Assembly (NCBI RefSeq): GCF_000745185.1
Contig: NZ_JQNJ01000001.1
Location: 1,387,501-1,451,500 of the forward strand
DNA from: Muricauda sp. MAR_2010_75
Lineage (GTDB): Bacteria > Bacteroidota > Bacteroidia > Flavobacteriales > Flavobacteriaceae
Length of the DNA: 64,000 nucleotides
Direction of reading: 5' to 3'
Shown here: in pieces, positions 1-64,000 of the stretch
How positions within the stretch are numbered: position 1 is the first letter of the stretch
How the letters are laid out: each line of letters opens with the position of its first letter
Made by a program: the position numbers and the translations under genes
Notes under the pieces: generated by a model
Seen by the model: the letters and a program-made list of their open reading frames with translations, nothing else
Told to the model about the DNA's origin: nothing
Database searches by the model: none

Positions 1-2
1 CC

Positions 3-35
3 GTGTTCGGTGGAAAAATTAAAAGAGTGGAATAA
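3..35 (+). CDS. Possible 3' end of a gene starting left of the window
   Basis: The first bases before the LysE-type gene stay open in frame 3 and end in TAA at 33-35, reading VFGGKIKRVE. Frame 1 is also open and would end at 46-48, overlapping the next start. Either could be the tail of an upstream co-directional gene. The fragment is too short to identify. I prefer frame 3 because it ends just before the next ATG at 41. Confidence 0.3.
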   Translation: MFGGKIKRVE

Positions 36-40
36 GCAAC

Positions 41-709
41 ATGATTGATGATATCCAGGCAGCCATACCATTAGGATTTTTACTGAGTTTTATGATCGGG
101 CCTGTCTTTTTTGTACTCTTGGAAACAAGTGCAACAAAAGGATTCAGGGCAGGGGTAAGTTTGGATATAGGGGTGATCATTGCTGATATTGTGTTTCTGC
201 TCATCGCCTATTTCAGTAGTTTCCAATTATTGGAAAACCTGAGCAATCAACCCGGTCTTTTTGTTTTTGGGGGAATGATTCTATTGATCTATGGCATTGT
301 GCTCTTTGTGAAAAAGGATGGAAGAAAAGCAAGGCTAAAAGCCAAGAAGGGCAATTATCTTGCACTTATGTTTAAAGGTTTTTTGTTGAACTTTATCAAT
401 ATTGGTGTACTGGCTTTTTGGTTGGGCCTTCTTATTGTGGTGGGACCCAGTTTGGATAACAATCCCAACCGGATGATGGTCTTTTTCTCTACAGTACTGA
501 TTGTTTATTTTTCTACGGATTTAATTAAGATTCTGCTTGCTAAGCAGTTAAAAAGATATTTGACCAAAGAACGGATTATTCTTATTAAAAAGGGGCTTGG
601 AATTGTTCTGATCATCTGTGGAATTGTCTTGATCACTAAAGGATTTCTACCCAAGGATGAGTTCAACATCCAAAAAGAAATCGAACGGATAGAACACATC
701 AATCAATAA
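41..709 (+). CDS. LysE/RhtB-family amino-acid exporter-like membrane protein
   Basis: This 222-residue protein is almost entirely hydrophobic, with about six predicted membrane helices. The N-terminal stretch IPLGFLLSFMIGPVFFVLLE matches the start of LysE/RhtB translocators, where a P-x-G-P region follows helix 1. Family members export basic or neutral amino acids and related solutes across the inner membrane, but the substrate cannot be read from sequence. Lys/Arg-rich loops (around residues 89-103) separate the two halves. Its ATG sits 5 bases after a possible upstream stop, so it may be the last gene of an operon. A strong hairpin terminator follows immediately. Confidence 0.75.
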   Translation: MIDDIQAAIPLGFLLSFMIGPVFFVLLETSATKGFRAGVSLDIGVIIADIVFLLIAYFSSFQLLENLSNQPGLFVFGGMILLIYGIVLFVKKDGRKARLKAKKGNYLALMFKGFLLNFINIGVLAFWLGLLIVVGPSLDNNPNRMMVFFSTVLIVYFSTDLIKILLAKQLKRYLTKERIILIKKGLGIVLIICGIVLITKGFLPKDEFNIQKEIERIEHINQ

Positions 710-710
710 A

Positions 711-738
711 AAAACCCAACAAATTTCTGCTGGGTTTT
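711..738. terminator. Bidirectional intrinsic terminator between the LysE gene and tRNA-Cys
   Basis: An 8-bp stem AAAACCCA/TGGGTTTT (711-718 with 731-738) encloses a 12-base loop, with A-tracts on one side and T-tracts on the other. It can end the plus-strand LysE transcript and the minus-strand tRNA transcript. Confidence 0.75.
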
Positions 739-740
739 AG

Positions 741-811
741 AGGCATCGAGCGGATTCGAACCGCTGTACAAGCTTTTGCAGAGCTGTGCCTAGCCACTCG
801 GCCACGATGCC
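741..811 (-). tRNA. tRNA-Cys (anticodon GCA)
   Basis: The reverse complement folds as a tRNA. It has a 7-bp acceptor stem GGCATCG/CGATGCC, a D arm with GCC/GGC, an anticodon loop CTGCAAA giving GCA, and a T arm AGCGG-TTCGAAT-CCGCT. The discriminator base is U73, the usual identity element of tRNA-Cys. The CCA end is not encoded. The 27-43 pair of the anticodon stem is mismatched. A matching promoter lies just upstream at 823-853. Confidence 0.93.
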
Positions 812-822
812 GTTTAGGAGAG

Positions 823-853
823 CAAATGTACTACTTTTTTTAGGTTACCCAAA
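823..853 (-). promoter_or_regulatory. Bacteroidota-type promoter for tRNA-Cys
   Basis: On the minus strand TTTG (850-853) and TACATTTG (823-830) are separated by 19 bases. This exactly fits the Bacteroidota consensus TTTG-N19-21-TAnnTTTG. The -7 box ends 11 bases before the mature tRNA 5' end at 811. Confidence 0.7.
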
Positions 854-856
854 CGA

Positions 857-1219
857 TTATTTGGGCCTTTCACCTTCCAAAACAACGGTCACGCTTTCCA
901 CATCCCCACCAATGGGCGGATTAATTTTTGAAACTTCTACCCCAACTTTTGAAACTTCTTGTATTTCAAAAAAAATACGGTCAATGATGCGTTTGGCAAC
1001 ATGTTCCAAAAGATTGGAGCGTATGGCCATTTCCTCTTTTACAATATTGTTCAAATGAACGTAATCTACGGTTTCGCTAAGCTTATCGGATGCTGCAGGT
1101 AAGGAAAGATCGGCAGAAATTTCCAAGTCCACCCTATAATCGCTTCCTATGAGCATTTCTTCCTTTAAACACCCGTGATTGGAATGTATCCTAATGTTGT
1201 TTACCCTAATCTTTCCCAC
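857..1219 (-). CDS. folB: Dihydroneopterin aldolase (folate synthesis)
   Basis: This 120-residue protein matches the usual length and pattern of FolB. It converts 7,8-dihydroneopterin to 6-hydroxymethyl-dihydropterin and glycolaldehyde in tetrahydrofolate synthesis. The N-terminal NIRIHSNHGCLKEEM holds the conserved H-G...E region that binds the pterin. ETVDYVHL lies at residues 49-56, and VSKINPPIGGDVESVTV near the C terminus carries the conserved lysine and proline. The family works as a cytoplasmic octamer. It is separated from the adhesin operon by its own promoter at 1239-1246. Confidence 0.92.
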   Translation of the reverse strand: MGKIRVNNIRIHSNHGCLKEEMLIGSDYRVDLEISADLSLPAASDKLSETVDYVHLNNIVKEEMAIRSNLLEHVAKRIIDRIFFEIQEVSKVGVEVSKINPPIGGDVESVTVVLEGERPK

Positions 1220-1238
1220 ACCTCTGGTTTAAACAGGG

Positions 1239-1267
1239 CAAAAATAGGATAAAACCAACGAAATCAA
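1239..1267 (-). promoter_or_regulatory. Predicted folB promoter
   Basis: The minus strand carries TATTTTTG (1239-1246), which fits TAnnTTTG, 19 bases upstream of the folB ATG. A TTG lies 18 bases further upstream (1265-1267), overlapping the end of the sprF-like gene. Confidence 0.5.
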
Positions 1268-2220
1268 TACATACATCTACAGTTGCTTATTCCTTGGAAG
1301 AGATCCATTCCAATAGTGACCACATGTGTACCAATATTATACCCTGATATTTCATTGGTCAATATTTGGTAGGAATATCCAAAGTATAGATTGTTTTTCT
1401 TTATACCCGCCATGGGAGACAGATAAAGAGGGGTCAACGGTTGACTGGGATCATTCAAGAAACGATACGTTAAACCAACGTAATAGTAATCCTCGAAATC
1501 GTAAAAACGGAATTTGGCATTCAAGTCGGTAACAGAACGATTGTCACTTTCGAACCATTGAAAAAAAACGGATGGCTCCAACTCAAATTTGCTGTTCTTG
1601 TTTTTCTTAATGGAATAACCCGTATAGATATAGTAGTTTCTTAGGGTGTTGGGTTCAAAGATAGGGTTAAAACTCTCTAGGTTTTTAGGTAAAATATTGG
1701 CCGCGTTAAGACTAAAATAGAAACTATTCTTGCGGTACAATATGCCCACATCAAAATTATGGTTGGTAGTGGCCTTATCATCTACTGGAAGTTCACCGTT
1801 GCTTTCCGTAAAATTTTCAGTATCAATACGGAATTGATTAAAATTATAGGAAATACCAAAGGATAAGAATTGATCAACATAACGATCTATGGTCAAATGG
1901 TGCGCAAAGGAAACACGGGCACCTCTTTGCTTGGTAAATCCATTACTGTCATTGTATAGAAACATACCCAAACCTGAGCGGTTTCCAATCCTGGCATCGG
2001 CTGCCAAGGTTTGGGTATCTGGTGCATCTTCAATACCTACCCATTGTGTGAGTCCATTTAAGCGTACCTTAATATGGTCACCAATTCCAGCATATGTTGG
2101 GGATATTAGGAACGGGTTGTCAGCATTATATTGGGAGTGTTGTGGCAGGGTCAACTCCTGACCCTTGACTCCCACGGCCAACAAGACCAAAAGGATTAAG
2201 ATGTATGCTTTTTTAAACAT
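1264..2220 (-). CDS. sprF: PorP/SprF-family T9SS outer-membrane protein
   Basis: This 318-residue protein has a signal peptide (residues 1-20, ending VKGQ). The rest is a PorP/SprF pattern: QHSQYNADNPFLISPTYAGI near the mature N terminus, then alternating beta strands typical of a 14-strand outer-membrane barrel. Family members anchor or help secrete particular T9SS cargo. SprF of F. johnsoniae is needed to deliver SprB to the surface. It is the last gene of the operon, 23 bp after the giant adhesin, just as sprF follows sprB. The symbol rests on family plus position. A paralogue in the PorP/SprF family remains possible. Confidence 0.8.
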   Translation of the reverse strand: MFKKAYILILLVLLAVGVKGQELTLPQHSQYNADNPFLISPTYAGIGDHIKVRLNGLTQWVGIEDAPDTQTLAADARIGNRSGLGMFLYNDSNGFTKQRGARVSFAHHLTIDRYVDQFLSFGISYNFNQFRIDTENFTESNGELPVDDKATTNHNFDVGILYRKNSFYFSLNAANILPKNLESFNPIFEPNTLRNYYIYTGYSIKKNKNSKFELEPSVFFQWFESDNRSVTDLNAKFRFYDFEDYYYVGLTYRFLNDPSQPLTPLYLSPMAGIKKNNLYFGYSYQILTNEISGYNIGTHVVTIGMDLFQGISNCRCMY

Positions 2221-2243
2221 TGTGGTTCAAGTAGGTTATGTTA

Positions 2244-5200
2244 TTATCGATAAAGGGTAAAGTGGCCCACAAATTCCCGGTCATCCAACTCACCATTTAG
2301 GCGTACCACGTACCAGTAATCACCGGTTGGAAGGGGCTTGCCATCATAATCACCATCCCACCCAGCGGTGTCTACGGTCATTCGTTCCACTACTCTACCA
2401 TAACGATCGTAAATAATAATTAGTACATCAGGGAAGCCCTCAATATTCTCGGGAATCCACATATCGTTGAGGCCATCTCCATCAGGTGTAAAGAAGTTTG
2501 GCATTTCAATGTCAATGAACTCCATGTATATCTCTGCTGTTGCCTCACATCCATTCTGATCTATGACCGTTACTGTGTATGTATCCGTTCTATTGATGTA
2601 GAAAATGTTGTTCGTTCCGTTGTTGTAATCATTAAAATAGAACGTATAGTCCTCTACACCACCGTTTGCAATGGCAGTGATTTGGTTGATGTTATTGTTT
2701 TCCAGCACCAAGGTCAAAGGCTCATATCCCTCTATGGTGAAATCATAAGTGGTCATACAACCATTGGCATGTGCTATGGTGATATAGTGATCACCTGGAG
2801 TCATATTGGTAAAGTCTGATGACAATTGCATATCTGCGGGATCGGTTGAATCCAAAGCATACAATACATCTGCTTCAACCGTTGGGTCTTCAAAGACTAT
2901 ATCCAGATAATTTTCAGGAATGTTTCCGGTACACTCATACATGGGCGTTACGGTGGCATTTAGGTTAACACCAGGTTCTATCTCTACAAAAACATTGGTC
3001 TCACATCCTTGGGCGTCACGAACAAATACCACATGGGTTCCTGCTGGCAAATCTTGGAACATGGTTTGATTTGGTACAAAGTCAGCATCAGCATTTGAAT
3101 TCAAGGCAGTCTCATAAGGAGCGGTTCCTCCAGAGATTTGAAGCTCAAACGATCCATCTGCACTGTTAAAGCATACTTCGTGCATAATGTTGATCGCCTC
3201 GGCCACTACTGGTTCTGGTTGAACAATTTCGAACTGGAAGGTTATAAAGCAACCATTTCTATCCTGAGCGATTACGTCATAAACACCAGGAGCCAAGTCT
3301 TCAAAGGTATTGTCGGTATCAAACTGATCAAGGTTTGGTGAAATGGCGTAGAAAATCTCACCTGTTCCTCCTGAAACCTCAACGGTGATGGTACCATCGT
3401 TCATACCCGCACAGGTAACATTGGTAAAGCTCTCCTCATCAACTTGCAATGGAGCAGGGTCTACAATTATAATCTCAGGAGAGACCTCTTCACAATCTTG
3501 GCTGATAACACGTACATAGTAGCTTCCAGCAGGTAAGTTGTTGAAAATCCCACTGGATTGCGGACCATTTATCAGATTGGAAAGTGCAGCGTCACCAAAT
3601 AGCTCATATTGATAATTACCCAATCCACCTGTAGCTTGTGCCCTAATAGTGGCCGTTGATTCACCCATACAGTTGATAAAGGCCGCAGAGTCATCTATGT
3701 TGATGGTCAATGGCGGAATCATGTCCACACTTACTTGATTGGAGATTTGTGCCTCACAACCAAATGCATCACGCACATAGTATTGGTATACTCCAGCACC
3801 TACATTAAAAGTGTGGGTGTCGCCTCCGCTCATGGCGGAATAGGAAATACCATCTGTACTGTACTCATACGGAGCAGTTCCTCCAGTGGCCGTCAATTGG
3901 ATTTCAGCAAGATTGTTACAGGTCATGGCGCTCACTTGTATCAATGAAGCAGCAACGTCCGTAGGTTCGGTAATGGTCACTTGTGGCGTTTCCACATCGC
4001 AACTCCAACCATCGGTTACTGTGATGCTGTAAATTCCAGCACCCAAATTGTTGAACGTATCCGAAGATTGTTCTCCCGTTGTGAACAAAATGGTTGTACC
4101 TGTTGGGTCGTAGATGTTCAATTGATATTCATACACACCTTCACCGCCAATAACATTTATAGCCGAAACAGACGCATTTTCGTCTCCATAACAGGTTAAC
4201 ATGGTTGTTGAAGCGGCAATATCGGCAGTTATCGGATCAGGTTGAATCAAAGTAATAGGCTCATTGATGACACATCCATTGGCATCAGTAATTTGAACAT
4301 CAAAAACACCAGCGGACAATCCACCAAACAGATAGCTATACACATCGTTCCTAGTATATACTTGTGAGGTTGTGGTATTGGTTACAACAATATCATACGG
4401 GGCGTATCCTCCGGTAGGGCTCACCAATAATTCTCCTTGGTCACTGGTACAGGTAACGTTTGCCAATTCTTGTGGGATCACTTCCAATTCTGCACTTGGT
4501 GAAATGATGGTTATGGTGTTGGAGTCCTCAACACACTCTGGATAACCCGTTTCAGATACCCTTACAAAGTAATTGCCACCCACCAAAACAGGGTCTGTGA
4601 TGGACAATGGGTTTGTAGAAGTATTGGCGCTTCCCGTAATACCAGTTGTAGTACCATTGGAACTGAACACCTCATAATCATAGGCTCCAGTATACCCAGA
4701 CACATTGATTTCAAGGGTACCGGCCCCACCAAAACAAATGGCAGGAGCGGTGGCTGTGGCCACCACATCGATTAAGTTATATGGTGCGATGGTGTACGGA
4801 GCTGTGGTCACATAACAGCCCGTAGCATCATCCGTAACCCTAAAGGTATACGTACCTGGGGCAATCAACTCAAAAGTTGCGGTGGTATTGGTCAACACCA
4901 CTGGAGCAGATCCATAAGGATTACCAATCGGTAACAATTCAAAAGTGTAGCTATTGGACAAATCTCCGTTATCAGAAACAGTTAACAACACTTCCTCTGG
5001 ATTAACACAGCTAATCGCCACATTCTGGGTTACATCAACCGTAAATGTGTTGATGGTCGGAATTACTACAGAAGCGGTTGTGGTACAGCCGTTGGCATCT
5101 CTAACGTAAACCGTAATATTCTGATCTAACCCAGTATCGATGATAGGGAATGTATTGGAAGTCTGGAAGTTGATGTTGTTCAAACTGTACACATAATCCG

Positions 5201-8200
5201 CCGTACCTCCAGTTGGTGAAACGGTGATTGTTGAAGTGTTCACCGAATTGTTCGGATTACATAAGAAGTCTGTGGCTGAAGCAGTCGCTGTCAATACCGT
5301 AGGTTCGGTAACCGTAGCGTCAAAGAAATCCTCACAAGCTCTTGAAGAAATCACACGAACGCGGTAATCCCCAGCAGGAAGATTATCAAATATGGCACTA
5401 CTTTGTGCAAAACGATATGGTGTAACCAAATCAGACATTTCATAAAGCTCATAAGTATATACAGGGTCTACCACAGTAGTAGGGTCCAAAACCACGGTCA
5501 AACTAGCATCAGAACCACCAAAACAGTTTACATGGTCGGGCACAACATCATCGATAATAGGAATGACCCTATCATCCAGTTCTTGTGTAACGGTTACGGT
5601 ACATGGTGTTCCAGTATCATTATCCGTAACGGTGAAGGTATAAACACCTGGTTGTGTAAGTCCTGTGAAGATACCCGTAGCATTAGTGTCGGTTGTAAAT
5701 CCATCGGGATAAACTACATCAAAGGTGAGGTTAGATGAACCTCCGCTTACATTCACGGTAATTCTTCCTCCGGGATCCACAGTACAGTCTATGGGTTTTA
5801 CGACAGTTGTTGTGGCCGTCATGGCATCCAAGAGCACAACGGGGCCTACCGTTGTGGTACAGGTCCATTGATCGGCAATCAATACTTCATAAGAGCCCGC
5901 ACCCAATCCAGAGAAAACAGGATTGGTCTGTGGTGAACCAACATTACTTCCATTTCGGATAAGTTGGTAGGTATAATTGCTTCCTTGTCCACCAGCTGTG
6001 CCTACAACCTCAATTTCACCTTGAAGATTGGTACAGTTTTCAACATTTACTTGAAGTGTGGCCGTAATTGGAGTTGGGTCTACCAACACAATATTATCCT
6101 GAATCATTTGCTCACAACCACTTGAGTCGATGACCCAAGCTTCATAGGTTCCTGGAACAAGGGAAGCAAAATTTGGACTTGCCACATAATCACCGGGTCC
6201 GGTTGGCGCAGAAGTTCCAATATAATAGTTGTAACCTCCCCAGCCTCCTGTTACATTGATAATTTCAATGACACCATCATTTCCAACACAGGTTATTGGG
6301 GTAACCTGGGTGGTTCCTGCGATAGGCGCAGCAGGACCAGCAATGGTAAATGATTCAGCATAGACACATGCAGAACCAGGAGGGTTGGTATCGGTGACTT
6401 CAATGTAATATGTTCCGGCAGCAAGCCCTGTAATGGTAAAGCTACCATCGGCATCAGAACCTGTGGTGGTAACATCATCGGCTAAGTTGACAGGCGTATT
6501 GTTGATATCGTAGTATAAGGTGTAGCTGGTTGCACTGGCATAGGTGATGCTTGAGGCATCAACTAGATTTAGTTCTACCTCACCATCCGTTGCACCAAAA
6601 CAGGTAATGTTGGTGGTGCTCACGATATCCAACTCCAATACTTCGGGATCGGCAACGGTATGCGATACACCAATGATACAACCGGTTACAGTGTTTCTTA
6701 CTTCAAAGTTATGGGTGCCTACGCTCAATCCAGTGAAGCTTCCAGAAGCTTGGAAAACACCAGCAGGCAATATTCTAAACTCGTAGTTTGCTGGGTCTGT
6801 AGTTGAATTGGTAATGGATCCTGTTGCGGTGATGGTAATGTCTTCACCGGTAATACAGGTAGCAACGGCATCCACGGTTACACTGGCAGACAACAATTCG
6901 TCAAAAGGTGCAATGGTTTCCGTGGTGGTCCCCATACAACCATTATCGTCATAGACATTAATGGTGTAGACACCACCGGCCATATCCGTTTCAATATAAA
7001 CCGGGTTATTACCTGATTGTACCACTACTGGAGCTTCAACAGCAACCGTATTGGGGTCATCCTCTTCAATGAATTCGTAAATCACATAAGTACCACTTCC
7101 CCCGGTTATGGAACCGGTATCCACAGTAATTGTGGCATTGTTCATATTGTTTCCAGCGGTACATGCAAACTCAACTACACTGGTATTTACATTGGCAATA
7201 GGGTCTGGCTCGGTAATGGTGATATTGAAAATATCCACAAAACAGCTGTTGTCCCCAACCCCACGAACACTATACGTACCGGCAGGAAGGTTTTCAAACG
7301 TATTTCCGTTCAATACAGCCCCAGCTGGCATAGGTGTCAGTGTATAGGTCAACGGATTTATTCCTGTATCGGTCTCAATGAGTGTAATACTACCATCATT
7401 AGCCCCATTACAGGTGACATCGGTATGGATTTCGGTAAAGCTGGGCAGGGGAGCGTCAGGAACATCTATAGTAATGGTATTTGAGCAGTTTGGAGGCGTA
7501 GTGCCCACATCAAATACAGTAACGTCATAGCTTCCTGCGGCTGCAGCACCCGTCCACGTGAATGGGTTGGTAAGAAGAGCTGTTCTTGCTTGATCATTGG
7601 CCCCGGGCCCATCTATAATAAATTCATAGTTTCCAGAACCAGAAATGACCTCGATTTCAATTTCTGCATTGGCTGCTGCACCAGGCTCACAGTCTAGGGC
7701 AACTGTTTGAATCACGTTAAATTCCAGTGGAGGGTGGATATCAAATGTATCGGTATCGGCACAACCGTTTAAATCTCTTATGGCTATGGTTTGACCCGCA
7801 CCTGAACTTAAACCGGAAACGGTGTATTGGTTACTGCCATTGAAGGTAAAGTTTTGATATGCCGACCCATTTATACTTATTTGGAAAGGAGCCGAAGCCA
7901 CACCAGAGTTATCGAGTGTGATGAGAACTTCAAACAATCCCTCATCAACACATTCATCCACTATGGCCAAGGTAATCTCTGGTCTTGGATCTTCATCAAC
8001 CGTGATAGGTCTTTGGAAGATACACCCATACGCATCCATTACATATACCATGTAATCACCAGCTTCCACGTTTGCGGTAGTATTGCTGGTCCAACCTGCA
8101 CTGGCAGCCGTAGGTGCCGGATCTGTATCCAATAAGTACTGATATTGGTAAGGCGCTGTACCATATCTACCTGCAGCAGTAATAACACCTGCATTGGGGT

Positions 8201-11200
8201 TACAGTTATCATTTGTTGGACTGGCCACATCCAAATCCAGAGCGTTTACGGATTCACGGATGGTAAACTCCCCACCATTAACGGAGCATCCATTGTTTGG
8301 GCCGCCAACTTCGGACAACAACAAGTAATATTCTCCTGGAGGCAATGTTGCAAAATTGTTGACTGTTACTGAGGTTGGTGGGTTTACAGATGCAGTTCCC
8401 GAATAACCTGTGGTAAGGTTGGACTGCCTGTTGAATATTTCGTATTGAACGTCTGTTGCTGCAGCATCAAACCCAGTGAAGGTGAATGAGATATTACCAT
8501 CAGCGGAACCAGTACAGCTTACATTGTTTACAGCATCCAAGGTAGCCGTCATTGTAGAAGGCGTGTTGATTGGCGCTGCTGCCTCTTCAAAATAATAACA
8601 GTTGGTGTTAAGGTCAAAGACCACAAAAGTATAGGTAATGCCCGGGGTCAATCCTGTAAAGGTGGCGGTATCGCCTCCAGGAGCATCAGGAGCTTGGTAG
8701 CTGCTGGAGTATGGAGCAGAATAGGTTTCCAGAATGGCAAATTCGTAATTTCCACTCCCCACTGCGGCACCAACGGTTACAATTGCCGTTCCCCCAGACA
8801 CACAATCTGCAGTGGCGGTACTCACGTCAATGTCAAGGTCATCAGGAGGTGATGCTATTATTTCAGTGGTATAGGAAGCACATCCGTTGGCATCTACAAC
8901 ATCTATTTGATAAATACCAAATTCCAAAACGGTAAAGGTATGGTCTCTGGCACCTGATGTAGTGGTATAGGTCTGCGGAGCAATCCCATTATTAGCCGTA
9001 AGGACATAGGTGTATTCTGCAGTTCCTCCGGAAACACCCGAAACAGTAATGGAGCCAGGATTGGTAACACCGGACATGGAATCACAAGTAATAGGAACAT
9101 CTGATGTGGTATAGGTTATTGGGTCCGGTTGAGCAATTACCACAGGGAAAGGTGCAGAAACACAACCCTTGTCATCGGTAACCGTTACTTCATAAGAACC
9201 AGCGGGCAATCCAGTAGTTTGTGTTCCGTAGTTAGTTGGACCACTGGTTTCAACCACATTAATTGTGTATGGAGGGACCCCAACAGAGGTATCTATAACA
9301 ACATCCAATGAACCTGTGCTTTCACCATTACAAAGGATATCTGTTGGGATAACATTGCTAATAACGGGAGGCACAGCTGGCGTCACCACAATACTGTTGG
9401 TAACGGTGGTACAAGCTATCGGTGCAGTGGTATCCGTTACTCGGAACTGATAAGTTCCATCTGTATTGGTTGAAAACACATTTCCAGTAAATCCAGAGGT
9501 ATTGTACGAAGTCCCACCATCGTTGGACCACTCATAGGAGTATGTTCCTGACCCACCAGAAGCACTGATGGTAATAGTGGCATCGACCAAACAGGTCAGA
9601 TCGCTGTTCAGGAAGGCAGACGCTGTTAATTCTGGGTTGATGGTTACGGTTTGTTGAATTCCAGTACAACCAAACCCATCGCGTACATCTATGGTGTATG
9701 TTCCTGCGGCTAGATTAGAAAATGTATGCGTTGTAGAGGTGGCTGGGCTTGGCGTAATCCAAGGACCACCGTTCAAACTAAATTGATAATCGCCATTACC
9801 ATCCGTAACATCCACTTGAATGGTACCATCGTTATTTCCACTGTAACACGCCGTTGGTGTGGTGGTAAAAGTTATGGTAGCGGGAGGCACAACGGTAATG
9901 ACCGCATCTGTGGCATCTTCACAAAGGTTGGTGTCCCTTGCACGAACAATATAATCTCCAGGAGCCAATCCTGAGAAAACATTGGATGTTTGGTACGCCG
10001 TTAGTACACCGCCCACACTATCTTCCAATTGGTATTCGTAAGCGGGTGTTCCTCCCGAAGCCGAAGCTGTAATAGTGGCACCACCATTACTACAGGTCAT
10101 TACATTGGTTACCGAAGCGGTTGTTACCAAAGCGTTGGGCTCTGTAAGTATCTGGTTCAAGATAACGGAACAAGAATTGTCCAAAACATCCCTCACCTCA
10201 ATAGTATAGGAGCCAGCAGCAAGACCCGATAGGGTAACAGGGCTTGAGGTTGAAGTTATAAAGCCTCCTGCTCCATTGACTTGGTACTCAAAACCGTTTA
10301 TGGCATCAAAATTTTCAATTTCAAAGGTTATGGAGCCGTCTGCAGCACTGTTACAGGTTAAGTTTGTAAAGGCCGTAATTCCAGCATCAAAAGCATGGCC
10401 GTCCTCAATGTTTACATCAACAGTCAATGTACCGGAACATACTTCAGGAGTTTGGAACGCCTCAATATCATCAATGGCGATATCATTACCACCTGTAACG
10501 GCGGAATTGGTTCGGATAACAATATCAAGATTGGAATTCGCTCCTGGATTTAGGCTTACAGAATAGCTTTGCCAATCGTTTGCTCCGTTATTTTTTGGGA
10601 TGCTTCCAGTCGTTGTGCTGGCAATAATGCTTCCTCCACCATCTACTAATTGAATCTCAATGGAGGGATCACCACCACTGGTTCCATTTCGCAATAGATT
10701 GAAGGCAAATAATGATACCGTAATATCCCTATTCGGAATAACCTCTACATTAGTTTTTTGATATACAATTCCACCCACTCCTGCAACACCACCAACATTT
10801 ATGGCCAAAAACCTGCCCCCCGCCATTCCAGAATGATCATTTGGACTCAGCCATGTTCCGTAGGGGTTTACAATATTTTGAGTAACAGAATATTCCCCAT
10901 CTTGGATATGTGTATCGGTGCCAAAACCGCAAAGACTGGCACTTCCATCTTGAGGTTCGTAGCAATAGGCAGGATCAATTTCAGTAATGCTGGTATTGGG
11001 TCCAATTCCAAAATTTTCCAACAACAGTACACTTGGGCTTGGTGCGGAATTACTGGTATAGTTTACAGTTACTGTATGATTTCCAACGGCAACATTATTG
11101 AACACATTGTTATCTGCGGGCGAATTTAGAGTTCCATCCAAAGCGTAGGTATAGTCAAAATTAGGACTATCTGGCGTCATGGTAATGGTACCTTCCCCAT

Positions 11201-14200
11201 CACATTCGTAATCAATGGATGGTGTAACGTTTGGTGGCGTTGGAACCGGGTCAATGGTTACTGTCATGGGATAGGTACAAAGGTTCGCATCCCTGATGTA
11301 AACGGTGTGGGTTCCTGGCAACAAATAACCTATGGAGTTTGCTCCATAATTGGTTCCGCCATCAAAACTGTATTCATAAGGAGCAGTTCCTCCAATAGCG
11401 TTGGTAATTCTAACCTCGGCACCCAATCCAGGATTACACTCTGCCAATTGCGTAACAGCGGCAGATGCAGAAAGAGTCAAAGGTTCGGTTATGGTATATA
11501 TTTCATTAACGATACAGTTGTTGGCATCCCTTACACGGATGTTGTAACTGCCCGCAGCTTGGTTTACGAACGTATTTGAGGTTTGATAAGTAGTTCCGTT
11601 GTTGATACTGTACTGATAGGGTGCCTCACCACCGGACGCAGTAATTGTGATGGTGGCCTGAGCCTCTCCACTACACAAAATTCCTGTGTCAGCTACGGAA
11701 ATGGCCAATGGGGGATCTTGGGTAATGGTAATATCGTAGGTTGCCTCACAGAATCCAGCTGCACCACCATTGTCGCGGACATATACATCATAATCTCCAG
11801 CACCAGTTACAGTAACTGGATTTGTGGTTGAAAAATCCCCTGCATTTGGAGTAACGCCATCAGCAACAACGGCATAAACATAGTTCCCATCACCACCAGC
11901 AGCGGAGATGTTAATGTCCGTGTCGGTTGTACAGGCTGTAATGTTTGGAGCAGAAGCCACAACGCTCAACTCAGGATCAATAGTAATGGATGCAGAATCC
12001 ACGCAGGTGTTTCCATCCCGAACTTGGATGGTGTAAGACCCTGGCCCTAGTCCAGTAAACACATTGCTAGCTCCAAACGGACCACCGTTTAGGCTATATT
12101 CATAATTACCATCTCCACCCGAAGTAACGTTGGCTGTTAATGTTAGACCAACAGCATCATCGTAACAAATATCATTGGGCACTATGGCCAATACGGGAGC
12201 AACGGCCTCTATAATGTCAAAAGTGTCTGTAAAGACGCATCCGTTAGCATCGGTTACAGTATACGCATAGGTTCCGCCAATGGTCAAGTTGTTGAACAGG
12301 CCATTGGTTTGAGCAGGCGGAAGAACAAACCCAACTGGACCTGCGGTGATTTCATAAGTATAACTTCCCCATCCACCAGAAGCAGTAATGGTCACAGATC
12401 CATCAGTAGGACAAGTTGGTTGTGTAACCGATGCCGTAGCCGTTAGCGCTGAAGGCGGCGCGTTGATGGTTACATTGGCAGTATCGGTACAGTTGGTAAA
12501 ATTATCGGTAACCGTAATGGTATAGGTTCCTTCAGCCAATCCGCTTAAGGAAATTGTGCCATTGGTCTGAGCGGTTCCAGAGAATGTTGCTGGACCGGTT
12601 ACGGAGTAGTCATAATCAGTGTTAAAGTTGCTTACGGTATAAAGCAATTCGCCGTCAGCGGCACCAAAGCAGGTAATGTTGCCCACAAGTTGTCCCACAA
12701 CGGCGATTTCCGTAACAGGATCTATGGTGAAGGATTCATCATAGGTACAACCTTTGTCATCTGTTACCCTAAATATGTATGTGTCGGGAGCCAATCCATC
12801 AAAATCCGCAGAACCCCCAGAGGTTGAGGTAGCTGCGATTGCTGATGGTGCAATGATTTCAAAAACAAAAGGGGCATTTCCTCCAACCACGGTTGCGGTT
12901 ACATCAGAAATGAATGTAGGGCAGCTTGGATTTGTGGCCGTAAAGGTTAAATCCGTTGGTGGATCCAATGGGTCAATCGTAATTGGGTTTGTATCGAAAG
13001 TACATCCGTTGGCATCCCGAACGGTAATCGTATAAGTGCCGTCGGTCAATCCGGAGAAAGTTTCCGCTCCTGGGCCGCTTACAAAGTTCACACCATCAAT
13101 ACTATATTCGTAAGGAGCGGTGCCCCCAGTAACATTTTGGGCCTCAATGACACCATCCTGCAAACAGGTATAGTCCTGGACCAAGACCGCTGTACCAGAA
13201 ATGGCCATAGCGGGAGCTGAAATGCTGCTATACTCAAAATAATCACAGGAAGCGCTACCTTTTCTTTGGTTAATGACAACCACATAATCGCCATTGGTCA
13301 ACCCAGGGAAATAACCAGAGGCATTGGTGGCTATGGCATCAGCCAAGTTATAGTTGTCTTCATCAAAGCCAGTGGCATCGAACAAATAATATGTAAGTTG
13401 ATACCCATTGTCATCCACTAGGTTGAACTGTATGGACCCAGAGGCCTCCCCGTTACATAGCACATCGTTAACCGAAGTTGCATTGTACTCGGCGGCAGGT
13501 CTAAATTCAATGGTAACTGTGTTTGAAATATCATAGCAGTTGTTTCGATCTACTACCACAAAGGTGTAGTCTCCTGGATCATAAATATCGAAGATTTGAC
13601 TGGTTTGATAGGCTGAAGCAGGAATATCGTTTACTGTAGGATATGAAATCTGTGAAACCCCGTTATCATCAACAAAGGACCAGATGGCATAAACGTGCGG
13701 TGTTTTTCCACCTGTGGACTCCATCAAAATGTTACCTTCTTTACAAGTAATATGCTGCGAAACCCTAGCCGTAAGAACAAGGTCGTCTAAATCTTCAATA
13801 ACAACTTGTTCGTTATAAATACAACCGTCATCTGTGGAAACAGATACATCGTAAGTGCCGTCATTTAGGTTTTCAAAGGTATAATTGTTGTCCGTTGAGG
13901 GTCCATAGGTGTCAACTACTGTGCCCCCTTGTGAAACCTCATAATAGTATTGGGGCTCAACATTCAATACAGATATTGCTATTTCTCCTAAGCCGTTACA
14001 ATCAATTTCTTTGGGAGTAATGTCAACTTGAAAATCTCTTCTAAGAATACCAATGTTGTCCAAGATAAATACGCATCCATCGGTAACACCTTGTTGTCTC
14101 ATTTCAACGGTATAGGCACCATTATTGGCAATGTTAAAACTTGGACTTGTTTGATATGGAAACAATACATTCCCAGTGGATTGATCTATAAGTCTGTACT

Positions 14201-16529
14201 CATAACTGGCAGGCATATTGGTCACGGTGATGTTTCCATCCGTGTCACAAATAATGTCTTCCGAGGTATATTGGGGGTCCAATGGGTTTTTGTAGATGTT
14301 GAAATAGAACCTACTGAAACATCCATTTTGGTAATTAATGACCAATCGATATTGACCTGAATCTGAAGCGGTAAAGTCGTTTCCTGTATCCACAGTATTC
14401 CAAGTACAACCGCTATTGGTATTGGCGCAGTCTTGGGTGGCAGCAGCACAACTGGCTTCGTCCAATTGCTCCCAAACAATGCTCTGGGCATCTGGAATGT
14501 TTACTTGGATCAGCTCGGTGTCGTTGAGTCCGCACAAAAAGATTTCAGGGAGTTCACTACCATCATTGGGACAAACCACAATTTCTCCATCAATGGTGTT
14601 TGAAGTATCATTGATCAAGGCCGTAATGGGGTTGGATTGTACGCTTCCAAATAGTTCTACGGTGATGATTTCCATAAAATCCTTACAGGGATCAGCTACT
14701 TGCTTGTCTACTAGGTAGGTTCCTACTTCGGTTACCAAAATGGTGCTCGGATCGTTATCGGCATCAGCATCAGTAATAACGGTATCTGTACCTATATCTA
14801 TTTGATTGTTCCCGTTTTCATCGCGATACCATGTATAGCTGTCAAAGTTGTCACCAGCGTCCAAAAGCACATTGGTGCCGCAAAGTTGAACCGTTCTGCT
14901 AAAATTACAAGCACTTAGGTCATCCAGCAAAAAGTTGGTGGCTCCTGGTGTTGGGAATCCACAACCATCAAATTCGGACACACTGGGGTCGTCCGTTATT
15001 TGTGCATTGTTAATGACCCCGCTATACGTGGAATAAGCCAAGTTTTGTATAATGTCGGTACAAGCGTCAATAAAGTCAAAACAGTTTTCTGCCACTTGTA
15101 CTCGCATACGGATGGCGGCCATGGGATCTCCTTCCTCTACCAAACCATCTGGAATACTGAACAAAATAGTTCGTGTGGCTGGATCATAGGAGTAGGTGGC
15201 TCCTGCAGGCATGGTAATACTGCTTTCATCCAAGGTTACATTAATGGGCAGAATGTCTCGTATGGTATAGTATCTTTGAAAAGGATCCGAACTGGATGGA
15301 TCCACTCCGGTAGCATCGTCATTACCTACATTTTCAAAGGAGAGTACATAGTCTAAATATTGCCCTAAGTTCACCCCTTGTCCTGTAATGTCGTTTCCGG
15401 CAATGTCCTCAACGGTTTTGGTAAGCTCAATGTTGGGCTCTATGATTTCTACATCCAGGGATGTAAAGAAAATATCATATTTATCTTGAGTAGAGGATGC
15501 TCTTAAAGTGGCCCCGGTCTCACTGTTTGGGATAACCGTCTGATTGGGGTTTGGTATAGTGAACAAATCCACGTCCCAACCCAAGGTATTTATACTGTTG
15601 GGATTCCTAGAGGTAATAATGTTGTCCTCAATGGTAATGTTACTATTGAAAAAGTTGTTGGTAGGATTTACCGTGTTTCCAAGGGAGGTAAAAGAGGCAT
15701 TGCTATCAGCGCGAATGGCAAGTCCATCACCTGTGATTCTATTGTCTCCCTCCAAAGTGGCCACACCCAATTTGGCACGTACCGGAAAAGGTGCGGGCAA
15801 TGTGGTAAAACCACTGAAAGGAATGTCTACGGTCTCTCCTGATTTTACACCGGCATATCCATCAAAAGTTGTAATGAATTTTCCTGGAAATGTTGGATTT
15901 TCATAGACCACAACCAAGGACCATCCTCCTGAAACCCCACCTTGTACATTGTCTCCAGAGCTGGCTCTAACATTGGCCACAAAATACTCCCCATCTGGGT
16001 TGGCCAATCCGGTTAATATGGAGGTTACGTCTTTATAACAAGCATACGGGGCATAATTTCCAAAATCTGAATCACCTTCACCATCAAATAGAATTTCATC
16101 AGCAGTAAGGTCTACGTAGGAGGCTCCCGGCACTTGAAATTTTATTTGGTTAAAATCAGTACTTCTGTTGGAATCACGATATACGGCAGACCAGTACAAA
16201 CCAGCATAGCGAATCAAGGAACAATCAGAATCAGGTATGGTCAAGGTAGCACTACTGGAACTGAATGTGCTGGGATCACTATCAATATCTATGTATTGCA
16301 TGTTCAAGTTATCGTTATAAGATGAGCTTGAACCTGTTACATTATAGGGGTCTTCGGGGTCGCTTCCCGACGAGTCCCGGTTTACAATATTATTGGCGAT
16401 GAACGTAAGATCTCCCCTAAGCTCGTTTTCATAGCGGACATCAAAGGTGTTCTTGACCTGAGAGGTACCCACCCAAGGGATGAGCGCCATCCCAAGGAAC
16501 AGCAATATTTTATATAAATGTTTGGTCAT
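2244..16529 (-). CDS. sprB: Giant SprB-like repeat adhesin with type B T9SS sorting domain (4761 aa)
   Basis: This single uninterrupted 14.3-kb frame starts with a signal peptide (residues 1-24, ending GTSQ). Residues 25 to about 360 form a non-repetitive N-terminal region. About 365-510 resembles DUF11-type repeats (IELTKTVEDIAGNDITGQG). From about 835 to 4590 there are roughly 41 modules of 80-100 residues, each with an early Cys, a GG.APYEYS-like core and a closing GxYxVxVxDxxGC motif, as in SprB repeats. Residues 1826-2033 interrupt the array with a different domain. The end, MPNFFTPDGDGLNDMW onward (4675-4761), is the gliding-motility-type (type B) sorting domain. SprB is the mobile surface adhesin of gliding flavobacteria. 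Orthology is inferred from architecture and operon order, and adhesin paralogues exist. Confidence 0.82.
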   Translation of the reverse strand: MTKHLYKILLFLGMALIPWVGTSQVKNTFDVRYENELRGDLTFIANNIVNRDSSGSDPEDPYNVTGSSSSYNDNLNMQYIDIDSDPSTFSSSSATLTIPDSDCSLIRYAGLYWSAVYRDSNRSTDFNQIKFQVPGASYVDLTADEILFDGEGDSDFGNYAPYACYKDVTSILTGLANPDGEYFVANVRASSGDNVQGGVSGGWSLVVVYENPTFPGKFITTFDGYAGVKSGETVDIPFSGFTTLPAPFPVRAKLGVATLEGDNRITGDGLAIRADSNASFTSLGNTVNPTNNFFNSNITIEDNIITSRNPNSINTLGWDVDLFTIPNPNQTVIPNSETGATLRASSTQDKYDIFFTSLDVEIIEPNIELTKTVEDIAGNDITGQGVNLGQYLDYVLSFENVGNDDATGVDPSSSDPFQRYYTIRDILPINVTLDESSITMPAGATYSYDPATRTILFSIPDGLVEEGDPMAAIRMRVQVAENCFDFIDACTDIIQNLAYSTYSGVINNAQITDDPSVSEFDGCGFPTPGATNFLLDDLSACNFSRTVQLCGTNVLLDAGDNFDSYTWYRDENGNNQIDIGTDTVITDADADNDPSTILVTEVGTYLVDKQVADPCKDFMEIITVELFGSVQSNPITALINDTSNTIDGEIVVCPNDGSELPEIFLCGLNDTELIQVNIPDAQSIVWEQLDEASCAAATQDCANTNSGCTWNTVDTGNDFTASDSGQYRLVINYQNGCFSRFYFNIYKNPLDPQYTSEDIICDTDGNITVTNMPASYEYRLIDQSTGNVLFPYQTSPSFNIANNGAYTVEMRQQGVTDGCVFILDNIGILRRDFQVDITPKEIDCNGLGEIAISVLNVEPQYYYEVSQGGTVVDTYGPSTDNNYTFENLNDGTYDVSVSTDDGCIYNEQVVIEDLDDLVLTARVSQHITCKEGNILMESTGGKTPHVYAIWSFVDDNGVSQISYPTVNDIPASAYQTSQIFDIYDPGDYTFVVVDRNNCYDISNTVTIEFRPAAEYNATSVNDVLCNGEASGSIQFNLVDDNGYQLTYYLFDATGFDEDNYNLADAIATNASGYFPGLTNGDYVVVINQRKGSASCDYFEYSSISAPAMAISGTAVLVQDYTCLQDGVIEAQNVTGGTAPYEYSIDGVNFVSGPGAETFSGLTDGTYTITVRDANGCTFDTNPITIDPLDPPTDLTFTATNPSCPTFISDVTATVVGGNAPFVFEIIAPSAIAATSTSGGSADFDGLAPDTYIFRVTDDKGCTYDESFTIDPVTEIAVVGQLVGNITCFGAADGELLYTVSNFNTDYDYSVTGPATFSGTAQTNGTISLSGLAEGTYTITVTDNFTNCTDTANVTINAPPSALTATASVTQPTCPTDGSVTITASGGWGSYTYEITAGPVGFVLPPAQTNGLFNNLTIGGTYAYTVTDANGCVFTDTFDIIEAVAPVLAIVPNDICYDDAVGLTLTANVTSGGDGNYEYSLNGGPFGASNVFTGLGPGSYTIQVRDGNTCVDSASITIDPELSVVASAPNITACTTDTDINISAAGGDGNYVYAVVADGVTPNAGDFSTTNPVTVTGAGDYDVYVRDNGGAAGFCEATYDITITQDPPLAISVADTGILCSGEAQATITITASGGEAPYQYSINNGTTYQTSNTFVNQAAGSYNIRVRDANNCIVNEIYTITEPLTLSASAAVTQLAECNPGLGAEVRITNAIGGTAPYEYSFDGGTNYGANSIGYLLPGTHTVYIRDANLCTYPMTVTIDPVPTPPNVTPSIDYECDGEGTITMTPDSPNFDYTYALDGTLNSPADNNVFNNVAVGNHTVTVNYTSNSAPSPSVLLLENFGIGPNTSITEIDPAYCYEPQDGSASLCGFGTDTHIQDGEYSVTQNIVNPYGTWLSPNDHSGMAGGRFLAINVGGVAGVGGIVYQKTNVEVIPNRDITVSLFAFNLLRNGTSGGDPSIEIQLVDGGGSIIASTTTGSIPKNNGANDWQSYSVSLNPGANSNLDIVIRTNSAVTGGNDIAIDDIEAFQTPEVCSGTLTVDVNIEDGHAFDAGITAFTNLTCNSAADGSITFEIENFDAINGFEYQVNGAGGFITSTSSPVTLSGLAAGSYTIEVRDVLDNSCSVILNQILTEPNALVTTASVTNVMTCSNGGATITASASGGTPAYEYQLEDSVGGVLTAYQTSNVFSGLAPGDYIVRARDTNLCEDATDAVITVVPPATITFTTTPTACYSGNNDGTIQVDVTDGNGDYQFSLNGGPWITPSPATSTTHTFSNLAAGTYTIDVRDGFGCTGIQQTVTINPELTASAFLNSDLTCLVDATITISASGGSGTYSYEWSNDGGTSYNTSGFTGNVFSTNTDGTYQFRVTDTTAPIACTTVTNSIVVTPAVPPVISNVIPTDILCNGESTGSLDVVIDTSVGVPPYTINVVETSGPTNYGTQTTGLPAGSYEVTVTDDKGCVSAPFPVVIAQPDPITYTTSDVPITCDSMSGVTNPGSITVSGVSGGTAEYTYVLTANNGIAPQTYTTTSGARDHTFTVLEFGIYQIDVVDANGCASYTTEIIASPPDDLDIDVSTATADCVSGGTAIVTVGAAVGSGNYEFAILETYSAPYSSSYQAPDAPGGDTATFTGLTPGITYTFVVFDLNTNCYYFEEAAAPINTPSTMTATLDAVNNVSCTGSADGNISFTFTGFDAAATDVQYEIFNRQSNLTTGYSGTASVNPPTSVTVNNFATLPPGEYYLLLSEVGGPNNGCSVNGGEFTIRESVNALDLDVASPTNDNCNPNAGVITAAGRYGTAPYQYQYLLDTDPAPTAASAGWTSNTTANVEAGDYMVYVMDAYGCIFQRPITVDEDPRPEITLAIVDECVDEGLFEVLITLDNSGVASAPFQISINGSAYQNFTFNGSNQYTVSGLSSGAGQTIAIRDLNGCADTDTFDIHPPLEFNVIQTVALDCEPGAAANAEIEIEVISGSGNYEFIIDGPGANDQARTALLTNPFTWTGAAAAGSYDVTVFDVGTTPPNCSNTITIDVPDAPLPSFTEIHTDVTCNGANDGSITLIETDTGINPLTYTLTPMPAGAVLNGNTFENLPAGTYSVRGVGDNSCFVDIFNITITEPDPIANVNTSVVEFACTAGNNMNNATITVDTGSITGGSGTYVIYEFIEEDDPNTVAVEAPVVVQSGNNPVYIETDMAGGVYTINVYDDNGCMGTTTETIAPFDELLSASVTVDAVATCITGEDITITATGSITNSTTDPANYEFRILPAGVFQASGSFTGLSVGTHNFEVRNTVTGCIIGVSHTVADPEVLELDIVSTTNITCFGATDGEVELNLVDASSITYASATSYTLYYDINNTPVNLADDVTTTGSDADGSFTITGLAAGTYYIEVTDTNPPGSACVYAESFTIAGPAAPIAGTTQVTPITCVGNDGVIEIINVTGGWGGYNYYIGTSAPTGPGDYVASPNFASLVPGTYEAWVIDSSGCEQMIQDNIVLVDPTPITATLQVNVENCTNLQGEIEVVGTAGGQGSNYTYQLIRNGSNVGSPQTNPVFSGLGAGSYEVLIADQWTCTTTVGPVVLLDAMTATTTVVKPIDCTVDPGGRITVNVSGGSSNLTFDVVYPDGFTTDTNATGIFTGLTQPGVYTFTVTDNDTGTPCTVTVTQELDDRVIPIIDDVVPDHVNCFGGSDASLTVVLDPTTVVDPVYTYELYEMSDLVTPYRFAQSSAIFDNLPAGDYRVRVISSRACEDFFDATVTEPTVLTATASATDFLCNPNNSVNTSTITVSPTGGTADYVYSLNNINFQTSNTFPIIDTGLDQNITVYVRDANGCTTTASVVIPTINTFTVDVTQNVAISCVNPEEVLLTVSDNGDLSNSYTFELLPIGNPYGSAPVVLTNTTATFELIAPGTYTFRVTDDATGCYVTTAPYTIAPYNLIDVVATATAPAICFGGAGTLEINVSGYTGAYDYEVFSSNGTTTGITGSANTSTNPLSITDPVLVGGNYFVRVSETGYPECVEDSNTITIISPSAELEVIPQELANVTCTSDQGELLVSPTGGYAPYDIVVTNTTTSQVYTRNDVYSYLFGGLSAGVFDVQITDANGCVINEPITLIQPDPITADIAASTTMLTCYGDENASVSAINVIGGEGVYEYQLNIYDPTGTTILFTTGEQSSDTFNNLGAGIYSITVTDGWSCDVETPQVTITEPTDVAASLIQVSAMTCNNLAEIQLTATGGTAPYEYSTDGISYSAMSGGDTHTFNVGAGVYQYYVRDAFGCEAQISNQVSVDMIPPLTINIDDSAAFINCMGESTATIRAQATGGLGNYQYELFGDAALSNLINGPQSSGIFNNLPAGSYYVRVISQDCEEVSPEIIIVDPAPLQVDEESFTNVTCAGMNDGTITVEVSGGTGEIFYAISPNLDQFDTDNTFEDLAPGVYDVIAQDRNGCFITFQFEIVQPEPVVAEAINIMHEVCFNSADGSFELQISGGTAPYETALNSNADADFVPNQTMFQDLPAGTHVVFVRDAQGCETNVFVEIEPGVNLNATVTPMYECTGNIPENYLDIVFEDPTVEADVLYALDSTDPADMQLSSDFTNMTPGDHYITIAHANGCMTTYDFTIEGYEPLTLVLENNNINQITAIANGGVEDYTFYFNDYNNGTNNIFYINRTDTYTVTVIDQNGCEATAEIYMEFIDIEMPNFFTPDGDGLNDMWIPENIEGFPDVLIIIYDRYGRVVERMTVDTAGWDGDYDGKPLPTGDYWYVVRLNGELDDREFVGHFTLYR
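2760..14025 (-). repeat. Array of about 41 SprB-type protein repeats inside the adhesin gene
   Basis: Counting the N-terminal Cys motif of each unit (forms such as DLTC, NITC or ILCNGE followed by a Gly/Asp-rich stretch) gives about 41 copies, plus one degenerate final copy near residue 4590. Units are diverged from each other at the DNA level, with no long identical copies noticed. This suggests an old array rather than recent expansion. The boundaries are approximate. Confidence 0.75.
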
Positions 16530-16531
16530 GG

Positions 16532-18601
16532 TTAGCTATTGTAGTTCGGTTTTACTCGTAGGATCCACATTTCGTCATCATACGAGGCATTTAGTTTGGA
16601 GTAGTATGAGGTTAGGGCATTGTTCCAGGTTTCATGTTTTTTGAGGTATACGTATCTGTAATTGTCCTCTGGATTTATGAAGTAGCTGGCATTCAGCCCT
16701 TTTGCGTTCAATTCTTTTACAAAGCGGTTGGCACTTGATGAGCTTTCAAAAACATTGGCTATGATGTAATAACCTGAACCTATACCACCTATTTTGTAGG
16801 TTTTGTAGGATGCTTTTGATTTGCCCAGCATTGTTTTGGCCACATTCTTGTGTAGCACATTATCATCATATTTTGAATCCTGGGTATCGGCTGTGGAGCT
16901 AAATCCACCAAATCCTTGGTTTCCATCGTTTACGTTCATTACCCAAGCATCACCTTGATAGGATCCGTTCAAATTGGAATGATAGGCGTTCAGGGCCTCT
17001 TTTTTCTCCTTGTAGCCATCCAAGTACACATAATTGAGGCCATTTTTGGGATTGGTAAAGTACCCGGCATCAATACCTTGGGATTGTAACTTTTCCACAA
17101 AAGCGGTTGCATTGTCTTCATTCCTGAACACATTGGCAATTAGGTAGTGGCCACTTGTTACATTTGGAATGGCATGGGATTTAAAATGGGTCTTTGAAGT
17201 TCTTTTGGCCCGAATTGTTTTGTCTTTTTTGACACCAGAGGTGCTGGCCACTCTGCTCTTGGCACCATCGTCATTTAAACGAATGACCTTTTTAGCGGCT
17301 GTGGTGTTGGACAAACCATGGTTGGCTAAAGGCTGCTTCTTTGTTGTGACCAAATCAGCACTGTCCATATTGGCAAAGTAGACTTCTTTGGCCTTTTCTT
17401 CCAACTGTGGATCTTCACCACGGGTTTCACGGCGAACCATTTTCATGACCGTCTCAAATCTTTTCTCCAAGTCTTGTCTTCGAGTGGTTTCAATGGAATC
17501 TTGGCGCATGAGAAGTTCATCCAAAATGGCATCGTTTTCGGCCAATTTTTCTTTGAGTTCTGCGATTTCAAGATCTTTTTCTGTTATGTTGAGGCTGTCT
17601 TGGGGAACATCTTCGTTTTCCACAAGCTCTTCGCCCTCTTGTTCCAGCATTACGCGGTCTTCGGTAAGGTTGGGTGTAAAGGAGTAGGCCAAGGAAATTT
17701 CATGGCTTACCCCAAAATTTTCAAAGTTGTTGGACAAGCCTTTTTCAACGGTATATCCCAAGGATAGGTTTTTGTTCAAATTGAAACCCAAACCGGCTGA
17801 AGCTCCATAGAAGTCGTCGTATCCGGCTTGTATCCAGCCCAATTTTGGCAGATCCAGGATAAGATTTCCACCTAGAACCAGATTTTCATCCCCTACTTTT
17901 CGCACACGGGCCAGGGGCATTAGCCGAGCTTGTTCCATGATGCCCGCCCCGTTTTCAAACTGATGGGTATATTGTAGGTGACCCGAATAAGTTTTCTCAG
18001 CAAAATCGGTTACTGATTCACTGGTTTTCAGGTTGTAGTCAAAAAGGTTTTCGGCAAAACCACCAATGTCAAACTTCCCAAAGGAGAAGTTAAATCCGGG
18101 TTGAAAACTAACCAAGGAACTACTTTCCAAAGTATTCAAGAAAGGGTCGTCCTCAACGGCATTGGCCCTATCTTGGTTAAAGGCACTTTGATAATAGGAA
18201 AAGTTGGCTCCAAAGGTGAACGTACTCTCCTCGCCCAAACGTACTCCGTAGGCGTAGTTAGCGTGCACACCAAAGTTGTTAAAAAGCCCTTCACGGTTGG
18301 TAAACAAGCTTAAACCGACACCGCTCCTATCACTTACCCTACCACTATAACTCAAGAAATATACTTGGTTGTTGTCATCAAAAGATACCGATTGGTTTCT
18401 ATGAAACAAATTGATATAGGACTTGTCTTCACGAACCGTTGAAAACGTTGGGTTCAATAAAAATCTATTGAACTTCAACAAGTTCTGCGAAGGAATGTTA
18501 TAGGGTACAAAGGGATCTTCTTCCTGTCCGTGAACCATTGTCGCGGAGAAAAAAAGTAGCAAGAAAGATGTAAGTAATAGTATCGGTTTTTTGGTCTGCA
18601 T
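16532..18601 (-). CDS. PorP/SprF-like barrel protein with coiled coil and two SPOR-like modules
   Basis: This 689-residue protein has a signal peptide (about 1-25, ending VHGQ). Residues about 30-315 form a PorP/SprF-like barrel region (NLLKFNRFLLNPTFS, then beta-rich segments). A charged, heptad-like stretch lies at about 335-405. The C terminus carries two similar modules, about 484-557 and 608-685. Each runs from a G.Y.IANVF motif through a G(I/L).A.YF.NP core to a closing YVYL segment, which recalls SPOR (peptidoglycan-binding) repeats. It lies 2 bp from both neighbours, in the position that sprD holds in the F. johnsoniae sprCDBF operon. I infer outer-membrane location and a role in secreting or anchoring the adjacent adhesins. 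SPOR identity needs a profile search. Confidence 0.7.
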   Translation of the reverse strand: MQTKKPILLLTSFLLLFFSATMVHGQEEDPFVPYNIPSQNLLKFNRFLLNPTFSTVREDKSYINLFHRNQSVSFDDNNQVYFLSYSGRVSDRSGVGLSLFTNREGLFNNFGVHANYAYGVRLGEESTFTFGANFSYYQSAFNQDRANAVEDDPFLNTLESSSLVSFQPGFNFSFGKFDIGGFAENLFDYNLKTSESVTDFAEKTYSGHLQYTHQFENGAGIMEQARLMPLARVRKVGDENLVLGGNLILDLPKLGWIQAGYDDFYGASAGLGFNLNKNLSLGYTVEKGLSNNFENFGVSHEISLAYSFTPNLTEDRVMLEQEGEELVENEDVPQDSLNITEKDLEIAELKEKLAENDAILDELLMRQDSIETTRRQDLEKRFETVMKMVRRETRGEDPQLEEKAKEVYFANMDSADLVTTKKQPLANHGLSNTTAAKKVIRLNDDGAKSRVASTSGVKKDKTIRAKRTSKTHFKSHAIPNVTSGHYLIANVFRNEDNATAFVEKLQSQGIDAGYFTNPKNGLNYVYLDGYKEKKEALNAYHSNLNGSYQGDAWVMNVNDGNQGFGGFSSTADTQDSKYDDNVLHKNVAKTMLGKSKASYKTYKIGGIGSGYYIIANVFESSSSANRFVKELNAKGLNASYFINPEDNYRYVYLKKHETWNNALTSYYSKLNASYDDEMWILRVKPNYNS

Positions 18602-18603
18602 CG

Positions 18604-20865
18604 CTATTTAATAACAGTTATGGTGCCCTGCTTCAGGGCTTTTCCTCCCCGTGAGATCTTGTAATAGAAGATCATACTGGGTTTGTTGAACGCCATGGTG
18701 GATTGCGGCCAATTATTTGCATACGCGGTTTGACTGAACACTTGTTCCCCTCTTTCATTAAAGATGGTAACAAGTACATTCTGGTCTCTGGAGTATGTAT
18801 TTGGCAGCACCCATAGGTCATTTATTCCGTCGCCATTGGCAGTAACTACGTTGGGAATCGCGAACATATCCCTGTAGGTAACCGTGATAACGCGACTTAC
18901 CGTACAGCTGCCAAAGCTGGCCACAAGCAGATATTGGCCTTCCTCTTGGAAGCCATAGGAATCTTGTGTGGCTATAAGATTATTATTTGCATCATACCAT
19001 TTGTAGGAATCCGCACCGCTGGCGGTAATGGTTTCGGTTTCACCTTCTATAATAATAAGGTCCTTAGGCTTATCCAGAACAAGCAAAGACTCGTCGAATG
19101 CCCGGATGGTAACTTCATTGGAGACCATTGGGCAATCGTTGGTACGTATAACCAATTGATATACACCTATTTCATTTACGCTAAAGCTTTCTGATGAGGT
19201 GTCTATAATCTGACCGTCTTTTTTCCATTCAAAGGTTTGATCAGATAAATCTTGTGAACTTGTTAATGTGATGGCCTCGCCACCTTCACAAAGAACAGTT
19301 CCGTTGGCGGAGATGCTTAAGTTTTGGTTGGAGGTTAGCTTTACATTCAAGGTGTTGGATGTAGCGTTAAAGCCATCCAAAGTTCCGTCCAATTTGTACG
19401 CACCATTCTTTTCGTGATTGGATACCGTAATAGTCTTTGAGGTTTCATCACTTATGGTGGCACCATCCAGTTTCCATTGATAGGTAAATGCTGATTCCAG
19501 TTCTGAGGTAACATCGGTCTTTGCACCGTTATCGCTAACGGCATTAACAGCAGAAAGGCTTATGGTAGCATCGGTGTTTTCACAATCAGAATACGCTCCA
19601 ATAAATTCAATCTCCAACTCAAAGGAATCAGGAGAAACAATAGTTGTGGTTTCTGAGGCTTTAGGCCCTGAAGCACAACTTCCTCCGTTGTCGGTTACTT
19701 CTGTATAATATTCACCTATTGAGTTGATTACCAAAGAACTACTTGTAGCATCAGTTATGGGTGTACCATCTTTATACCACTGGTAGGCAGGAGCAGTTGC
19801 CGTAGTACTTACAGAAAGTGTTTTGGTTTGAGAGGGCAATAGCACAATATTTTCAGCATTCTGTCTAGATACCTCAAAAGAACCTGCGCTTCTAAGAACG
19901 ACCGCTGATGAACGCTCTGCACAGGCTGAAGCACCTCCAATTTGAACTTCGTAACTCCCTTCAAATCCATCTACCCCTGTGTTTATGGCAAGGGTGGACG
20001 CTTCTAAAGTTGGCCCGCTTATTATGTTTCCATCTTTATACCACGTATAGGTTAGGCCCATACCTGTAATATTGGCTTCCAGCGTATACGAATCACCGGG
20101 ACAAAGCTCTACGTCGCTATCTCCATTGATGGCAATGCCCAAACTGCTACCATTGCTTATTTCAATGGTATTGGAAAGGGTATTGGCAGAACCAGAACAT
20201 ACAGAACCATAATCCAACTCCACATAATACATGCCTGGGGTTGAAACTGTGATACTTTCTGTTTTTTGTGGCAAAAGCGTGCCGCTTCTGTACCAGTTGT
20301 ATTGATATGTGTTTGCATTGGGAATATTGTGTGGCTTCAGGGTGACCGAACCACCATCACAGATTTGTATTACTCCTCCAGCAGGAATGCTTCCACTCCC
20401 ATTTTCACTGATGAGCAATGGTAAATTGTAATCAATATAGTACATGGAATAAGCGTCAGAAGCTGGACTGGTTTTAGCCGGACTGGTACTTCTAACCCTA
20501 AATTTGTAGCCTTCGCCACGGATATCATCAGGAAGCGCAAACTCAAATTCGAAATCAAAAATGGTATTTTTGTCAGATACACGGGCCAATTCCCTTGGAG
20601 AGCCAAAGTTTCCGTAAGAATCAGAAAGCTCCAGAATGAACTCGTTGTTGGAGTCTACCAAGGGGGGACTCCAAGTAAAGTTCACAAAGTATTCGTTGAA
20701 ATTGCTTGAGGCACATGCTGCGGTCCAGGCCGAGTTTCCGGCCAAGTTGGGATTGTCCGCGGCAGTAGGTTTGTTGAGCACTTGGGCCACCAAAGAGGAG
20801 GTGCCCATCAGCATCATGGCCATGGCCAGAACTAGAATGCCATACGTTGAACTACTTTTTTTCAT
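18604..20865 (-). CDS. Secreted Ig-like-repeat protein with type B T9SS sorting domain
   Basis: This 753-residue protein has a signal peptide (about 1-28, ending LVAQ). An N-terminal domain (about 30-150) is followed by at least five Ig/PKD-like units. Each has a Y.WYKDG.. type strand (for example QYNWYRSGTLL, TYTWYKDGNII, AYQWYKDGTPI, FEWKKDGQII) and a GxYxVxV strand. Residues about 668-753 start FAIPNVVTANGDGINDLW and form the gliding-motility (type B) C-terminal domain that directs export by T9SS. It is the first gene of the operon, where sprC lies in F. johnsoniae, so a motility accessory role is an inference from position. The leader shows repeats and a hairpin. Confidence 0.75.
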   Translation of the reverse strand: MKKSSSTYGILVLAMAMMLMGTSSLVAQVLNKPTAADNPNLAGNSAWTAACASSNFNEYFVNFTWSPPLVDSNNEFILELSDSYGNFGSPRELARVSDKNTIFDFEFEFALPDDIRGEGYKFRVRSTSPAKTSPASDAYSMYYIDYNLPLLISENGSGSIPAGGVIQICDGGSVTLKPHNIPNANTYQYNWYRSGTLLPQKTESITVSTPGMYYVELDYGSVCSGSANTLSNTIEISNGSSLGIAINGDSDVELCPGDSYTLEANITGMGLTYTWYKDGNIISGPTLEASTLAINTGVDGFEGSYEVQIGGASACAERSSAVVLRSAGSFEVSRQNAENIVLLPSQTKTLSVSTTATAPAYQWYKDGTPITDATSSSLVINSIGEYYTEVTDNGGSCASGPKASETTTIVSPDSFELEIEFIGAYSDCENTDATISLSAVNAVSDNGAKTDVTSELESAFTYQWKLDGATISDETSKTITVSNHEKNGAYKLDGTLDGFNATSNTLNVKLTSNQNLSISANGTVLCEGGEAITLTSSQDLSDQTFEWKKDGQIIDTSSESFSVNEIGVYQLVIRTNDCPMVSNEVTIRAFDESLLVLDKPKDLIIIEGETETITASGADSYKWYDANNNLIATQDSYGFQEEGQYLLVASFGSCTVSRVITVTYRDMFAIPNVVTANGDGINDLWVLPNTYSRDQNVLVTIFNERGEQVFSQTAYANNWPQSTMAFNKPSMIFYYKISRGGKALKQGTITVIK

Positions 20866-20868
20866 CAG

Positions 20869-20934
20869 CGTTAGTTTTAAGAGGTTGAGGGCAATGTTTT
20901 GCCCGTTAGTTTGTGCCCCTTAATTTCGTTAGTT
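20869..20934 (-). promoter_or_regulatory. Leader of the adhesin operon: three AACTAACG repeats and a hairpin
   Basis: On the minus strand AACTAACG occurs at 20927-20934, 20904-20911 and 20869-20876, the last ending 3 bases before the first start codon. The middle copy abuts a hairpin GGGCAA/TTGCCC with a 4-base loop (20889-20904). The repeats could be operator or leader elements. No clear -7 box was found. CATATTTG at 20983-20990 is one mismatch from consensus. Confidence 0.4.
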
Positions 20935-21105
20935 CGTTGCAGCGCTGTTCTGGCGCCACTTTTTCATATAGCTTTCTAATAACAAATATGATTTTATTTT
21001 CGTCGAAAGGAAAGATATTGTTGTAGGTGGCACCAAAAGTGTTGTGAAATGGCTTTCTTTGTATACACCAAGTGGGGAATAATAGCTATGAACACTGGTT
21101 TTTAC

Positions 21106-21113
21106 TACATTTG
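21106..21113 (+). promoter_or_regulatory. Predicted -7 box for glnS
   Basis: TACATTTG fits TAnnTTTG and ends 17 bases before the glnS ATG at 21131. It implies a short leader. No convincing -33 box was found. Confidence 0.5.
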
Positions 21114-21130
21114 CGCTTCAAAATTTGGAT

Positions 21131-22816
21131 ATGGCGGAAGAAGCTAAATCATTGAACTTTATAGAGCACATCATTGAAGATGACTTGCGAAATGGATACA
21201 AAAGGGATGAACTTCGTTTTCGGTTTCCCCCTGAGCCTAACGGGTATCTTCACATTGGCCATGCAAGTTCTATTTGCTTGAATTTTGGATTGGGTTTGCG
21301 ATACAACGCCCCGGTAAACCTTCGATTTGATGATACCAACCCGGCAAAGGAGGAAAAAGAGTATGTGGAAGCAATAAAGAACGACGTGTCCTGGCTTGGT
21401 TATGAGTGGGATACGGAGTGTTATGCATCAGATTACTTTCAGCAGTTGTATGATTGGGCCGTTGCGCTGATCAAGCAAGGAAAGGCGTATGTGGACAGTC
21501 AAACTTCAGAGGAAATAGCCGATCAAAAGGGGACTCCAACCGAACCTGGAACGGAAAGCCCATATCGAGACCGCTCTGTTGAAGAGAATTTGAAGTTGTT
21601 CGAGGGTATGAAGAATGGGGAGTTCAAGGAAGGCGCCCATGTGCTCCGAGCCAAAATCGATATGGCAGCTCCCAATATGTTAATGCGTGATCCTGTAATG
21701 TACCGGATTCTTCATAAAGCGCACCATCGCACAAATACCGATTGGTGTATTTATCCAATGTATGATTGGACCCATGGGGAAAGCGATTATATAGAACAAG
21801 TCTCCCACTCCTTGTGTACACTGGAGTTTTTACCACATAGAGAACTGTATGATTGGTTTTTAGACCAATTGGTATCAGAGAATAAATTACGCCCAAAACA
21901 AAGAGAATTTGCCCGAAGAAACCTCAGTCATACGGTAGTGAGCAAGCGAAAACTGCTCCAGTTAGTGGAAAAAGGTGTTGTTGAAGGCTGGGACGACCCG
22001 AGAATGCCCACTATTTCCGGTTTGCGTAGAAGGGGATATACCCCGGAATCCATTAAGAATTTTGCAGATACCATTGGTATAGCCAAGCGTGAAAATGTGG
22101 TTGATGTTTCCTTGTTAGAATTCCATGTGCGTGAGCATTTGAACAAAATTGCACCTCGGGTGATGGCAGTCCTTAATCCATTAAAGTTGGTCATTACCAA
22201 TTATGAAGAAGGAAAAGAGGAATGGCTTGAAGCTGAGAACAATCCGGAGGATGAATCAGCCGGTAGCAGACAAGTACCATTTTCCAGGGAGCTTTACATT
22301 GAGCAAGAAGATTTTAGAGAGGAAGCCAACCGTAAATTTTTTCGATTAAAATTAGGTGGCGAAGTTCGTTTAAAAAATGGATTCATCATTAAGGCAGATA
22401 GTTGCACCAAAAATGCTGATGGTACTGTTGTGGAAGTGCAATGTACATATGATCCAAAAAGTAAAAGTGGATCAGGAACGGAGGAGAGCTTGCGTAAAGT
22501 GAAAGGTACTTTGCATTGGATTTCAATTCCTCACGCCGTGACCGCAGAAGTTCGGTTATACGACCGTCTTTTTAATGACCCTACCCCTGATGGACATAAG
22601 GACAAGGATTTTATGGATTTCGTTAACCCAGATTCTTTGGAAAAGGTTACGGGGTATTTGGAGCCAAGTTTAAAAGAGGTTCACCCAGGTGATCAATTTC
22701 AGTTTCAACGATTGGGATATTTTAATGTGGATAAGAATTCAACACCCGACAATCCCATTTTTAATCGAACAGTTACTTTGAGGGACACTTGGGCCAAATT
22801 GGAACAAAAAAACTAG
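21131..22816 (+). CDS. glnS: Glutaminyl-tRNA synthetase
   Basis: The 561-residue class I synthetase charges tRNA-Gln with glutamine in the cytoplasm. FPPEPNGYLHIGHASS (about 29-44) contains the HIGH motif, and HTVVSKRKLLQLVEKG (about 270) the KMSKS-equivalent. GWDDPRMPTISGLRRRGYTP follows, as usual for GlnRS rather than GltX. The two C-terminal anticodon-binding beta barrels are present (about 335-560). The start is taken as ATG at 21131. A TTG at 21125 in the same frame would add two residues. The gene is monocistronic, with a -7 box upstream and a palindromic terminator about 225 bp downstream. Confidence 0.95.
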   Translation: MAEEAKSLNFIEHIIEDDLRNGYKRDELRFRFPPEPNGYLHIGHASSICLNFGLGLRYNAPVNLRFDDTNPAKEEKEYVEAIKNDVSWLGYEWDTECYASDYFQQLYDWAVALIKQGKAYVDSQTSEEIADQKGTPTEPGTESPYRDRSVEENLKLFEGMKNGEFKEGAHVLRAKIDMAAPNMLMRDPVMYRILHKAHHRTNTDWCIYPMYDWTHGESDYIEQVSHSLCTLEFLPHRELYDWFLDQLVSENKLRPKQREFARRNLSHTVVSKRKLLQLVEKGVVEGWDDPRMPTISGLRRRGYTPESIKNFADTIGIAKRENVVDVSLLEFHVREHLNKIAPRVMAVLNPLKLVITNYEEGKEEWLEAENNPEDESAGSRQVPFSRELYIEQEDFREEANRKFFRLKLGGEVRLKNGFIIKADSCTKNADGTVVEVQCTYDPKSKSGSGTEESLRKVKGTLHWISIPHAVTAEVRLYDRLFNDPTPDGHKDKDFMDFVNPDSLEKVTGYLEPSLKEVHPGDQFQFQRLGYFNVDKNSTPDNPIFNRTVTLRDTWAKLEQKN

Positions 22817-23040
22817 TATAAGTTTTTCTTATTCCAGAGCGCCAAAACCATTCGGTTTATTTATTAAAAATGGCTTGTTTTAAGGCGTTTTAATGGGCTT
22901 TTGTAAAAGGGCCATCCAATTCTAAGGATTCATTTGCGATCTTTCACCACAAACCGTTCAATCAAGGATTTCGCCGTGAAGTGGTGATTTGGGCCATCCA
23001 AAGATTTTTAAGTAAGAAATTTCAGTATAGAAATGGAAAA

Positions 23041-23065
23041 GGGAGCAAATTTGCTCCCTTTTTTT
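23041..23065. terminator. Perfect palindromic terminator
   Basis: GGGAGCAAATTTGCTCCC (23041-23058) is a perfect 18-base palindrome followed by seven T on the plus strand and preceded by AAAA. It probably ends both glnS (plus) and the SPFH gene (minus). Confidence 0.75.
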
Positions 23066-23070
23066 AGCTA

Positions 23071-23112
23071 GAGTTACATCGAGCCTGCCTTTGTCAGCAG
23101 ACAGGCGCAGTC
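23071..23112. repeat. Nested palindrome resembling a REP-like element
   Basis: An outer dyad (ATCGAGC near 23079 and GCAGTCGACAT near 23106) is split by an inner dyad GCCTG...CAGGC with loop TTTGTCAGCAGA-like sequence. Joined, the outer arms read GAGCGCAGTCGA, which I recall as a common short interspersed palindrome in flavobacterial genomes. That recollection is unverified. It lies between two convergent genes. Confidence 0.4.
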
Positions 23113-23120
23113 GACATTAA

Positions 23121-24047
23121 TTATTCTTCTTTCTTTTTGTTATGTTGTTTCATGGCTTCTCCAATTTGGTTGCTTGCCGTAAAGGACGCCACCATGTTGT
23201 TTAGCATATCGCTTCCTGCTTGTGGAGAATTGGGTAACAATATTAAATTGGTATTAGTTTCCTCACCAATGGCCTGAAGGGTATCATAATGTTGGGTAAC
23301 CACAATTAAAGCAGAAGCTTCTTGCGAATTTATTCCAACCTTATTCAATACTTCTACCGATTCTTCCAGACCTCGGGCAATTTCTCTACGCTGATCGGCA
23401 ATACCCTGACCTTGCAGTCTTTTGCTTTCCGCTTCAGCCTTTGCTTTTTCCACGATTAGGATTCTTGCGGCGTCGCCTTCAAATTGGGCCGCAATCTTTT
23501 CACGTTCTGACGCATTAATTCGGTTCATGGCGGCTTTCACTTGGGCATCAGGGTCGATATCGGTCACTAGAGTTTTTATGATGTCATACCCGTAATCCAG
23601 CATGGCATCCTGCAATTCCGTTTTTACCGCGATGGCAATATCATCTTTTTTTACAAAGACATCGTCCAACTTCATTTTTGGGACTTCGGCACGGACCACA
23701 TCAAACACATAAGAGGTAATTTGGTCATGGGGATATTCCAGTTTATAAAAGGCCTCGTAGACCTTTTCTTTGATGACCACGTATTGCACGGAAACTTTTA
23801 GTTTTACAAAAACATCATCCAAGGTCTTGGTCTCAACAATAACGTCCAACTGTTGGATTTTTAGACTTAGCCTTCCGGCAATTCGGTCCACAATGGGAAT
23901 TTTCATCTGTAGCCCCGAGTTACGGATGCTTTGAAATCTACCGAACCGTTCTATAAGAACCGCGGTCTGTTGCTTTACAATAAAAAAGAACTTAAAAAGA
24001 ATAATAAGCCCTATAAAAAGAATCGGGATGAATAAATAGTTGCCCAT
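23121..24047 (-). CDS. SPFH/Band 7 (stomatin-prohibitin) membrane protein
   Basis: The 308-residue protein starts with one membrane helix (about 4-26) followed by an SPFH domain (about 25-190). RFGRFQSIRNSGLQMKIPIVDRI and KTLDDVFVKLKVSVQY are typical of the stomatin-like/QmcA-type subgroup. A long Ala/Glu/Lys-rich helix (about 190-240) and the QHYDTLQAI segment resemble flotillin-like oligomerising C termini. Such proteins form large membrane-bound cages or microdomains and often modulate membrane proteases or lipid organisation. No NfeD-type or protease partner is adjacent here. The specific role is unknown. Confidence 0.85.
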   Translation of the reverse strand: MGNYLFIPILFIGLIILFKFFFIVKQQTAVLIERFGRFQSIRNSGLQMKIPIVDRIAGRLSLKIQQLDVIVETKTLDDVFVKLKVSVQYVVIKEKVYEAFYKLEYPHDQITSYVFDVVRAEVPKMKLDDVFVKKDDIAIAVKTELQDAMLDYGYDIIKTLVTDIDPDAQVKAAMNRINASEREKIAAQFEGDAARILIVEKAKAEAESKRLQGQGIADQRREIARGLEESVEVLNKVGINSQEASALIVVTQHYDTLQAIGEETNTNLILLPNSPQAGSDMLNNMVASFTASNQIGEAMKQHNKKKEE

Positions 24048-24132
24048 GGCCTTTAGATTTTATGTTAGAAATGGAAATTACGAAACTCTCTAACATATAG
24101 GTAGGCAACCGTCAAGTTTTGTTACATATTCG

Positions 24133-25635
24133 TCAATTGGCAAGTGCGGAAATCGCATTTTTGATGCGCTGAATGCTTTCTTCTTTTCCGATAAGCTCCA
24201 AGATATCGAATAAATGGGGCCCTTTCATGTCACCCACAATGACCAGCCGGAATGGAGGCATCACTTTTCCGAAGGAAAGTTCTTTTTTGCCAATCCAATC
24301 TTTGACAATGGTTTCAATGTTTGAAGAAGTGAAATCCGTAATCCCTTCCAAAATGGAAACGACTTCGCCCATGATTTCGGGGGTATCTTCTTTCCATTGT
24401 TTTTTAACGGCCTTTTCGTTATATGAGGTTGGACTTTCAAAAAAGTAATTGCCCAAATCCCAAAAGTCGGAAACAAAACTTGCCCGTTCCTTAATCAAGG
24501 AAACGACTTTGGTGACGTAGTCTTTTGTGGCATCGACGGATTTGGATGATAATTGCTGTATAAACAATTCAGCAAGCGCTACATCGTTTTTTCGTTGTAG
24601 CCACTGTTGATTATACCAATTGTTCTTTTCTGGGTCAAACCGCGCACCTGATTTGTTCACGCGTTCCAGGCCAAAAGCATTGATCAACTCTTCCAGGGAA
24701 AATATTTCTTGTTCCGTTCCGGGGTTCCACCCCAAAAGCGCTAAGAAATTCACCACAGTTTCTGGGAAAAAACCAGCTTCTCGGTAGCCTTCGGATTCGT
24801 TCCAAGATAAGGGAAAAACCGGAAAGCCCCCTTTTTCTCCATCACGCTTGCTCAATTTTCCTTTTCCAACCGGTTTCATGATCAAGGGTAAGTGGGCAAA
24901 TTGTGGTGCTTGCCACCCAAAGGCATCATACAAAAGTTGGTGTAAAGCCAAAGAGGGCAACCATTCCTCACCCCGAATTACATGCGTAATCTGCATCAGG
25001 TGATCGTCCACGATGTTGGCCAAGTGATAGGTGGGCATACCATCGCTTTTGAACAAAACTTTATCATCCAAAACGTTGGTATCTATTTTAATTTCACCAC
25101 GGATGATATCATTCAATACCAGTTCTTGGTCTTGTGGTGATTTGAAGCGAATCACATATTCTTCACCTGCATCCAATTTGATCTTTACTTCTTCATGAGT
25201 TAGGGACAACGAATTGGAAAGCTTCAATCGGTTATGCCAATTATAGATGAAGGTCTTTCCCTTTGCCTCATGGTCTTTTCTATGGAAATCCAATCGCTCT
25301 GCCGTATCAAAAGCATAATACGCTTTCCCTTTTTCAATGAGTTCCAACGCATAATCTTTATAGAGATTTTTGCGCTCGCTTTGTCGGTATGGACCAAAAT
25401 TGCCTTCTTTTCCTGGGCCTTCATCAAAAGGAATCCCACACCAATTCAATGCTTCAATAATGTATTGCTCGGCACCATCAACATAACGGTTTTGATCGGT
25501 GTCCTCAATACGAAGGATAAAATCACCCTTGTGTTTTTTGGCAAACAGGTAGTTGAAAAGAGCGGTTCTTAGACCGCCAATATGTAAAGGCCCGGTGGGG
25601 CTGGGGGCAAATCGTACCCGAACAGTGTCACTCAT
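24133..25635 (-). CDS. gltX: Glutamyl-tRNA synthetase
   Basis: The 500-residue class I enzyme ligates glutamate to tRNA-Glu. The N-terminal VRFAPSPTGPLHIGGLRTAL holds the HIGH-type motif, RIEDTDQNRYVDGAEQYI follows, and GKGKLSKRDGEKGGFPV (about 262-278) is the KMSKS loop. Length and C-terminal helical anticodon-binding region match full GltX. Because glnS is also present in this window, charging of tRNA-Gln probably does not depend on the transamidation route, and GltX is expected to be discriminating. The gene has its own promoter (25655-25662). Confidence 0.95.
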   Translation of the reverse strand: MSDTVRVRFAPSPTGPLHIGGLRTALFNYLFAKKHKGDFILRIEDTDQNRYVDGAEQYIIEALNWCGIPFDEGPGKEGNFGPYRQSERKNLYKDYALELIEKGKAYYAFDTAERLDFHRKDHEAKGKTFIYNWHNRLKLSNSLSLTHEEVKIKLDAGEEYVIRFKSPQDQELVLNDIIRGEIKIDTNVLDDKVLFKSDGMPTYHLANIVDDHLMQITHVIRGEEWLPSLALHQLLYDAFGWQAPQFAHLPLIMKPVGKGKLSKRDGEKGGFPVFPLSWNESEGYREAGFFPETVVNFLALLGWNPGTEQEIFSLEELINAFGLERVNKSGARFDPEKNNWYNQQWLQRKNDVALAELFIQQLSSKSVDATKDYVTKVVSLIKERASFVSDFWDLGNYFFESPTSYNEKAVKKQWKEDTPEIMGEVVSILEGITDFTSSNIETIVKDWIGKKELSFGKVMPPFRLVIVGDMKGPHLFDILELIGKEESIQRIKNAISALAN

Positions 25636-25654
25636 GGTTCATGCGCTTGAGGCG

Positions 25655-25662
25655 CAAAGATA
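25655..25662 (-). promoter_or_regulatory. Predicted -7 box for gltX
   Basis: The minus strand reads TATCTTTG, matching TAnnTTTG, 19 bases upstream of the gltX ATG. Confidence 0.5.
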
Positions 25663-25798
25663 CACTGCCTGTTATGATTTTGAAAAGGGATTCTGTTCAT
25701 GTTTTCCAATTGGTGAATGGACTGATAGTTAAGGTTTAACAAAAATTTTCAGATGAATTCCCTTGTATCGGGTATCTTGGTGGTAAAAATTACTTGTT

Positions 25799-28700
25799 TT
25801 GGGCAGTTATCAGGACATTTTAAACAAGTTGGAACGCTTCACCAGGAAGTACTACACCAAGCAATTGATCAAGGGAAGCTTGCTTTTTGTAACCCTGGGA
25901 TTATTGTTTTGGATGGCGGTCATGTCCTTGGAATATTTACTTTGGCTCAGTAACGGATGGCGTCTGACCTTGTTTTTGTTGTTTATTGTTGTAGAACTTT
26001 TTTTGCTCTACCAGTTTATAGCCGTTCCGTTGTCGTATTTGTTTCGATTGCGAAAGGGTATTGATAATCGTGAAGCTTCTTTGCTCATCGGAAAGCACTT
26101 TCCCGAAGTGGATGACAGACTGCTCAACTTGCTTGAACTTTCAGAGAACCCTAAAAAGTCGGACTTATTGCTGGCCAGTATTGAGCAACGCGCCAATGGC
26201 CTTGGTCCGGTCCCTTTTGTAGAAGCCATCAATTTTAAGGATAGTTATAAGTATGCCAAGTTTGTGTTGATTCCTTTGGGCTTATTGGGTTTTATATGGA
26301 TTTCTGGGAATATCGCTTCTTTTTTTAATTCCCATAAAAGGGTGGTCAATTATGACATGGCCTATGAGCGTCCCGCTCCTTTCACGTTTCGTGTATTGAA
26401 TGATAAGTTGGAAGTTTTGGATAGTGAGGCGTTGACCATTACCGTTGCCACTGAGGGCAGCATTAAGCCTGAAAGCGTCTACATGGTTGTTAATGGGGAA
26501 GAGCTTCTATTGAAGCAGCAAGGTGATGTATATAGTTACACATTTGAGGCACCGGTTGCTGAAAGCTCGTTTTATCTTACAGCGAATGGATGGAATTCGC
26601 GGAGCTATTTTATAAAGAGTTATAGCACCCCTGCATTGGTCGATTTTCAAATGAAATTGAATTATCCAACATATCTCAATAGACCTTCTGAAGTGGTTAC
26701 CGGTACTGGAAATGCTATTGTGCCCGAAGGCACGCGATTGAGTTGGCTGATTGAAGGTACTAGCGTGGACGGCATCAGAATGAACGCTGCGGACACAAGT
26801 TTTGTTTTTGAAAGGAATGGAAATCAATTTACCCATGTCCAAAGATTGTTCAATGATTTTGTGTATGAACTGAGTACGTCCAACCAACATGTCTCCGATT
26901 TTGAACGATTGACCTATGGCATCGATGTGGTTAAAGATGCCAGGGCCACGGTTCAGGTAAACCAAGTTTTGGATTCCTTGAACCCAAATCAATCGTTTTA
27001 TACAGGTCAAGCGGCGGATGATTATGGCATTAGTCAGATCAGATTGGTTTGCTATCCATCGGATGATGCCCAGAAGATTCAGCGAATATCCTTGGAGGAC
27101 CCCCACAGTAATGTGTACCAGTTCTATTATACATTTCCTTCCGGACTTCGGTTGAAGGAGGGCAAAAACTACAAATTATACTTTGAAGTTGTTGATAATG
27201 ATGGTGTTAGAGGAGGAAAGGTTACTAAAAGCGAGACCTTCAATGCTACACTTTATGACGATAATCAATTGAAGGATAGAGACTTAGAATTTCAAAACAG
27301 TACTTTGTCCAAAATGAACCAGTCCCTTGAAGAGTATAAAAGTCAGAAGGAAGCGTTGTCCAAGATCAATAACCTTCAAAAGGAAGAACGGGCATTGACT
27401 TTTGAAGATAAAAATCAGATTAAAGATTATTTGCAAAAGCAAGAGCGGCAAGAGCAGATGATGGAAAAGTTCAGCAAGGATTTAAAGGAGAGCTTGGGTA
27501 AGGATCATAAGGAGGACAGTGAGTTTAAGAAGATGTTGCAAGAGCGTTTGGAGCGACAAGAATTGGAAGCCAGAAAGAATGAAAGGCTTCTTAAAGAGTT
27601 GAATGAGTTATCGGATAAAATCAATAAAGAAGAACTACAACAAAAGTTGGAAGAACTGGGCAAAAACCAAAGTAAGAATACGAGAAATTTGGAGCAACTT
27701 TTGGAGCTGACCAAAAGATATTACGTAACAGAGAAAGCTTCACATTTGTCAAAGGAGCTCGAAAAATTAGCTGAAAGGCAAGACATCTTATCAAAATTGG
27801 ATATTGGTCAAAAGTTCTCTAATGATGAACAAGAAAAACTTAATGAAAGTTTTGAGGAGCTGTCCAAAGACTTAGAGGAACTATTAAAGGATAATAACAA
27901 TCTTCAAAAGCCCATGAATATGGATGTATCCAAGTCGCAAGCTGAGGATGTAAAGAATGACCAGAAAGAGGCTTTGGAGGAGATAAATAAACACCAAGGA
28001 AATGACCAATCTTCGGATAGTCAGGAACGTATGCAATCTGGTAATAAGATCACCCAAAAACAAAAATCAGCGGCGCAAAAAATGCAGGAGATGAGCGAAG
28101 CACTTCAGCAGGGGGCCATGGGTGGAGGTGGTTCAGAGGACACTGAGGATGCTGAAATGCTTAGGCAAATCTTGGATAATTTGGTAACATTTTCGTTCAA
28201 GCAGGAAAACCTTTTTGATAAGATTGAAAGTGCTGATGTTGACATTTCCCAATTCTCCAAAACCGTCCGTGATCAAAATGAATTGCGGAGGTTGTTTGAA
28301 CATGTTGATGACAGTTTGTTTGCCTTATCCCTTCGTAGGGTAGAGGTTTCAGAATTTGTTAATGAACAGATTACGGAGGTGTACTATAACATTGACAAGT
28401 CTCTGGAGAGTATCGCAGAAAATCAAATTTACCAAGGGGCGTCGTACCAGCAGTATGTTATTAATGCCACTAATGCACTTGCTGATTTCCTTGCCAATAT
28501 CTTGGACAATATGCAACAGAACATGAAGGCCGGTCAGGGAAGTGGACAAGGCTCGGATTTTCAACTTCCGGACATCATAAAAGGCCAGCAGGGTATTCAG
28601 GAAAAGATGCAGGGTTCTGGTGAGCAGGGTAAATCTTCAAAAGGCGAGGGTGAACAAAAAGGAGATGGACAGCAACAAGGGGATAATGGCCAACAAGGCC

Positions 28701-29197
28701 AACAAAGTGGCAAGCAAGGTGAGGGGAACAGTGGAGAGCAAAATGGCTCAACTGGTAATCAAGGAATTGGTCAGGATGAAATGGGACTGAATGAGATATA
28801 TGAAATCTATAAGGAACAACAGTTTTTACGACAGAAGTTGGAACAGCAGTTGCAGGATATGATCAACAAGCAAGATGGGGATCTAGCCAAAAAATTGCTC
28901 AAACAAATGGAGGACTTTGAGAACGATTTACTGGAGAACGGAATTACGGAAAGAACGAAGAGCAAGGCCAATACCATTCAACATGAGTTGATGAAATTAG
29001 AGAATGCGACCTTGGAACAAGGTAAAAAGAAGGAAAGGGAGAGCAACGCCAATAAGACCAATTTTACCAATCCTATTACTACGCGTCCTGAGCTCTTAAA
29101 AGATTACCAGAACGACATTGAAATATTAAATAGACAAGCACTACCTTTGCGGCAAAATTACGAGCGTAGGGTTAAGGTGTATTTTAAAAATGATTGA
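25799..29197 (+). CDS. DUF4175-type large membrane and coiled-coil protein (1132 aa)
   Basis: I recognise this as the large flavobacterial DUF4175-type protein found next to ybeY and mnmG. Its function is not known. Two membrane helices lie near residues 24-48 and 54-76, and a third near 150-172. A beta-rich, probably extracytoplasmic part covers about 180-490. A long Lys/Glu/Gln-rich coiled-coil region (about 500-780) follows. Residues about 911-995 form a low-complexity Gly/Gln/Ser linker, and the end is again helical. The start is a TTG because no in-frame ATG precedes the conserved hydrophobic N terminus. The stop overlaps ybeY by 8 bp, so translation is probably coupled. Confidence 0.75.
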   Translation: MGSYQDILNKLERFTRKYYTKQLIKGSLLFVTLGLLFWMAVMSLEYLLWLSNGWRLTLFLLFIVVELFLLYQFIAVPLSYLFRLRKGIDNREASLLIGKHFPEVDDRLLNLLELSENPKKSDLLLASIEQRANGLGPVPFVEAINFKDSYKYAKFVLIPLGLLGFIWISGNIASFFNSHKRVVNYDMAYERPAPFTFRVLNDKLEVLDSEALTITVATEGSIKPESVYMVVNGEELLLKQQGDVYSYTFEAPVAESSFYLTANGWNSRSYFIKSYSTPALVDFQMKLNYPTYLNRPSEVVTGTGNAIVPEGTRLSWLIEGTSVDGIRMNAADTSFVFERNGNQFTHVQRLFNDFVYELSTSNQHVSDFERLTYGIDVVKDARATVQVNQVLDSLNPNQSFYTGQAADDYGISQIRLVCYPSDDAQKIQRISLEDPHSNVYQFYYTFPSGLRLKEGKNYKLYFEVVDNDGVRGGKVTKSETFNATLYDDNQLKDRDLEFQNSTLSKMNQSLEEYKSQKEALSKINNLQKEERALTFEDKNQIKDYLQKQERQEQMMEKFSKDLKESLGKDHKEDSEFKKMLQERLERQELEARKNERLLKELNELSDKINKEELQQKLEELGKNQSKNTRNLEQLLELTKRYYVTEKASHLSKELEKLAERQDILSKLDIGQKFSNDEQEKLNESFEELSKDLEELLKDNNNLQKPMNMDVSKSQAEDVKNDQKEALEEINKHQGNDQSSDSQERMQSGNKITQKQKSAAQKMQEMSEALQQGAMGGGGSEDTEDAEMLRQILDNLVTFSFKQENLFDKIESADVDISQFSKTVRDQNELRRLFEHVDDSLFALSLRRVEVSEFVNEQITEVYYNIDKSLESIAENQIYQGASYQQYVINATNALADFLANILDNMQQNMKAGQGSGQGSDFQLPDIIKGQQGIQEKMQGSGEQGKSSKGEGEQKGDGQQQGDNGQQGQQSGKQGEGNSGEQNGSTGNQGIGQDEMGLNEIYEIYKEQQFLRQKLEQQLQDMINKQDGDLAKKLLKQMEDFENDLLENGITERTKSKANTIQHELMKLENATLEQGKKKERESNANKTNFTNPITTRPELLKDYQNDIEILNRQALPLRQNYERRVKVYFKND

Positions 29198-29609
29198 GTT
29201 TCATTTTAAGTCTGATTTGGTATTAAAGGACACAGCCAATTACTCCGATTGGATTAGTAGAATTTTAGATTCAGAGGAGTATCAGTTGGGGCAGTTAGAC
29301 TATGTTTTTTGTTCTGATGAATTTCTTTTGCAGCTCAATAAGCAGTACCTAAATCATGACACCTTTACAGATATTATTACGTTTGATTATTCAAACGGGA
29401 AGACCATTTCGGGTGACATTTTTATTTCATCGGAACGGGTTAAGGAGAACGCTGAAACCTTTGGGGTTGATTTTAAAAACGAACTGTTAAGGGTGATGAG
29501 CCACGGTGTTTTGCACCTGATGGGGTATGGAGATAAATCAAACGCACAGAAGGAAGTGATGCGCACAAAAGAGGAAGAAAAAATTAAAATGTTCCACGTG
29601 GAACCATAG
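29190..29609 (+). CDS. ybeY: Endoribonuclease YbeY (rRNA maturation)
   Basis: The 139-residue protein carries the metal-binding signature SHGVLHLMGYGD (H-x3-H-x4-G-x-D form) of the UPF0054/YbeY family. These are single-strand endoribonucleases acting in 16S rRNA 3'-end maturation and ribosome quality control. DTFTDIITFDY is the conserved upstream segment. The start overlaps the end of the DUF4175 gene. The last codons (MFHVEP) are encoded by a perfect parS-like palindrome, so the C-terminal residues may be dictated by that DNA site. The mnmG gene begins 2 bp after the stop. Confidence 0.93.
   Translation: MIEFHFKSDLVLKDTANYSDWISRILDSEEYQLGQLDYVFCSDEFLLQLNKQYLNHDTFTDIITFDYSNGKTISGDIFISSERVKENAETFGVDFKNELLRVMSHGVLHLMGYGDKSNAQKEVMRTKEEEKIKMFHVEP
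29590..29605. other. parS-like site 1 (perfect palindrome)
   Basis: TGTTCCACGTGGAACC contains the perfect 14-bp palindrome GTTCCACGTGGAAC (29591-29604). It fits the bacterial ParB-binding consensus TGTTnCACGTGnAACA. It lies in the last codons of ybeY. Confidence 0.7.
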
Positions 29610-29611
29610 CA

Positions 29612-31480
29612 ATGTTTGAAAAGGAATATGATGTTATTGTAGTTGGAGGAGGCCATGCTGGCGCGGAGGCAACTGCCGCAGCGGCAAACATGGGCTCAAA
29701 AACACTGTTGGTTACAATGAACCTGCAGACCATTGGACAGATGTCCTGTAATCCTGCTATGGGCGGAATAGCCAAAGGGCAAATAGTTCGTGAGATTGAT
29801 GCACTTGGAGGATATAGCGGAATCATTACCGACAAGTCAGCCATTCAGTTTAAGATGCTCAACAAGTCAAAGGGACCTGCCATGTGGAGCCCAAGGGCAC
29901 AGAATGATCGTATGCGTTTTGCTGAGGAATGGCGGTTGGCTTTGGAGAATACACCCAATGCGGATTTTTATCAGGAAATGGTTTCCGGGTTGTTGGTTGA
30001 AGGTGACAAGGTTGTTGGAGTACGAACTTCTCTTGGCATTGATATTAGGTCAAAGGCTGTTGTTTTAACAAATGGCACTTTTTTGAATGGCTTGATCCAT
30101 ATCGGAGAAAAACAATTTGGAGGAGGTAGAGCAGGGGAAAAAGCCGCTACTGGAATCACCGAACAGTTGGTTGATTTTGGTTTTGATAGCGGCAGGATGA
30201 AGACCGGTACACCACCACGAGTTGATGGGAGGTCTTTGGACTATTCTGTTATGATTCCACAACCCGGTGACGCCAAACCCGAAAAGTTTTCTTATTTGCA
30301 GACCCCAGTTTTGACAACTCAGCGTGACTGCCATATGACCCACACAAGTGCTTTGGTTCATGATTTATTGCGCGAAGGTTTTGATCGTTCACCGATGTTC
30401 AATGGGAGAATTAAAAGTATTGGGCCGCGCTATTGCCCATCAATTGAGGATAAAATAAACCGTTTTGCGGATAAGGATTCGCACCAAATTTTTGTGGAAC
30501 CAGAGGGCTGGCACACCGTTGAAGTTTACGTAAATGGATTCTCAACCTCTTTACCGGAGGATGTTCAATACAGGGCTTTAAAATCTGTAAAAGGATTTGA
30601 AAACGTCAAATTTTTTAGACCAGGCTATGCCATCGAATACGATTATTTTCCACCTACACAATTAAAGCATACCCTCGAAACCAAATTGGTCAACAACCTA
30701 TATTTTGCCGGTCAAATCAATGGGACCACAGGATACGAAGAAGCTGCCTCCCAAGGATTAATGGCGGGTATCAACGCTCATTTAAAAATCAATGAAAAGG
30801 AACCTTTTGTGCTGAGAAGGGATGAGGCTTATATTGGGGTTTTAATTGATGATTTAATTACCAAAGGAACCGAGGAGCCATACCGTATGTTTACTTCAAG
30901 GGCTGAATATAGAACCCTGCTTCGTCAAGACAATGCAGATTTACGACTTACACCGAAAGGTTATGCCATTGGTTTGGCCAAGGAAGAACGTATGCGTAGA
31001 ATGGAGAAGAAACAGGAAAAGGCCGAGAGTTTTGTTTCATTTTTTAGAAAGACAAGTTTTGATCCAGAAGAAATCAATCCTATTTTAGAGTCTTTGGATT
31101 CGGCAACAGTTCGTCAATCCGATAAACTTTTCAAGGTCTTTTCACGGCCAAAAGTAACCATGGATCACATGCTTCAGTTAAACTCAGTTTCGGAGTTTGT
31201 GGAAGAAAATGAGCTGAATTCTGAAGTGATGGAACAAGCCGAAATAGAGGTGAAGTATTCAGGTTACATTGAAAAGGAGAAGAACAATGCAGATAAACTT
31301 CAGCGCTTGGAAGGTGTTCGAATTCCAGATGGTTTTGATTATGCCAAGCTCAAATCCCTTTCTTTTGAAGCACGCGAGAAGTTGGAATCCATCCGCCCCG
31401 TAACCATATCCCAGGCATCACGAATTAGTGGTGTTTCTCCTTCTGATATTAGTGTTCTTTTGGTCTATTTAGGTAGATAA
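29612..31480 (+). CDS. mnmG: tRNA uridine-5-carboxymethylaminomethyl modification enzyme MnmG (GidA)
   Basis: This 622-residue FAD protein, with MnmE, adds the carboxymethylaminomethyl group to wobble U34 of certain tRNAs. VIVVGGGHAGAEA (about 8-20) is the dinucleotide-binding motif, MSCNPAMGGIAKGQ follows, GRIKSIGPRYCPSIEDKI is the MnmG signature, and GQINGTTGYEEAASQG (about 368-384) is the second FAD motif. The C-terminal helical domain that contacts MnmE ends SGVSPSDISVLLVYLGR. It follows ybeY by 2 bp in the same operon. mnmE is not in the window. In many bacteria gidA lies near the replication origin, consistent with the parS sites flanking it. Confidence 0.96.
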   Translation: MFEKEYDVIVVGGGHAGAEATAAAANMGSKTLLVTMNLQTIGQMSCNPAMGGIAKGQIVREIDALGGYSGIITDKSAIQFKMLNKSKGPAMWSPRAQNDRMRFAEEWRLALENTPNADFYQEMVSGLLVEGDKVVGVRTSLGIDIRSKAVVLTNGTFLNGLIHIGEKQFGGGRAGEKAATGITEQLVDFGFDSGRMKTGTPPRVDGRSLDYSVMIPQPGDAKPEKFSYLQTPVLTTQRDCHMTHTSALVHDLLREGFDRSPMFNGRIKSIGPRYCPSIEDKINRFADKDSHQIFVEPEGWHTVEVYVNGFSTSLPEDVQYRALKSVKGFENVKFFRPGYAIEYDYFPPTQLKHTLETKLVNNLYFAGQINGTTGYEEAASQGLMAGINAHLKINEKEPFVLRRDEAYIGVLIDDLITKGTEEPYRMFTSRAEYRTLLRQDNADLRLTPKGYAIGLAKEERMRRMEKKQEKAESFVSFFRKTSFDPEEINPILESLDSATVRQSDKLFKVFSRPKVTMDHMLQLNSVSEFVEENELNSEVMEQAEIEVKYSGYIEKEKNNADKLQRLEGVRIPDGFDYAKLKSLSFEAREKLESIRPVTISQASRISGVSPSDISVLLVYLGR

Positions 31481-31490
31481 ATTACTTTTT

Positions 31491-31506
31491 TGTTCCACGT
31501 GGAACG
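31491..31506. other. parS-like site 2 (perfect palindrome)
   Basis: TGTTCCACGTGGAACG carries the same perfect GTTCCACGTGGAAC core (31492-31505) as site 1, and lies 11 bp after the mnmG stop. Confidence 0.7.
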
Positions 31507-31677
31507 TAATTCAAATCAACACTTTTTGGTCTATTCAGCAATTTGATTTCAAACTTTGGCTCACTTCATCAAGAATATGACAAATGGGTTGTTTGGGGAA
31601 ATGTATTATTTCAAGGGATGTAGTTTTACCCTATCTTCGAAACCAGAAAAGCGAATACTTGGTCACACACAATTATA

Positions 31678-32508
31678 ATGAAGTTGTATTTAAAAACTAA
31701 AGACTATTCTGTTTCGGGTGAATCTTTTGAATTATGGCAAGATGATGTTTTGGACATGTTGGCGACACGGCCACAACCGGAAGACTCATCACCCTATTAT
31801 GAAAGTGAAGAATACATTTCACATACAGATGCCAAAGAATCCTTTACAGATAAACTCTATCAGGCCGTAAAGCGAAAAAACCTTTCAAATAAGATTCAAC
31901 TAATTGAAAGTCAATTAGATAGCTCTGAATCTTTATTGGATATCGGAGCTGGAACCGGGGATTTTCTGCTGAGCGCCCGGAAAGTGGGGTTTTATGTGGT
32001 GGGTGTAGAACCCAATGCTAAGGCAAGGGAACTTGCAGCAGGTAAAGGAGTGGAATTGAAAGCGGAATTGCAAGACATAATAAATCAAAAGTTTCAGGTA
32101 ATCACCCTTTGGCACGTTTTGGAACATCTTCCCAATTTGGAGGAACAGATCAATAGAATAGTTTCCTTGTTGAAAGATGACGGGACATTGATTGTTGCTG
32201 TTCCTAATTTCAAGTCGTATGATGCCAAACATTATGGAAGTCATTGGGCAGGATACGATGTGCCCAGACACCTGTGGCATTTTTCCAGAACAGCCATAGC
32301 CAAACTTTTTGATAAACATAAAATGGAAGTTGTTTCAATTCGGCCTATGTGGTTTGATGCGTTTTATGTTTCCATGCTCTCCGAAAAATACAAAGGGAAT
32401 AAATTGTATTTGATCACTGCTTTTTTTGTCGGATTGTGGTCCAACCTTAAAGGAATCTTCACCAAAGAGTATTCTTCCTTGATTTATGTTCTAAAACGAA
32501 GGAAATAG
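31678..32508 (+). CDS. Class I SAM-dependent methyltransferase
   Basis: The 276-residue protein has the Rossmann-type SAM-binding motif I LLDIGAGTGDFLLSA (about 84-98), an acidic motif II (VVGVEPN) and a motif near ITLWHVLEHLPNLEEQ, as in Methyltransf_23/Ubi-like enzymes. The C-terminal part (PRHLWHFSRTAIAKLF onward) is typical of bacterial methyltransferases of unknown or cell-envelope substrates. It lies downstream of mnmG in the same direction, after a 197-bp gap that holds parS site 2. The substrate cannot be inferred. TATCTTCG at about 31632 is one mismatch from a -7 box. Confidence 0.8.
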   Translation: MKLYLKTKDYSVSGESFELWQDDVLDMLATRPQPEDSSPYYESEEYISHTDAKESFTDKLYQAVKRKNLSNKIQLIESQLDSSESLLDIGAGTGDFLLSARKVGFYVVGVEPNAKARELAAGKGVELKAELQDIINQKFQVITLWHVLEHLPNLEEQINRIVSLLKDDGTLIVAVPNFKSYDAKHYGSHWAGYDVPRHLWHFSRTAIAKLFDKHKMEVVSIRPMWFDAFYVSMLSEKYKGNKLYLITAFFVGLWSNLKGIFTKEYSSLIYVLKRRK

Positions 32509-32563
32509 GGCTTTATCTCGTCGCCATTCAATTTAATGCCATCAAGTAGCACAAAGCCCTTTT
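32507..32563 (+). terminator. Possible terminator after the methyltransferase gene
   Basis: An 8-bp stem AGGGCTTT/AAAGCCCT (32507-32514 with 32553-32560) ends in TTTT. The loop is long (38 bases), so this is a weaker prediction. Confidence 0.4.
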
Positions 32564-32719
32564 GGGAAAAAGAAACGCTCGTAGAGCCCTGTTTCTGAAA
32601 GCCAATAGAATAGATAACATCAATTATAAAGGCCAGAAAGAATAGTTTATCGCAATGGTGGCGGTTTTTACTTTTTTCAGTTCACAAAAAGATAATGGCC
32701 CGCATTCCAAAAGCTTTCC

Positions 32720-32727
32720 TATTTTTG
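32720..32727 (+). promoter_or_regulatory. Predicted -7 box for the OmpH-like gene
   Basis: TATTTTTG fits TAnnTTTG and ends 21 bases before the ATG at 32749. It supports that start over the longer upstream frame, which would begin at 32695 before this box. Confidence 0.55.
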
Positions 32728-32748
32728 CGCATCAGTAAAAAGACAAAC

Positions 32749-33255
32749 ATGAAAAAATTTATGGTACTCGCTATTGCCCTGATTGCAATGGCATGTCAGC
32801 AGAATAAGATTGGATATGTGGACAGTGTAAAGTTGCTGGACGGCTATCAAGAGAAAATTGATGTGGAAGCCCGCTTCAAGACCAAGGCAGACGCCATGAC
32901 CAAAAGGAGGGACAGTATTTCACAAGCGTTCCAAATGGAGCTACAGGCCTTCCAGACCAAGGCAGAAAGAATGTCCCAACAGAATGCCCAGGAAGAATAT
33001 GGGCAATTGCAGCAACGCGGCCAGTTTATCGGTCAGCAATTGCAACAAGAAGAACAACAATTGCAACAGACCAGTCAATCTGAAATGGACACCTTGGTGA
33101 AAAAGGTAAAAAAAGAAATCCAGGAATACGGCAAGGCAAATGGCTACACTTATATTTTGGGTGGCGGAGATGGTGGTGCCGTGCTGTATGGAGAGGAAGC
33201 CCAAAACCTCACAGATGTAATTCTAAAGATATTGAACGACAAGTACGAGAAGTAA
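32749..33255 (+). CDS. OmpH/Skp-like periplasmic lipoprotein
   Basis: Read from ATG 32749 this is a 168-residue protein. It starts with a lipoprotein signal peptide, MKKFMVLAIALIAMAC, where LIAMAC is a lipobox with the Cys at residue 16. The mature part begins with IGYVDSVKLLDGYQEK, characteristic of OmpH/Skp. A long Gln-rich coiled coil (about 50-125) follows, then a conserved C-terminal segment (GYTYILGGGDGG). Skp-type proteins are periplasmic chaperones for outer-membrane proteins, usually soluble. This lipid-anchored form implies a membrane-tethered version. The gene is monocistronic, with its own promoter and a strong terminator. Confidence 0.85.
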   Translation: MKKFMVLAIALIAMACQQNKIGYVDSVKLLDGYQEKIDVEARFKTKADAMTKRRDSISQAFQMELQAFQTKAERMSQQNAQEEYGQLQQRGQFIGQQLQQEEQQLQQTSQSEMDTLVKKVKKEIQEYGKANGYTYILGGGDGGAVLYGEEAQNLTDVILKILNDKYEK

Positions 33256-33271
33256 GCTCAAAACAATGTAC

Positions 33272-33301
33272 AAAAGCCCACTCAAAAAGAGTGGGTTTTT
33301 T
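33272..33301. terminator. Bidirectional intrinsic terminator
   Basis: The stem CCCACTC/GAGTGGG (33277-33283 with 33289-33295) has a 5-base A loop, with a T-tract after it and AAAA before it. It separates the OmpH-like gene (plus) from the DoxX gene (minus). Confidence 0.85.
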
Positions 33302-33755
33302 ATTTCCCAAATATGGTTGAGAAATACACCCAAAGCACAAAAAACAATTGCAAGGGAACCCTAAACCAAAGGTAGGATATCCCGGGGCCATCTAACGCTC
33401 CAGTTTGATAATTGATGTGCCCAATAGCAGATCTTATGTTTATTGGCAGGACAAGGATAAAAAACACGATCAACATCCAGGCAGAGGCATATTTATATTG
33501 CGGAAGAACCAATCCAACTCCCAAAGCAATTTCCACCAGACCTGTAATTAATACAAGTTCTTTCTTCATGGGAAAAAAATCAGGTAGCATAGTGCTCATC
33601 CCCTCTGCAAAAGCAAAATGTCCAATGGCGGTAAAGACCAACATGCAAGCCATGGCTATTTGGGCGGAAAGACGATAGTTAACCTGACCCGCCACCAATT
33701 TCAATAGCAGGGCGCAAACTATAAAAACAACAACCAGAACAAAAAAGGGCTTCAT
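33300..33755 (-). CDS. DoxX-like membrane protein
   Basis: The 151-residue protein has four predicted membrane helices and the DoxX/MauE-like features GHFAFAEGMSTMLPDFFPMKKE and TGLVEIALGVGLVLP. DoxX-family proteins are small inner-membrane proteins, some linked to quinone or thiosulfate redox chemistry, but most are uncharacterised. It lies 57 bp downstream of a Crp/Fnr regulator on the same strand and may be its target. A second small DoxX-like protein lies in the same cluster at 34788-35183. Confidence 0.7.
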   Translation of the reverse strand: MKPFFVLVVVFIVCALLLKLVAGQVNYRLSAQIAMACMLVFTAIGHFAFAEGMSTMLPDFFPMKKELVLITGLVEIALGVGLVLPQYKYASAWMLIVFFILVLPINIRSAIGHINYQTGALDGPGISYLWFRVPLQLFFVLWVYFSTIFGK

Positions 33756-33812
33756 TACTTTGCTTTTTGGGCAAAGCTCTTCAATTGAGGCATTGCAAAC
33801 AATGAACCTGGG

Positions 33813-34454
33813 TTAAGAAATCCGTTTTCGGATACGGCTCAATGCCTGAGGCGTGACACCAATGTAGGAAGCAATATATTTCAATGGAATTTCACGAATC
33901 AACTCTGGACGCTCCGTGAACAATTTTAGATACCGTTCCTCCGCCGTATCCAAAAGCAGGGAAAGTTCTCGTTTGCACTTTTTTAAAAAGAGTTCCTCAC
34001 TGGCTTTTCTCCCAATACGATCACCCACCTGTGAAGTATTGTACACCTCCTGAAGATCATTATAGGTCAACTGCCACAGTACAGTCTCGGTAATGGTTTC
34101 CACCGCATAATTGGAAGGCATTTGTGATATAAATGAATCGTATGCACTTATAAATGATCTACTAAAAGCAAAACCGAAGGTAAGTTCGCCATCCGCCAGA
34201 GGAACATATTGGCGTACAATTCCTTTTGATATAAAGGAAAGATGGTTCTCCGTTTCTCCTTGGGAGAGCAGAATGGATTTCTTTGGAAAGCAATGTTGGG
34301 TCAATTTGGAGGAAAAGATATCCCAATCAGGAGAAGAAATCCCGAAATGTTCCTCAAAATAGTGTTTGATTTCTTCCAAAATTGATTTTAAGGTTAACGG
34401 ATTTATGTACGTTTTCCTGTAGTAGCCTACATTACAAATCGATTGGTATCGCAA
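33813..34454 (-). CDS. Crp/Fnr-family transcriptional regulator
   Basis: Up to 213 residues: a cyclic-nucleotide-binding-like beta roll (about 45-135; KKSILLSQGETENHLSFISKGIVRQY) and a short C-terminal helix-turn-helix ending IPLKYIASYIGVTPQALSRIRKR. This is typical of Bacteroidota Crp-like regulators. The cluster of 3-4 Cys seen in true Fnr is absent, so the signal is unlikely to be an Fe-S cluster. The longest start (34454) overlaps the upstream gene by 28 bp. A TTG at 34379 would give a more usual N terminus (LEEIKHYFEEHF). Neighbours are an ABM-like protein and two DoxX-like proteins, suggesting a small stress- or redox-related unit. Confidence 0.85.
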   Translation of the reverse strand: MRYQSICNVGYYRKTYINPLTLKSILEEIKHYFEEHFGISSPDWDIFSSKLTQHCFPKKSILLSQGETENHLSFISKGIVRQYVPLADGELTFGFAFSRSFISAYDSFISQMPSNYAVETITETVLWQLTYNDLQEVYNTSQVGDRIGRKASEELFLKKCKRELSLLLDTAEERYLKLFTERPELIREIPLKYIASYIGVTPQALSRIRKRIS

Positions 34455-34756
34455 TTAAAGTCACCAATAAACCTTTCTTCTTCCGTAAAATTTTCACAAT
34501 GTTTATCAATAGCGGTGAACTCCTTTGCAAATTGATTTCGGAAATTGTCCCTATCTGATATTGAATTCCAAAAGTCAACCGTTACAAACCGCAGTGGATT
34601 TGAAGCATCTTGATGAAGCTCGGTTAGAATATATCCATCAGCTTTTTGGAATAATTGAACCCAATCGCCCGTTGAACCGTACACGTTCTTGAATTCTTCC
34701 AGATATTCCTTCTTAACTACGTATTCCCAAATATATACAAAGGGTGTTGTTGCCAT
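34427..34756 (-). CDS. Small ABM-like (dimeric alpha/beta barrel) protein
   Basis: The 109-residue protein has the pattern of antibiotic-biosynthesis-monooxygenase-like ferredoxin-fold barrels: an opening strand VYIWEYVVKKEYLEEFKNVYG, then GYILTELHQDASNPLRFVTVDFW. These small cytoplasmic proteins usually dimerise, and many have no known reaction. It lies between a DoxX-like protein and a Crp/Fnr regulator on the same strand, and its end overlaps the longest form of that regulator. Family assignment is by pattern only. Confidence 0.55.
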   Translation of the reverse strand: MATTPFVYIWEYVVKKEYLEEFKNVYGSTGDWVQLFQKADGYILTELHQDASNPLRFVTVDFWNSISDRDNFRNQFAKEFTAIDKHCENFTEEERFIGDFNCDTNRFVM

Positions 34757-34787
34757 AAAACAGTGTTTCTACTAATAAGTTTAGCAA

Positions 34788-35183
34788 TTATTGCATTAAA
34801 TAGACCAAGAACACAGTAGGAATAAGATATACAACAATGGTTTGGGCCCCAACATAATCTTTAGCCACACGTTGACCCAAAAGGAGCATTAAAAGCGTAA
34901 GGGCGGCAAGAATGGCCCCAAAAAAACCAATGGAGCTTTCACCTTCCACCACAAACTGAACAATCCCCACCGCAGAAAGAACCCCGGACATGATTTCCAT
35001 AACCAGCACAATTCCCAACAAAACGGGCACGCTTCCCTTAAATGGAGTCTTGGAAAAATGGCCACTGAGCCACTCCAAATTGCCTTTCCAATCCAAGACC
35101 TTATCAATGCCGCTCTGTAAAAAGGTGATGGTCAAAAAAGCCAGTAGCAGAATTTCTGTGGCATTTGATAATAAATTTTCCAT
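34788..35183 (-). CDS. Small DoxX-like membrane protein
   Basis: The 131-residue protein has four hydrophobic segments. The first helix and loop, FLTITFLQSGIDKVLDWKGN, resemble DoxX/MauE-like proteins, where a K-x-x-D region follows helix 1. Its function is unknown. The gene starts 14 bp after the holB stop, so it is probably co-transcribed from the holB promoter. It heads the small cluster ABM-like, Crp/Fnr, DoxX. Confidence 0.6.
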   Translation of the reverse strand: MENLLSNATEILLLAFLTITFLQSGIDKVLDWKGNLEWLSGHFSKTPFKGSVPVLLGIVLVMEIMSGVLSAVGIVQFVVEGESSIGFFGAILAALTLLMLLLGQRVAKDYVGAQTIVVYLIPTVFLVYLMQ

Positions 35184-35197
35184 AGTCCAGTATATTT

Positions 35198-36349
35198 TTA
35201 GGCTGCTTTGGTATGCAAAAGCCTTGTAAGTTTAATCGATAGATCCGTAAAGATAATCTTGGAATTACCGTTACGTTCCACGTGAAAAATGGCCTTTTCC
35301 AACTCTTCCACAATATCCAAAATATTGTTTTCGTGCACAAAAGGCGCAAACTTGTTCAGGTCAAAACCTTCCACATGAACTTTGGTATAGACCAGATTGT
35401 GGGCTTTGTAATTGAGCAGCAGTGCTTGGCGCATCAAGGTAAGGCAGTAGTTTAAAAACTGCTTTTGCACCTCCCGGCCCGTTTTGGCCACCTCATCGCT
35501 CCATAAAATCAATTCCTGAATGGCCCCTTTGTTGCCTTTCGCTTTAAAAGCGCTACGGACCCACTGCACAAACCAACGTTCAAACACCAAATCCTCGGAA
35601 TCCTTGTTCATCAAATCCAAAGCCTTGTTGAAGTTGCCATTGGCCTCCTGCGCTATGTTGTGTGCCACACTTGCGCTTGCACCCCTGTTGACCAGCTCGT
35701 CCGTAATCACCTGTTCGGTCAAAGGCGGAAAGTGTAAAATCTGGCATCGGGAACGAATGGTGTTGATGATTTGCTCCTCTTCTTCAGCCAGCAAAAGCAG
35801 AACCGTTTTTTGTGGTGGTTCTTCAATCAGTTTCAAGAGTTTATTCGCAGCAGAAAGGTTCATTTTTTCGGCCATCCAAAGGATGAGCACCTTATAGCCC
35901 CCTTCATAGGATTTTAAGGACAACTTTTTTACCATATCCTGGGCTTCGTCCACCCCTATCTGCCCTTGTTTTTTTTCTATGCCAATGTGTCGATACCAAT
36001 CAAAAAGATTACCATAGGGCTGCTCTTTTACAAATTGTCGCCATTCTTCCAGATAGTGGTCGCTCACCGCATGCGACTTCACCTTATCCGAATTGGAAAC
36101 CGGAAACGCAAAATGCAGATCAGGGTGCGTCAACGAATTGCATTTGGTATTGCAAACGGTATTTTCACCCTCGTTTTCGCCACCGGTGTTGCCGCACAAC
36201 AAATATTGTGCATAGGCCAAGGCCATGGGGAGCACCCCAGAACCTTCGGGCCCCACAAACAATTGGGCATGTGCCACCCTGCCCGAGTTGGCGGTGGTCA
36301 CCAAATGGTTTTTGATATGTTCCAGCCCTAAAACATTTTTGTACAGCAT
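35198..36349 (-). CDS. holB: DNA polymerase III delta' subunit (clamp loader)
   Basis: Starting at ATG 36349 this is a 383-residue clamp-loader protein. LEHIKNHLVTTANSGRVAHAQLFVGPEGSG (split over about 7-36) contains a P-loop-like region, altered in delta' as usual. KSYEGGYKVLILWMAEKMN is the Walker B region, and NKLLKLIEEPPQKTVLLLLA and TIRSRCQILHF are classic delta'/gamma motifs (SRC). A Cys-rich stretch (LLCGN...CNTKCNS) fits the zinc-binding site. The longer start at 36364 is rejected because its first codons are themselves the -7 box TATCTTTG. It is co-directional with the DoxX-like gene that follows. Confidence 0.9.
   Translation of the reverse strand: MLYKNVLGLEHIKNHLVTTANSGRVAHAQLFVGPEGSGVLPMALAYAQYLLCGNTGGENEGENTVCNTKCNSLTHPDLHFAFPVSNSDKVKSHAVSDHYLEEWRQFVKEQPYGNLFDWYRHIGIEKKQGQIGVDEAQDMVKKLSLKSYEGGYKVLILWMAEKMNLSAANKLLKLIEEPPQKTVLLLLAEEEEQIINTIRSRCQILHFPPLTEQVITDELVNRGASASVAHNIAQEANGNFNKALDLMNKDSEDLVFERWFVQWVRSAFKAKGNKGAIQELILWSDEVAKTGREVQKQFLNYCLTLMRQALLLNYKAHNLVYTKVHVEGFDLNKFAPFVHENNILDIVEELEKAIFHVERNGNSKIIFTDLSIKLTRLLHTKAA
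35275..35288. other. parS-like site 3 (imperfect)
   Basis: GTTCCACGTGAAAA keeps the TTCCACGTGAAA core and differs from the parS consensus in the last positions. It lies within holB. Confidence 0.4.
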
Positions 36350-36353
36350 AAGC

Positions 36354-36361
36354 CAAAGATA
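36354..36361 (-). promoter_or_regulatory. Predicted -7 box for holB (near-leaderless)
   Basis: The minus strand reads TATCTTTG and ends 4 bases before the ATG at 36349. The transcript would start at or next to the start codon. Confidence 0.5.
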
Positions 36362-36451
36362 CATTTTTTAGCTCGCCCGTCTTTGTGACGATTTTTTTGG
36401 AAAACGTCAAAAATATAACCCATGTAACAAGACCAAAAGACAGGAAATCTT

Positions 36452-36459
36452 TACTTTTG
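36452..36459 (+). promoter_or_regulatory. Predicted -7 box for pgk
   Basis: TACTTTTG matches TAnnTTTG and ends 23 bases before the pgk ATG. Confidence 0.5.
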
Positions 36460-36482
36460 AGCTTCTTATAAAGACACACTGC

Positions 36483-37673
36483 ATGAAGACGATAGACGAT
36501 TACAATTTTGAAGGGAAGAAAGCATTGATCCGTGTTGATTTCAACGTTCCTCTGGACGGTGATTTCAATGTCACGGACACCAGTAGGATTGAAGCGGCCA
36601 AACCCACTATTTTAAAAGTTTTGGAAGATGGTGGTTCTGCTGTTCTGATGAGCCATTTGGGAAGACCAAAAGGAAAGGTCAACCCAGATATGTCCCTTTC
36701 CCATATTGTTGAAACCGTTTCTGAAATCATAGGAGTGGAAGTAAAATTTGCCGAGGATTGTGTGGGAAAAGTTGCCGATGATGCCGTTGCGAAACTGGAA
36801 GATGGTGAGGTGCTTCTGTTGGAAAACCTTCGGTTTCATAATGAGGAAGAAGCTGGTGATAAAGCTTTTTCTGAAGCTTTGGCCAAACACGGTGATATTT
36901 ATGTGAACGATGCCTTTGGAACTGCTCACCGTGCTCATGCCTCAACCACCATTGTGGCCCAATTTTTCCCGAACAATAAGTGCTTCGGGTATCTGCTGGC
37001 CAAAGAAATTGACGCCATTGCCAAGGTAATGCAGACAGGGGAGAAACCCATTACGGCTATTTTGGGAGGAGCAAAAGTGTCTTCCAAAATTACCATTATT
37101 GAGAACATTTTGGATAAGGTGGACAATCTCATCATTGGTGGGGGTATGACCTATACTTTCGTTAAAGCAAAAGGCGGCAAAGTTGGGGATTCCATTTGTG
37201 AAGATGATAAAATGGACTTGGCTTTGGATATCCTAAAACATGCCGAAGCCAAAAATGTAAAAGTGTACCTGCCTGTTGATGTTTTGGCCGCCGATGATTT
37301 CGACAACAACGCCAACACCCAATTTGTGGATGTGGACAAAATCCCTGATGGATGGCAAGGTTTGGACGCCGGACCAAAAACCCTGGAGATTTTCAAACAG
37401 GTTATTTTGGCCTCCAAGACCATTTTGTGGAACGGCCCGGTAGGTGTTTTTGAAATGGAAAACTTTGCCAATGGAACCATCGCCGTAGGGAATTATATTG
37501 ATGAAGCCACCCAAGATGGTGCATTTTCCCTTGTGGGCGGTGGAGATTCCGTGGCCGCAGTGAAGCAATTTGGCTTTGAGGACAAGGTAAGTTATGTGTC
37601 CACCGGAGGAGGTGCCATGTTGGAAAGCCTTGAAGGTAGAACCCTGCCGGGAATCGCTGCAATATTGGACTAG
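36483..37673 (+). CDS. pgk: Phosphoglycerate kinase
   Basis: The 396-residue enzyme catalyses ATP formation from 1,3-bisphosphoglycerate in glycolysis. [12 protein letters not shown] and MSHLGRPKG form the substrate site, [12 protein letters not shown] is a PGK signature, [12 protein letters not shown] the hinge region, [19 protein letters not shown] and GGGDSVAAV the nucleotide site, and [19 protein letters not shown] the C terminus. Length and order are those of normal bacterial PGK. It is divergent from holB, with 133 bp between the two starts holding promoters for each direction. Confidence 0.97.
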
Positions 37674-37792
37674 TTTATACGTTATGGATTATTGGGGAAG
37701 GAGTTAAAATTCAACACGTTTTACACCCGAAATTTTATTATTTCAGAAAAAAACGCCATTTTAGTTTGCCCCAAAAACCAAACCTTGTCCAA

Positions 37793-39400
37793 ATGAACCA
37801 AAAATTGAACACAGCTGTCTGCGCAGCGCTTCTTTTTGTAGCCTCAATGGCGACTGCCCAAGAAATTGATTCCATTCAATTGGCAGACCAGGATTCCACT
37901 TTGCTACAAACAGATGAAACCAGGGAAATCAGTATTACAAGCGTTAGTATTGATGGCAGGCCCATAGAATTGCAGACCAACAAAAATGGGGAGTTTCAAT
38001 TGTTGGATTTGGAAGAGGCACATCGGTATGATAGTCTTTGGTTGAAAGAGCTTCACAGTAGCGCACAGTTGTTCAGTGATATGCTGCTTGAAATTCAGAA
38101 TAGTTCTGAGAATGACTCCATCATTGTTGTGGATTTACCCACAGATACCTTAAAGGCCCGTTTGGCCCGGATGGATGAAAAGACCCCGTTCAATATCACC
38201 TACAATCCTTCTTTGGAGAGTGTGATCAAATCCTTCTTGACCCGAAGAAGAGATTTAATGCAACGGATGATGACCGCCAGCCAATTCTATTTTCCATTGT
38301 TTGAACAGGAATTGGACAACCATGATATCCCCCTTGAAATTAAATATTTGGCTATTATTGAATCGGCCTTGAATCCAAGGGCAAGATCAAGGGTGGGCGC
38401 CAAAGGACTTTGGCAGTTTATGTACAGTACGGGAAAAATGTACGGATTGGACGTGAGCAGTTATGTGGATGAACGCCACGACCCTATTTTGGCAACAAAA
38501 GCGGCCAGCAAATACCTTTCCAAATTGTATGAAATTTTCAACGATTGGGATCTGGCCTTGGCAGCCTACAATTCAGGTCCGGGAAATGTGAACAAAGCCA
38601 TCCGAAGGTCTGGAGGATATGAAAATTATTGGAACATTCGCCCATTTCTTCCACGTGAAACTGCAGGCTATCTTCCCGCATTTTTGGCCACGATGTACAT
38701 TTTTGAATATGCCGAAGAACATGGACTTCAATACAAAAAGGCGGACAGGCCTTATTTTGAAACGGATACCGTTCATGTTAAAAACCTCATCACCTTTGAT
38801 CAAATAGCCAAGTTGGTCGATATCAGCACCGAAGAATTGGAGATGTTGAACCCCGCCTACAAATTGAATGTCATCCCCAAAGTGAAAGGAAAGGATTATG
38901 CCCTTCGTTTACCAAAGGCCAAAATTGGAAAGTTTGTGGCCAATGAGGAGCAGATTTATGCTTATGTGAAAAAGGAAATGGATTCTTTGGAAAAACCATT
39001 ACCTCAGATGATAACGGCCCAAGACCAAATTCGTTACAAAGTAAAGAGCGGGGATTATTTGGGTAAAATAGCGGAACGTTACGGCGTGGGCGTAAGCCAG
39101 ATTAAAATGTGGAACGGATTGCGGAGCAATAATCTACGTATTGGACAACGGTTGACCATTTTCCCGAGAAAGCCTTATATCCCAGAAAAATCTGTGGCTA
39201 AATCGAGCACTTCAAAGTCAGCCTCTGGGGCGGTGGCAAGCAACTCCAAAACGCATACAGTACAACCTGGCGATTCACTCTGGACGATTTCCAGAAAATA
39301 TCCTGGAGTTTCCATTGAAAATTTACGAGAATGGAACGGTCTTAGCAGCAATAACCTAAAACCGGGCACAAAACTTAAATTGTGCGATTGTTCTTCGTAA
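37793..39400 (+). CDS. Membrane-bound lytic murein transglycosylase D-like protein with two LysM domains
   Basis: From ATG 37793 (535 residues), a signal peptide (1-23, ending TATAQ) precedes an SLT-type catalytic domain (about 175-300). LAIIESALNPRARSRVGAKG has the catalytic Glu-Ser, and LALAAYNSGPGNVNKAI is the conserved substrate segment. Two LysM modules follow: about 414-457 (YKVKSGDYLGKIAERYGV) and 486-530 (HTVQPGDSLWTISRKY). It cleaves glycan strands of peptidoglycan with anhydro-muramyl formation in the periplasm. The longer start at 37766 adds residues in front of the signal peptide and is unlikely. The DUF4837 gene follows 12 bp later. Confidence 0.92.
   Translation: MNQKLNTAVCAALLFVASMATAQEIDSIQLADQDSTLLQTDETREISITSVSIDGRPIELQTNKNGEFQLLDLEEAHRYDSLWLKELHSSAQLFSDMLLEIQNSSENDSIIVVDLPTDTLKARLARMDEKTPFNITYNPSLESVIKSFLTRRRDLMQRMMTASQFYFPLFEQELDNHDIPLEIKYLAIIESALNPRARSRVGAKGLWQFMYSTGKMYGLDVSSYVDERHDPILATKAASKYLSKLYEIFNDWDLALAAYNSGPGNVNKAIRRSGGYENYWNIRPFLPRETAGYLPAFLATMYIFEYAEEHGLQYKKADRPYFETDTVHVKNLITFDQIAKLVDISTEELEMLNPAYKLNVIPKVKGKDYALRLPKAKIGKFVANEEQIYAYVKKEMDSLEKPLPQMITAQDQIRYKVKSGDYLGKIAERYGVGVSQIKMWNGLRSNNLRIGQRLTIFPRKPYIPEKSVAKSSTSKSASGAVASNSKTHTVQPGDSLWTISRKYPGVSIENLREWNGLSSNNLKPGTKLKLCDCSS
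38648..38661. other. parS-like site 4 (imperfect)
   Basis: CTTCCACGTGAAAC differs from GTTCCACGTGAAAC by its first base. It lies inside the transglycosylase gene. Confidence 0.4.
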
Positions 39401-39412
39401 ATTTAACTCGAT

Positions 39413-40408
39413 ATGAAAAAATTTGGAACACTATGTAGTGCCATTTTGGTAATGGTACTATGGTCTTGTAAGGATTCAGGACCGAAACAAAGATTTCTGC
39501 CACCATCCACAGGAGGTGTTAACTCATTAATGGTAGTAATGGACACCGAGCTATGGCAAAGTGATGTTGGCGATAACATTAGGGAGCATTTTGCGGCGCA
39601 GGTCTTGGGTCTCCCACAACCCGAACCCATTTTCACCATTGTACAAGTTCCTCCAAAAGTATTTAAGGGCACAACAACCTATTCCCGGTCAGTTTTATAC
39701 GTGGAACAAGATTCCTCCTCATTGGCACACATTAAAACAGACGCATATTCAAAACCCCAAAAGGTGGCGGTGGTCACTGGACAAACCCACGAGGTGTTGA
39801 ACCGGAATCTGGATTCTCTGGCACCGAAAGCCATTGAGGCGTTCAAACAAATGGAAATAGCCGAGGCCCAAAAACGATTTGAACGTTCACTGAACAAGGA
39901 CAAGGCTTTGGAAGAAGAGTTTGGCATAAGCATGAAGGTTCCATCATTGTATAAAGTGGGCAAGCGGGACAACAAGTTTGTATGGATGGACATTCAGATT
40001 CCAAAAGGGACCATGAACATCATTGCGTATGAAATGCCAGAAAACAGCTTTTCCAACGATTCCACCTTTGTGGAGGATATTGTAAAAATGCGTGATTCCA
40101 TTGGAAAGAAATACGTTCCCGGTCCTTATGAGAACACATATATGAAAACTGAAATGGCTTTTGCGCCCTATGTTTTCCCCACAGAAATTGGAGGAAAAAA
40201 AGCTGCGGAGGTCAGGGGGATTTGGGATATTCAGGGATACCCGATGGCTGGGCCATTTTTAACCTACATCATCAACGATGAGGAGCATAACAGAAAGATG
40301 GTTTTGGAAGGGTTCACCTTTGCACCATCAGCCGAAAAAAGAGACTATATGTTTGAGCTTGAAGCCATCTTGCGAACCGTAGATTTTAATACAACAGCAG
40401 CGGATTAA
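39413..40408 (+). CDS. DUF4837-type lipoprotein
   Basis: The 331-residue protein has a lipoprotein signal (MKKFGTLCSAILVMVLWSC, Cys at residue 19). It matches the DUF4837 proteins of Bacteroidota as I recall them: GGVNSLMVVMDTELW near the N terminus, IPKGTMNIIAYEMP in the middle and VRGIWDIQGYPMAGPFLTY towards the end. Function is unknown, and the location is presumably periplasmic side of a membrane. It lies 12 bp after the transglycosylase gene in one transcription unit, so a link to peptidoglycan turnover is possible but only contextual. A perfect terminator follows. Confidence 0.75.
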   Translation: MKKFGTLCSAILVMVLWSCKDSGPKQRFLPPSTGGVNSLMVVMDTELWQSDVGDNIREHFAAQVLGLPQPEPIFTIVQVPPKVFKGTTTYSRSVLYVEQDSSSLAHIKTDAYSKPQKVAVVTGQTHEVLNRNLDSLAPKAIEAFKQMEIAEAQKRFERSLNKDKALEEEFGISMKVPSLYKVGKRDNKFVWMDIQIPKGTMNIIAYEMPENSFSNDSTFVEDIVKMRDSIGKKYVPGPYENTYMKTEMAFAPYVFPTEIGGKKAAEVRGIWDIQGYPMAGPFLTYIINDEEHNRKMVLEGFTFAPSAEKRDYMFELEAILRTVDFNTTAAD

Positions 40409-40428
40409 GAAGACACATGGACCTAAGC

Positions 40429-40456
40429 AAAAAAGCCCGGATATCCGGGCTTTTTT
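40429..40456. terminator. Perfect bidirectional terminator
   Basis: A 28-base perfect palindrome: six A, GCCCGGATATCCGGGC (40435-40450), six T. It ends the DUF4837 operon (plus) and the small membrane-protein gene (minus). Confidence 0.9.
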
Positions 40457-40485
40457 GTTCTTTAAATACTTATGTATTTGGGGCG

Positions 40486-40656
40486 TTAGTCAAATGCGAA
40501 GCCGGTAGCTATTCTGTACACAAAGGCGTAGAGCACAATGAAGAACATGACAAAGCTAAACCAAGCAAATATTTTAAAGTATTTCTCTAGAATAATATGT
40601 CCTAAGTTGCGAAATCCTTCAAGATAGATTTCTTTAACAAGTAAAAGTTTTTTCAT
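40486..40656 (-). CDS. Conserved-looking 56-residue membrane protein
   Basis: The reverse strand encodes 56 residues starting MKKLLLVKEIYLEGFRNLGH and ending RIATGFAFD. A Lys/Arg-containing amphipathic N-terminal half is followed by one strong membrane helix (WFSFVMFFIVLYAFVY). I recall similar small flavobacterial proteins (possibly the DUF6747 group), but this is not verified. The frame fits neatly between a bidirectional terminator and a long upstream leader, starts with ATG and has normal codon usage. These points support a real gene. Its upstream region contains the structured element at 40790-40848. Confidence 0.7.
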   Translation of the reverse strand: MKKLLLVKEIYLEGFRNLGHIILEKYFKIFAWFSFVMFFIVLYAFVYRIATGFAFD

Positions 40657-40789
40657 AAGTCAGTTTTTAAGATTTAAAGACAATACAAAGGTTGGGTTTT
40701 GGGTAAGGAGAGTAAAAACAATAGGACAAAAAGCACCAAAACAAGGACAAAAGCTATTCTGAAAATATAGGTTTCCATAAAGGCACTTC

Positions 40790-40848
40790 TTTCATCGATA
40801 TATGGTTCATTGTAGTGAACGGTTCAGCTGTTTGAATTATCGATGAAA
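40790..40848. other. Three-way-junction-like structured element
   Basis: Two perfect 11-base arms, TTTCATCGATA (40790-40800) and TATCGATGAAA (40838-40848), enclose two similar hairpins. One is GTTCA-6 nt-TGAAC (40805-40820), the other TTCA-6 nt-TGAA (40823-40836). The fold could form on either strand. On the minus strand it would lie in the region upstream of the 56-residue gene. Confidence 0.5.
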
Positions 40849-40872
40849 TGCACAAAGGGAGAATGAAAGCAC

Positions 40873-40893
40873 AAAAAAACCCCTTGGAAGGGG
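40873..40893 (-). terminator. Terminator of the OmpA-family gene
   Basis: On the minus strand CCCCT-TCCA-AGGGG is followed by seven T. It sits 9 bp after the OmpA gene stop. Confidence 0.75.
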
Positions 40894-40901
40894 CTTGGTT
40901 C

Positions 40902-42962
40902 TTATTGTGACACGATGATAAACTCGGAGCGGCGGTTTTCCTGATGTTTGTCCGGAGGACATCTATGGCCGTCTGCACAATTGTTTAGCAAACGTTCTTC
41001 CCCATATCCAATGGCGCTGGCAATTCGTGATGGGTCAATGCCCTGGGAAATAAGATAGTCCCTAGTGGATTTGGCGCGCTTGTCCGAGAGGTATTTGTTA
41101 TAGGTCTTACTGCCGATTGCATCGGTATGGGATTCAATCTTAATGATCATGTCCTCATATTCATTAAGCACGGCCACTAATTTGTCCAGCTCTTGGGCGG
41201 CTCTTGGTTTAATGGCAAAACGGTCAAAATCAAAATAAATGGCATCGGGCTCCAAACTCACGATCTTCTTCTCTTCATCAATGATTTCCTTGAGCGGCTG
41301 TAAGGACTGATTTTCCTCAATAGCTATGTTGTCCTTTGTACGTATGTCCGAATTGTTTTCAAAATAGCCTTTCTTTGAGATTTTGAGCAGGTAATCCGAT
41401 TTTGATTCGAGACCTTCAAAACGATAGTTTCCATCAGCATCGGTATTCACTTCGGCCAAAAGAAGCTTGTCTTTGTTGTACAGGACCACTTGGGCGCCCT
41501 CTAGCACCTCCCCGGAGGTGGCATCCTTGATTGTGCCGGAAATGGCATTGTGGTTTTCTATAGCGATAAAGGAATAAATATCATCATCGCCCTTGCCCCC
41601 TTTTCTATTGGAAGCGAAATAGCCTTTTTTGCCAGAACTGTCCACAATGTAGGAGAAATCATCCCTACTACCATTAATGGGCTCGCCAAGATTATACACT
41701 ATCCCAAAGGTGTCGTTGTCGTAATCGGCTTTATAAACGTCCAGACCACCAAAACCCATAGCCCTATTGGAAGAGAAATAAAGTGTATTTTCCGTGATGT
41801 AGGGAAACATTTCCTTGCCGTTGGTGTTGATGCCTCTCCCCAAGTTTTTTGGTTCGGAAAACGCTCCATTTTCCAAAATATCCACTACATAGATGTCCGT
41901 TTCACCGTAACCTCCCGGTTTATCGGAGACGAAGTACATCTTTTTGCCATCTGGACTTATGGAAGGATGCCCTGTTGAATAGTTTTCGCTATTAAATGGA
42001 ACCTCAACAGCATCGGCCCATTCGCCATCAATTAATTTGGATTGGTAAATTTTCAGGTGGTTGATTCCGTTTTTTCCCCGTTTTAACCTTTTGCCATAAT
42101 TGTTTCGGGTAAAGTATATGGTCTTTTGATCGGGGGAAAAGGCAACGGAGGCCTCGTGGTATTTTGTGTTGATTTTTCTCGAGAATTTCTTGGCGCCAAA
42201 TAAATCCCCACTATCGTCTTTGGTCTTGGCCACATAAAGATCTAAAAAAGGCTGGTTGGTCCACCGATAGCGCCTTGTGGTCAAGAACGATGAATCTTGG
42301 GCCGAAGCAAAGACCACTTCGGAATCTTTGTGGAACATTGGGGCAAAATCTGAATATGTGGAGTTAATGGCCAAGTTTTTTATCTCAACCAAGGCTGTAC
42401 TTTTCCATGTGGGCGGAGCAACGTTTTCCAGTTCGTTTAGGGGCTCCTCCCTTTTTTGACGGAATAATTTGGTAAGTTGGGCGGCCCGACGGTATTTGCC
42501 AGTACCCTTTAGGGTATGGGTATACTTAAAAAAGCGATCTTCTGTGATTTGTTCGGGAAAAGTCTGGTTGAGCTCGTGGTACCATTTATAGGATTTTTCC
42601 AAATTTCCGCTGTAGTAATGCGAGTCACCGGCTTTGGCCAAAAGCTCGAAGGTATGTTTTTCGTTGCTTTTTTCAAGGACAATGTCATATATACGCGCCG
42701 CTTCGGCGTACCACATTTGGTCAAAGTACTCGTCCCCTTTTTTGATGAGTTTGGCGGCCACTCCTTTTTTTCGAACGTACTGAATAAGTTTTTTGTCGCT
42801 AAGACCATCCAGGTGTTTCACCAAATCGCTCTGTGGAGCCGTATTTGCGTTGTTTTGGGTAGAAGAAGAAATATCATTGTCCTGATATTGCAAAAAAGTG
42901 ACCTCTTGGGATTGGATTCCAAGGGCTATCAACATAAAAAAAAGCAAGATCGGTTTTTTCAT
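40902..42962 (-). CDS. OmpA-family protein with TPR, PD40 propeller and carboxypeptidase-regulatory domains (PorE-like)
   Basis: The 686-residue protein has a signal peptide (MKKPILLFFMLIALGIQSQ), TPR-like helices (about 60-170) and PD40/WD40-like beta-propeller repeats (about 195-470; for example FSPDQKTIYFTRN, SISPDGKKMYFVSDKPGG, YFSSNRAMGFGGLDVY). A carboxypeptidase-regulatory-like fold follows (about 474-555; SGTIKDATSGEVLEGAQVVL). A C-terminal OmpA peptidoglycan-binding domain begins IYFDFDRFAIKPRAA (about 573-686). This order equals that of PorE, the peptidoglycan-associated T9SS component, but flavobacteria carry several such paralogues, so the role is open. The start is taken at the second ATG (42962). 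It is a single-gene unit. Confidence 0.85.
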   Translation of the reverse strand: MKKPILLFFMLIALGIQSQEVTFLQYQDNDISSSTQNNANTAPQSDLVKHLDGLSDKKLIQYVRKKGVAAKLIKKGDEYFDQMWYAEAARIYDIVLEKSNEKHTFELLAKAGDSHYYSGNLEKSYKWYHELNQTFPEQITEDRFFKYTHTLKGTGKYRRAAQLTKLFRQKREEPLNELENVAPPTWKSTALVEIKNLAINSTYSDFAPMFHKDSEVVFASAQDSSFLTTRRYRWTNQPFLDLYVAKTKDDSGDLFGAKKFSRKINTKYHEASVAFSPDQKTIYFTRNNYGKRLKRGKNGINHLKIYQSKLIDGEWADAVEVPFNSENYSTGHPSISPDGKKMYFVSDKPGGYGETDIYVVDILENGAFSEPKNLGRGINTNGKEMFPYITENTLYFSSNRAMGFGGLDVYKADYDNDTFGIVYNLGEPINGSRDDFSYIVDSSGKKGYFASNRKGGKGDDDIYSFIAIENHNAISGTIKDATSGEVLEGAQVVLYNKDKLLLAEVNTDADGNYRFEGLESKSDYLLKISKKGYFENNSDIRTKDNIAIEENQSLQPLKEIIDEEKKIVSLEPDAIYFDFDRFAIKPRAAQELDKLVAVLNEYEDMIIKIESHTDAIGSKTYNKYLSDKRAKSTRDYLISQGIDPSRIASAIGYGEERLLNNCADGHRCPPDKHQENRRSEFIIVSQ

Positions 42963-43191
42963 TACCACTCCTTCTGCACAAATAATCAGCTATTGATTAC
43001 TTGGAGGCTAAGCAAAGAGAGCTTAACGTCAGTTTCAACAGCTAAAATAGGATAAGATAAAGGGGATGGTAATTTTTTGTTGTGAAAGGGAAGATTTCTG
43101 GCGTGTAGGTTAAAAAAATGTGGTTCTTTATCGAAAAGCCCTTTGGTTATAAGGCTTTCTAAAGGGACTTACACGACCAAAAATGGAAAAA

Positions 43192-43386
43192 CTAGGACTT
43201 TGACTCGTTGCCGCCTTCCAATTTTTCCTCTTCTTTAGAGGCATCTTTAAATTCTTTGATACCGCTACCAAGTCCTCTCATCAATTCAGGAATCTTTTTG
43301 CCTCCGAAAAGTAAAAGAACAATAACCACAATAAGTACAATCTGCCATGGGCCAATCATACCAAGAAACATATTTTGAGCAATCAT
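43192..43386 (-). CDS. tatA: Twin-arginine translocase subunit TatA/TatE
   Basis: The 64-residue protein has one N-terminal membrane helix (about 8-27), followed by the hinge [21 protein letters not shown] typical of TatA (the conserved F-G and an amphipathic helix) and a charged tail. TatA forms the pore-like oligomer for export of folded proteins. No tatC is nearby, so the system must be completed elsewhere. It is divergent from the M23 peptidase gene, with 168 bp between. A weak stem-loop (43135-43158) lies downstream. Confidence 0.92.
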
Positions 43387-43540
43387 AACGTCAAAACCTT
43401 TAATTAGAAGGGTAAAAGTACTAAAAAGAACTGTAAGTGTCCACGGGATTAACGAAAATTAGCATATAGAATTGTTTTGAACACTCAAACAAGATGTTAG
43501 GTATTTTAAAAAGCTTAACATCAATATTAAAATGGAAGAT

Positions 43541-43548
43541 TATCTTTG
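43541..43548 (+). promoter_or_regulatory. Predicted -7 box for the M23 peptidase gene
   Basis: TATCTTTG matches TAnnTTTG and ends only 6 bases before the ATG at 43555. The message would be leaderless or nearly so. The longer frame beginning at 43546 (TTG) would overlap this box. Confidence 0.5.
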
Positions 43549-43554
43549 TTCATT

Positions 43555-44424
43555 ATGGCGAAGGACCGAAAGAAAAGAAAAGAGATAAAGCGCAAGCTAC
43601 TGCACAAGTATCGCTTGGTCATTCTAAATGAAAGCACCTTTGAGGAAAAGATTTCCTTTAAACTCAATAGACTCAATGTTTTTGTGACGGGAACCCTTTT
43701 TATCATAGTTCTGATTGGGGTAACCACCTTGATCATTGCATTTACCCCTTTGCGGGAATATATTCCAGGGTACTCATCAACCAAGTTGAAGCGGCAGGCC
43801 ACGGAACTTACCTACAAAACGGACTCCTTGGTGACCGTCTTAAATTATACCAATAGGTATTTAGACAATGTTAGACTTGTACTCCGTGGAGATATTGAGA
43901 ACAATCAAGTAAATAGAGATTCACTTTTTGACCAGTATAAATTAGATCCTTCCACGGTAGACCTAACGCCCATTCGGGAGGATTTGCTCCTGAGGGAGGA
44001 AGTGGAACTGGAAGACAAGTATAACCTCTTTGAGCGGAACATTGAAAATATGGGCACCTTGCTCTTTTCGCCCATCAATGGCACCTTGGTGCAAGGGTTC
44101 GATGCCAAAACCAAACATTATGCCGTGGATTTGGTGGCGCCCAAAGACACTCCGGTAAAATCAATTGGGGATGGAACCGTGCTTTTTGCAGAGTGGACTT
44201 CGGAAACGGGCTATGTCATCATTATTGAGCACCAAGAGGGGCTAACTTCGGTTTATAAGCACAATGGATCATTGAGCAAATCCCAAGGCGATTTGGTAAA
44301 AGCGGGAGAGGTGATAGCCTCTATAGGAAACACAGGGGAACTTACTACAGGCCCACACCTACATTTTGAACTTTGGAGAAAGGGAAAACCTGTAGATCCC
44401 CAGAATTATATTGACTTCAACTAA
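43555..44424 (+). CDS. M23-family peptidoglycan endopeptidase, membrane anchored
   Basis: From ATG 43555 (289 residues), a basic N terminus (KDRKKRKEIKRKLLHKYR) precedes one membrane helix (about 40-62) and a periplasmic helical spacer. The C-terminal LytM/M23 domain (about 181-280) contains HYAVDLVAPKDTPV (H-x3-D) and GPHLHFELW (H-x-H), giving the zinc ligands. Such enzymes cleave peptide crosslinks, or act as activators if inactive. Here the metal residues look intact. The stop abuts the ATG of the GH3-type gene with no gap, so the two are co-expressed. Confidence 0.9.
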   Translation: MAKDRKKRKEIKRKLLHKYRLVILNESTFEEKISFKLNRLNVFVTGTLFIIVLIGVTTLIIAFTPLREYIPGYSSTKLKRQATELTYKTDSLVTVLNYTNRYLDNVRLVLRGDIENNQVNRDSLFDQYKLDPSTVDLTPIREDLLLREEVELEDKYNLFERNIENMGTLLFSPINGTLVQGFDAKTKHYAVDLVAPKDTPVKSIGDGTVLFAEWTSETGYVIIIEHQEGLTSVYKHNGSLSKSQGDLVKAGEVIASIGNTGELTTGPHLHFELWRKGKPVDPQNYIDFN

Positions 44425-45921
44425 ATGTCGTTAAAATCGTTTGCAGCAAAGATTTTTGCCAAGAGAATAGCCCAAAAAAATCAGAAATGGGTCAAAAATC
44501 CTCTTCAAACCCAAGAAAAGGTCTTTAAAGAACTGATTTCCAAAGCGGCTAAAACCCAATTTGGTAAGGACCATGATTTTGAAAGTATAGCATCGCATCA
44601 TGATTTTGCCAAAAAGGTTCCTGTAAGGGATTATGAGGAATTAAGAACTTACATCCAGAATATTATTGATGGCCAGCCAGATGTTCTTTGGCCCGGAAAG
44701 CCCATTTATTTTGCCAAAACATCGGGGACCACATCGGGGGCAAAGTATATTCCCATTACCAAGGCATCCATTAAAAATCAGGTTGAGGCATCACGAAATG
44801 CCATTTTAAATTACATCCATGAAACAGGTAATGCTGATTTTGTGGATGGAAAGATGATTTTTCTCCAGGGAAGTCCCATTTTAGAAGAGAAAAATGGCAT
44901 CAAATTGGGTCGACTTTCCGGGATTTCCGCCCATTACGTTCCCAATTATTTACAAAAGAACCGTTTGCCTAGTTGGGAGACCAATTGTATTGAAGACTGG
45001 GAAACCAAGGTGGATGCCATTGTGGAAGAGACCGAAAATGAGAACATGACGGTCATTGCGGGGATACCTTCCTGGGTGCAGATGTATTTTGAGAAGCTCA
45101 ACGCCAAATCCGGGAAAAAAGTTGGGGAGCTCTTCAAGGAATTTCAACTGTTCATCTACGGAGGGGTCAATTATGAACCCTACCGGGCCAAGTTTGAAAA
45201 CTTGATAGGAAGAAAAGTGGACAGCATTGAACTCTTTCCTGCCAGCGAAGGGTTTTTTGCCTATCAAGATTCGCAAAAGGAAAAAGGCATGTTGTTGCTT
45301 TTGGATGCTGGTATTTTCTACGAGTTCATTAAGGCCGATGAGTTCTTTTCCGAAAACCCAAAACGTCTCACCATCGCTGATGTGGAACTGAATGTGGATT
45401 ACGCTATGATCATTTCCACCAATGCCGGGCTCTGGGCCTATAATTTGGGAGATACCATTCGGTTTGTTTCAAAGAGTCCTTACAGGGTCATTGTTTCTGG
45501 GCGGATAAAACATTTCATCTCAGCCTTTGGGGAGCACGTAATCGCCAAAGAAGTGGAAGAAGCTCTAAAATTGGCTGTGGAACAAACCGATGCTGTAGTG
45601 AACGAGTTTACCGTAGCGCCACAGACCAACCCGGAGGATGGAGAGTTGCCATACCACGAATGGTTCATTGAGTTTGAAAGGGAACCTTCCGAACCACTCA
45701 AATTTTCCCAAACCATTGAAGAAAGTATGCAAAAGCAGAACAGCTATTATTACGATTTGATTGCCGGGAACATTCTTCAACCCCTAAAAATAACCCCAAT
45801 CAAATCTGGGGGCTTTCAAGATTATATGAAGACCATTGGCAAACTGGGCGGACAGAACAAGGTGCAAAGACTGGCCAATGACCGGAAAGTGGCCGAAGGA
45901 CTTCAACCTTTCAAAATTTAG
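44425..45921 (+). CDS. GH3 auxin-responsive promoter-family acyl-adenylating protein
   Basis: The 498-residue protein matches the bacterial GH3 family. YFAKTSGTTSGAKYIPIT (about 93-110) is the ATP/AMP-binding P-loop of the adenylate-forming superfamily, and LFPASEGFFAYQ and GDTIRFVSKSPYRVIVSGRIKHFIS carry the other nucleotide-binding motifs. In plants GH3 enzymes conjugate amino acids to jasmonate or auxin. Bacterial substrates are generally unknown. It is translated directly after the M23 peptidase (ATG follows TAA without spacing). Whether it acts on a cell-envelope compound is speculation from context. Confidence 0.88.
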   Translation: MSLKSFAAKIFAKRIAQKNQKWVKNPLQTQEKVFKELISKAAKTQFGKDHDFESIASHHDFAKKVPVRDYEELRTYIQNIIDGQPDVLWPGKPIYFAKTSGTTSGAKYIPITKASIKNQVEASRNAILNYIHETGNADFVDGKMIFLQGSPILEEKNGIKLGRLSGISAHYVPNYLQKNRLPSWETNCIEDWETKVDAIVEETENENMTVIAGIPSWVQMYFEKLNAKSGKKVGELFKEFQLFIYGGVNYEPYRAKFENLIGRKVDSIELFPASEGFFAYQDSQKEKGMLLLLDAGIFYEFIKADEFFSENPKRLTIADVELNVDYAMIISTNAGLWAYNLGDTIRFVSKSPYRVIVSGRIKHFISAFGEHVIAKEVEEALKLAVEQTDAVVNEFTVAPQTNPEDGELPYHEWFIEFEREPSEPLKFSQTIEESMQKQNSYYYDLIAGNILQPLKITPIKSGGFQDYMKTIGKLGGQNKVQRLANDRKVAEGLQPFKI

Positions 45922-45958
45922 ATTGAAAAGAACAGCTCAACTTTCGTAGGAATTCATG

Positions 45959-45966
45959 TATTTTTG
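45959..45966 (+). promoter_or_regulatory. Predicted -7 box for the nucleoside-phosphorylase-like gene
   Basis: TATTTTTG matches TAnnTTTG and ends 9 bases before the ATG at 45976. It argues against a TTG start at 45964. Confidence 0.5.
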
Positions 45967-45975
45967 CTCCATTGT

Positions 45976-47664
45976 ATGATGGCAACTGAAGTAAAACAAA
46001 CCACTAGGGCACAAGAATCTACCAATGCCATTGAGCGCTTGTACATTACCATGCGCCATCTGCTCAATCGTGGATTCTACAAACCATCAGGAGTTTCTGG
46101 CAACGCGCTGCGAAGCGCACTTTTGTTGTTACGGCCAGAAATCTATGGCACAATAGCAGAGGACAAATCAGAATTGAACGGGTTGATCTATGTGCTGGAA
46201 CGATTGCCGGAAGGTATTGAGGAATGCCGTTTTATCAATCTAACCTCTGATGAGGGCTTTTCCAAATCACATTTAAAACCCATTATTCCACCAAAACGAA
46301 GGCGCAATTGTTACCGGATTGATGACGTTCAGATGAACATTGAGATCACGCGGGGCAGGAGTGACATTTATGACATTCTCACCCACCTTACCTTTTTGTT
46401 CATTGAATCTGGAAAAATCTGCAAACGCGTCTTGGTGGAGGATGGCAATGCCACTATTCACGATTGGGACAAACTGGAACGATTTGTTCAACTCACCGAG
46501 AAAAAAGAAAGCGAAAGGGAAATTGCCTTGATCCATACCGCCAATATTCTAAGCAGAACTTTTGATGAGGTGGTAGACATCCATAAAAAGCTCAAGAAGC
46601 CTAAAGATCCAGACCGCTTTTTGAACGTAATCTATTGGTTGGGCAAACTGGCCATTGAAGAAGAAACTACAGGGAACAAGCGTACCATAACCTTTAGCCC
46701 GTTGTTGCGCGAACGTTTGGGTCATCATATTCATGGCGAACGCTGGGCTGATATGATCAAGAAAACCCTTGAGGAGCACGGCCTATTACACCGGCCCATC
46801 CACATCATCAGTGCCAATATGCACAGTGTCATGAACTCTTTGTTTGCCCGAAAAGCGTTGGCAAAGGAATTCCCCAATGCCGATTCTTTGGAAATCTTTG
46901 AGACATTGAGTGCCACCATCAATAACAACCTTCACGAAAAGGTACGAACGACTGCGGAAAAAAACGGGATGCTATTTTTGGATGATGCTTCCGGAGCCAA
47001 TATTGATGTTCAGATTTTTGATACGGCCAAACTTGGAAAGGATGCTTGCTGCTATGATCTGCCCAAAGGAATCAAAGACGAGGAAAAACCCGTTATATTT
47101 GTTATGGACTATGCCTTTGGGGAACAGGCCTATGAGACCATTGATGAGCTGTTGAAGCCTTTGGAGGGAGATGATGAAAAACGCTTTTTGAACGTAGAAT
47201 CTTTGTCAATTATGGGCAAAGCGGGTATTTTGGAAGGGGGCAAAGGGGATTTGATGATTCCATCGGCCCATATTTTTGAAGGTACGGCAGATAATTACCC
47301 ATTCCATAATGAGCTATGTGCTTCGGATTTTGAAGGCCATGGCCTAAAAGTTTTGGAAGGCACTATGGTGACCGTTTTGGGAACCTCGTTACAGAACAAG
47401 GACATTTTGAAGTTTTTTTACGAGTCGACCTGGAATGTCATAGGACTGGAAATGGAAGGGGTGCATTACCAAAAAGCAATCCAATCCGCTTCCAAGATAC
47501 GGAAGAGCATTAAAAAGGATGTTAAAGTGAGATATGCCTACTATGCTTCGGACAACCCTTTGGAAACAGGAAGCACATTGGCATCGGGAGGCTTGGGAAC
47601 AACCGGGGTAAAACCCACCTATTTGATCACGGACCGAATTTTAAAACAGATATTCAATACATAA
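45976..47664 (+). CDS. Conserved hypothetical protein with nucleoside-phosphorylase-like C-terminal half (DUF6909-like)
   Basis: A 562-residue protein without signal peptide or membrane helix. I recall similar Bacteroidota proteins labelled DUF6909, which is not verified. The N-terminal half (about 1-340) is helical and charged (for example PPKRRRNCYRIDDVQMN). The C-terminal half shows GKAGILEGGKGDLMIPSA and GLEMEGVHYQKA. These resemble the G-x-G-G...GD and (V/D)EMEG motifs of PNP/UDP-family nucleoside phosphorylases and nucleosidases. A nucleotide or nucleoside substrate is therefore possible. The next gene, a Wzz-like protein, starts 4 bp later, so the two share a transcript. Confidence 0.65.
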   Translation: MMATEVKQTTRAQESTNAIERLYITMRHLLNRGFYKPSGVSGNALRSALLLLRPEIYGTIAEDKSELNGLIYVLERLPEGIEECRFINLTSDEGFSKSHLKPIIPPKRRRNCYRIDDVQMNIEITRGRSDIYDILTHLTFLFIESGKICKRVLVEDGNATIHDWDKLERFVQLTEKKESEREIALIHTANILSRTFDEVVDIHKKLKKPKDPDRFLNVIYWLGKLAIEEETTGNKRTITFSPLLRERLGHHIHGERWADMIKKTLEEHGLLHRPIHIISANMHSVMNSLFARKALAKEFPNADSLEIFETLSATINNNLHEKVRTTAEKNGMLFLDDASGANIDVQIFDTAKLGKDACCYDLPKGIKDEEKPVIFVMDYAFGEQAYETIDELLKPLEGDDEKRFLNVESLSIMGKAGILEGGKGDLMIPSAHIFEGTADNYPFHNELCASDFEGHGLKVLEGTMVTVLGTSLQNKDILKFFYESTWNVIGLEMEGVHYQKAIQSASKIRKSIKKDVKVRYAYYASDNPLETGSTLASGGLGTTGVKPTYLITDRILKQIFNT

Positions 47665-47668
47665 ATAT

Positions 47669-48718
47669 ATGGCAGACCAACCAGTACATCAGAATTCTTC
47701 AGATGAAATAGACTTGGGACAGTTGTTCCAGATGATTGGAAGGGGATTCCAAAAATTCTTCAATTTTATAGGAAACATCTTTAAAGGGATCTTCCATATT
47801 TTGATGCTCTTCCTGCTCTTTGTTCAAAAAAACTTCATCATCCTTGTAACTGCGATTGTTTTAGGCGGGGTGGGCGGTTATATTTTGGACAACATCGTTC
47901 CGGAAAAGTATGTTTCCAAAATGGTGGTGGAGCCCAACTTCAACAGTGTCCAGCAGCTTTACAACAACATTTCATTCTATAATGATTTGGCACAGGCACA
48001 GGATTCTGTTGCTTTGGCAACGGCATTGAACATAACGGAACACGAGGCGGCTACGGTAAAGGAAATCTATGCGGATTCGTATTCGGATGAGAACCAAAAG
48101 ATTAAATTGTTCGATGAGTTTATTCGGGAATTGGACACAACCACGGTGAGGACCATTGATTTTGAGAACTACTTGGAAAACTTTAACTCCTTGGATGCCA
48201 GGTTCCACCAAATTTCAGTCATCAGTACGGACAATAGGGTGGCCAAAAAAATGCAGCCTGCCATCATCAACTCTATTTCTGTGAACGATTATTTCAAACT
48301 ACAGAAAAGAATCAATGATGAGAACCTTAGCTTACAGGAAGAAATTTACAAGCAACAGCTTGTTGAAATTGACTCCTTGCAAAGTCTGTACAGGACGGTG
48401 CTGGTAAAAGAAGCGGACAAGCCCATGCAGGGCACCAGTATAAATATGGCGGAGGGTGGAGATTCGCAAAACAGGGAACTGGCCTTGGTGCAGGAGAAAG
48501 ATGTACTGAAAGAAAAATTGGTCGCGTTGAACAAAGAACGGGCCAATAAATCCACGATTATCAACATTATCAGTGATTTCCCCACAAGAGGGGTGGAACA
48601 AAAGGGAGTATGGAACAGTTATAAGTTTAAGCTTCCCATATTGTTGCTGGCTTTGGTATTGGGGGTATTGGGCTTACTTCAGCTCAACAAATACCTAAAG
48701 ACCTATAATCAAAAATAA
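47669..48718 (+). CDS. Wzz-like chain-length or envelope-associated membrane protein
   Basis: The 349-residue protein has a membrane helix pair region near 44-78 and a second helix near 324-344, with a long, mostly helical periplasmic part between. This topology is that of Wzz-type polysaccharide co-polymerases. YVSKMVVEPNFNSVQQLYNNI is the conserved start of the periplasmic domain. No cytoplasmic kinase domain is present. It lies just upstream of the dTDP-rhamnose genes, supporting a role in controlling polysaccharide length, although it is co-transcribed with the upstream gene. The assignment is by topology rather than strong motif. Confidence 0.6.
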   Translation: MADQPVHQNSSDEIDLGQLFQMIGRGFQKFFNFIGNIFKGIFHILMLFLLFVQKNFIILVTAIVLGGVGGYILDNIVPEKYVSKMVVEPNFNSVQQLYNNISFYNDLAQAQDSVALATALNITEHEAATVKEIYADSYSDENQKIKLFDEFIRELDTTTVRTIDFENYLENFNSLDARFHQISVISTDNRVAKKMQPAIINSISVNDYFKLQKRINDENLSLQEEIYKQQLVEIDSLQSLYRTVLVKEADKPMQGTSINMAEGGDSQNRELALVQEKDVLKEKLVALNKERANKSTIINIISDFPTRGVEQKGVWNSYKFKLPILLLALVLGVLGLLQLNKYLKTYNQK

Positions 48719-48793
48719 GGTCAAAAAAGAATGGATCTATTTGGCTCTAATGGGAAGTAGAAATGCCTTGGGATTACAACGAAAAGGAATGTG

Positions 48794-49570
48794 ATGATCA
48801 AAATTTTGGTAACTGGTTCCACGGGTCAACTTGGATTAACATTACAGGAACAGGCCGAGAATTTTCTAGATGGTTCCTTTGATTTCAAGGCATCTGAAGA
48901 ACTGGACATCACCAAACTAAAAGAGCTGGAGAAAATCTTTCAAAAAGGAAAGTATGATTTCTGTATCAATTGCGCCGCATATACCAATGTGGAACAAGCC
49001 GAAAAACATCCTGAAGAAGCCTTTAAGGTGAATGCAGAAGGGGCAAAAAACTTGGCGGCCATTTGCAAAGCACATAAAGCCACGCTGATACATATTTCTA
49101 CAGATTATGTGTTTGATGGGGAAAAAGAAACTCCATATACTGTGGAAGACCAGCCCAATCCGATCAATGAATACGGAAGGTCCAAACTTGCCGGAGAAAA
49201 ATTTATTCAGCAGATTTTACCCAATCATCACATCATCAGGACATCTTGGTTGTACAGTAAAAAGTATGGCCATAATTTCTATCGAACAATCGTGAAAAAG
49301 GCCTTGGCTGGAAAGGGTTTGCATATCACCGACGCTCAAAAAGGTTGCCCAACCAACACCGAAACATTGGCAAGCTTTATTTTGGAGGAAATCGTACTGG
49401 GAAAAAAGCCATTTGGGGTGTATCATTTTACAGATGGAAAACCCATGACATGGTATGAATTTGCCCAGTACATACTGGAAGAAAAAGGTCTGAAGGGGAA
49501 AGTCAACCTTGTTTTGGACTCGAATTATCGTACTTTCGCAAAGCGACCAAAAAATAGTGTTCTTTCTTAG
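48794..49570 (+). CDS. rfbD: dTDP-4-dehydrorhamnose reductase, C terminus shortened
   Basis: RmlD reduces dTDP-4-keto-L-rhamnose to dTDP-L-rhamnose with NAD(P)H. VTGSTGQLG (about 5-13) is the cofactor-binding motif, NCAAYTNVEQAE and HISTDYVFDGE are typical, and YGRSKLAGE provides the catalytic Tyr and Lys. The protein has 258 residues and stops right after RPKNSVLS, whereas most RmlD proteins continue about 25 residues past this motif. ATG 48794 is preferred over the GTG at 48791. It heads the rfbD-rfbB-rfbA-rfbC block. Confidence 0.88.
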   Translation: MIKILVTGSTGQLGLTLQEQAENFLDGSFDFKASEELDITKLKELEKIFQKGKYDFCINCAAYTNVEQAEKHPEEAFKVNAEGAKNLAAICKAHKATLIHISTDYVFDGEKETPYTVEDQPNPINEYGRSKLAGEKFIQQILPNHHIIRTSWLYSKKYGHNFYRTIVKKALAGKGLHITDAQKGCPTNTETLASFILEEIVLGKKPFGVYHFTDGKPMTWYEFAQYILEEKGLKGKVNLVLDSNYRTFAKRPKNSVLS

Positions 49571-49608
49571 CGTTTAAAGGAGAAAATTAAGATTTTAAGG
49601 AAGCTTCC

Positions 49609-50670
49609 ATGGAAAAGAATATTCCCAAGAGCATTTTAATTACAGGAGGAGCAGGTTTTATAGGCTCTCATGTGGTTAGACGATTTGTTGCCCAGTACAG
49701 TAACTACAAAATCGTTAACCTTGATGCTTTGACATATGCTGGGAATTTGGAAAACCTGAAAGATGTTCAGAATACAGCTAACTATTCTTTTGTAAAGGGG
49801 GATATTACAGACACCGACTTTATCAATGACCTATTCTCTAGAAATAAGTTTGATGGCGTGATCCATTTGGCGGCAGAATCCCATGTGGACCGTTCCATTT
49901 CAGACCCACTGTCTTTTGTACGAACCAATGTTTTGGGGACGGTTAACTTGTTGAACGCTTCATTGGAGTTGGCCAAGAACAATCCAAACTTCCTGTTTTA
50001 TCATATAAGCACAGATGAAGTGTACGGAAGTCTGGGAGAAAAGGGGCTTTTTAAGGAAAACACACCGTATAATCCAAACTCCCCCTATTCAGCTTCAAAG
50101 GCAAGTTCAGACCACTTTGTGCGGGCGTATGGTGAAACCTATAAATTACCATATATCATCTCCAATTGCTCCAACAACTATGGACCCAATCAATTCCCAG
50201 AGAAATTGATTCCCCTTTTCATTCACAATATCATACAAAATAAGCCGTTGCCCGTATATGGCGATGGAAATTATACCCGTGATTGGTTGTATGTAAAAGA
50301 TCATGCGGAGGCCATTGATTTGGTATTTCATCAAGGAAAAAAGGGAGAGACCTACAACATTGGCGGTTTTAATGAATGGAAGAACATAGATTTGACCCGA
50401 CTGTTATGTCGGCTAATGGACAAAAAACTCAACAGAGCGGAAGGAACATCGGAAAAACTGATAACCTTTGTAAAAGATCGTCCGGGGCATGATTTAAGAT
50501 ATGCCATTGATGCTTCCAAAATTAATAAGGAACTGGGTTGGGAACCATCAGTAACTTTTGAAGAAGGACTTGAGCAGACTATAGATTGGTATTTTGAGAA
50601 TAAGGATTGGCTTGGGCATGTTACCTCAGGGGATTATTTGGAGTATTATAAAAAACAGTATCAAGAATAA
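49609..50670 (+). CDS. rfbB: dTDP-glucose 4,6-dehydratase
   Basis: The 353-residue SDR enzyme converts dTDP-glucose to dTDP-4-keto-6-deoxyglucose, step 2 of dTDP-rhamnose synthesis. ITGGAGFIGSHVV (about 10-22) is the NAD motif, HLAAESHVDRSI and STDEVYGSLG the active-site region (Thr-Asp-Glu), YSASKASSDH the Y-x3-K pair, and NCSNNYGPNQFPEKLIP the substrate-binding segment. Length and motifs are standard. It lies 38 bp after rfbD and 6 bp before rfbA. Confidence 0.95.
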   Translation: MEKNIPKSILITGGAGFIGSHVVRRFVAQYSNYKIVNLDALTYAGNLENLKDVQNTANYSFVKGDITDTDFINDLFSRNKFDGVIHLAAESHVDRSISDPLSFVRTNVLGTVNLLNASLELAKNNPNFLFYHISTDEVYGSLGEKGLFKENTPYNPNSPYSASKASSDHFVRAYGETYKLPYIISNCSNNYGPNQFPEKLIPLFIHNIIQNKPLPVYGDGNYTRDWLYVKDHAEAIDLVFHQGKKGETYNIGGFNEWKNIDLTRLLCRLMDKKLNRAEGTSEKLITFVKDRPGHDLRYAIDASKINKELGWEPSVTFEEGLEQTIDWYFENKDWLGHVTSGDYLEYYKKQYQE

Positions 50671-50676
50671 CGCATA

Positions 50677-51546
50677 ATGAAGGGAATCATTTTGGCAGGC
50701 GGAACCGGCAGTAGATTGCACCCACTCACCCTTTCAGTGAGCAAGCAGTTGATGCCCATTTACGACAAGCCAATGATTTATTATCCATTGTCTACCCTAA
50801 TGTATGCCGGAATCAAGGAAATCTTGATTATTTCCACCCCAAAGGATTTGCCTTTATTCCGGGAACTTTTGGGAGATGGGCAAAAGTACGGCTGCTCCTT
50901 TTCCTATGCTGTTCAAGAATCACCCAATGGGCTGGCAGAAGCTTTTATCATAGGGGAAGGTTTTATTGGTGCAGACAAAGTGGCTCTTATTTTGGGGGAT
51001 AATATCTTTTATGGAACTGGGCTATCCAATTTGTTACAAGCGAATAACGACCCAGATGGAGGGGTAATCTATGCCTACAGGGTAAATGATCCACAACGAT
51101 ATGGAGTGGTTGAGTTCAATGAGGAAGGAAAGGCCATCAGTATTGAAGAGAAACCAAAGGAACCAAAATCCAACTTTGTGGTGCCGGGCATTTATTTTTA
51201 TGATAACAATGTGATTGGAATTGCCAAAAGCATACAACCTAGTGCTCGGGGTGAATTGGAAATCACCGATGTGAACAAAGCCTATCTGAAGCAGGGCAAG
51301 CTCAATGTCAGTATTTTGGACAGGGGTACAGCATGGTTGGATACAGGTACGTTCCAAGCCCTGATGCAGGCCTCACAATTTGTAGAGGTATTGGAGGAAA
51401 GGCAGGACACCATCATAGGTTCCATAGAAGTAGCCGCTTATGAAATGGGTTACATAACCAAAGAACAGTTTATACAATTGGCCCAACCACTAAAGAAAAG
51501 TGGATATGGAAAAAGACTTTTAGGCATTCTGAATCAAGAGATATGA
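50677..51546 (+). CDS. rfbA: Glucose-1-phosphate thymidylyltransferase
   Basis: The 289-residue nucleotidyltransferase makes dTDP-glucose from glucose 1-phosphate and dTTP, the first step of the rhamnose pathway. [20 protein letters not shown] (about 6-25) is the nucleotide-binding signature with the catalytic Arg and Lys, [10 protein letters not shown] carries the metal-binding Asp, and TAWLDTGT lies near the C terminus. The stop overlaps the rfbC start by 4 bp (ATGA-type coupling). Confidence 0.95.
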
Positions 51547-52094
51547 TTAAAGCAACGGAAACCAAACTAAAGGGATGTTTTGTTTTGGAACCCACCGTGT
51601 TTGAGGATGACAGGGGCTATTTTTATGAAAATCACAACCATAAGGATTTTTGTGAAGCTGTGGGTGGTGAAGTGACCTTTGTACAAGACAATGTTTCCTA
51701 CTCAAAAAAAGGGGTGCTCAGGGGGTTGCATTTTCAGGAGGGAGAACACGCCCAAGCCAAATTGATTTCGGTGTTACAGGGAAGAATTCAAGATGTTGTG
51801 GTAGATTTGCGCCAAGATTCCCCCACTTTTGGTCAGCACATATCAATGGAACTGAGTGATGAGAACAACAAACAGCTCTTTATTCCAAGGGGAATGGCAC
51901 ATGGTTTTTTAACCTTGAGCGAGTCAGCAAAAGTTCTGTACAAATGTGACAATTATTACAATAAAGAAGCGGAGGGGAGCATTAGATACAATGACCCTAT
52001 TTTGGAGATTGATTGGGAAAAGGATTTTGGAGAAATCTTGCTATCAGAAAGAGATGAAAAGGCACAAGACTGGAATATATATTTAAAACAATAG
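51543..52094 (+). CDS. rfbC: dTDP-4-dehydrorhamnose 3,5-epimerase
   Basis: The 183-residue cupin epimerises C3 and C5 of dTDP-4-keto-6-deoxyglucose. [21 protein letters not shown] holds the catalytic His in its first half, [14 protein letters not shown] and [12 protein letters not shown] follow, and [15 protein letters not shown] carries the catalytic Tyr region. With rfbD, rfbB and rfbA, all four enzymes for dTDP-L-rhamnose are present. It is the last gene of the block, with 67 bp to wecB. Confidence 0.95.
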
Positions 52095-52161
52095 GATTCA
52101 TAAAGGCCACCAAAATGTATGATAAAAGTAAAATGTTAATTGAACGGTAAAAAGATATTTT

Positions 52162-53295
52162 TTGAAAAAGAAAAAAAACCTTATAGTTTTTGGAACTCGA
52201 CCTGAAGCTATAAAAATGGCTCCTCTGGTAAAACAGTTTGATAAGCATTCGGATGAGTTTGACACTAAAGTGTGTATAACGGCCCAACACCGGGAAATGT
52301 TAGATCAGGTCATTTCATTTTTTGATATAATACCGGACTATGACCTTAACCTTATGAAGCCAAACCAGAATCTTTATGGTTTAACGGCAGATATTATCCT
52401 AGGTTTAAAATCGGTTTTAGAAGATTTTCAGCCAGATTATGTATATGTACATGGCGATACCACCACCACCATGGCGGCTAGCATAGCCTCATTTTATTCT
52501 GGTTCAAAGGTCTGCCACGTTGAAGCAGGACTAAGAACATTTAATAAAAAATCTCCTTTTCCAGAGGAAATGAATCGGTGTGTAACGGGAGTGGTGAGTG
52601 ACATACATTTTGCACCAACAGAGACTTCAAAAGGTAATCTGTTAAAGGAAAACAAAGTCTCCGATTCAATTGTGGTTACAGGCAACACAGTAATAGATGC
52701 GCTACACATGAGTGTTGCAAAAGTCAGGACTGAAACGTATAAAGATCCAGAAATAAGTAAACTATCTCAAATGTTGGATCCGAATAAAAAACTGATTTTG
52801 GTAACGGGCCACCGTAGAGAGAATCATGGCCAAGGCTTTCTGAACATCTGTGAAGCACTAAAAGAGCTTTCAATCAAGTATAGTGATGCTCAAATAGTAT
52901 ACCCTGTTCACCTTAATCCAAAGGTCCAAGCACCCGTTTATAAGATTCTTGGAGATATCCCAAATATAAAACTAATACCCCCATTATCGTATCCATCTTT
53001 TGTATGGCTCATGAATCAATCCTATTTAATTATAACAGATAGTGGAGGGGTACAAGAAGAGGCGCCAAGTTTGGGAAAGCCGGTTTTAGTGATGAGAGAT
53101 ACAACGGAAAGACCAGAAGCGGTAGAAGCTGGAACCGTACTTTTAGTCGGTACAAACAAGGATTTGATTGTATCCGAAGCCTCAAAACTAATGGATGATA
53201 AGAAGGCTTATGATAAAATGAAAAAGCTGCATAATCCTTATGGTGACGGTAATGCGTGTAAAAGAATTGTAGAACATATAAGAAATCAAAAATGA
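52162..53295 (+). CDS. wecB: UDP-N-acetylglucosamine 2-epimerase (non-hydrolysing)
   Basis: The 377-residue GT-B-fold enzyme interconverts UDP-GlcNAc and UDP-ManNAc. VFGTRPEAIKMAPL (about 8-21) is the family signature, YVHGDTTTTMAAS and HVEAGLRTF follow, FPEEMNR is conserved, and TDSGGVQEEAPSLGKPVLVMR (in two parts near 293-314) binds UDP. The start is TTG, since no ATG precedes the GTRPEAIK motif. It overlaps wecC by 4 bp, and the two together yield UDP-ManNAcA. Confidence 0.93.
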   Translation: MKKKKNLIVFGTRPEAIKMAPLVKQFDKHSDEFDTKVCITAQHREMLDQVISFFDIIPDYDLNLMKPNQNLYGLTADIILGLKSVLEDFQPDYVYVHGDTTTTMAASIASFYSGSKVCHVEAGLRTFNKKSPFPEEMNRCVTGVVSDIHFAPTETSKGNLLKENKVSDSIVVTGNTVIDALHMSVAKVRTETYKDPEISKLSQMLDPNKKLILVTGHRRENHGQGFLNICEALKELSIKYSDAQIVYPVHLNPKVQAPVYKILGDIPNIKLIPPLSYPSFVWLMNQSYLIITDSGGVQEEAPSLGKPVLVMRDTTERPEAVEAGTVLLVGTNKDLIVSEASKLMDDKKAYDKMKKLHNPYGDGNACKRIVEHIRNQK

Positions 53296-54506
53296 ACGAC
53301 CCTTCGGTGGTAATGGTGGGATTGGGCTATATTGGCCTACCTACAGCAGCATTGGTAGCACAGAAAAAAACTAAGGTGTTTGGAGTTGATATTAATCCAG
53401 AAGTGGTTAAGACCATTAATGCTGGTAAAATTCATATTGTGGAACCTGAACTTGATTTGGCTGTTTCCAAAGCCGTTGAGTCAGGGTACTTAGAAGCTGG
53501 GACTAAGCCAGTTTCTGCAGACACGTTTATAATTGTGGTACCTACACCGTTCAAAGGAAAAAATGAACCGGATATATCATTTGTACAAGCTGCCACAAAA
53601 TCAGTTTTACCGTTTTTAAAGGAAGGAGATCTATATATTATTGAATCTACCTCGCCAATAGGGACAACCGAAAAAATGCGCGAATACATTTATCAAGAAA
53701 GGCCAGAGCTCAGGGATAAAATCTATATAGCCTATTGTCCCGAAAGAGTATTGCCTGGAAATGTAATGTACGAGTTGGTAAACAATGATCGTGTTATAGG
53801 CGGAATTGATGATGAATCCACAGAAAAGGCTACTGACTTTTATTCACGGTATGTGAAGGGAAGTCTGCATAAGACCAATGCCCGTACCGCAGAAATGTGT
53901 AAACTGGTAGAGAATTCATCAAGAGATGTACAGATAGCCTTTGCAAATGAATTGTCACTGATCTGTGACAAAGCAGATATTAATGTTTGGGAACTAATAG
54001 AATTGGCAAATAAGCACCCCAGAGTCAACATATTACAGCCAGGCTGTGGTGTAGGGGGGCATTGCATTGCAGTAGACCCCTACTTTATCGTTTCAGATTA
54101 TCCGATGGAATCACAAATCATTGGTAAGGCGAGGGAAATAAACAATTATAAATCCTTTTGGTGCGCAGAAAAAATCAAAAACGTCAAACTGGAATTCCAA
54201 TTGAAACATGGCAGAAAACCAAAAATTGCATTGATGGGACTGGCTTTTAAGCCCAACATTGATGATTTAAGGGAATCTCCTGCCAAATATATAGCACAAA
54301 AGGTTTTGCAAGATGCCAATGATGAAGAATATTTCATTGTAGAACCCAATATTGAAGAACATAAGGTTTTTAAACTTACAGATTATAGAGAGGCCGCTAA
54401 AAAGGCTGACATCATTGCTTTTTTAGTGGCTCATGATGAGTTTAAAGCCTTAAACATCAATGAAGACAAATTGGTACTTGATTTTTGTGGGATAATTAAA
54501 AAGTAA
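53292..54506 (+). CDS. wecC: UDP-N-acetyl-D-mannosamine dehydrogenase
   Basis: The 404-residue UDP-sugar dehydrogenase oxidises UDP-ManNAc twice to UDP-ManNAcA using NAD. VGLGYIGLPTAAL (about 8-20) is the NAD motif, CPERVLPG is conserved, and PGCGVGGHCIAVDPYF carries the catalytic Cys. LMGLAFKPNIDDLRESPA marks the C-terminal UDP-binding domain. It sits directly after wecB with overlap, which favours WecC over UDP-glucose dehydrogenases of the same superfamily. Confidence 0.92.
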   Translation: MNDPSVVMVGLGYIGLPTAALVAQKKTKVFGVDINPEVVKTINAGKIHIVEPELDLAVSKAVESGYLEAGTKPVSADTFIIVVPTPFKGKNEPDISFVQAATKSVLPFLKEGDLYIIESTSPIGTTEKMREYIYQERPELRDKIYIAYCPERVLPGNVMYELVNNDRVIGGIDDESTEKATDFYSRYVKGSLHKTNARTAEMCKLVENSSRDVQIAFANELSLICDKADINVWELIELANKHPRVNILQPGCGVGGHCIAVDPYFIVSDYPMESQIIGKAREINNYKSFWCAEKIKNVKLEFQLKHGRKPKIALMGLAFKPNIDDLRESPAKYIAQKVLQDANDEEYFIVEPNIEEHKVFKLTDYREAAKKADIIAFLVAHDEFKALNINEDKLVLDFCGIIKK

Positions 54507-54513
54507 TAAAGAA

Positions 54514-54615
54514 ATGGGATCAGAAGAAATAGATTCTAGGTATTTGATGTTTTTTGAAAAAAACCTGAATGTGCCAAACAATATTAAAACACGAATAAAA
54601 AACAATATAAATTGA
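54514..54615 (+). CDS. Tiny ORF (33 aa) overlapping the cysQ start
   Basis: ATG 54514 opens a frame of 33 residues (start MGSEEIDSRYLMFFEKN) that ends with TGA overlapping the TTG start of cysQ (TTGA). The arrangement would allow translational coupling. The product resembles nothing I know. It may be a leader peptide, a remnant of a lost gene, or chance. Confidence 0.3.
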   Translation: MGSEEIDSRYLMFFEKNLNVPNNIKTRIKNNIN

Positions 54616-55421
54616 CCTCAACAGATTTAGATCAACACATTTCTCTGGCAGTTCAAGCATCTATTGACGCAGGAAAGGCCATCATGGAAATCTATGCCTC
54701 TCCAGATTTCGAGACCGAAATCAAAGAAGATAATTCACCTTTAACCAAGGCCGACAAGGAATCCAACAAGGTCATAATGTCCTATTTGCAAAAGACAAGT
54801 ATTCCCATAATCAGTGAAGAAAACAGAATGCTGGATTATGCAGAAAGAAAAAATTGGGACCTATGTTGGTTGGTAGACCCTTTGGATGGCACAAAGGAGT
54901 TCATCAAAAGAAATGGGGAGTTCACCGTTAATATTGCCTTGATCCAAGATGGAACGCCTATTTTAGGGGTGATTTATGTACCGGTAACCAAGGAGTTGTA
55001 CTATGCAAATGTTCAAGCTAAGGCAGCCTTCAAAGATGTTTTGAAAAACGAAGATGGAACCAACACCCTTTTTTCAAAAGAAAACCAATTGCATTTGAGC
55101 GGAAATCAAAACAAAGAACTTATTAAGGTAGTAGGCAGTAGATCTCATATGAACGAACAAACGGAAAAATTTATTGAGGATTTGAAACAAAAACACGATG
55201 AAGTGGAAATTGTTTCCAAGGGAAGCTCATTAAAATTCTGTCTTGTGGCAGAAGGAAAGGCAGACGTTTATCCAAGGATAGCCCCAACCATGGAATGGGA
55301 CACAGGGGCTGGCCATGCCATCTGTAGTGCAGTGGGCCTGAAAGTAACCCAATGGGAAACAGATCAAGAACTATCCTATAACAAGGAAAATTTGTTGAAC
55401 CCTTATTTCTTGGTTCACTAG
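54612..55421 (+). CDS. cysQ: 3'(2'),5'-bisphosphate nucleotidase
   Basis: The 269-residue inositol-monophosphatase-like enzyme hydrolyses PAP (3'-phosphoadenosine 5'-phosphate) to AMP, and also PAPS to APS. SPLTKADKESN, SEENR, LVDPLDGTKEFIKRNGEFTV and WDTGAGHAI are the metal- and substrate-binding motifs in order. PAP is the inhibitory by-product of sulfotransferases, so its position ahead of cysCDN fits recycling. The start is TTG 54612, as no upstream in-frame ATG exists before a stop. The next gene begins at the following base. Confidence 0.92.
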   Translation: MTSTDLDQHISLAVQASIDAGKAIMEIYASPDFETEIKEDNSPLTKADKESNKVIMSYLQKTSIPIISEENRMLDYAERKNWDLCWLVDPLDGTKEFIKRNGEFTVNIALIQDGTPILGVIYVPVTKELYYANVQAKAAFKDVLKNEDGTNTLFSKENQLHLSGNQNKELIKVVGSRSHMNEQTEKFIEDLKQKHDEVEIVSKGSSLKFCLVAEGKADVYPRIAPTMEWDTGAGHAICSAVGLKVTQWETDQELSYNKENLLNPYFLVH

Positions 55422-55856
55422 ATGGCTAAAGAGGTATCCTATAAAAGGCATTTGGCCAAAACCATTACCTGGCGGTTGGTGGGTACCTTGGACACTATTT
55501 TGTTGTCTTGGGCCATCACTGGAAACCCATTTACGGGACTAAAGATTGGTTTTGCCGAGGTCATCACCAAAATGACCCTGTATTACTTCCATGAAAGGGC
55601 ATGGGTTAAAATAGGGATAGGAGACAGTAGGCGGAGGCACATTTTAAAAACGGTTACTTGGCGGGCCCTAGGAACATTGGATACTATCATACTATCTTGG
55701 ATCATATCTGGAAACCCTTTTACAGGATTAAAGATTGGTTTTGCCGAGGTCATCACCAAAATGATTTTGTATTACTACCACGAAAGAGCATGGTATAGAA
55801 TTAATTACGGATTGGATAAAAGAAATCGTGCAAAGAAATGGAAGAGAACATCATAA
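55422..55856 (+). CDS. Tandem DUF2061 membrane protein
   Basis: The 144-residue protein consists of two nearly identical DUF2061 units (about 8-64 and 70-127). Each has a T.TWR.(L/V)GTLDTI motif, a GNPFTGLKIGFAEVITKM core and a YY.HERAW end, with two hydrophobic stretches per unit. DUF2061 genes commonly sit beside sulfate-activation genes, but I know of no established function. It lies between cysQ (adjacent) and cysC (19-bp overlap) and is the only membrane protein of the module. I infer a link to sulfate or PAPS handling at the membrane, without proof. Confidence 0.85.
   Translation: MAKEVSYKRHLAKTITWRLVGTLDTILLSWAITGNPFTGLKIGFAEVITKMTLYYFHERAWVKIGIGDSRRRHILKTVTWRALGTLDTIILSWIISGNPFTGLKIGFAEVITKMILYYYHERAWYRINYGLDKRNRAKKWKRTS
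55541..55575 (+). repeat. 35-bp direct repeat, copy 1 (DUF2061 unit 1)
   Basis: This stretch is identical to 55730-55764. The two copies lie 189 bp apart and encode the core of each DUF2061 unit. Such exact identity points to a recent duplication or gene conversion. Confidence 0.8.
55730..55764 (+). repeat. 35-bp direct repeat, copy 2 (DUF2061 unit 2)
   Basis: Identical to 55541-55575. See copy 1. Confidence 0.8.
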
Positions 55857-56428
55857 GGCATGACTATAAAATTGGGATGAAAGAAAGAAGAAAGGCCAAT
55901 GGTCATAAGTCTTTCTTGATTTTCTTTACTGGGTTATCCGGTTCTGGAAAATCCACCATTGCCAATGGCCTTGAACAAAAGTTGGTTGAAGAAAACATTA
56001 AAACCTACACGCTAGATGGCGATAATGTTAGAAAGGGAATAAATAAGGATTTAAGTTTCTCCCCTGAAGATCGTTCAGAAAACAACAGAAGGATTGGCGA
56101 AGTGGCCAATTTGTTTGTTGATGCGGGGCTTGTGGTCTTGGCAGCATTTGTGGCACCTTTTGAAAAGGATCGAAACCAAATCAAAGAGACCGTTGGCAAA
56201 GAAAACTATGTGGAGGTTTTTGTCAATACCAGTTTGGAAGAATGTGAGCGGAGAGATGTTAAAGGACTGTATAAAAAAGCAAGAAAAGGTGAAATAAAGG
56301 ATATGACGGGCATATCAAGCCCGTATGAAGTACCTTTGCATCCAGATATTGTTCTTACAGAAAAAGAATCTGTTGAAGAAGCAGTGAACAAAATATATGA
56401 ATTGATTCGACCCAAATTACAATTGTAA
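55838..56428 (+). CDS. cysC: Adenylylsulfate (APS) kinase
   Basis: The 196-residue kinase phosphorylates APS at the 3' position to give PAPS. FFTGLSGSGKSTIAN (about 29-43) is the P-loop, YTLDGDNVRKGINKDLSFSPEDR the substrate region, and AAFVAPFEKDRNQIK and KGLYKKARKGEIKDMTGISS are conserved CysC segments. The stop overlaps the cysD start (TAATG). PAPS is the donor for sulfotransferases. Confidence 0.94.
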   Translation: MEENIIRHDYKIGMKERRKANGHKSFLIFFTGLSGSGKSTIANGLEQKLVEENIKTYTLDGDNVRKGINKDLSFSPEDRSENNRRIGEVANLFVDAGLVVLAAFVAPFEKDRNQIKETVGKENYVEVFVNTSLEECERRDVKGLYKKARKGEIKDMTGISSPYEVPLHPDIVLTEKESVEEAVNKIYELIRPKLQL

Positions 56429-57333
56429 TGAGTAAGTATTATTTGAACTATTTAGACGAGCTGGAGTCCGAGGCCATTTTTGTGCTGAGGGAAGTTTGGG
56501 CTCAATTTCAAAACCCTGTGATTCTGTTTTCAGGAGGGAAAGATTCCATTGTGGTCACCCACTTGGCCCGAAAAGCATTTTATCCCAGCAAAATACCTTT
56601 TGCATTGATGCACGTGGACACCGGACATAACTTTCCAGAAACCATAAAGTTTAGGGACGACCTTATTGAAAACTTGGGCGTTCGGCTCATTGTTGGTTCT
56701 GTACAAGAATCCATAGACCAAGGAAGAGTGGCGGAAGAAAAAGGAAAGAACGCTACAAGAAATGCCCTTCAAATCACTACGCTTTTGGACGCCATTGAAT
56801 CCAACAAAGTAGATTGTGCCATTGGTGGCGGAAGAAGAGATGAGGAAAAGGCCCGTGCCAAGGAACGTTTCTTTTCACACCGGGACGACTTTGGCCAATG
56901 GGACCCCAAGAACCAACGCCCAGAATTGTGGAACATCTTCAACGGAAAACATTTTGAAGGAGAGCATTTTCGGGTTTTCCCGATCAGTAACTGGACCGAA
57001 ATGGATGTCTGGAACTACATCAATCGAGAAAACATCCAGATACCATCTCTGTATTTCGCTCATGAAAGAGAAGTAGTTTGGAGAAGCAATTCCTGGATTC
57101 CCAATTCTGAATTCCTGAAATTGGACGAGGGCGAAGAGGTGGTCACCAAAAAAATACGGTTCAGAACCCTTGGGGATATCACTATTACCGGAGGAATAGA
57201 ATCAGATGCAGATACCGTTGAAAAGATAGCACAAGAGGTATCGGCCATGAGACAAACGGAGCGAGGAAACCGCAGTGACGACAAACGCTCGGAAACTGCA
57301 ATGGAAGACAGAAAGAAACAAGGATATTTTTAG
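56428..57333 (+). CDS. cysD: Sulfate adenylyltransferase subunit 2
   Basis: The 301-residue PP-loop ATPase forms APS from ATP and sulfate together with the GTPase CysN. PVILFSGGKDSIVVTHLARKAF (about 30-51, in two halves) holds the SGGKDS PP-loop motif. GGGRRDEEKARAKERFFSHRD is conserved, and the C terminus carries the QTERGNRSDDK segment typical of CysD. It overlaps cysC by one base and lies 8 bp before cysN. Confidence 0.96.
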   Translation: MSKYYLNYLDELESEAIFVLREVWAQFQNPVILFSGGKDSIVVTHLARKAFYPSKIPFALMHVDTGHNFPETIKFRDDLIENLGVRLIVGSVQESIDQGRVAEEKGKNATRNALQITTLLDAIESNKVDCAIGGGRRDEEKARAKERFFSHRDDFGQWDPKNQRPELWNIFNGKHFEGEHFRVFPISNWTEMDVWNYINRENIQIPSLYFAHEREVVWRSNSWIPNSEFLKLDEGEEVVTKKIRFRTLGDITITGGIESDADTVEKIAQEVSAMRQTERGNRSDDKRSETAMEDRKKQGYF

Positions 57334-57341
57334 AAAAAGAT

Positions 57342-58595
57342 ATGTTGGACAACAATCAACTTTTACGATTTACAACAGCGGGAAGTGTGGACGATGGGAA
57401 AAGTACCCTCATTGGAAGACTGCTATACGATTCCAAGTCAATTTTTGAAGACCAATTGGAAGCCATTGAAACCACCAGTAAGAAGAAGGGTCATGAAGGC
57501 GTAGATTTGGCGCTATTCACCGATGGTCTTCGTGATGAAAGAGAACAAGGTATCACCATTGATGTGGCCTATCGCTATTTCACCACTCCAAAACGGAAGT
57601 TCATTATTGCTGATACTCCTGGGCATATACAATATACCCGAAACATGGTTACTGGAGCTTCAACGGCCAATGCGGCCATTATTTTGGTGGATGCTAGACA
57701 CGGGGTCATTGAACAGACCAAAAGACACGCATTTATTGCATCATTGTTGCAGATACCGCACGTAATTGTGTGTATCAACAAAATGGATTTGGTGGATTTT
57801 TCGGAAGAGGCCTATAACAAAGTTATAGCGCAATTCGAGGAGTTTTCATCCAAATTATTGGTAAAAGATGTGCGGTTTATTCCGATTAGTGCTTTGTTGG
57901 GAGACAATGTGGTGAACAGATCAGAAAACATGGATTGGTACCAAGGCGCTCCTCTGCTGCATACGTTGGAAACCATGCACATTAGTAGTGATACCAATAA
58001 GGTGGATGCCCGATTCCCGGTTCAGACCGTTTTAAGGCCCCAAAGCGAAGAATTCAGGGATTATCGCGGTTATGCAGGACGGGTGGCAAGTGGCGTACTG
58101 CGAAAAGGCGATGAGGTTACCGTGATGCCCTCTGGTTTTGTATCAAAAATCAAATCCATTGACACATTTTCTGGTGAAGTTGAAGAGGCATTCGCACCCA
58201 TGTCCGTTTCCATAACCTTGGAAGACGATATAGATATCAGTAGGGGGGATATGATTGTTCGCTCCAATAACAAACCCAAGGCGCAACAAGATATTGAAGT
58301 GATGCTTTGTTGGTTGAATAACAGCCCAGCAAAACCTAGGGCAAAATATACCATAAAGCATACCTCGAACGAGCAGAAGGCCATGATCAATGAAGTGCTG
58401 TATAAAATTGATATCAACACCTTAAACAGAAGCACCGATGATACAGACATGTCAATGAACGATATTTGCAAAGTGCGTATCAGAACCACAAAACCTTTGA
58501 TGATAGACCCGTATCGCGAGAACCGAACTACAGGAAGCATTATTTTGGTGGACGACGCAACCAACGAGACGGTGGCGGCCGGGATGGTGGTTTGA
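57342..58595 (+). CDS. cysN: Sulfate adenylyltransferase subunit 1 (GTPase)
   Basis: The 417-residue translation-factor-like GTPase drives sulfate adenylation by CysD. AGSVDDGKSTLIGRLLYDSK is the P-loop, EREQGITIDVAYRYF switch I, ADTPGHIQYTRNM the DxxG motif and CINKMDLVDF the NKxD motif. The length indicates CysN alone, not a CysN-CysC fusion, consistent with the separate cysC. It is the last gene of the sulfate-activation block, with 269 bp before the flippase gene. Confidence 0.96.
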   Translation: MLDNNQLLRFTTAGSVDDGKSTLIGRLLYDSKSIFEDQLEAIETTSKKKGHEGVDLALFTDGLRDEREQGITIDVAYRYFTTPKRKFIIADTPGHIQYTRNMVTGASTANAAIILVDARHGVIEQTKRHAFIASLLQIPHVIVCINKMDLVDFSEEAYNKVIAQFEEFSSKLLVKDVRFIPISALLGDNVVNRSENMDWYQGAPLLHTLETMHISSDTNKVDARFPVQTVLRPQSEEFRDYRGYAGRVASGVLRKGDEVTVMPSGFVSKIKSIDTFSGEVEEAFAPMSVSITLEDDIDISRGDMIVRSNNKPKAQQDIEVMLCWLNNSPAKPRAKYTIKHTSNEQKAMINEVLYKIDINTLNRSTDDTDMSMNDICKVRIRTTKPLMIDPYRENRTTGSIILVDDATNETVAAGMVV

Positions 58596-58864
58596 TTTTT
58601 TTTAGAAGGTAATAAATGAAACATCAGGATTCAAGGCACGAATACGTCTGATTATTTGATAATCCAGTCAATTCTAAACCATTAATATGATTAAGGAGGG
58701 GTCTTTACAGACTTTGGCATTGAATGTTGAAGATTTCCGGTAAAGAATGAACAAGTATAGATGCGACAATCAATAAATTATATTGGGATTTTGAAAAAGA
58801 CATAATCAATGTTTCATTAAGAAAAGCTGTTTTGACAATAACGCATTTATATTAGACGGGCAGA

Positions 58865-60163
58865 ATGCTATCTAGACTATTAGGAGAGAACAACGATGTA
58901 AAGGAACTACTGTTTAAAAGTGCTTCTTTTTTCATCATCAAGTCTTTTGGGTTTTTGTCAGGATATATTTTTGTGCTGATTATATCCAATTTATTTGGTG
59001 CTACCGTCAACGGTTATGTGGCAATGTCATTTTCAATTTTTTTGATAGGTTCAATAATACCAAGACTGGGTTTTGACATTAATCTGGTTAAAATGTTTTC
59101 TTCAAAAAGTTTTGGTGAGGCAAAATACTACTATAAAAAATCCATCCTTATATCTGGTTTGATTTCATTAATCATGACCATTGTGGGTTTTGCTCTAAAA
59201 AGGCAGTTCGGAAGCTTACTGGGAATTGAAAATTTGGACTATGTAACCATGGGATTTCTTTCTATCCCACTTTGGACATTTACACTGATTAATTCAGCTG
59301 TCTTAAGGGGGATGAAGGATACCAAGTGGCATTCTTTCTTGACCAATGCTGGCAGGTTCATTTTTGGCCTTATACTTTTATTGACCTTCTATTTTGGAAT
59401 GGATGAAAGAGGCATTGCTGTACCTATCCTTTCCCATACAATAGGAATGGCCGTTCTTGCTTTGGCCTCTTACATTTTGGTTTATAGACGACTTAAAAGC
59501 ATACAATCAGAGAAAGGTGATTTGGAAACTAAGAGCTATATAGTCGATTCAGCCCCACTTATGTTTTCATCCGCCCTTATTTTATTGTTAGGATGGACCG
59601 ACACAATTTTTTTAGGAGTTTTTGATGTAGCTTCCAATGTAGGAATATACCATGTGGTGTTAAAACTTGTTGCGGTTATAGGATTCTCACTTCAATCCAT
59701 GAACAGTATTTTGGCACCAAAAATTGCGAAGTCATACTATACTGGAGACCAAGAAACATTTAACAAGCTCTTACAAACGGTGGTAAAGATTAATTTTTAC
59801 TTTTCAATAGGCTTGATGTTGGTTTTGATTTTGTTCAGAGACCCCATTTTATTATTATTTGGAGAAGAATTTTTAGGTGGGTCAACGCTGCTGGTCATTC
59901 TTTGTGTAGGACAGCTTACAAATACCATCTGTGGTCCTGTAGGAGTTGTTTTTCAAATGACAGGACAGCAAAAAACATTCCAAAACCTTATCTTGATAGC
60001 GTTTCTCATTAATTTGACTCTTAACTTTTTACTGATTCCCACATATGGAATTTACGGAGCGGCCATAAGCAGTATCGTAGGTATGTCTTTTTGGAATTTA
60101 GCGGGGGTTTTTATTATACAAAAGAAGCACGATATTTTATTGATCTACAATCCATTCAAATGA
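58865..60163 (+). CDS. Polysaccharide flippase (Wzx/MATE-like)
   Basis: The 432-residue membrane protein has about 12 predicted helices and the pattern of oligosaccharide flippases (Polysacc_synt/MVF superfamily): SFGFLSGYIFVLIISNLFGA near the N terminus and a C-terminal half ending in helices. It would move lipid-linked repeat units from the cytoplasmic to the periplasmic face. It sits next to a sulfotransferase, polymerase and glycosyltransferase, as expected for Wzx. The stop overlaps the sulfotransferase start (ATGA). Confidence 0.88.
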   Translation: MLSRLLGENNDVKELLFKSASFFIIKSFGFLSGYIFVLIISNLFGATVNGYVAMSFSIFLIGSIIPRLGFDINLVKMFSSKSFGEAKYYYKKSILISGLISLIMTIVGFALKRQFGSLLGIENLDYVTMGFLSIPLWTFTLINSAVLRGMKDTKWHSFLTNAGRFIFGLILLLTFYFGMDERGIAVPILSHTIGMAVLALASYILVYRRLKSIQSEKGDLETKSYIVDSAPLMFSSALILLLGWTDTIFLGVFDVASNVGIYHVVLKLVAVIGFSLQSMNSILAPKIAKSYYTGDQETFNKLLQTVVKINFYFSIGLMLVLILFRDPILLLFGEEFLGGSTLLVILCVGQLTNTICGPVGVVFQMTGQQKTFQNLILIAFLINLTLNFLLIPTYGIYGAAISSIVGMSFWNLAGVFIIQKKHDILLIYNPFK

Positions 60164-60984
60164 AGATAAACACATTTATTATTGGAGTACAAAAAGGGGC
60201 TACAACATCTTTGTACGAGTGGCTTATTCAACACCCTGATGTTTGTGGGGAACTTTATCTGAAAGACTATCCTTTTTTTAGCAATGATGAACTGTTCAAT
60301 AAGGGCTTTGAATTTATTGAAAAGCAATTTACTTCATACGACAATCAAAAAATAGTAATTACCGGATGCGTTGACTATGTTGAAGATAAACAGGGCCTAA
60401 TTAGAATCAAGGAGTATAATCCGGAAGCTAGAATCATACTTCTTTTAAGAAAACCGGAGGAAAGACTAAAATCTGCGTTTAAGTTTTTAAATCAAATATC
60501 ATTGGAGAAACATAATGATATCAATAAAGCTATCGAAAGTGATTCGGAATATATGGAAAGAAGTTTGTATGGAGATAAGCTTGACTACTTATATTCCTTG
60601 TTTCCAGAGAAAAACATTAAAGTGATGCTCTTTGAAAATGTCACCAAATCTTCGGTTGAAGCAACAAAGGAAGTGTTTTCGTTTTTGGGCGTCAGCGAAA
60701 ACCTGGAATTAAATTTCCACAATGCAAACAAGACTGGAGCGGTAAGGTTCAAGTATTTGAACAAGCTGATGTTTGACAAAACGAAAGACAACATATTTAG
60801 GGCTTCAGCAAGAAAATTGTTTGATCCTGGAACACGTGTAAAGCTTAGAAGAGCTATAAAAAATCTAAACACAACCACTCGTAACGATAGTATAAACCTT
60901 GACCTTGATGAAAAGTATAGAAGAATACTTGAAAACGACATGGAAAAGGTTAAAAAATATGTGGATATTGAAGGTTCTTGGTAA
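60160..60984 (+). CDS. PAPS-dependent sulfotransferase
   Basis: Read from ATG 60160 the protein has 274 residues. FIIGVQKGATTSLYEWLIQH (about 5-24) is the 5'-phosphosulfate-binding loop of the sulfotransferase superfamily. LLLRKPEERLKSAFKFLN is the 3'-phosphate-binding region with conserved Arg and Ser. It transfers sulfate from PAPS to hydroxyls, here presumably of a polysaccharide. The longer frame from 60091 lies inside the flippase gene. ATGA overlap couples it to the flippase. The gene and its neighbours look AT-richer than the rfb genes. Confidence 0.88.
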   Translation: MKINTFIIGVQKGATTSLYEWLIQHPDVCGELYLKDYPFFSNDELFNKGFEFIEKQFTSYDNQKIVITGCVDYVEDKQGLIRIKEYNPEARIILLLRKPEERLKSAFKFLNQISLEKHNDINKAIESDSEYMERSLYGDKLDYLYSLFPEKNIKVMLFENVTKSSVEATKEVFSFLGVSENLELNFHNANKTGAVRFKYLNKLMFDKTKDNIFRASARKLFDPGTRVKLRRAIKNLNTTTRNDSINLDLDEKYRRILENDMEKVKKYVDIEGSW

Positions 60985-61011
60985 AACGTATACGGCTTTT
61001 ATTCTGCGTGA

Positions 61012-62328
61012 TTGCGGCTAGTGATTTTGGCAAATTTTGATGAACTTGAACATTATCTTAAAACTATTCCCTTGAGATTAAGCTACTCCCATATTGAACA
61101 TAGTGTTGTGCTCTTTTTGGCTTTTTTTGTTTTTTGGGAGTATCCTTTAATGAATTTTGTCAACAAATTTATTGATGTTGGTTTCTTAAGTTATGTAGAC
61201 GAGGTATTGTTGTTATTTATCATATTTAATGGAGCAATCAGGGCTACTTTAAAAAACAGGGTTCTTTTAAAGGAATCTACTGTGTATGTTTCTTTCATAT
61301 ACCTAACACTGATTTCCTTAATATTTGGACTAAATAGGAATTTAATGGATATTGTATTTCAAAACCTTATCCATTTAAAGTTCTTTTTTTTCTTCTATTA
61401 TTTCTTTTTTAGAAAGGATGCTTATACAAATGGAATTGAAAAAACCTTAAAACTTTTATTCTATGGCTCGTTGTTGGGAGTACTCATGAGCATAGTTCTT
61501 AAGTTTAAGTTTTATGATTTTTTTGGTATTCCCATGGAGACGAGGAACGGGGCTTTAAGACACGGGGGTTTTTTCAAGACAAATTTTCTAGCTTTTTTTT
61601 ATTTGCTATTCTATTTGAGAATATTATTGAGTTATTTCCTAAAGCAACAACATCAAAAGGTTTTGATTGTTTCTGTTCTTTTTGCCTTGCTATTTTTAAT
61701 TCTAGGCACTAGGACATCAATTTTCATTATTCCCCTGTCGTTTCTGCTACTTTATGGAGGAAATCTGATAAAAAGCTTGGGAATGAAAGGGTTGCTGGCG
61801 TTTATGGCATTTTCACTGATTGGTCTGTTATTCTTCTCAGACTTTGCTGAAAAGACTTATCAAAACTTCGTTCATGGCTTTGATTTGGAGGGAAGCTATA
61901 TTAGAGGGATTATGTTGCACTTGGGGGGACTAATAAGCCTAGATTATTTTCCCATTGGGACTGGATCGGGTACCTTTGGGACCATTTTTTCTGAAGGGAG
62001 TATTGTATATGACAATTATGGGGTTGGCCATCGCTTCTTTTTTGTAAATATGTTCGGAGTGTATGATAGTAATCTGGCCTCAATATTGGGAGAGTTTGGT
62101 TTTTTGGGAGTTCTCATTTTCTCAACCCTTATTTATTATGTGTTTTCCGCGGTTAAAAAACAGGGGTTGGAAAAAAGATTTTTTATTCTTCTATTAACAA
62201 GCTTTATTCTAAACTTAATTGTGCGTAGTTTGTTAATGAATACTACCCTCGCATTAATATTTGTTTTTGGTTTAATATCTATCTTAAAAGTCAATGAAAA
62301 TTTTATTCGTTTCAAATATGTATCCTAG
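61012..62328 (+). CDS. Wzy-like O-antigen/capsule polymerase
   Basis: The 438-residue integral membrane protein has about 10-11 helices and a large periplasmic loop near residues 285-350. FLILGTRTSIFIIPLSFLLL fits the Wzy_C/O-antigen ligase-type signature region. Wzy proteins polymerise repeat units at the periplasmic face. Between flippase and glycosyltransferase genes this is the expected role, although an O-antigen ligase is possible. No ATG is available near the front. TTG 61012 or GTG 61021 could be the start. It overlaps the next gene by 35 bp. Confidence 0.78.
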   Translation: MRLVILANFDELEHYLKTIPLRLSYSHIEHSVVLFLAFFVFWEYPLMNFVNKFIDVGFLSYVDEVLLLFIIFNGAIRATLKNRVLLKESTVYVSFIYLTLISLIFGLNRNLMDIVFQNLIHLKFFFFFYYFFFRKDAYTNGIEKTLKLLFYGSLLGVLMSIVLKFKFYDFFGIPMETRNGALRHGGFFKTNFLAFFYLLFYLRILLSYFLKQQHQKVLIVSVLFALLFLILGTRTSIFIIPLSFLLLYGGNLIKSLGMKGLLAFMAFSLIGLLFFSDFAEKTYQNFVHGFDLEGSYIRGIMLHLGGLISLDYFPIGTGSGTFGTIFSEGSIVYDNYGVGHRFFFVNMFGVYDSNLASILGEFGFLGVLIFSTLIYYVFSAVKKQGLEKRFFILLLTSFILNLIVRSLLMNTTLALIFVFGLISILKVNENFIRFKYVS

Positions 62329-63331
62329 CAAAGAGAAAGCTTATGCGGGGATCTTTGTTAAAAATCAATTTGAGGAGCTTCAAAAGCAAATTGGTCCAGC
62401 CGACAAGCTGGATATATTTTACATGAAAAGAAGCTTTACGTCTTCAGTGGGTAGTGTTTTTAAATATGTTGGTGCATTTTTCAGGTTTATACCATATTTT
62501 TTTAAGCGGTACGATGTTGTTCATGTCCATTATTTTTTTCCGTTGATTCTTTTGGCATGGGTTAAAAAGAAATTGAACCCTAACACAAAAATAGTGGTAA
62601 CCTTTCTTGGAAGGGATATCAACTCCCAAGTAAATGAAAAGAACAAAGCTTTTTTTCAACGTATTGCTAAAAGTGTGGATTATTCAATACCCGTTGGGAA
62701 AACCATGGCTGACCAGGTACAGAAGAAGCTAAACCTAAATAAGATAAAAATCCTTCCTTGTGGTGTGGATTCAACAATTTTTTACCACGAAAAAGAAACA
62801 CAGAAAGTGTATGATTTTATTTCTGTAGGCTCTTTTATCCATAGAAAAGGAATAGATACAGTAATAGAAGCCATAAAAAAGCTGCCTAAAGGTTCAAATA
62901 TTAAATTTTGTTTCTGTGGATCGGGGGAATACAAAAACCAACTTGTGAAACTTCAAAATGATTATAATATTACAATAAAGGAGAACCAAACCCAGCCTAT
63001 GTTGCGCACGTTGCTCAATCAATCTAGGTTTTTCCTGCTTATGTCCAGGGCCGAGGGGTTTGCTACGGCAACAACGGAGGCCTTTTTTTGCCATGTGCCT
63101 GTATTGACATCAGACATAGACAACTTTAAAGAGCAAGTAACAGTTGGGAAAAATGGATATATGGTACCCTTGGAAGACGCTGAGACCTTGGTAAAAAAGT
63201 TTAATGAGCTCCATGACTTGGGGCAAGAAGAATATGGTAAACTTCAAGTAGGTGCTTCAGAATCTTTTAGGGATGCTTCGCTGTCAAATGTGTGTTCTGA
63301 AATATTGAAGATTTATCATGAGCTTGTTTAA
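62294..63331 (+). CDS. Glycosyltransferase family 4 protein
   Basis: The 345-residue GT-B glycosyltransferase has an N-terminal acceptor domain starting ILFVSNMYPSKEKAYAGIFV. The C-terminal donor domain has SVGSFIHRKGIDTVIEAIKK-like and EGFATATTEAFFCHVPVLTS segments, the latter containing the E-x7-E motif of GT4 retaining enzymes. It transfers a sugar from a nucleotide donor to the growing repeat unit. Donor and linkage cannot be predicted. It starts within the polymerase gene. Confidence 0.9.
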   Translation: MKILFVSNMYPSKEKAYAGIFVKNQFEELQKQIGPADKLDIFYMKRSFTSSVGSVFKYVGAFFRFIPYFFKRYDVVHVHYFFPLILLAWVKKKLNPNTKIVVTFLGRDINSQVNEKNKAFFQRIAKSVDYSIPVGKTMADQVQKKLNLNKIKILPCGVDSTIFYHEKETQKVYDFISVGSFIHRKGIDTVIEAIKKLPKGSNIKFCFCGSGEYKNQLVKLQNDYNITIKENQTQPMLRTLLNQSRFFLLMSRAEGFATATTEAFFCHVPVLTSDIDNFKEQVTVGKNGYMVPLEDAETLVKKFNELHDLGQEEYGKLQVGASESFRDASLSNVCSEILKIYHELV

Positions 63332-63346
63332 ACGGCCCCTAAATCA

Positions 63347-63853
63347 ATGAAAAAGCTTGTTTATCTATTGTATTTGATTTTCTTTAGAAACACTCCTGAG
63401 GATTATAGACCTTATGCCTTGTTTTTTCCTTGGATCAGGAGCAAGATGGTAGGGTTTTATCTAAAAAAATGCGGGGAAAAACCTAGAGTGAAGAGTGGTG
63501 CTGAAATTTCTCCCAATGCAACCTTGGGCGGTTTTTCAGAACTGGGAACACGATGTATGGTGCAAGCAAATGTTCATATTGGCAACAATGTGATTATGGG
63601 ACCCGATGTTAAAATATACTCCAGAAACCATAAATATGATAGACTGGACCTGCCAATTCAAAAACAAGGAAAAAATTATTATGTAACCACCATTGGCAAT
63701 GATGTATGGTTGGGGGCCAATGTAATTATTACTGCAGGGTGTAACATTGGCAACCATGTCATAGTTGCGGCAGGGGCAGTAGTAACCAAAGATGTGCCCG
63801 ATTACGCTATAGTTGGTGGGGTCCCAGCGAAAACCATTGGCACTAGAAAGTAA
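63347..63853 (+). CDS. Hexapeptide-repeat (LbH) acyltransferase
   Basis: The 168-residue protein has left-handed beta-helix repeats (GNNVIMGPDVKIYSRNHKYD, IGNDVWLGANVIITAGCNIG, VIVAAGAVVTKDVPDYAIVG, GGVPAKTIG). These are the signature of NodL/LacA-type or serine acetyltransferase-like enzymes. RNHKYD carries the likely catalytic His. It would O- or N-acetylate a sugar, presumably of the polysaccharide made by this locus. It lies 15 bp after the GT4 gene. Confidence 0.88.
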   Translation: MKKLVYLLYLIFFRNTPEDYRPYALFFPWIRSKMVGFYLKKCGEKPRVKSGAEISPNATLGGFSELGTRCMVQANVHIGNNVIMGPDVKIYSRNHKYDRLDLPIQKQGKNYYVTTIGNDVWLGANVIITAGCNIGNHVIVAAGAVVTKDVPDYAIVGGVPAKTIGTRK

Positions 63854-63873
63854 AAAACAAGTTGAATGTGAAA

Positions 63874-64000
63874 ATGAATCGATACTTTGATGACAGTAAT
63901 ACACAAAGAGTTCTTTTTGACAATCTTATTATAGGCGATACTTTTGAGGAAGTAAATATTTATCATCCTCTCCCAGATATGTTTATGGAAAAAATGGAAT
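63874..64000 (+). CDS. Partial gene at the right edge, unidentified
   Basis: From ATG 63874 a frame of 42 residues runs to the end of the window (start MNRYFDDSNTQRVLFDNLII). It has no signal peptide. It continues the polysaccharide operon 20 bp after the acyltransferase stop. I do not recognise it. Confidence 0.55.
   Translation, partial: MNRYFDDSNTQRVLFDNLIIGDTFEEVNIYHPLPDMFMEKME

Follow-up and report, generated by a model that had tools for sequence, protein, structure and literature searches.

Sulfated capsule polymers have been studied by NMR in Vibrio sp. KMM 8419 (PMC11641403) and Cobetia marina KMM 1449 (PMC11766843). In the available parts of both reports, PAPS genes, one or more sulfotransferases, rhamnose genes and glycosyltransferases lie in one cluster, as they do in the locus of Muricauda sp. 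MAR_2010_75 described here, which was analyzed in a window of 64,000 nucleotides (the whole stretch of DNA under study). Within the Bacteroidota, the Bacteroides thetaiotaomicron cluster BT_0411-BT_0416 likewise has PAPS genes directly adjoining a sulfotransferase gene. According to excerpts of that report, BT_0416 sulfates cholesterol (PMC9417993), whereas S1, the Muricauda sulfotransferase, falls in a carbohydrate group and is encoded within a polysaccharide locus. The synechan (xss) cluster of Synechocystis is similar in combining Wzx/Wzy-dependent or similar machinery with two sulfotransferase genes but is cyanobacterial, and the accessible sections of its description mention no PAPS genes within it (PMC13125312).

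The Muricauda cluster contains cysC, cysD, cysN and cysQ, all above NCBIfam cut-offs, and two sulfotransferases, S1 inside the window and S2 just past it (Table 1). Sugar-nucleotide, assembly and export functions are represented by rmlABCD, wecBC, the flippase and glycosyltransferases, together with Wzy_C, WecG and Bac_transf matches. Profile checks of the window ORFs bore out the coordinates and gene calls of an earlier note on this DNA, including the assignment of cysC, cysD and cysN to PAPS synthesis and of cysQ to PAP removal, and the position of a sulfotransferase gene between those for a flippase and a polymerase-like protein. All genes of the locus run in one direction with short gaps or overlaps, except that 269 bases separate cysN from the flippase gene; ATGA overlaps occur at wzx/S1 and at cysC/cysD, and the genes may be transcribed as an operon. 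A promoter and terminator scan did not rise above shuffled sequences (33 versus a mean of 29.8, and 9 versus 8.3). The gene for a DUF2061 protein, absent from the earlier note, lies between cysQ and cysC.

Table 1. Features of the sulfation locus in window coordinates (Type A denotes the cysD type of the window).
Feature	Position	Strand	Basis
rmlD, rmlB, rmlA, rmlC (dTDP-L-rhamnose synthesis)	48791..52094	+	Pfam RmlD_sub_bind, GDP_Man_Dehyd, NTP_transferase, dTDP_sugar_isom; gene names read from these Pfam matches
wecB, UDP-GlcNAc 2-epimerase	52162..53295	+	TIGR00236, 493.8 bits, cut-off 210.15
wecC, UDP-ManNAc dehydrogenase (to UDP-ManNAcA)	53292..54506	+	NF008286 equivalog, 534.9 bits, cut-off 459
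cysQ, 3'(2'),5'-bisphosphate nucleotidase, PAP removal	54612..55421	+	TIGR01331, 266.8 bits, cut-off 228.8
DUF2061 protein	55422..55856	+	PF09834, 2.6e-43
cysC, APS kinase, makes PAPS	55838..56428	+	TIGR00455, 243.4 bits, cut-off 138.7
cysD, sulfate adenylyltransferase small subunit, Type A	56428..57333	+	TIGR02039, 415.3 bits, cut-off 396.6
cysN, sulfate adenylyltransferase large subunit, not fused to cysC	57342..58595	+	TIGR02034, 560.5 bits, cut-off 336.1
Wzx-like flippase	58865..60163	+	MatE and Polysacc_synt; 10 hydrophobic segments
S1, carbohydrate-type sulfotransferase	60160..60984	+	PF00685, 5.6e-10; start overlaps flippase stop (ATGA)
Polymerase-like membrane protein	61012..62328	+	no Pfam match; 11 hydrophobic segments (simple hydropathy count)
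GT4 glycosyltransferase	62294..63331	+	PF00534
Hexapeptide-repeat acyltransferase	63347..63853	+	PF00132

Polysaccharide sulfation, as the earlier note had proposed, is the best reading of the locus, and a sulfated polymer is probably made: PAPS synthesis and a carbohydrate-type sulfotransferase are encoded together with genes for rhamnose and ManNAcA precursors in a locus of the Wzx/Wzy type, and the presence of sulfotransferases goes with that of APS kinase in a set of 80 genomes. We put at roughly 0.7 the probability that the locus makes, exports and sulfates a Wzx/Wzy-type surface or extracellular polysaccharide, with the same CysDN serving cysteine synthesis and the other sulfotransferases. 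CysDN would convert sulfate and ATP to APS, which CysC would phosphorylate to PAPS; S1, and probably S2, would use PAPS to sulfate a sugar of the lipid-linked repeat unit, presumably ahead of export, and CysQ would clear the PAP by-product. Placement of sulfate on the rhamnose/ManNAcA glycan itself, and the resemblance to algal polymers, are putative features read from gene content. In two other genera (L094 and L095), a homologue of S1 is followed by one of the polymerase-like protein; the order S1-polymerase-GT4 recurs in just two of the 40 other Type A loci. A polysaccharide marker is absent from 12 of 40 Type A loci.

The earlier note saw no cysH or sulfite reductase and took the PAPS to be dedicated to sulfation. 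The first observation holds for the window, and neither gene lies beside cysDN there or in 40 Type A loci, but it fails for the genome: the search that the note itself advised located cysH and sulfite reductase outside the window, ~1 Mb from the locus and without cysDN of their own. The genome yielded no cysD other than the Type A gene of the window and no ATP sulfurylase other than its CysDN, and a Sat-type ATP sulfurylase, considered as an alternative source of APS, had no match. Host CysH has an SFG loop, which aligns with PAPS reductases, and the solved structures nearest to this CysH are PAPS reductases as well; its substrate would be PAPS rather than APS. Given that cysH and sulfite reductase lack cysDN, that Sat had no match and that the CysH loop is SFG, cysteine synthesis must also draw on the module, and the activation genes of the locus appear to be the only supply of activated sulfate for cysteine as well. 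The same CysDN is the only APS source found both for this pathway and for two further sulfotransferases outside the locus, one of which lies beside the second of the two true APS kinase genes in the genome (cysC at 2.51 Mb). Elsewhere in the genome, we observed a weak PF01507 match at 3.94 Mb, a weak APS_kinase match at 4.05 Mb and a NIR_SIR match in an 852-residue frame at 3.08 Mb.

Among 120 genomes of the host family, 53 carry Type A cysD, 48 carry only Type B, the other type, found beside cysH in the assimilatory operon and 57-64% identical to Type A, and 19 have no cysD. The earlier note had called PAPS dedicated to polysaccharide sulfation uncommon in bacteria. Within the host family the module is common, its Type A cysD occurring in 53 of 120 genera; the match of sulfotransferase profiles to only 2 of 14 control genomes agrees with the note. 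The named genomes with the closest CysD (87-94% identical) are mostly Flavobacteriaceae, a membership looked up for Winogradskyella, Galbibacter, Saonia and Marinirhabdus and assumed by us for the others. The DUF2061 protein is often found beside sulfate-activation genes, with tblastn matches in 36 of 40 Type A loci and all 20 Type B loci. Not every one of the 40 Type A loci contains the complete module.

A search with host CysH as query covered 80 genomes (all 53 with Type A, all 19 without cysD and 8 of the 48 with only Type B). It returned no convincing CysH in 10 of the 53 genomes with the Type A module, and in these the module may be dedicated to sulfation; 9 of the 53 have only a distant CysH-like protein. 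Both of the distant proteins read (2 of the 9) contain CC...CxxC, a motif of FeS APS reductases, enzymes that work without CysC. Moreover, 29 of 36 Type B-only genomes have no true APS kinase (all matches at or below 32 bits), so PAPS seems unneeded for cysteine there. A module whose PAPS is reserved for polysaccharide sulfation, with no part in assimilation, may therefore hold in other genera, but it is an unlikely account of the host, where the sole cysD lies in the module, no Sat was found, cysH and sulfite reductase are present and CysH resembles PAPS reductases.

APS kinases and sulfotransferases were counted in 80 genomes, comprising 36 of the 53 with Type A, 36 of the 48 with only Type B and 8 of the 19 without cysD; those left out were chosen by hand, partly on assembly quality. 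Matches to APS kinase occurred in 51 of the 80 (50 over the Pfam cut-off), and a true cysC was taken as one of at least 190 bits; all other matches reached at most 32 bits, though most of these pass the Pfam cut-off. Sulfotransferase matches in pieces were reduced to one position per ORF. On this basis, sulfotransferases are present in 38 of 43 genomes with a true APS kinase versus 0 of 37 without, kinship being ignored; one of the 38 (G054) has only a below-cut-off match. A sulfotransferase profile matched in 32 of the 36 Type A genomes; four had none, and in 12 of the 36 none lay within 25 kb. Seven Type B-only genomes have cysC; one of them shows no sulfotransferase, and in three the sulfotransferase lies at a distance of 0.1-2.3 Mb or on a different contig. 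No sulfotransferase was found in the 29 genomes with only the assimilatory module and no true cysC. An iterated sulfotransferase profile, used in place of a phmmer search of the fetched loci and seeded with 30 ORFs from 43 loci plus S1-S4 (30 kept, 4 unconnected sequences dropped), gave matches in 18 of the 40 Type A loci, in none of the 20 Type B loci and in 20 of the 80 named loci; among the 59 named loci spanning at least 18 kb, 16 had a match. The named loci are not an independent sample relative to the survey genomes.

A rival idea is that ordinary assimilatory activation genes happen to lie in a polysaccharide locus, with sulfotransferases as minor clients. The module must indeed serve assimilation in the host, and of the 49 genomes that have Type A and lack Type B cysD, 30 carry a family CysH. 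However, assimilatory operons carry the different cysD beside cysH, with neither cysC nor cysQ in the 20 Type B loci read, Type A is kept in the 10 genomes without convincing CysH, and sulfotransferases follow cysC; we regard this idea as very improbable.

The fold of S1 is that of the NDST/3-OST group of heparan sulfate sulfotransferases, to which it belongs by both sequence and fold, well above the SULT enzymes; a steroid-type identity was considered, but fold scores do not favor it. S1 shares its fold and PAPS-binding residues with heparan sulfate 3-O- and N-sulfotransferases and with bacterial 3rnl, at 16-24% identity in structural alignments, and aligns the Lys of the 5' phosphosulfate loop and the Arg and Ser of the 3' phosphate site, which we take to be the residues that matter for its PAPS sites. 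It differs from 3-OST-1 in having Asp, residue 36 when numbered from the ATG at 60160, in place of a Glu that we assume to be catalytic; Glu is the commonest residue at this position (25 of 60 aligned sequences), while Asp occurs in 9 and also in the two nearest relatives of S1. A single-sequence structure model of S1 gave a pLDDT of 36.9. As a lone query against genome contigs S1 had no match, and it was not found within the stretch read in the relative with the most similar CysH. The earlier note had suggested looking for further sulfotransferases, and these exist: S2 beside the window and two more elsewhere in the genome; no PDB sequence matched S2 or S4. That the acceptors of S1 and S2 are lipids, sterols or other small molecules, like the cholesterol sulfated by BT_0416, is hardly probable: the available text on Bacteroides indicates the same neighborhood logic (PMC9417993), and S2, lacking a PDB match, may act on another class of acceptor, but S1 lies between a flippase and a polymerase-like gene and, in a comparison covering heparan sulfate and SULT enzymes, groups with the former, well above the latter.

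A broader scheme, which we offer tentatively at somewhat less than even odds, is compatible with these data. APS would be the branch point in the family, between an assimilatory operon with an NFRP-loop, iron-sulfur-free CysH and no APS kinase, and a PAPS-making glycan module, CysQ-DUF2061-CysC-CysD-CysN. An NFRP-loop CysH that acted on APS in the absence of iron would be the bacterial equivalent of moss APR-B. In the host lineage, the glycan module would have taken over assimilation as well, the assimilatory operon there having no cysDN and an SFG-loop CysH, and about two in five genera would make sulfated polymers in addition to consuming them. Degradation of algal sulfated polysaccharides is a known trait of the Flavobacteriaceae. 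Should the products be sulfated polymers, these bacteria would add to a pool that they are thought mainly to consume, and would be a source of new carbohydrate sulfotransferases. A mat study reports, in the portion available, that none of its Bacteroidetes MAGs has a sulfotransferase, using BLAST hits of at least 30% identity to queries it calls largely eukaryotic (PMC9723792); here, 53 of 120 host-family genera have Type A cysD and 32 of 36 tested match a sulfotransferase profile. The wiring yields testable predictions concerning cysteine auxotrophy and APS- versus PAPS-reducing CysH.

The combination of PAPS genes and a sulfotransferase in a capsule cluster is already published for Vibrio and Cobetia. 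As far as the available parts of those reports describe them, both clusters use ABC transporters, whereas the Muricauda locus is of the Wzx/Wzy type, and the Cobetia cysN/cysC is bifunctional, whereas the two are separate in Muricauda. The Vibrio cysCDN genes are described as second copies, in contrast to the Muricauda cysDN, the only one found in its genome. What seems new is this wiring, in which the copy in the polysaccharide locus is the only sulfate-activation system of the genome.

The polysaccharide locus occupies the window from 48.8 kb to its end, within a host genome of 4.42 Mb in one contig, and all its genes are co-directional. In order, these are rmlDBAC, wecB, wecC, cysQ, DUF2061, cysC, cysD, cysN, a flippase, the sulfotransferase S1, a polymerase-like membrane protein, a GT4 glycosyltransferase, and a hexapeptide acyltransferase. 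Window gene calls bear out the gene list and order of the earlier note, which left DUF2061 unmentioned and had outside its view a second sulfotransferase of the same locus, S2. Past the window, the locus goes on with S2 and, directly after it, a Wzy_C gene; next come genes for a protein that matches a deacetylase below threshold, a WecG-type glycosyltransferase, an initiating sugar transferase, and an epimerase, and then one that reads as purD. ATGA overlaps at the cysC/cysD and wzx/S1 borders suggest coupled translation. Elsewhere, the minus strand of the window holds one open frame of 4761 residues.

Positions of the features discussed (G000, host genome; other G and L labels, compared genomes and individual genome stretches)
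Feature	Position	Remark
DUF2061	window 55422-55856	
S1	window 60160-60984 (+)	heparan-sulfate-type group
S2	L006:176-994 = G000 1451576-1452394	PF13469; start 76 bases beyond window end
S3	L016:8741-9700 = G000 3404741-3405700	third sulfotransferase
Host CysH	L004:9608-10231	
Class I lanthipeptide locus	G000 ~2506.4-2518.6 kb; L015:8377-19989(-), L198:3-1569(-)	
Paired Type A modules	L241:0.7-12.2 kb	
Long frames with internal sulfotransferase match, examples	G037:C1:509932-510465; G021:C2:2791829-2792353; G059:C1:619274-619807	
Long open frame	window 2244-16529 (-)	

A CysD query against 120 genomes of the host's family (one per genus, host included) revealed two kinds of cysD. Type A, the kind in the window (70-100% identity), occurs in 53 genomes, in one by fragment only; Type B, the kind in assimilatory operons (57-64% over full length), occurs in 52, with both types in four, and CysD is absent or a trace in 19. 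CysD sequences share a median 87% identity within Type A and 85% within Type B, against 60% across the types. Neighbourhoods were inspected for 20 Type B genes and for 40 Type A genes from genomes other than the host; each spanned 20 kb, apart from L062 (5.9 kb) and L073 (18.8 kb). Type A loci contain cysQ (39/40), cysC (39/40), cysN (40/40), and at least one polysaccharide marker (28/40), with cysH and sulfite reductase in 0/40. Type B loci contain cysH (20/20), cysN (20/20), and sulfite reductase (16/20), with cysC, cysQ, and polysaccharide markers in 0/20. DUF2061 occurs alongside cysDN in both contexts (36/40, L059-L098; 20/20, L099-L118), a hint that it acts in supplying or activating sulfate. 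The module, described earlier as uncommon in bacteria, is thus common in this family, with Type A cysD in 53 of 120 genera.

APS kinase and sulfotransferases were counted in 80 of the 120 genomes (36 Type A, 36 Type B-only, and 8 without cysD). True cysC, set at ≥190 bits where every other APS kinase match scored ≤32 bits, is present in 36/36, 7/36, and 0/8, respectively. Sulfotransferase matches (PF13469 or PF00685) occur in 32/36 Type A genomes and 6/7 Type B-only genomes with cysC, one below the cut-off, and in 0/29 Type B-only genomes without cysC and 0/8 without cysD; overall, 38/43 genomes with true cysC have one versus 0/37 without (Fisher p ~1e-17, ignoring kinship). In 24/36 Type A genomes, one or more sulfotransferases are found no farther than 25 kb from cysD, and in 12/36 none is that close; this interval holds 34 of 122 matches versus ~1.5% expected. 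Three of the seven Type B-only genomes with cysC have a sulfotransferase 3-11 kb from cysC, distant from cysD or on a different contig; for the remaining four it is remote or absent. From these co-occurrence and distance counts, PAPS synthesis tracks sulfotransferases more than cysteine synthesis in the host's family. Several cysC-bearing genomes also have open frames of ~840-890 residues that match a sulfotransferase internally; none is among the host matches.

From 589 relatives, a second genome scan retained the best 80. Those at the top (87-94%) include Winogradskyella, Galbibacter, Marinirhabdus, and Saonia, all Flavobacteriaceae by taxonomy look-up, as well as Aequorivita and Salinimicrobium; lower ranks hold further Bacteroidota and three MAGs with the labels Opitutaceae, Terrimicrobiaceae, and Opitutales. 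The host itself thus most likely belongs to Flavobacteriaceae. In the stretches of these best 80, tblastn detected host cysH or sulfite reductase in 0/80 and cysC in 68, with four more closer to the second cysC; 40 carry a polysaccharide or DUF6909 marker, and 20 a sulfotransferase by a profile built for this analysis. In one genome, the Type A cysQ-cysC-cysD-cysN module is present twice, ~9 kb apart.

The earlier note, seeing no cysH or sulfite reductase, had proposed PAPS dedicated to polysaccharide sulfation. The window indeed holds neither gene, but both are present at 2.43 Mb. A PAPS_reduct search of the host genome returned the window CysD, this CysH, and one weak match; cysH is directly followed by a gene for a 696-residue sulfite reductase (NIR_SIR), and the genes next to them read as rrf2 and one for siroheme synthesis. 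This operon lacks cysDN, the window pair is the sole cysDN found in the host genome, and a Sat-type ATP sulfurylase has no match there. Window CysDN must therefore also make APS for cysteine synthesis, and dedication is not borne out in the host. Because a second true APS kinase is encoded at 2.51 Mb, the single-copy step is that of CysDN rather than CysC. The CysH found to be most similar to the host's (83%), from G073, likewise belongs to a cysH-sulfite reductase pair without cysDN, and polysaccharide genes occur in the region of that genome's Type A module.

Host CysH lacks the paired cysteines that mark FeS APS reductases, matches solved PAPS reductases (6vpu, 1sur, 2o8v), and has an SFG loop that aligns with theirs; its predicted substrate is PAPS. 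Among CysH from 40 genomes (the host and 39 others), 27 have an NFRP loop and 13 SFG. The SFG set comprises 12 Type A-only genomes, including the host, and one without detected cysD; NFRP occurs in 20/20 genomes whose assimilatory operon was inspected, ten of them without true cysC, and in 6 Type A-only genomes. FeS cysteine pairs are present in 0/21 aligned CysH. Since NFRP CysH lack these pairs, yet are also encoded where a true APS kinase is absent, they may be bacterial FeS-free APS reductases, probably acting like moss APR-B, which is reported to reduce APS without an FeS cluster (PMC2275785).

With host CysH as query against all 53 Type A genomes, 34 have a family CysH (≥46% identity) and nine only a distant CysH-like protein; two of the latter inspected (L199, L200) carry the CC...CxxC motif of FeS APS reductases. 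A convincing CysH is missing in ten (eight without a match, two with a weak match in a 380-residue frame), some of these assemblies being fragmented. Dedicated PAPS would fit genomes truly without CysH.

The genome search for other sulfotransferases added S2, S3, and S4 to S1. The stretch around S3 reads as a second polysaccharide locus; tblastn found no cys genes in it, so S3 would depend on the window module. S4, the second APS kinase, and a DUF6625 gene are among the genes co-directional downstream of a lanthipeptide locus, which encodes LanC, LanB, a LanB C-terminal protein, and a candidate Gly-Gly precursor of 48 residues whose end is rich in Cys, Thr, Ser, and Tyr. The product may be a sulfated lanthipeptide, with a PAPS step encoded at the locus and cysDN absent from it; among the papers listed on lanthipeptides and sulfotransferases, titles and abstract starts yielded no such case.

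Judged from gene content, sulfation of a polysaccharide remains the best reading of the host locus; this part of the earlier proposal is supported, and dedication is unsupported in the host. Among the open-licence papers listed, titles and abstract starts yielded no such cluster in Flavobacteriaceae. The module is of a known kind, as similar clusters are published for Vibrio KMM 8419 (PMC11641403) and Cobetia marina (PMC11766843), and sulfated structures have been determined for the two. In the Vibrio cluster, cysCDN are reported as second copies, whereas the host has a single known cysDN, located in the module, and an assimilatory operon without any.
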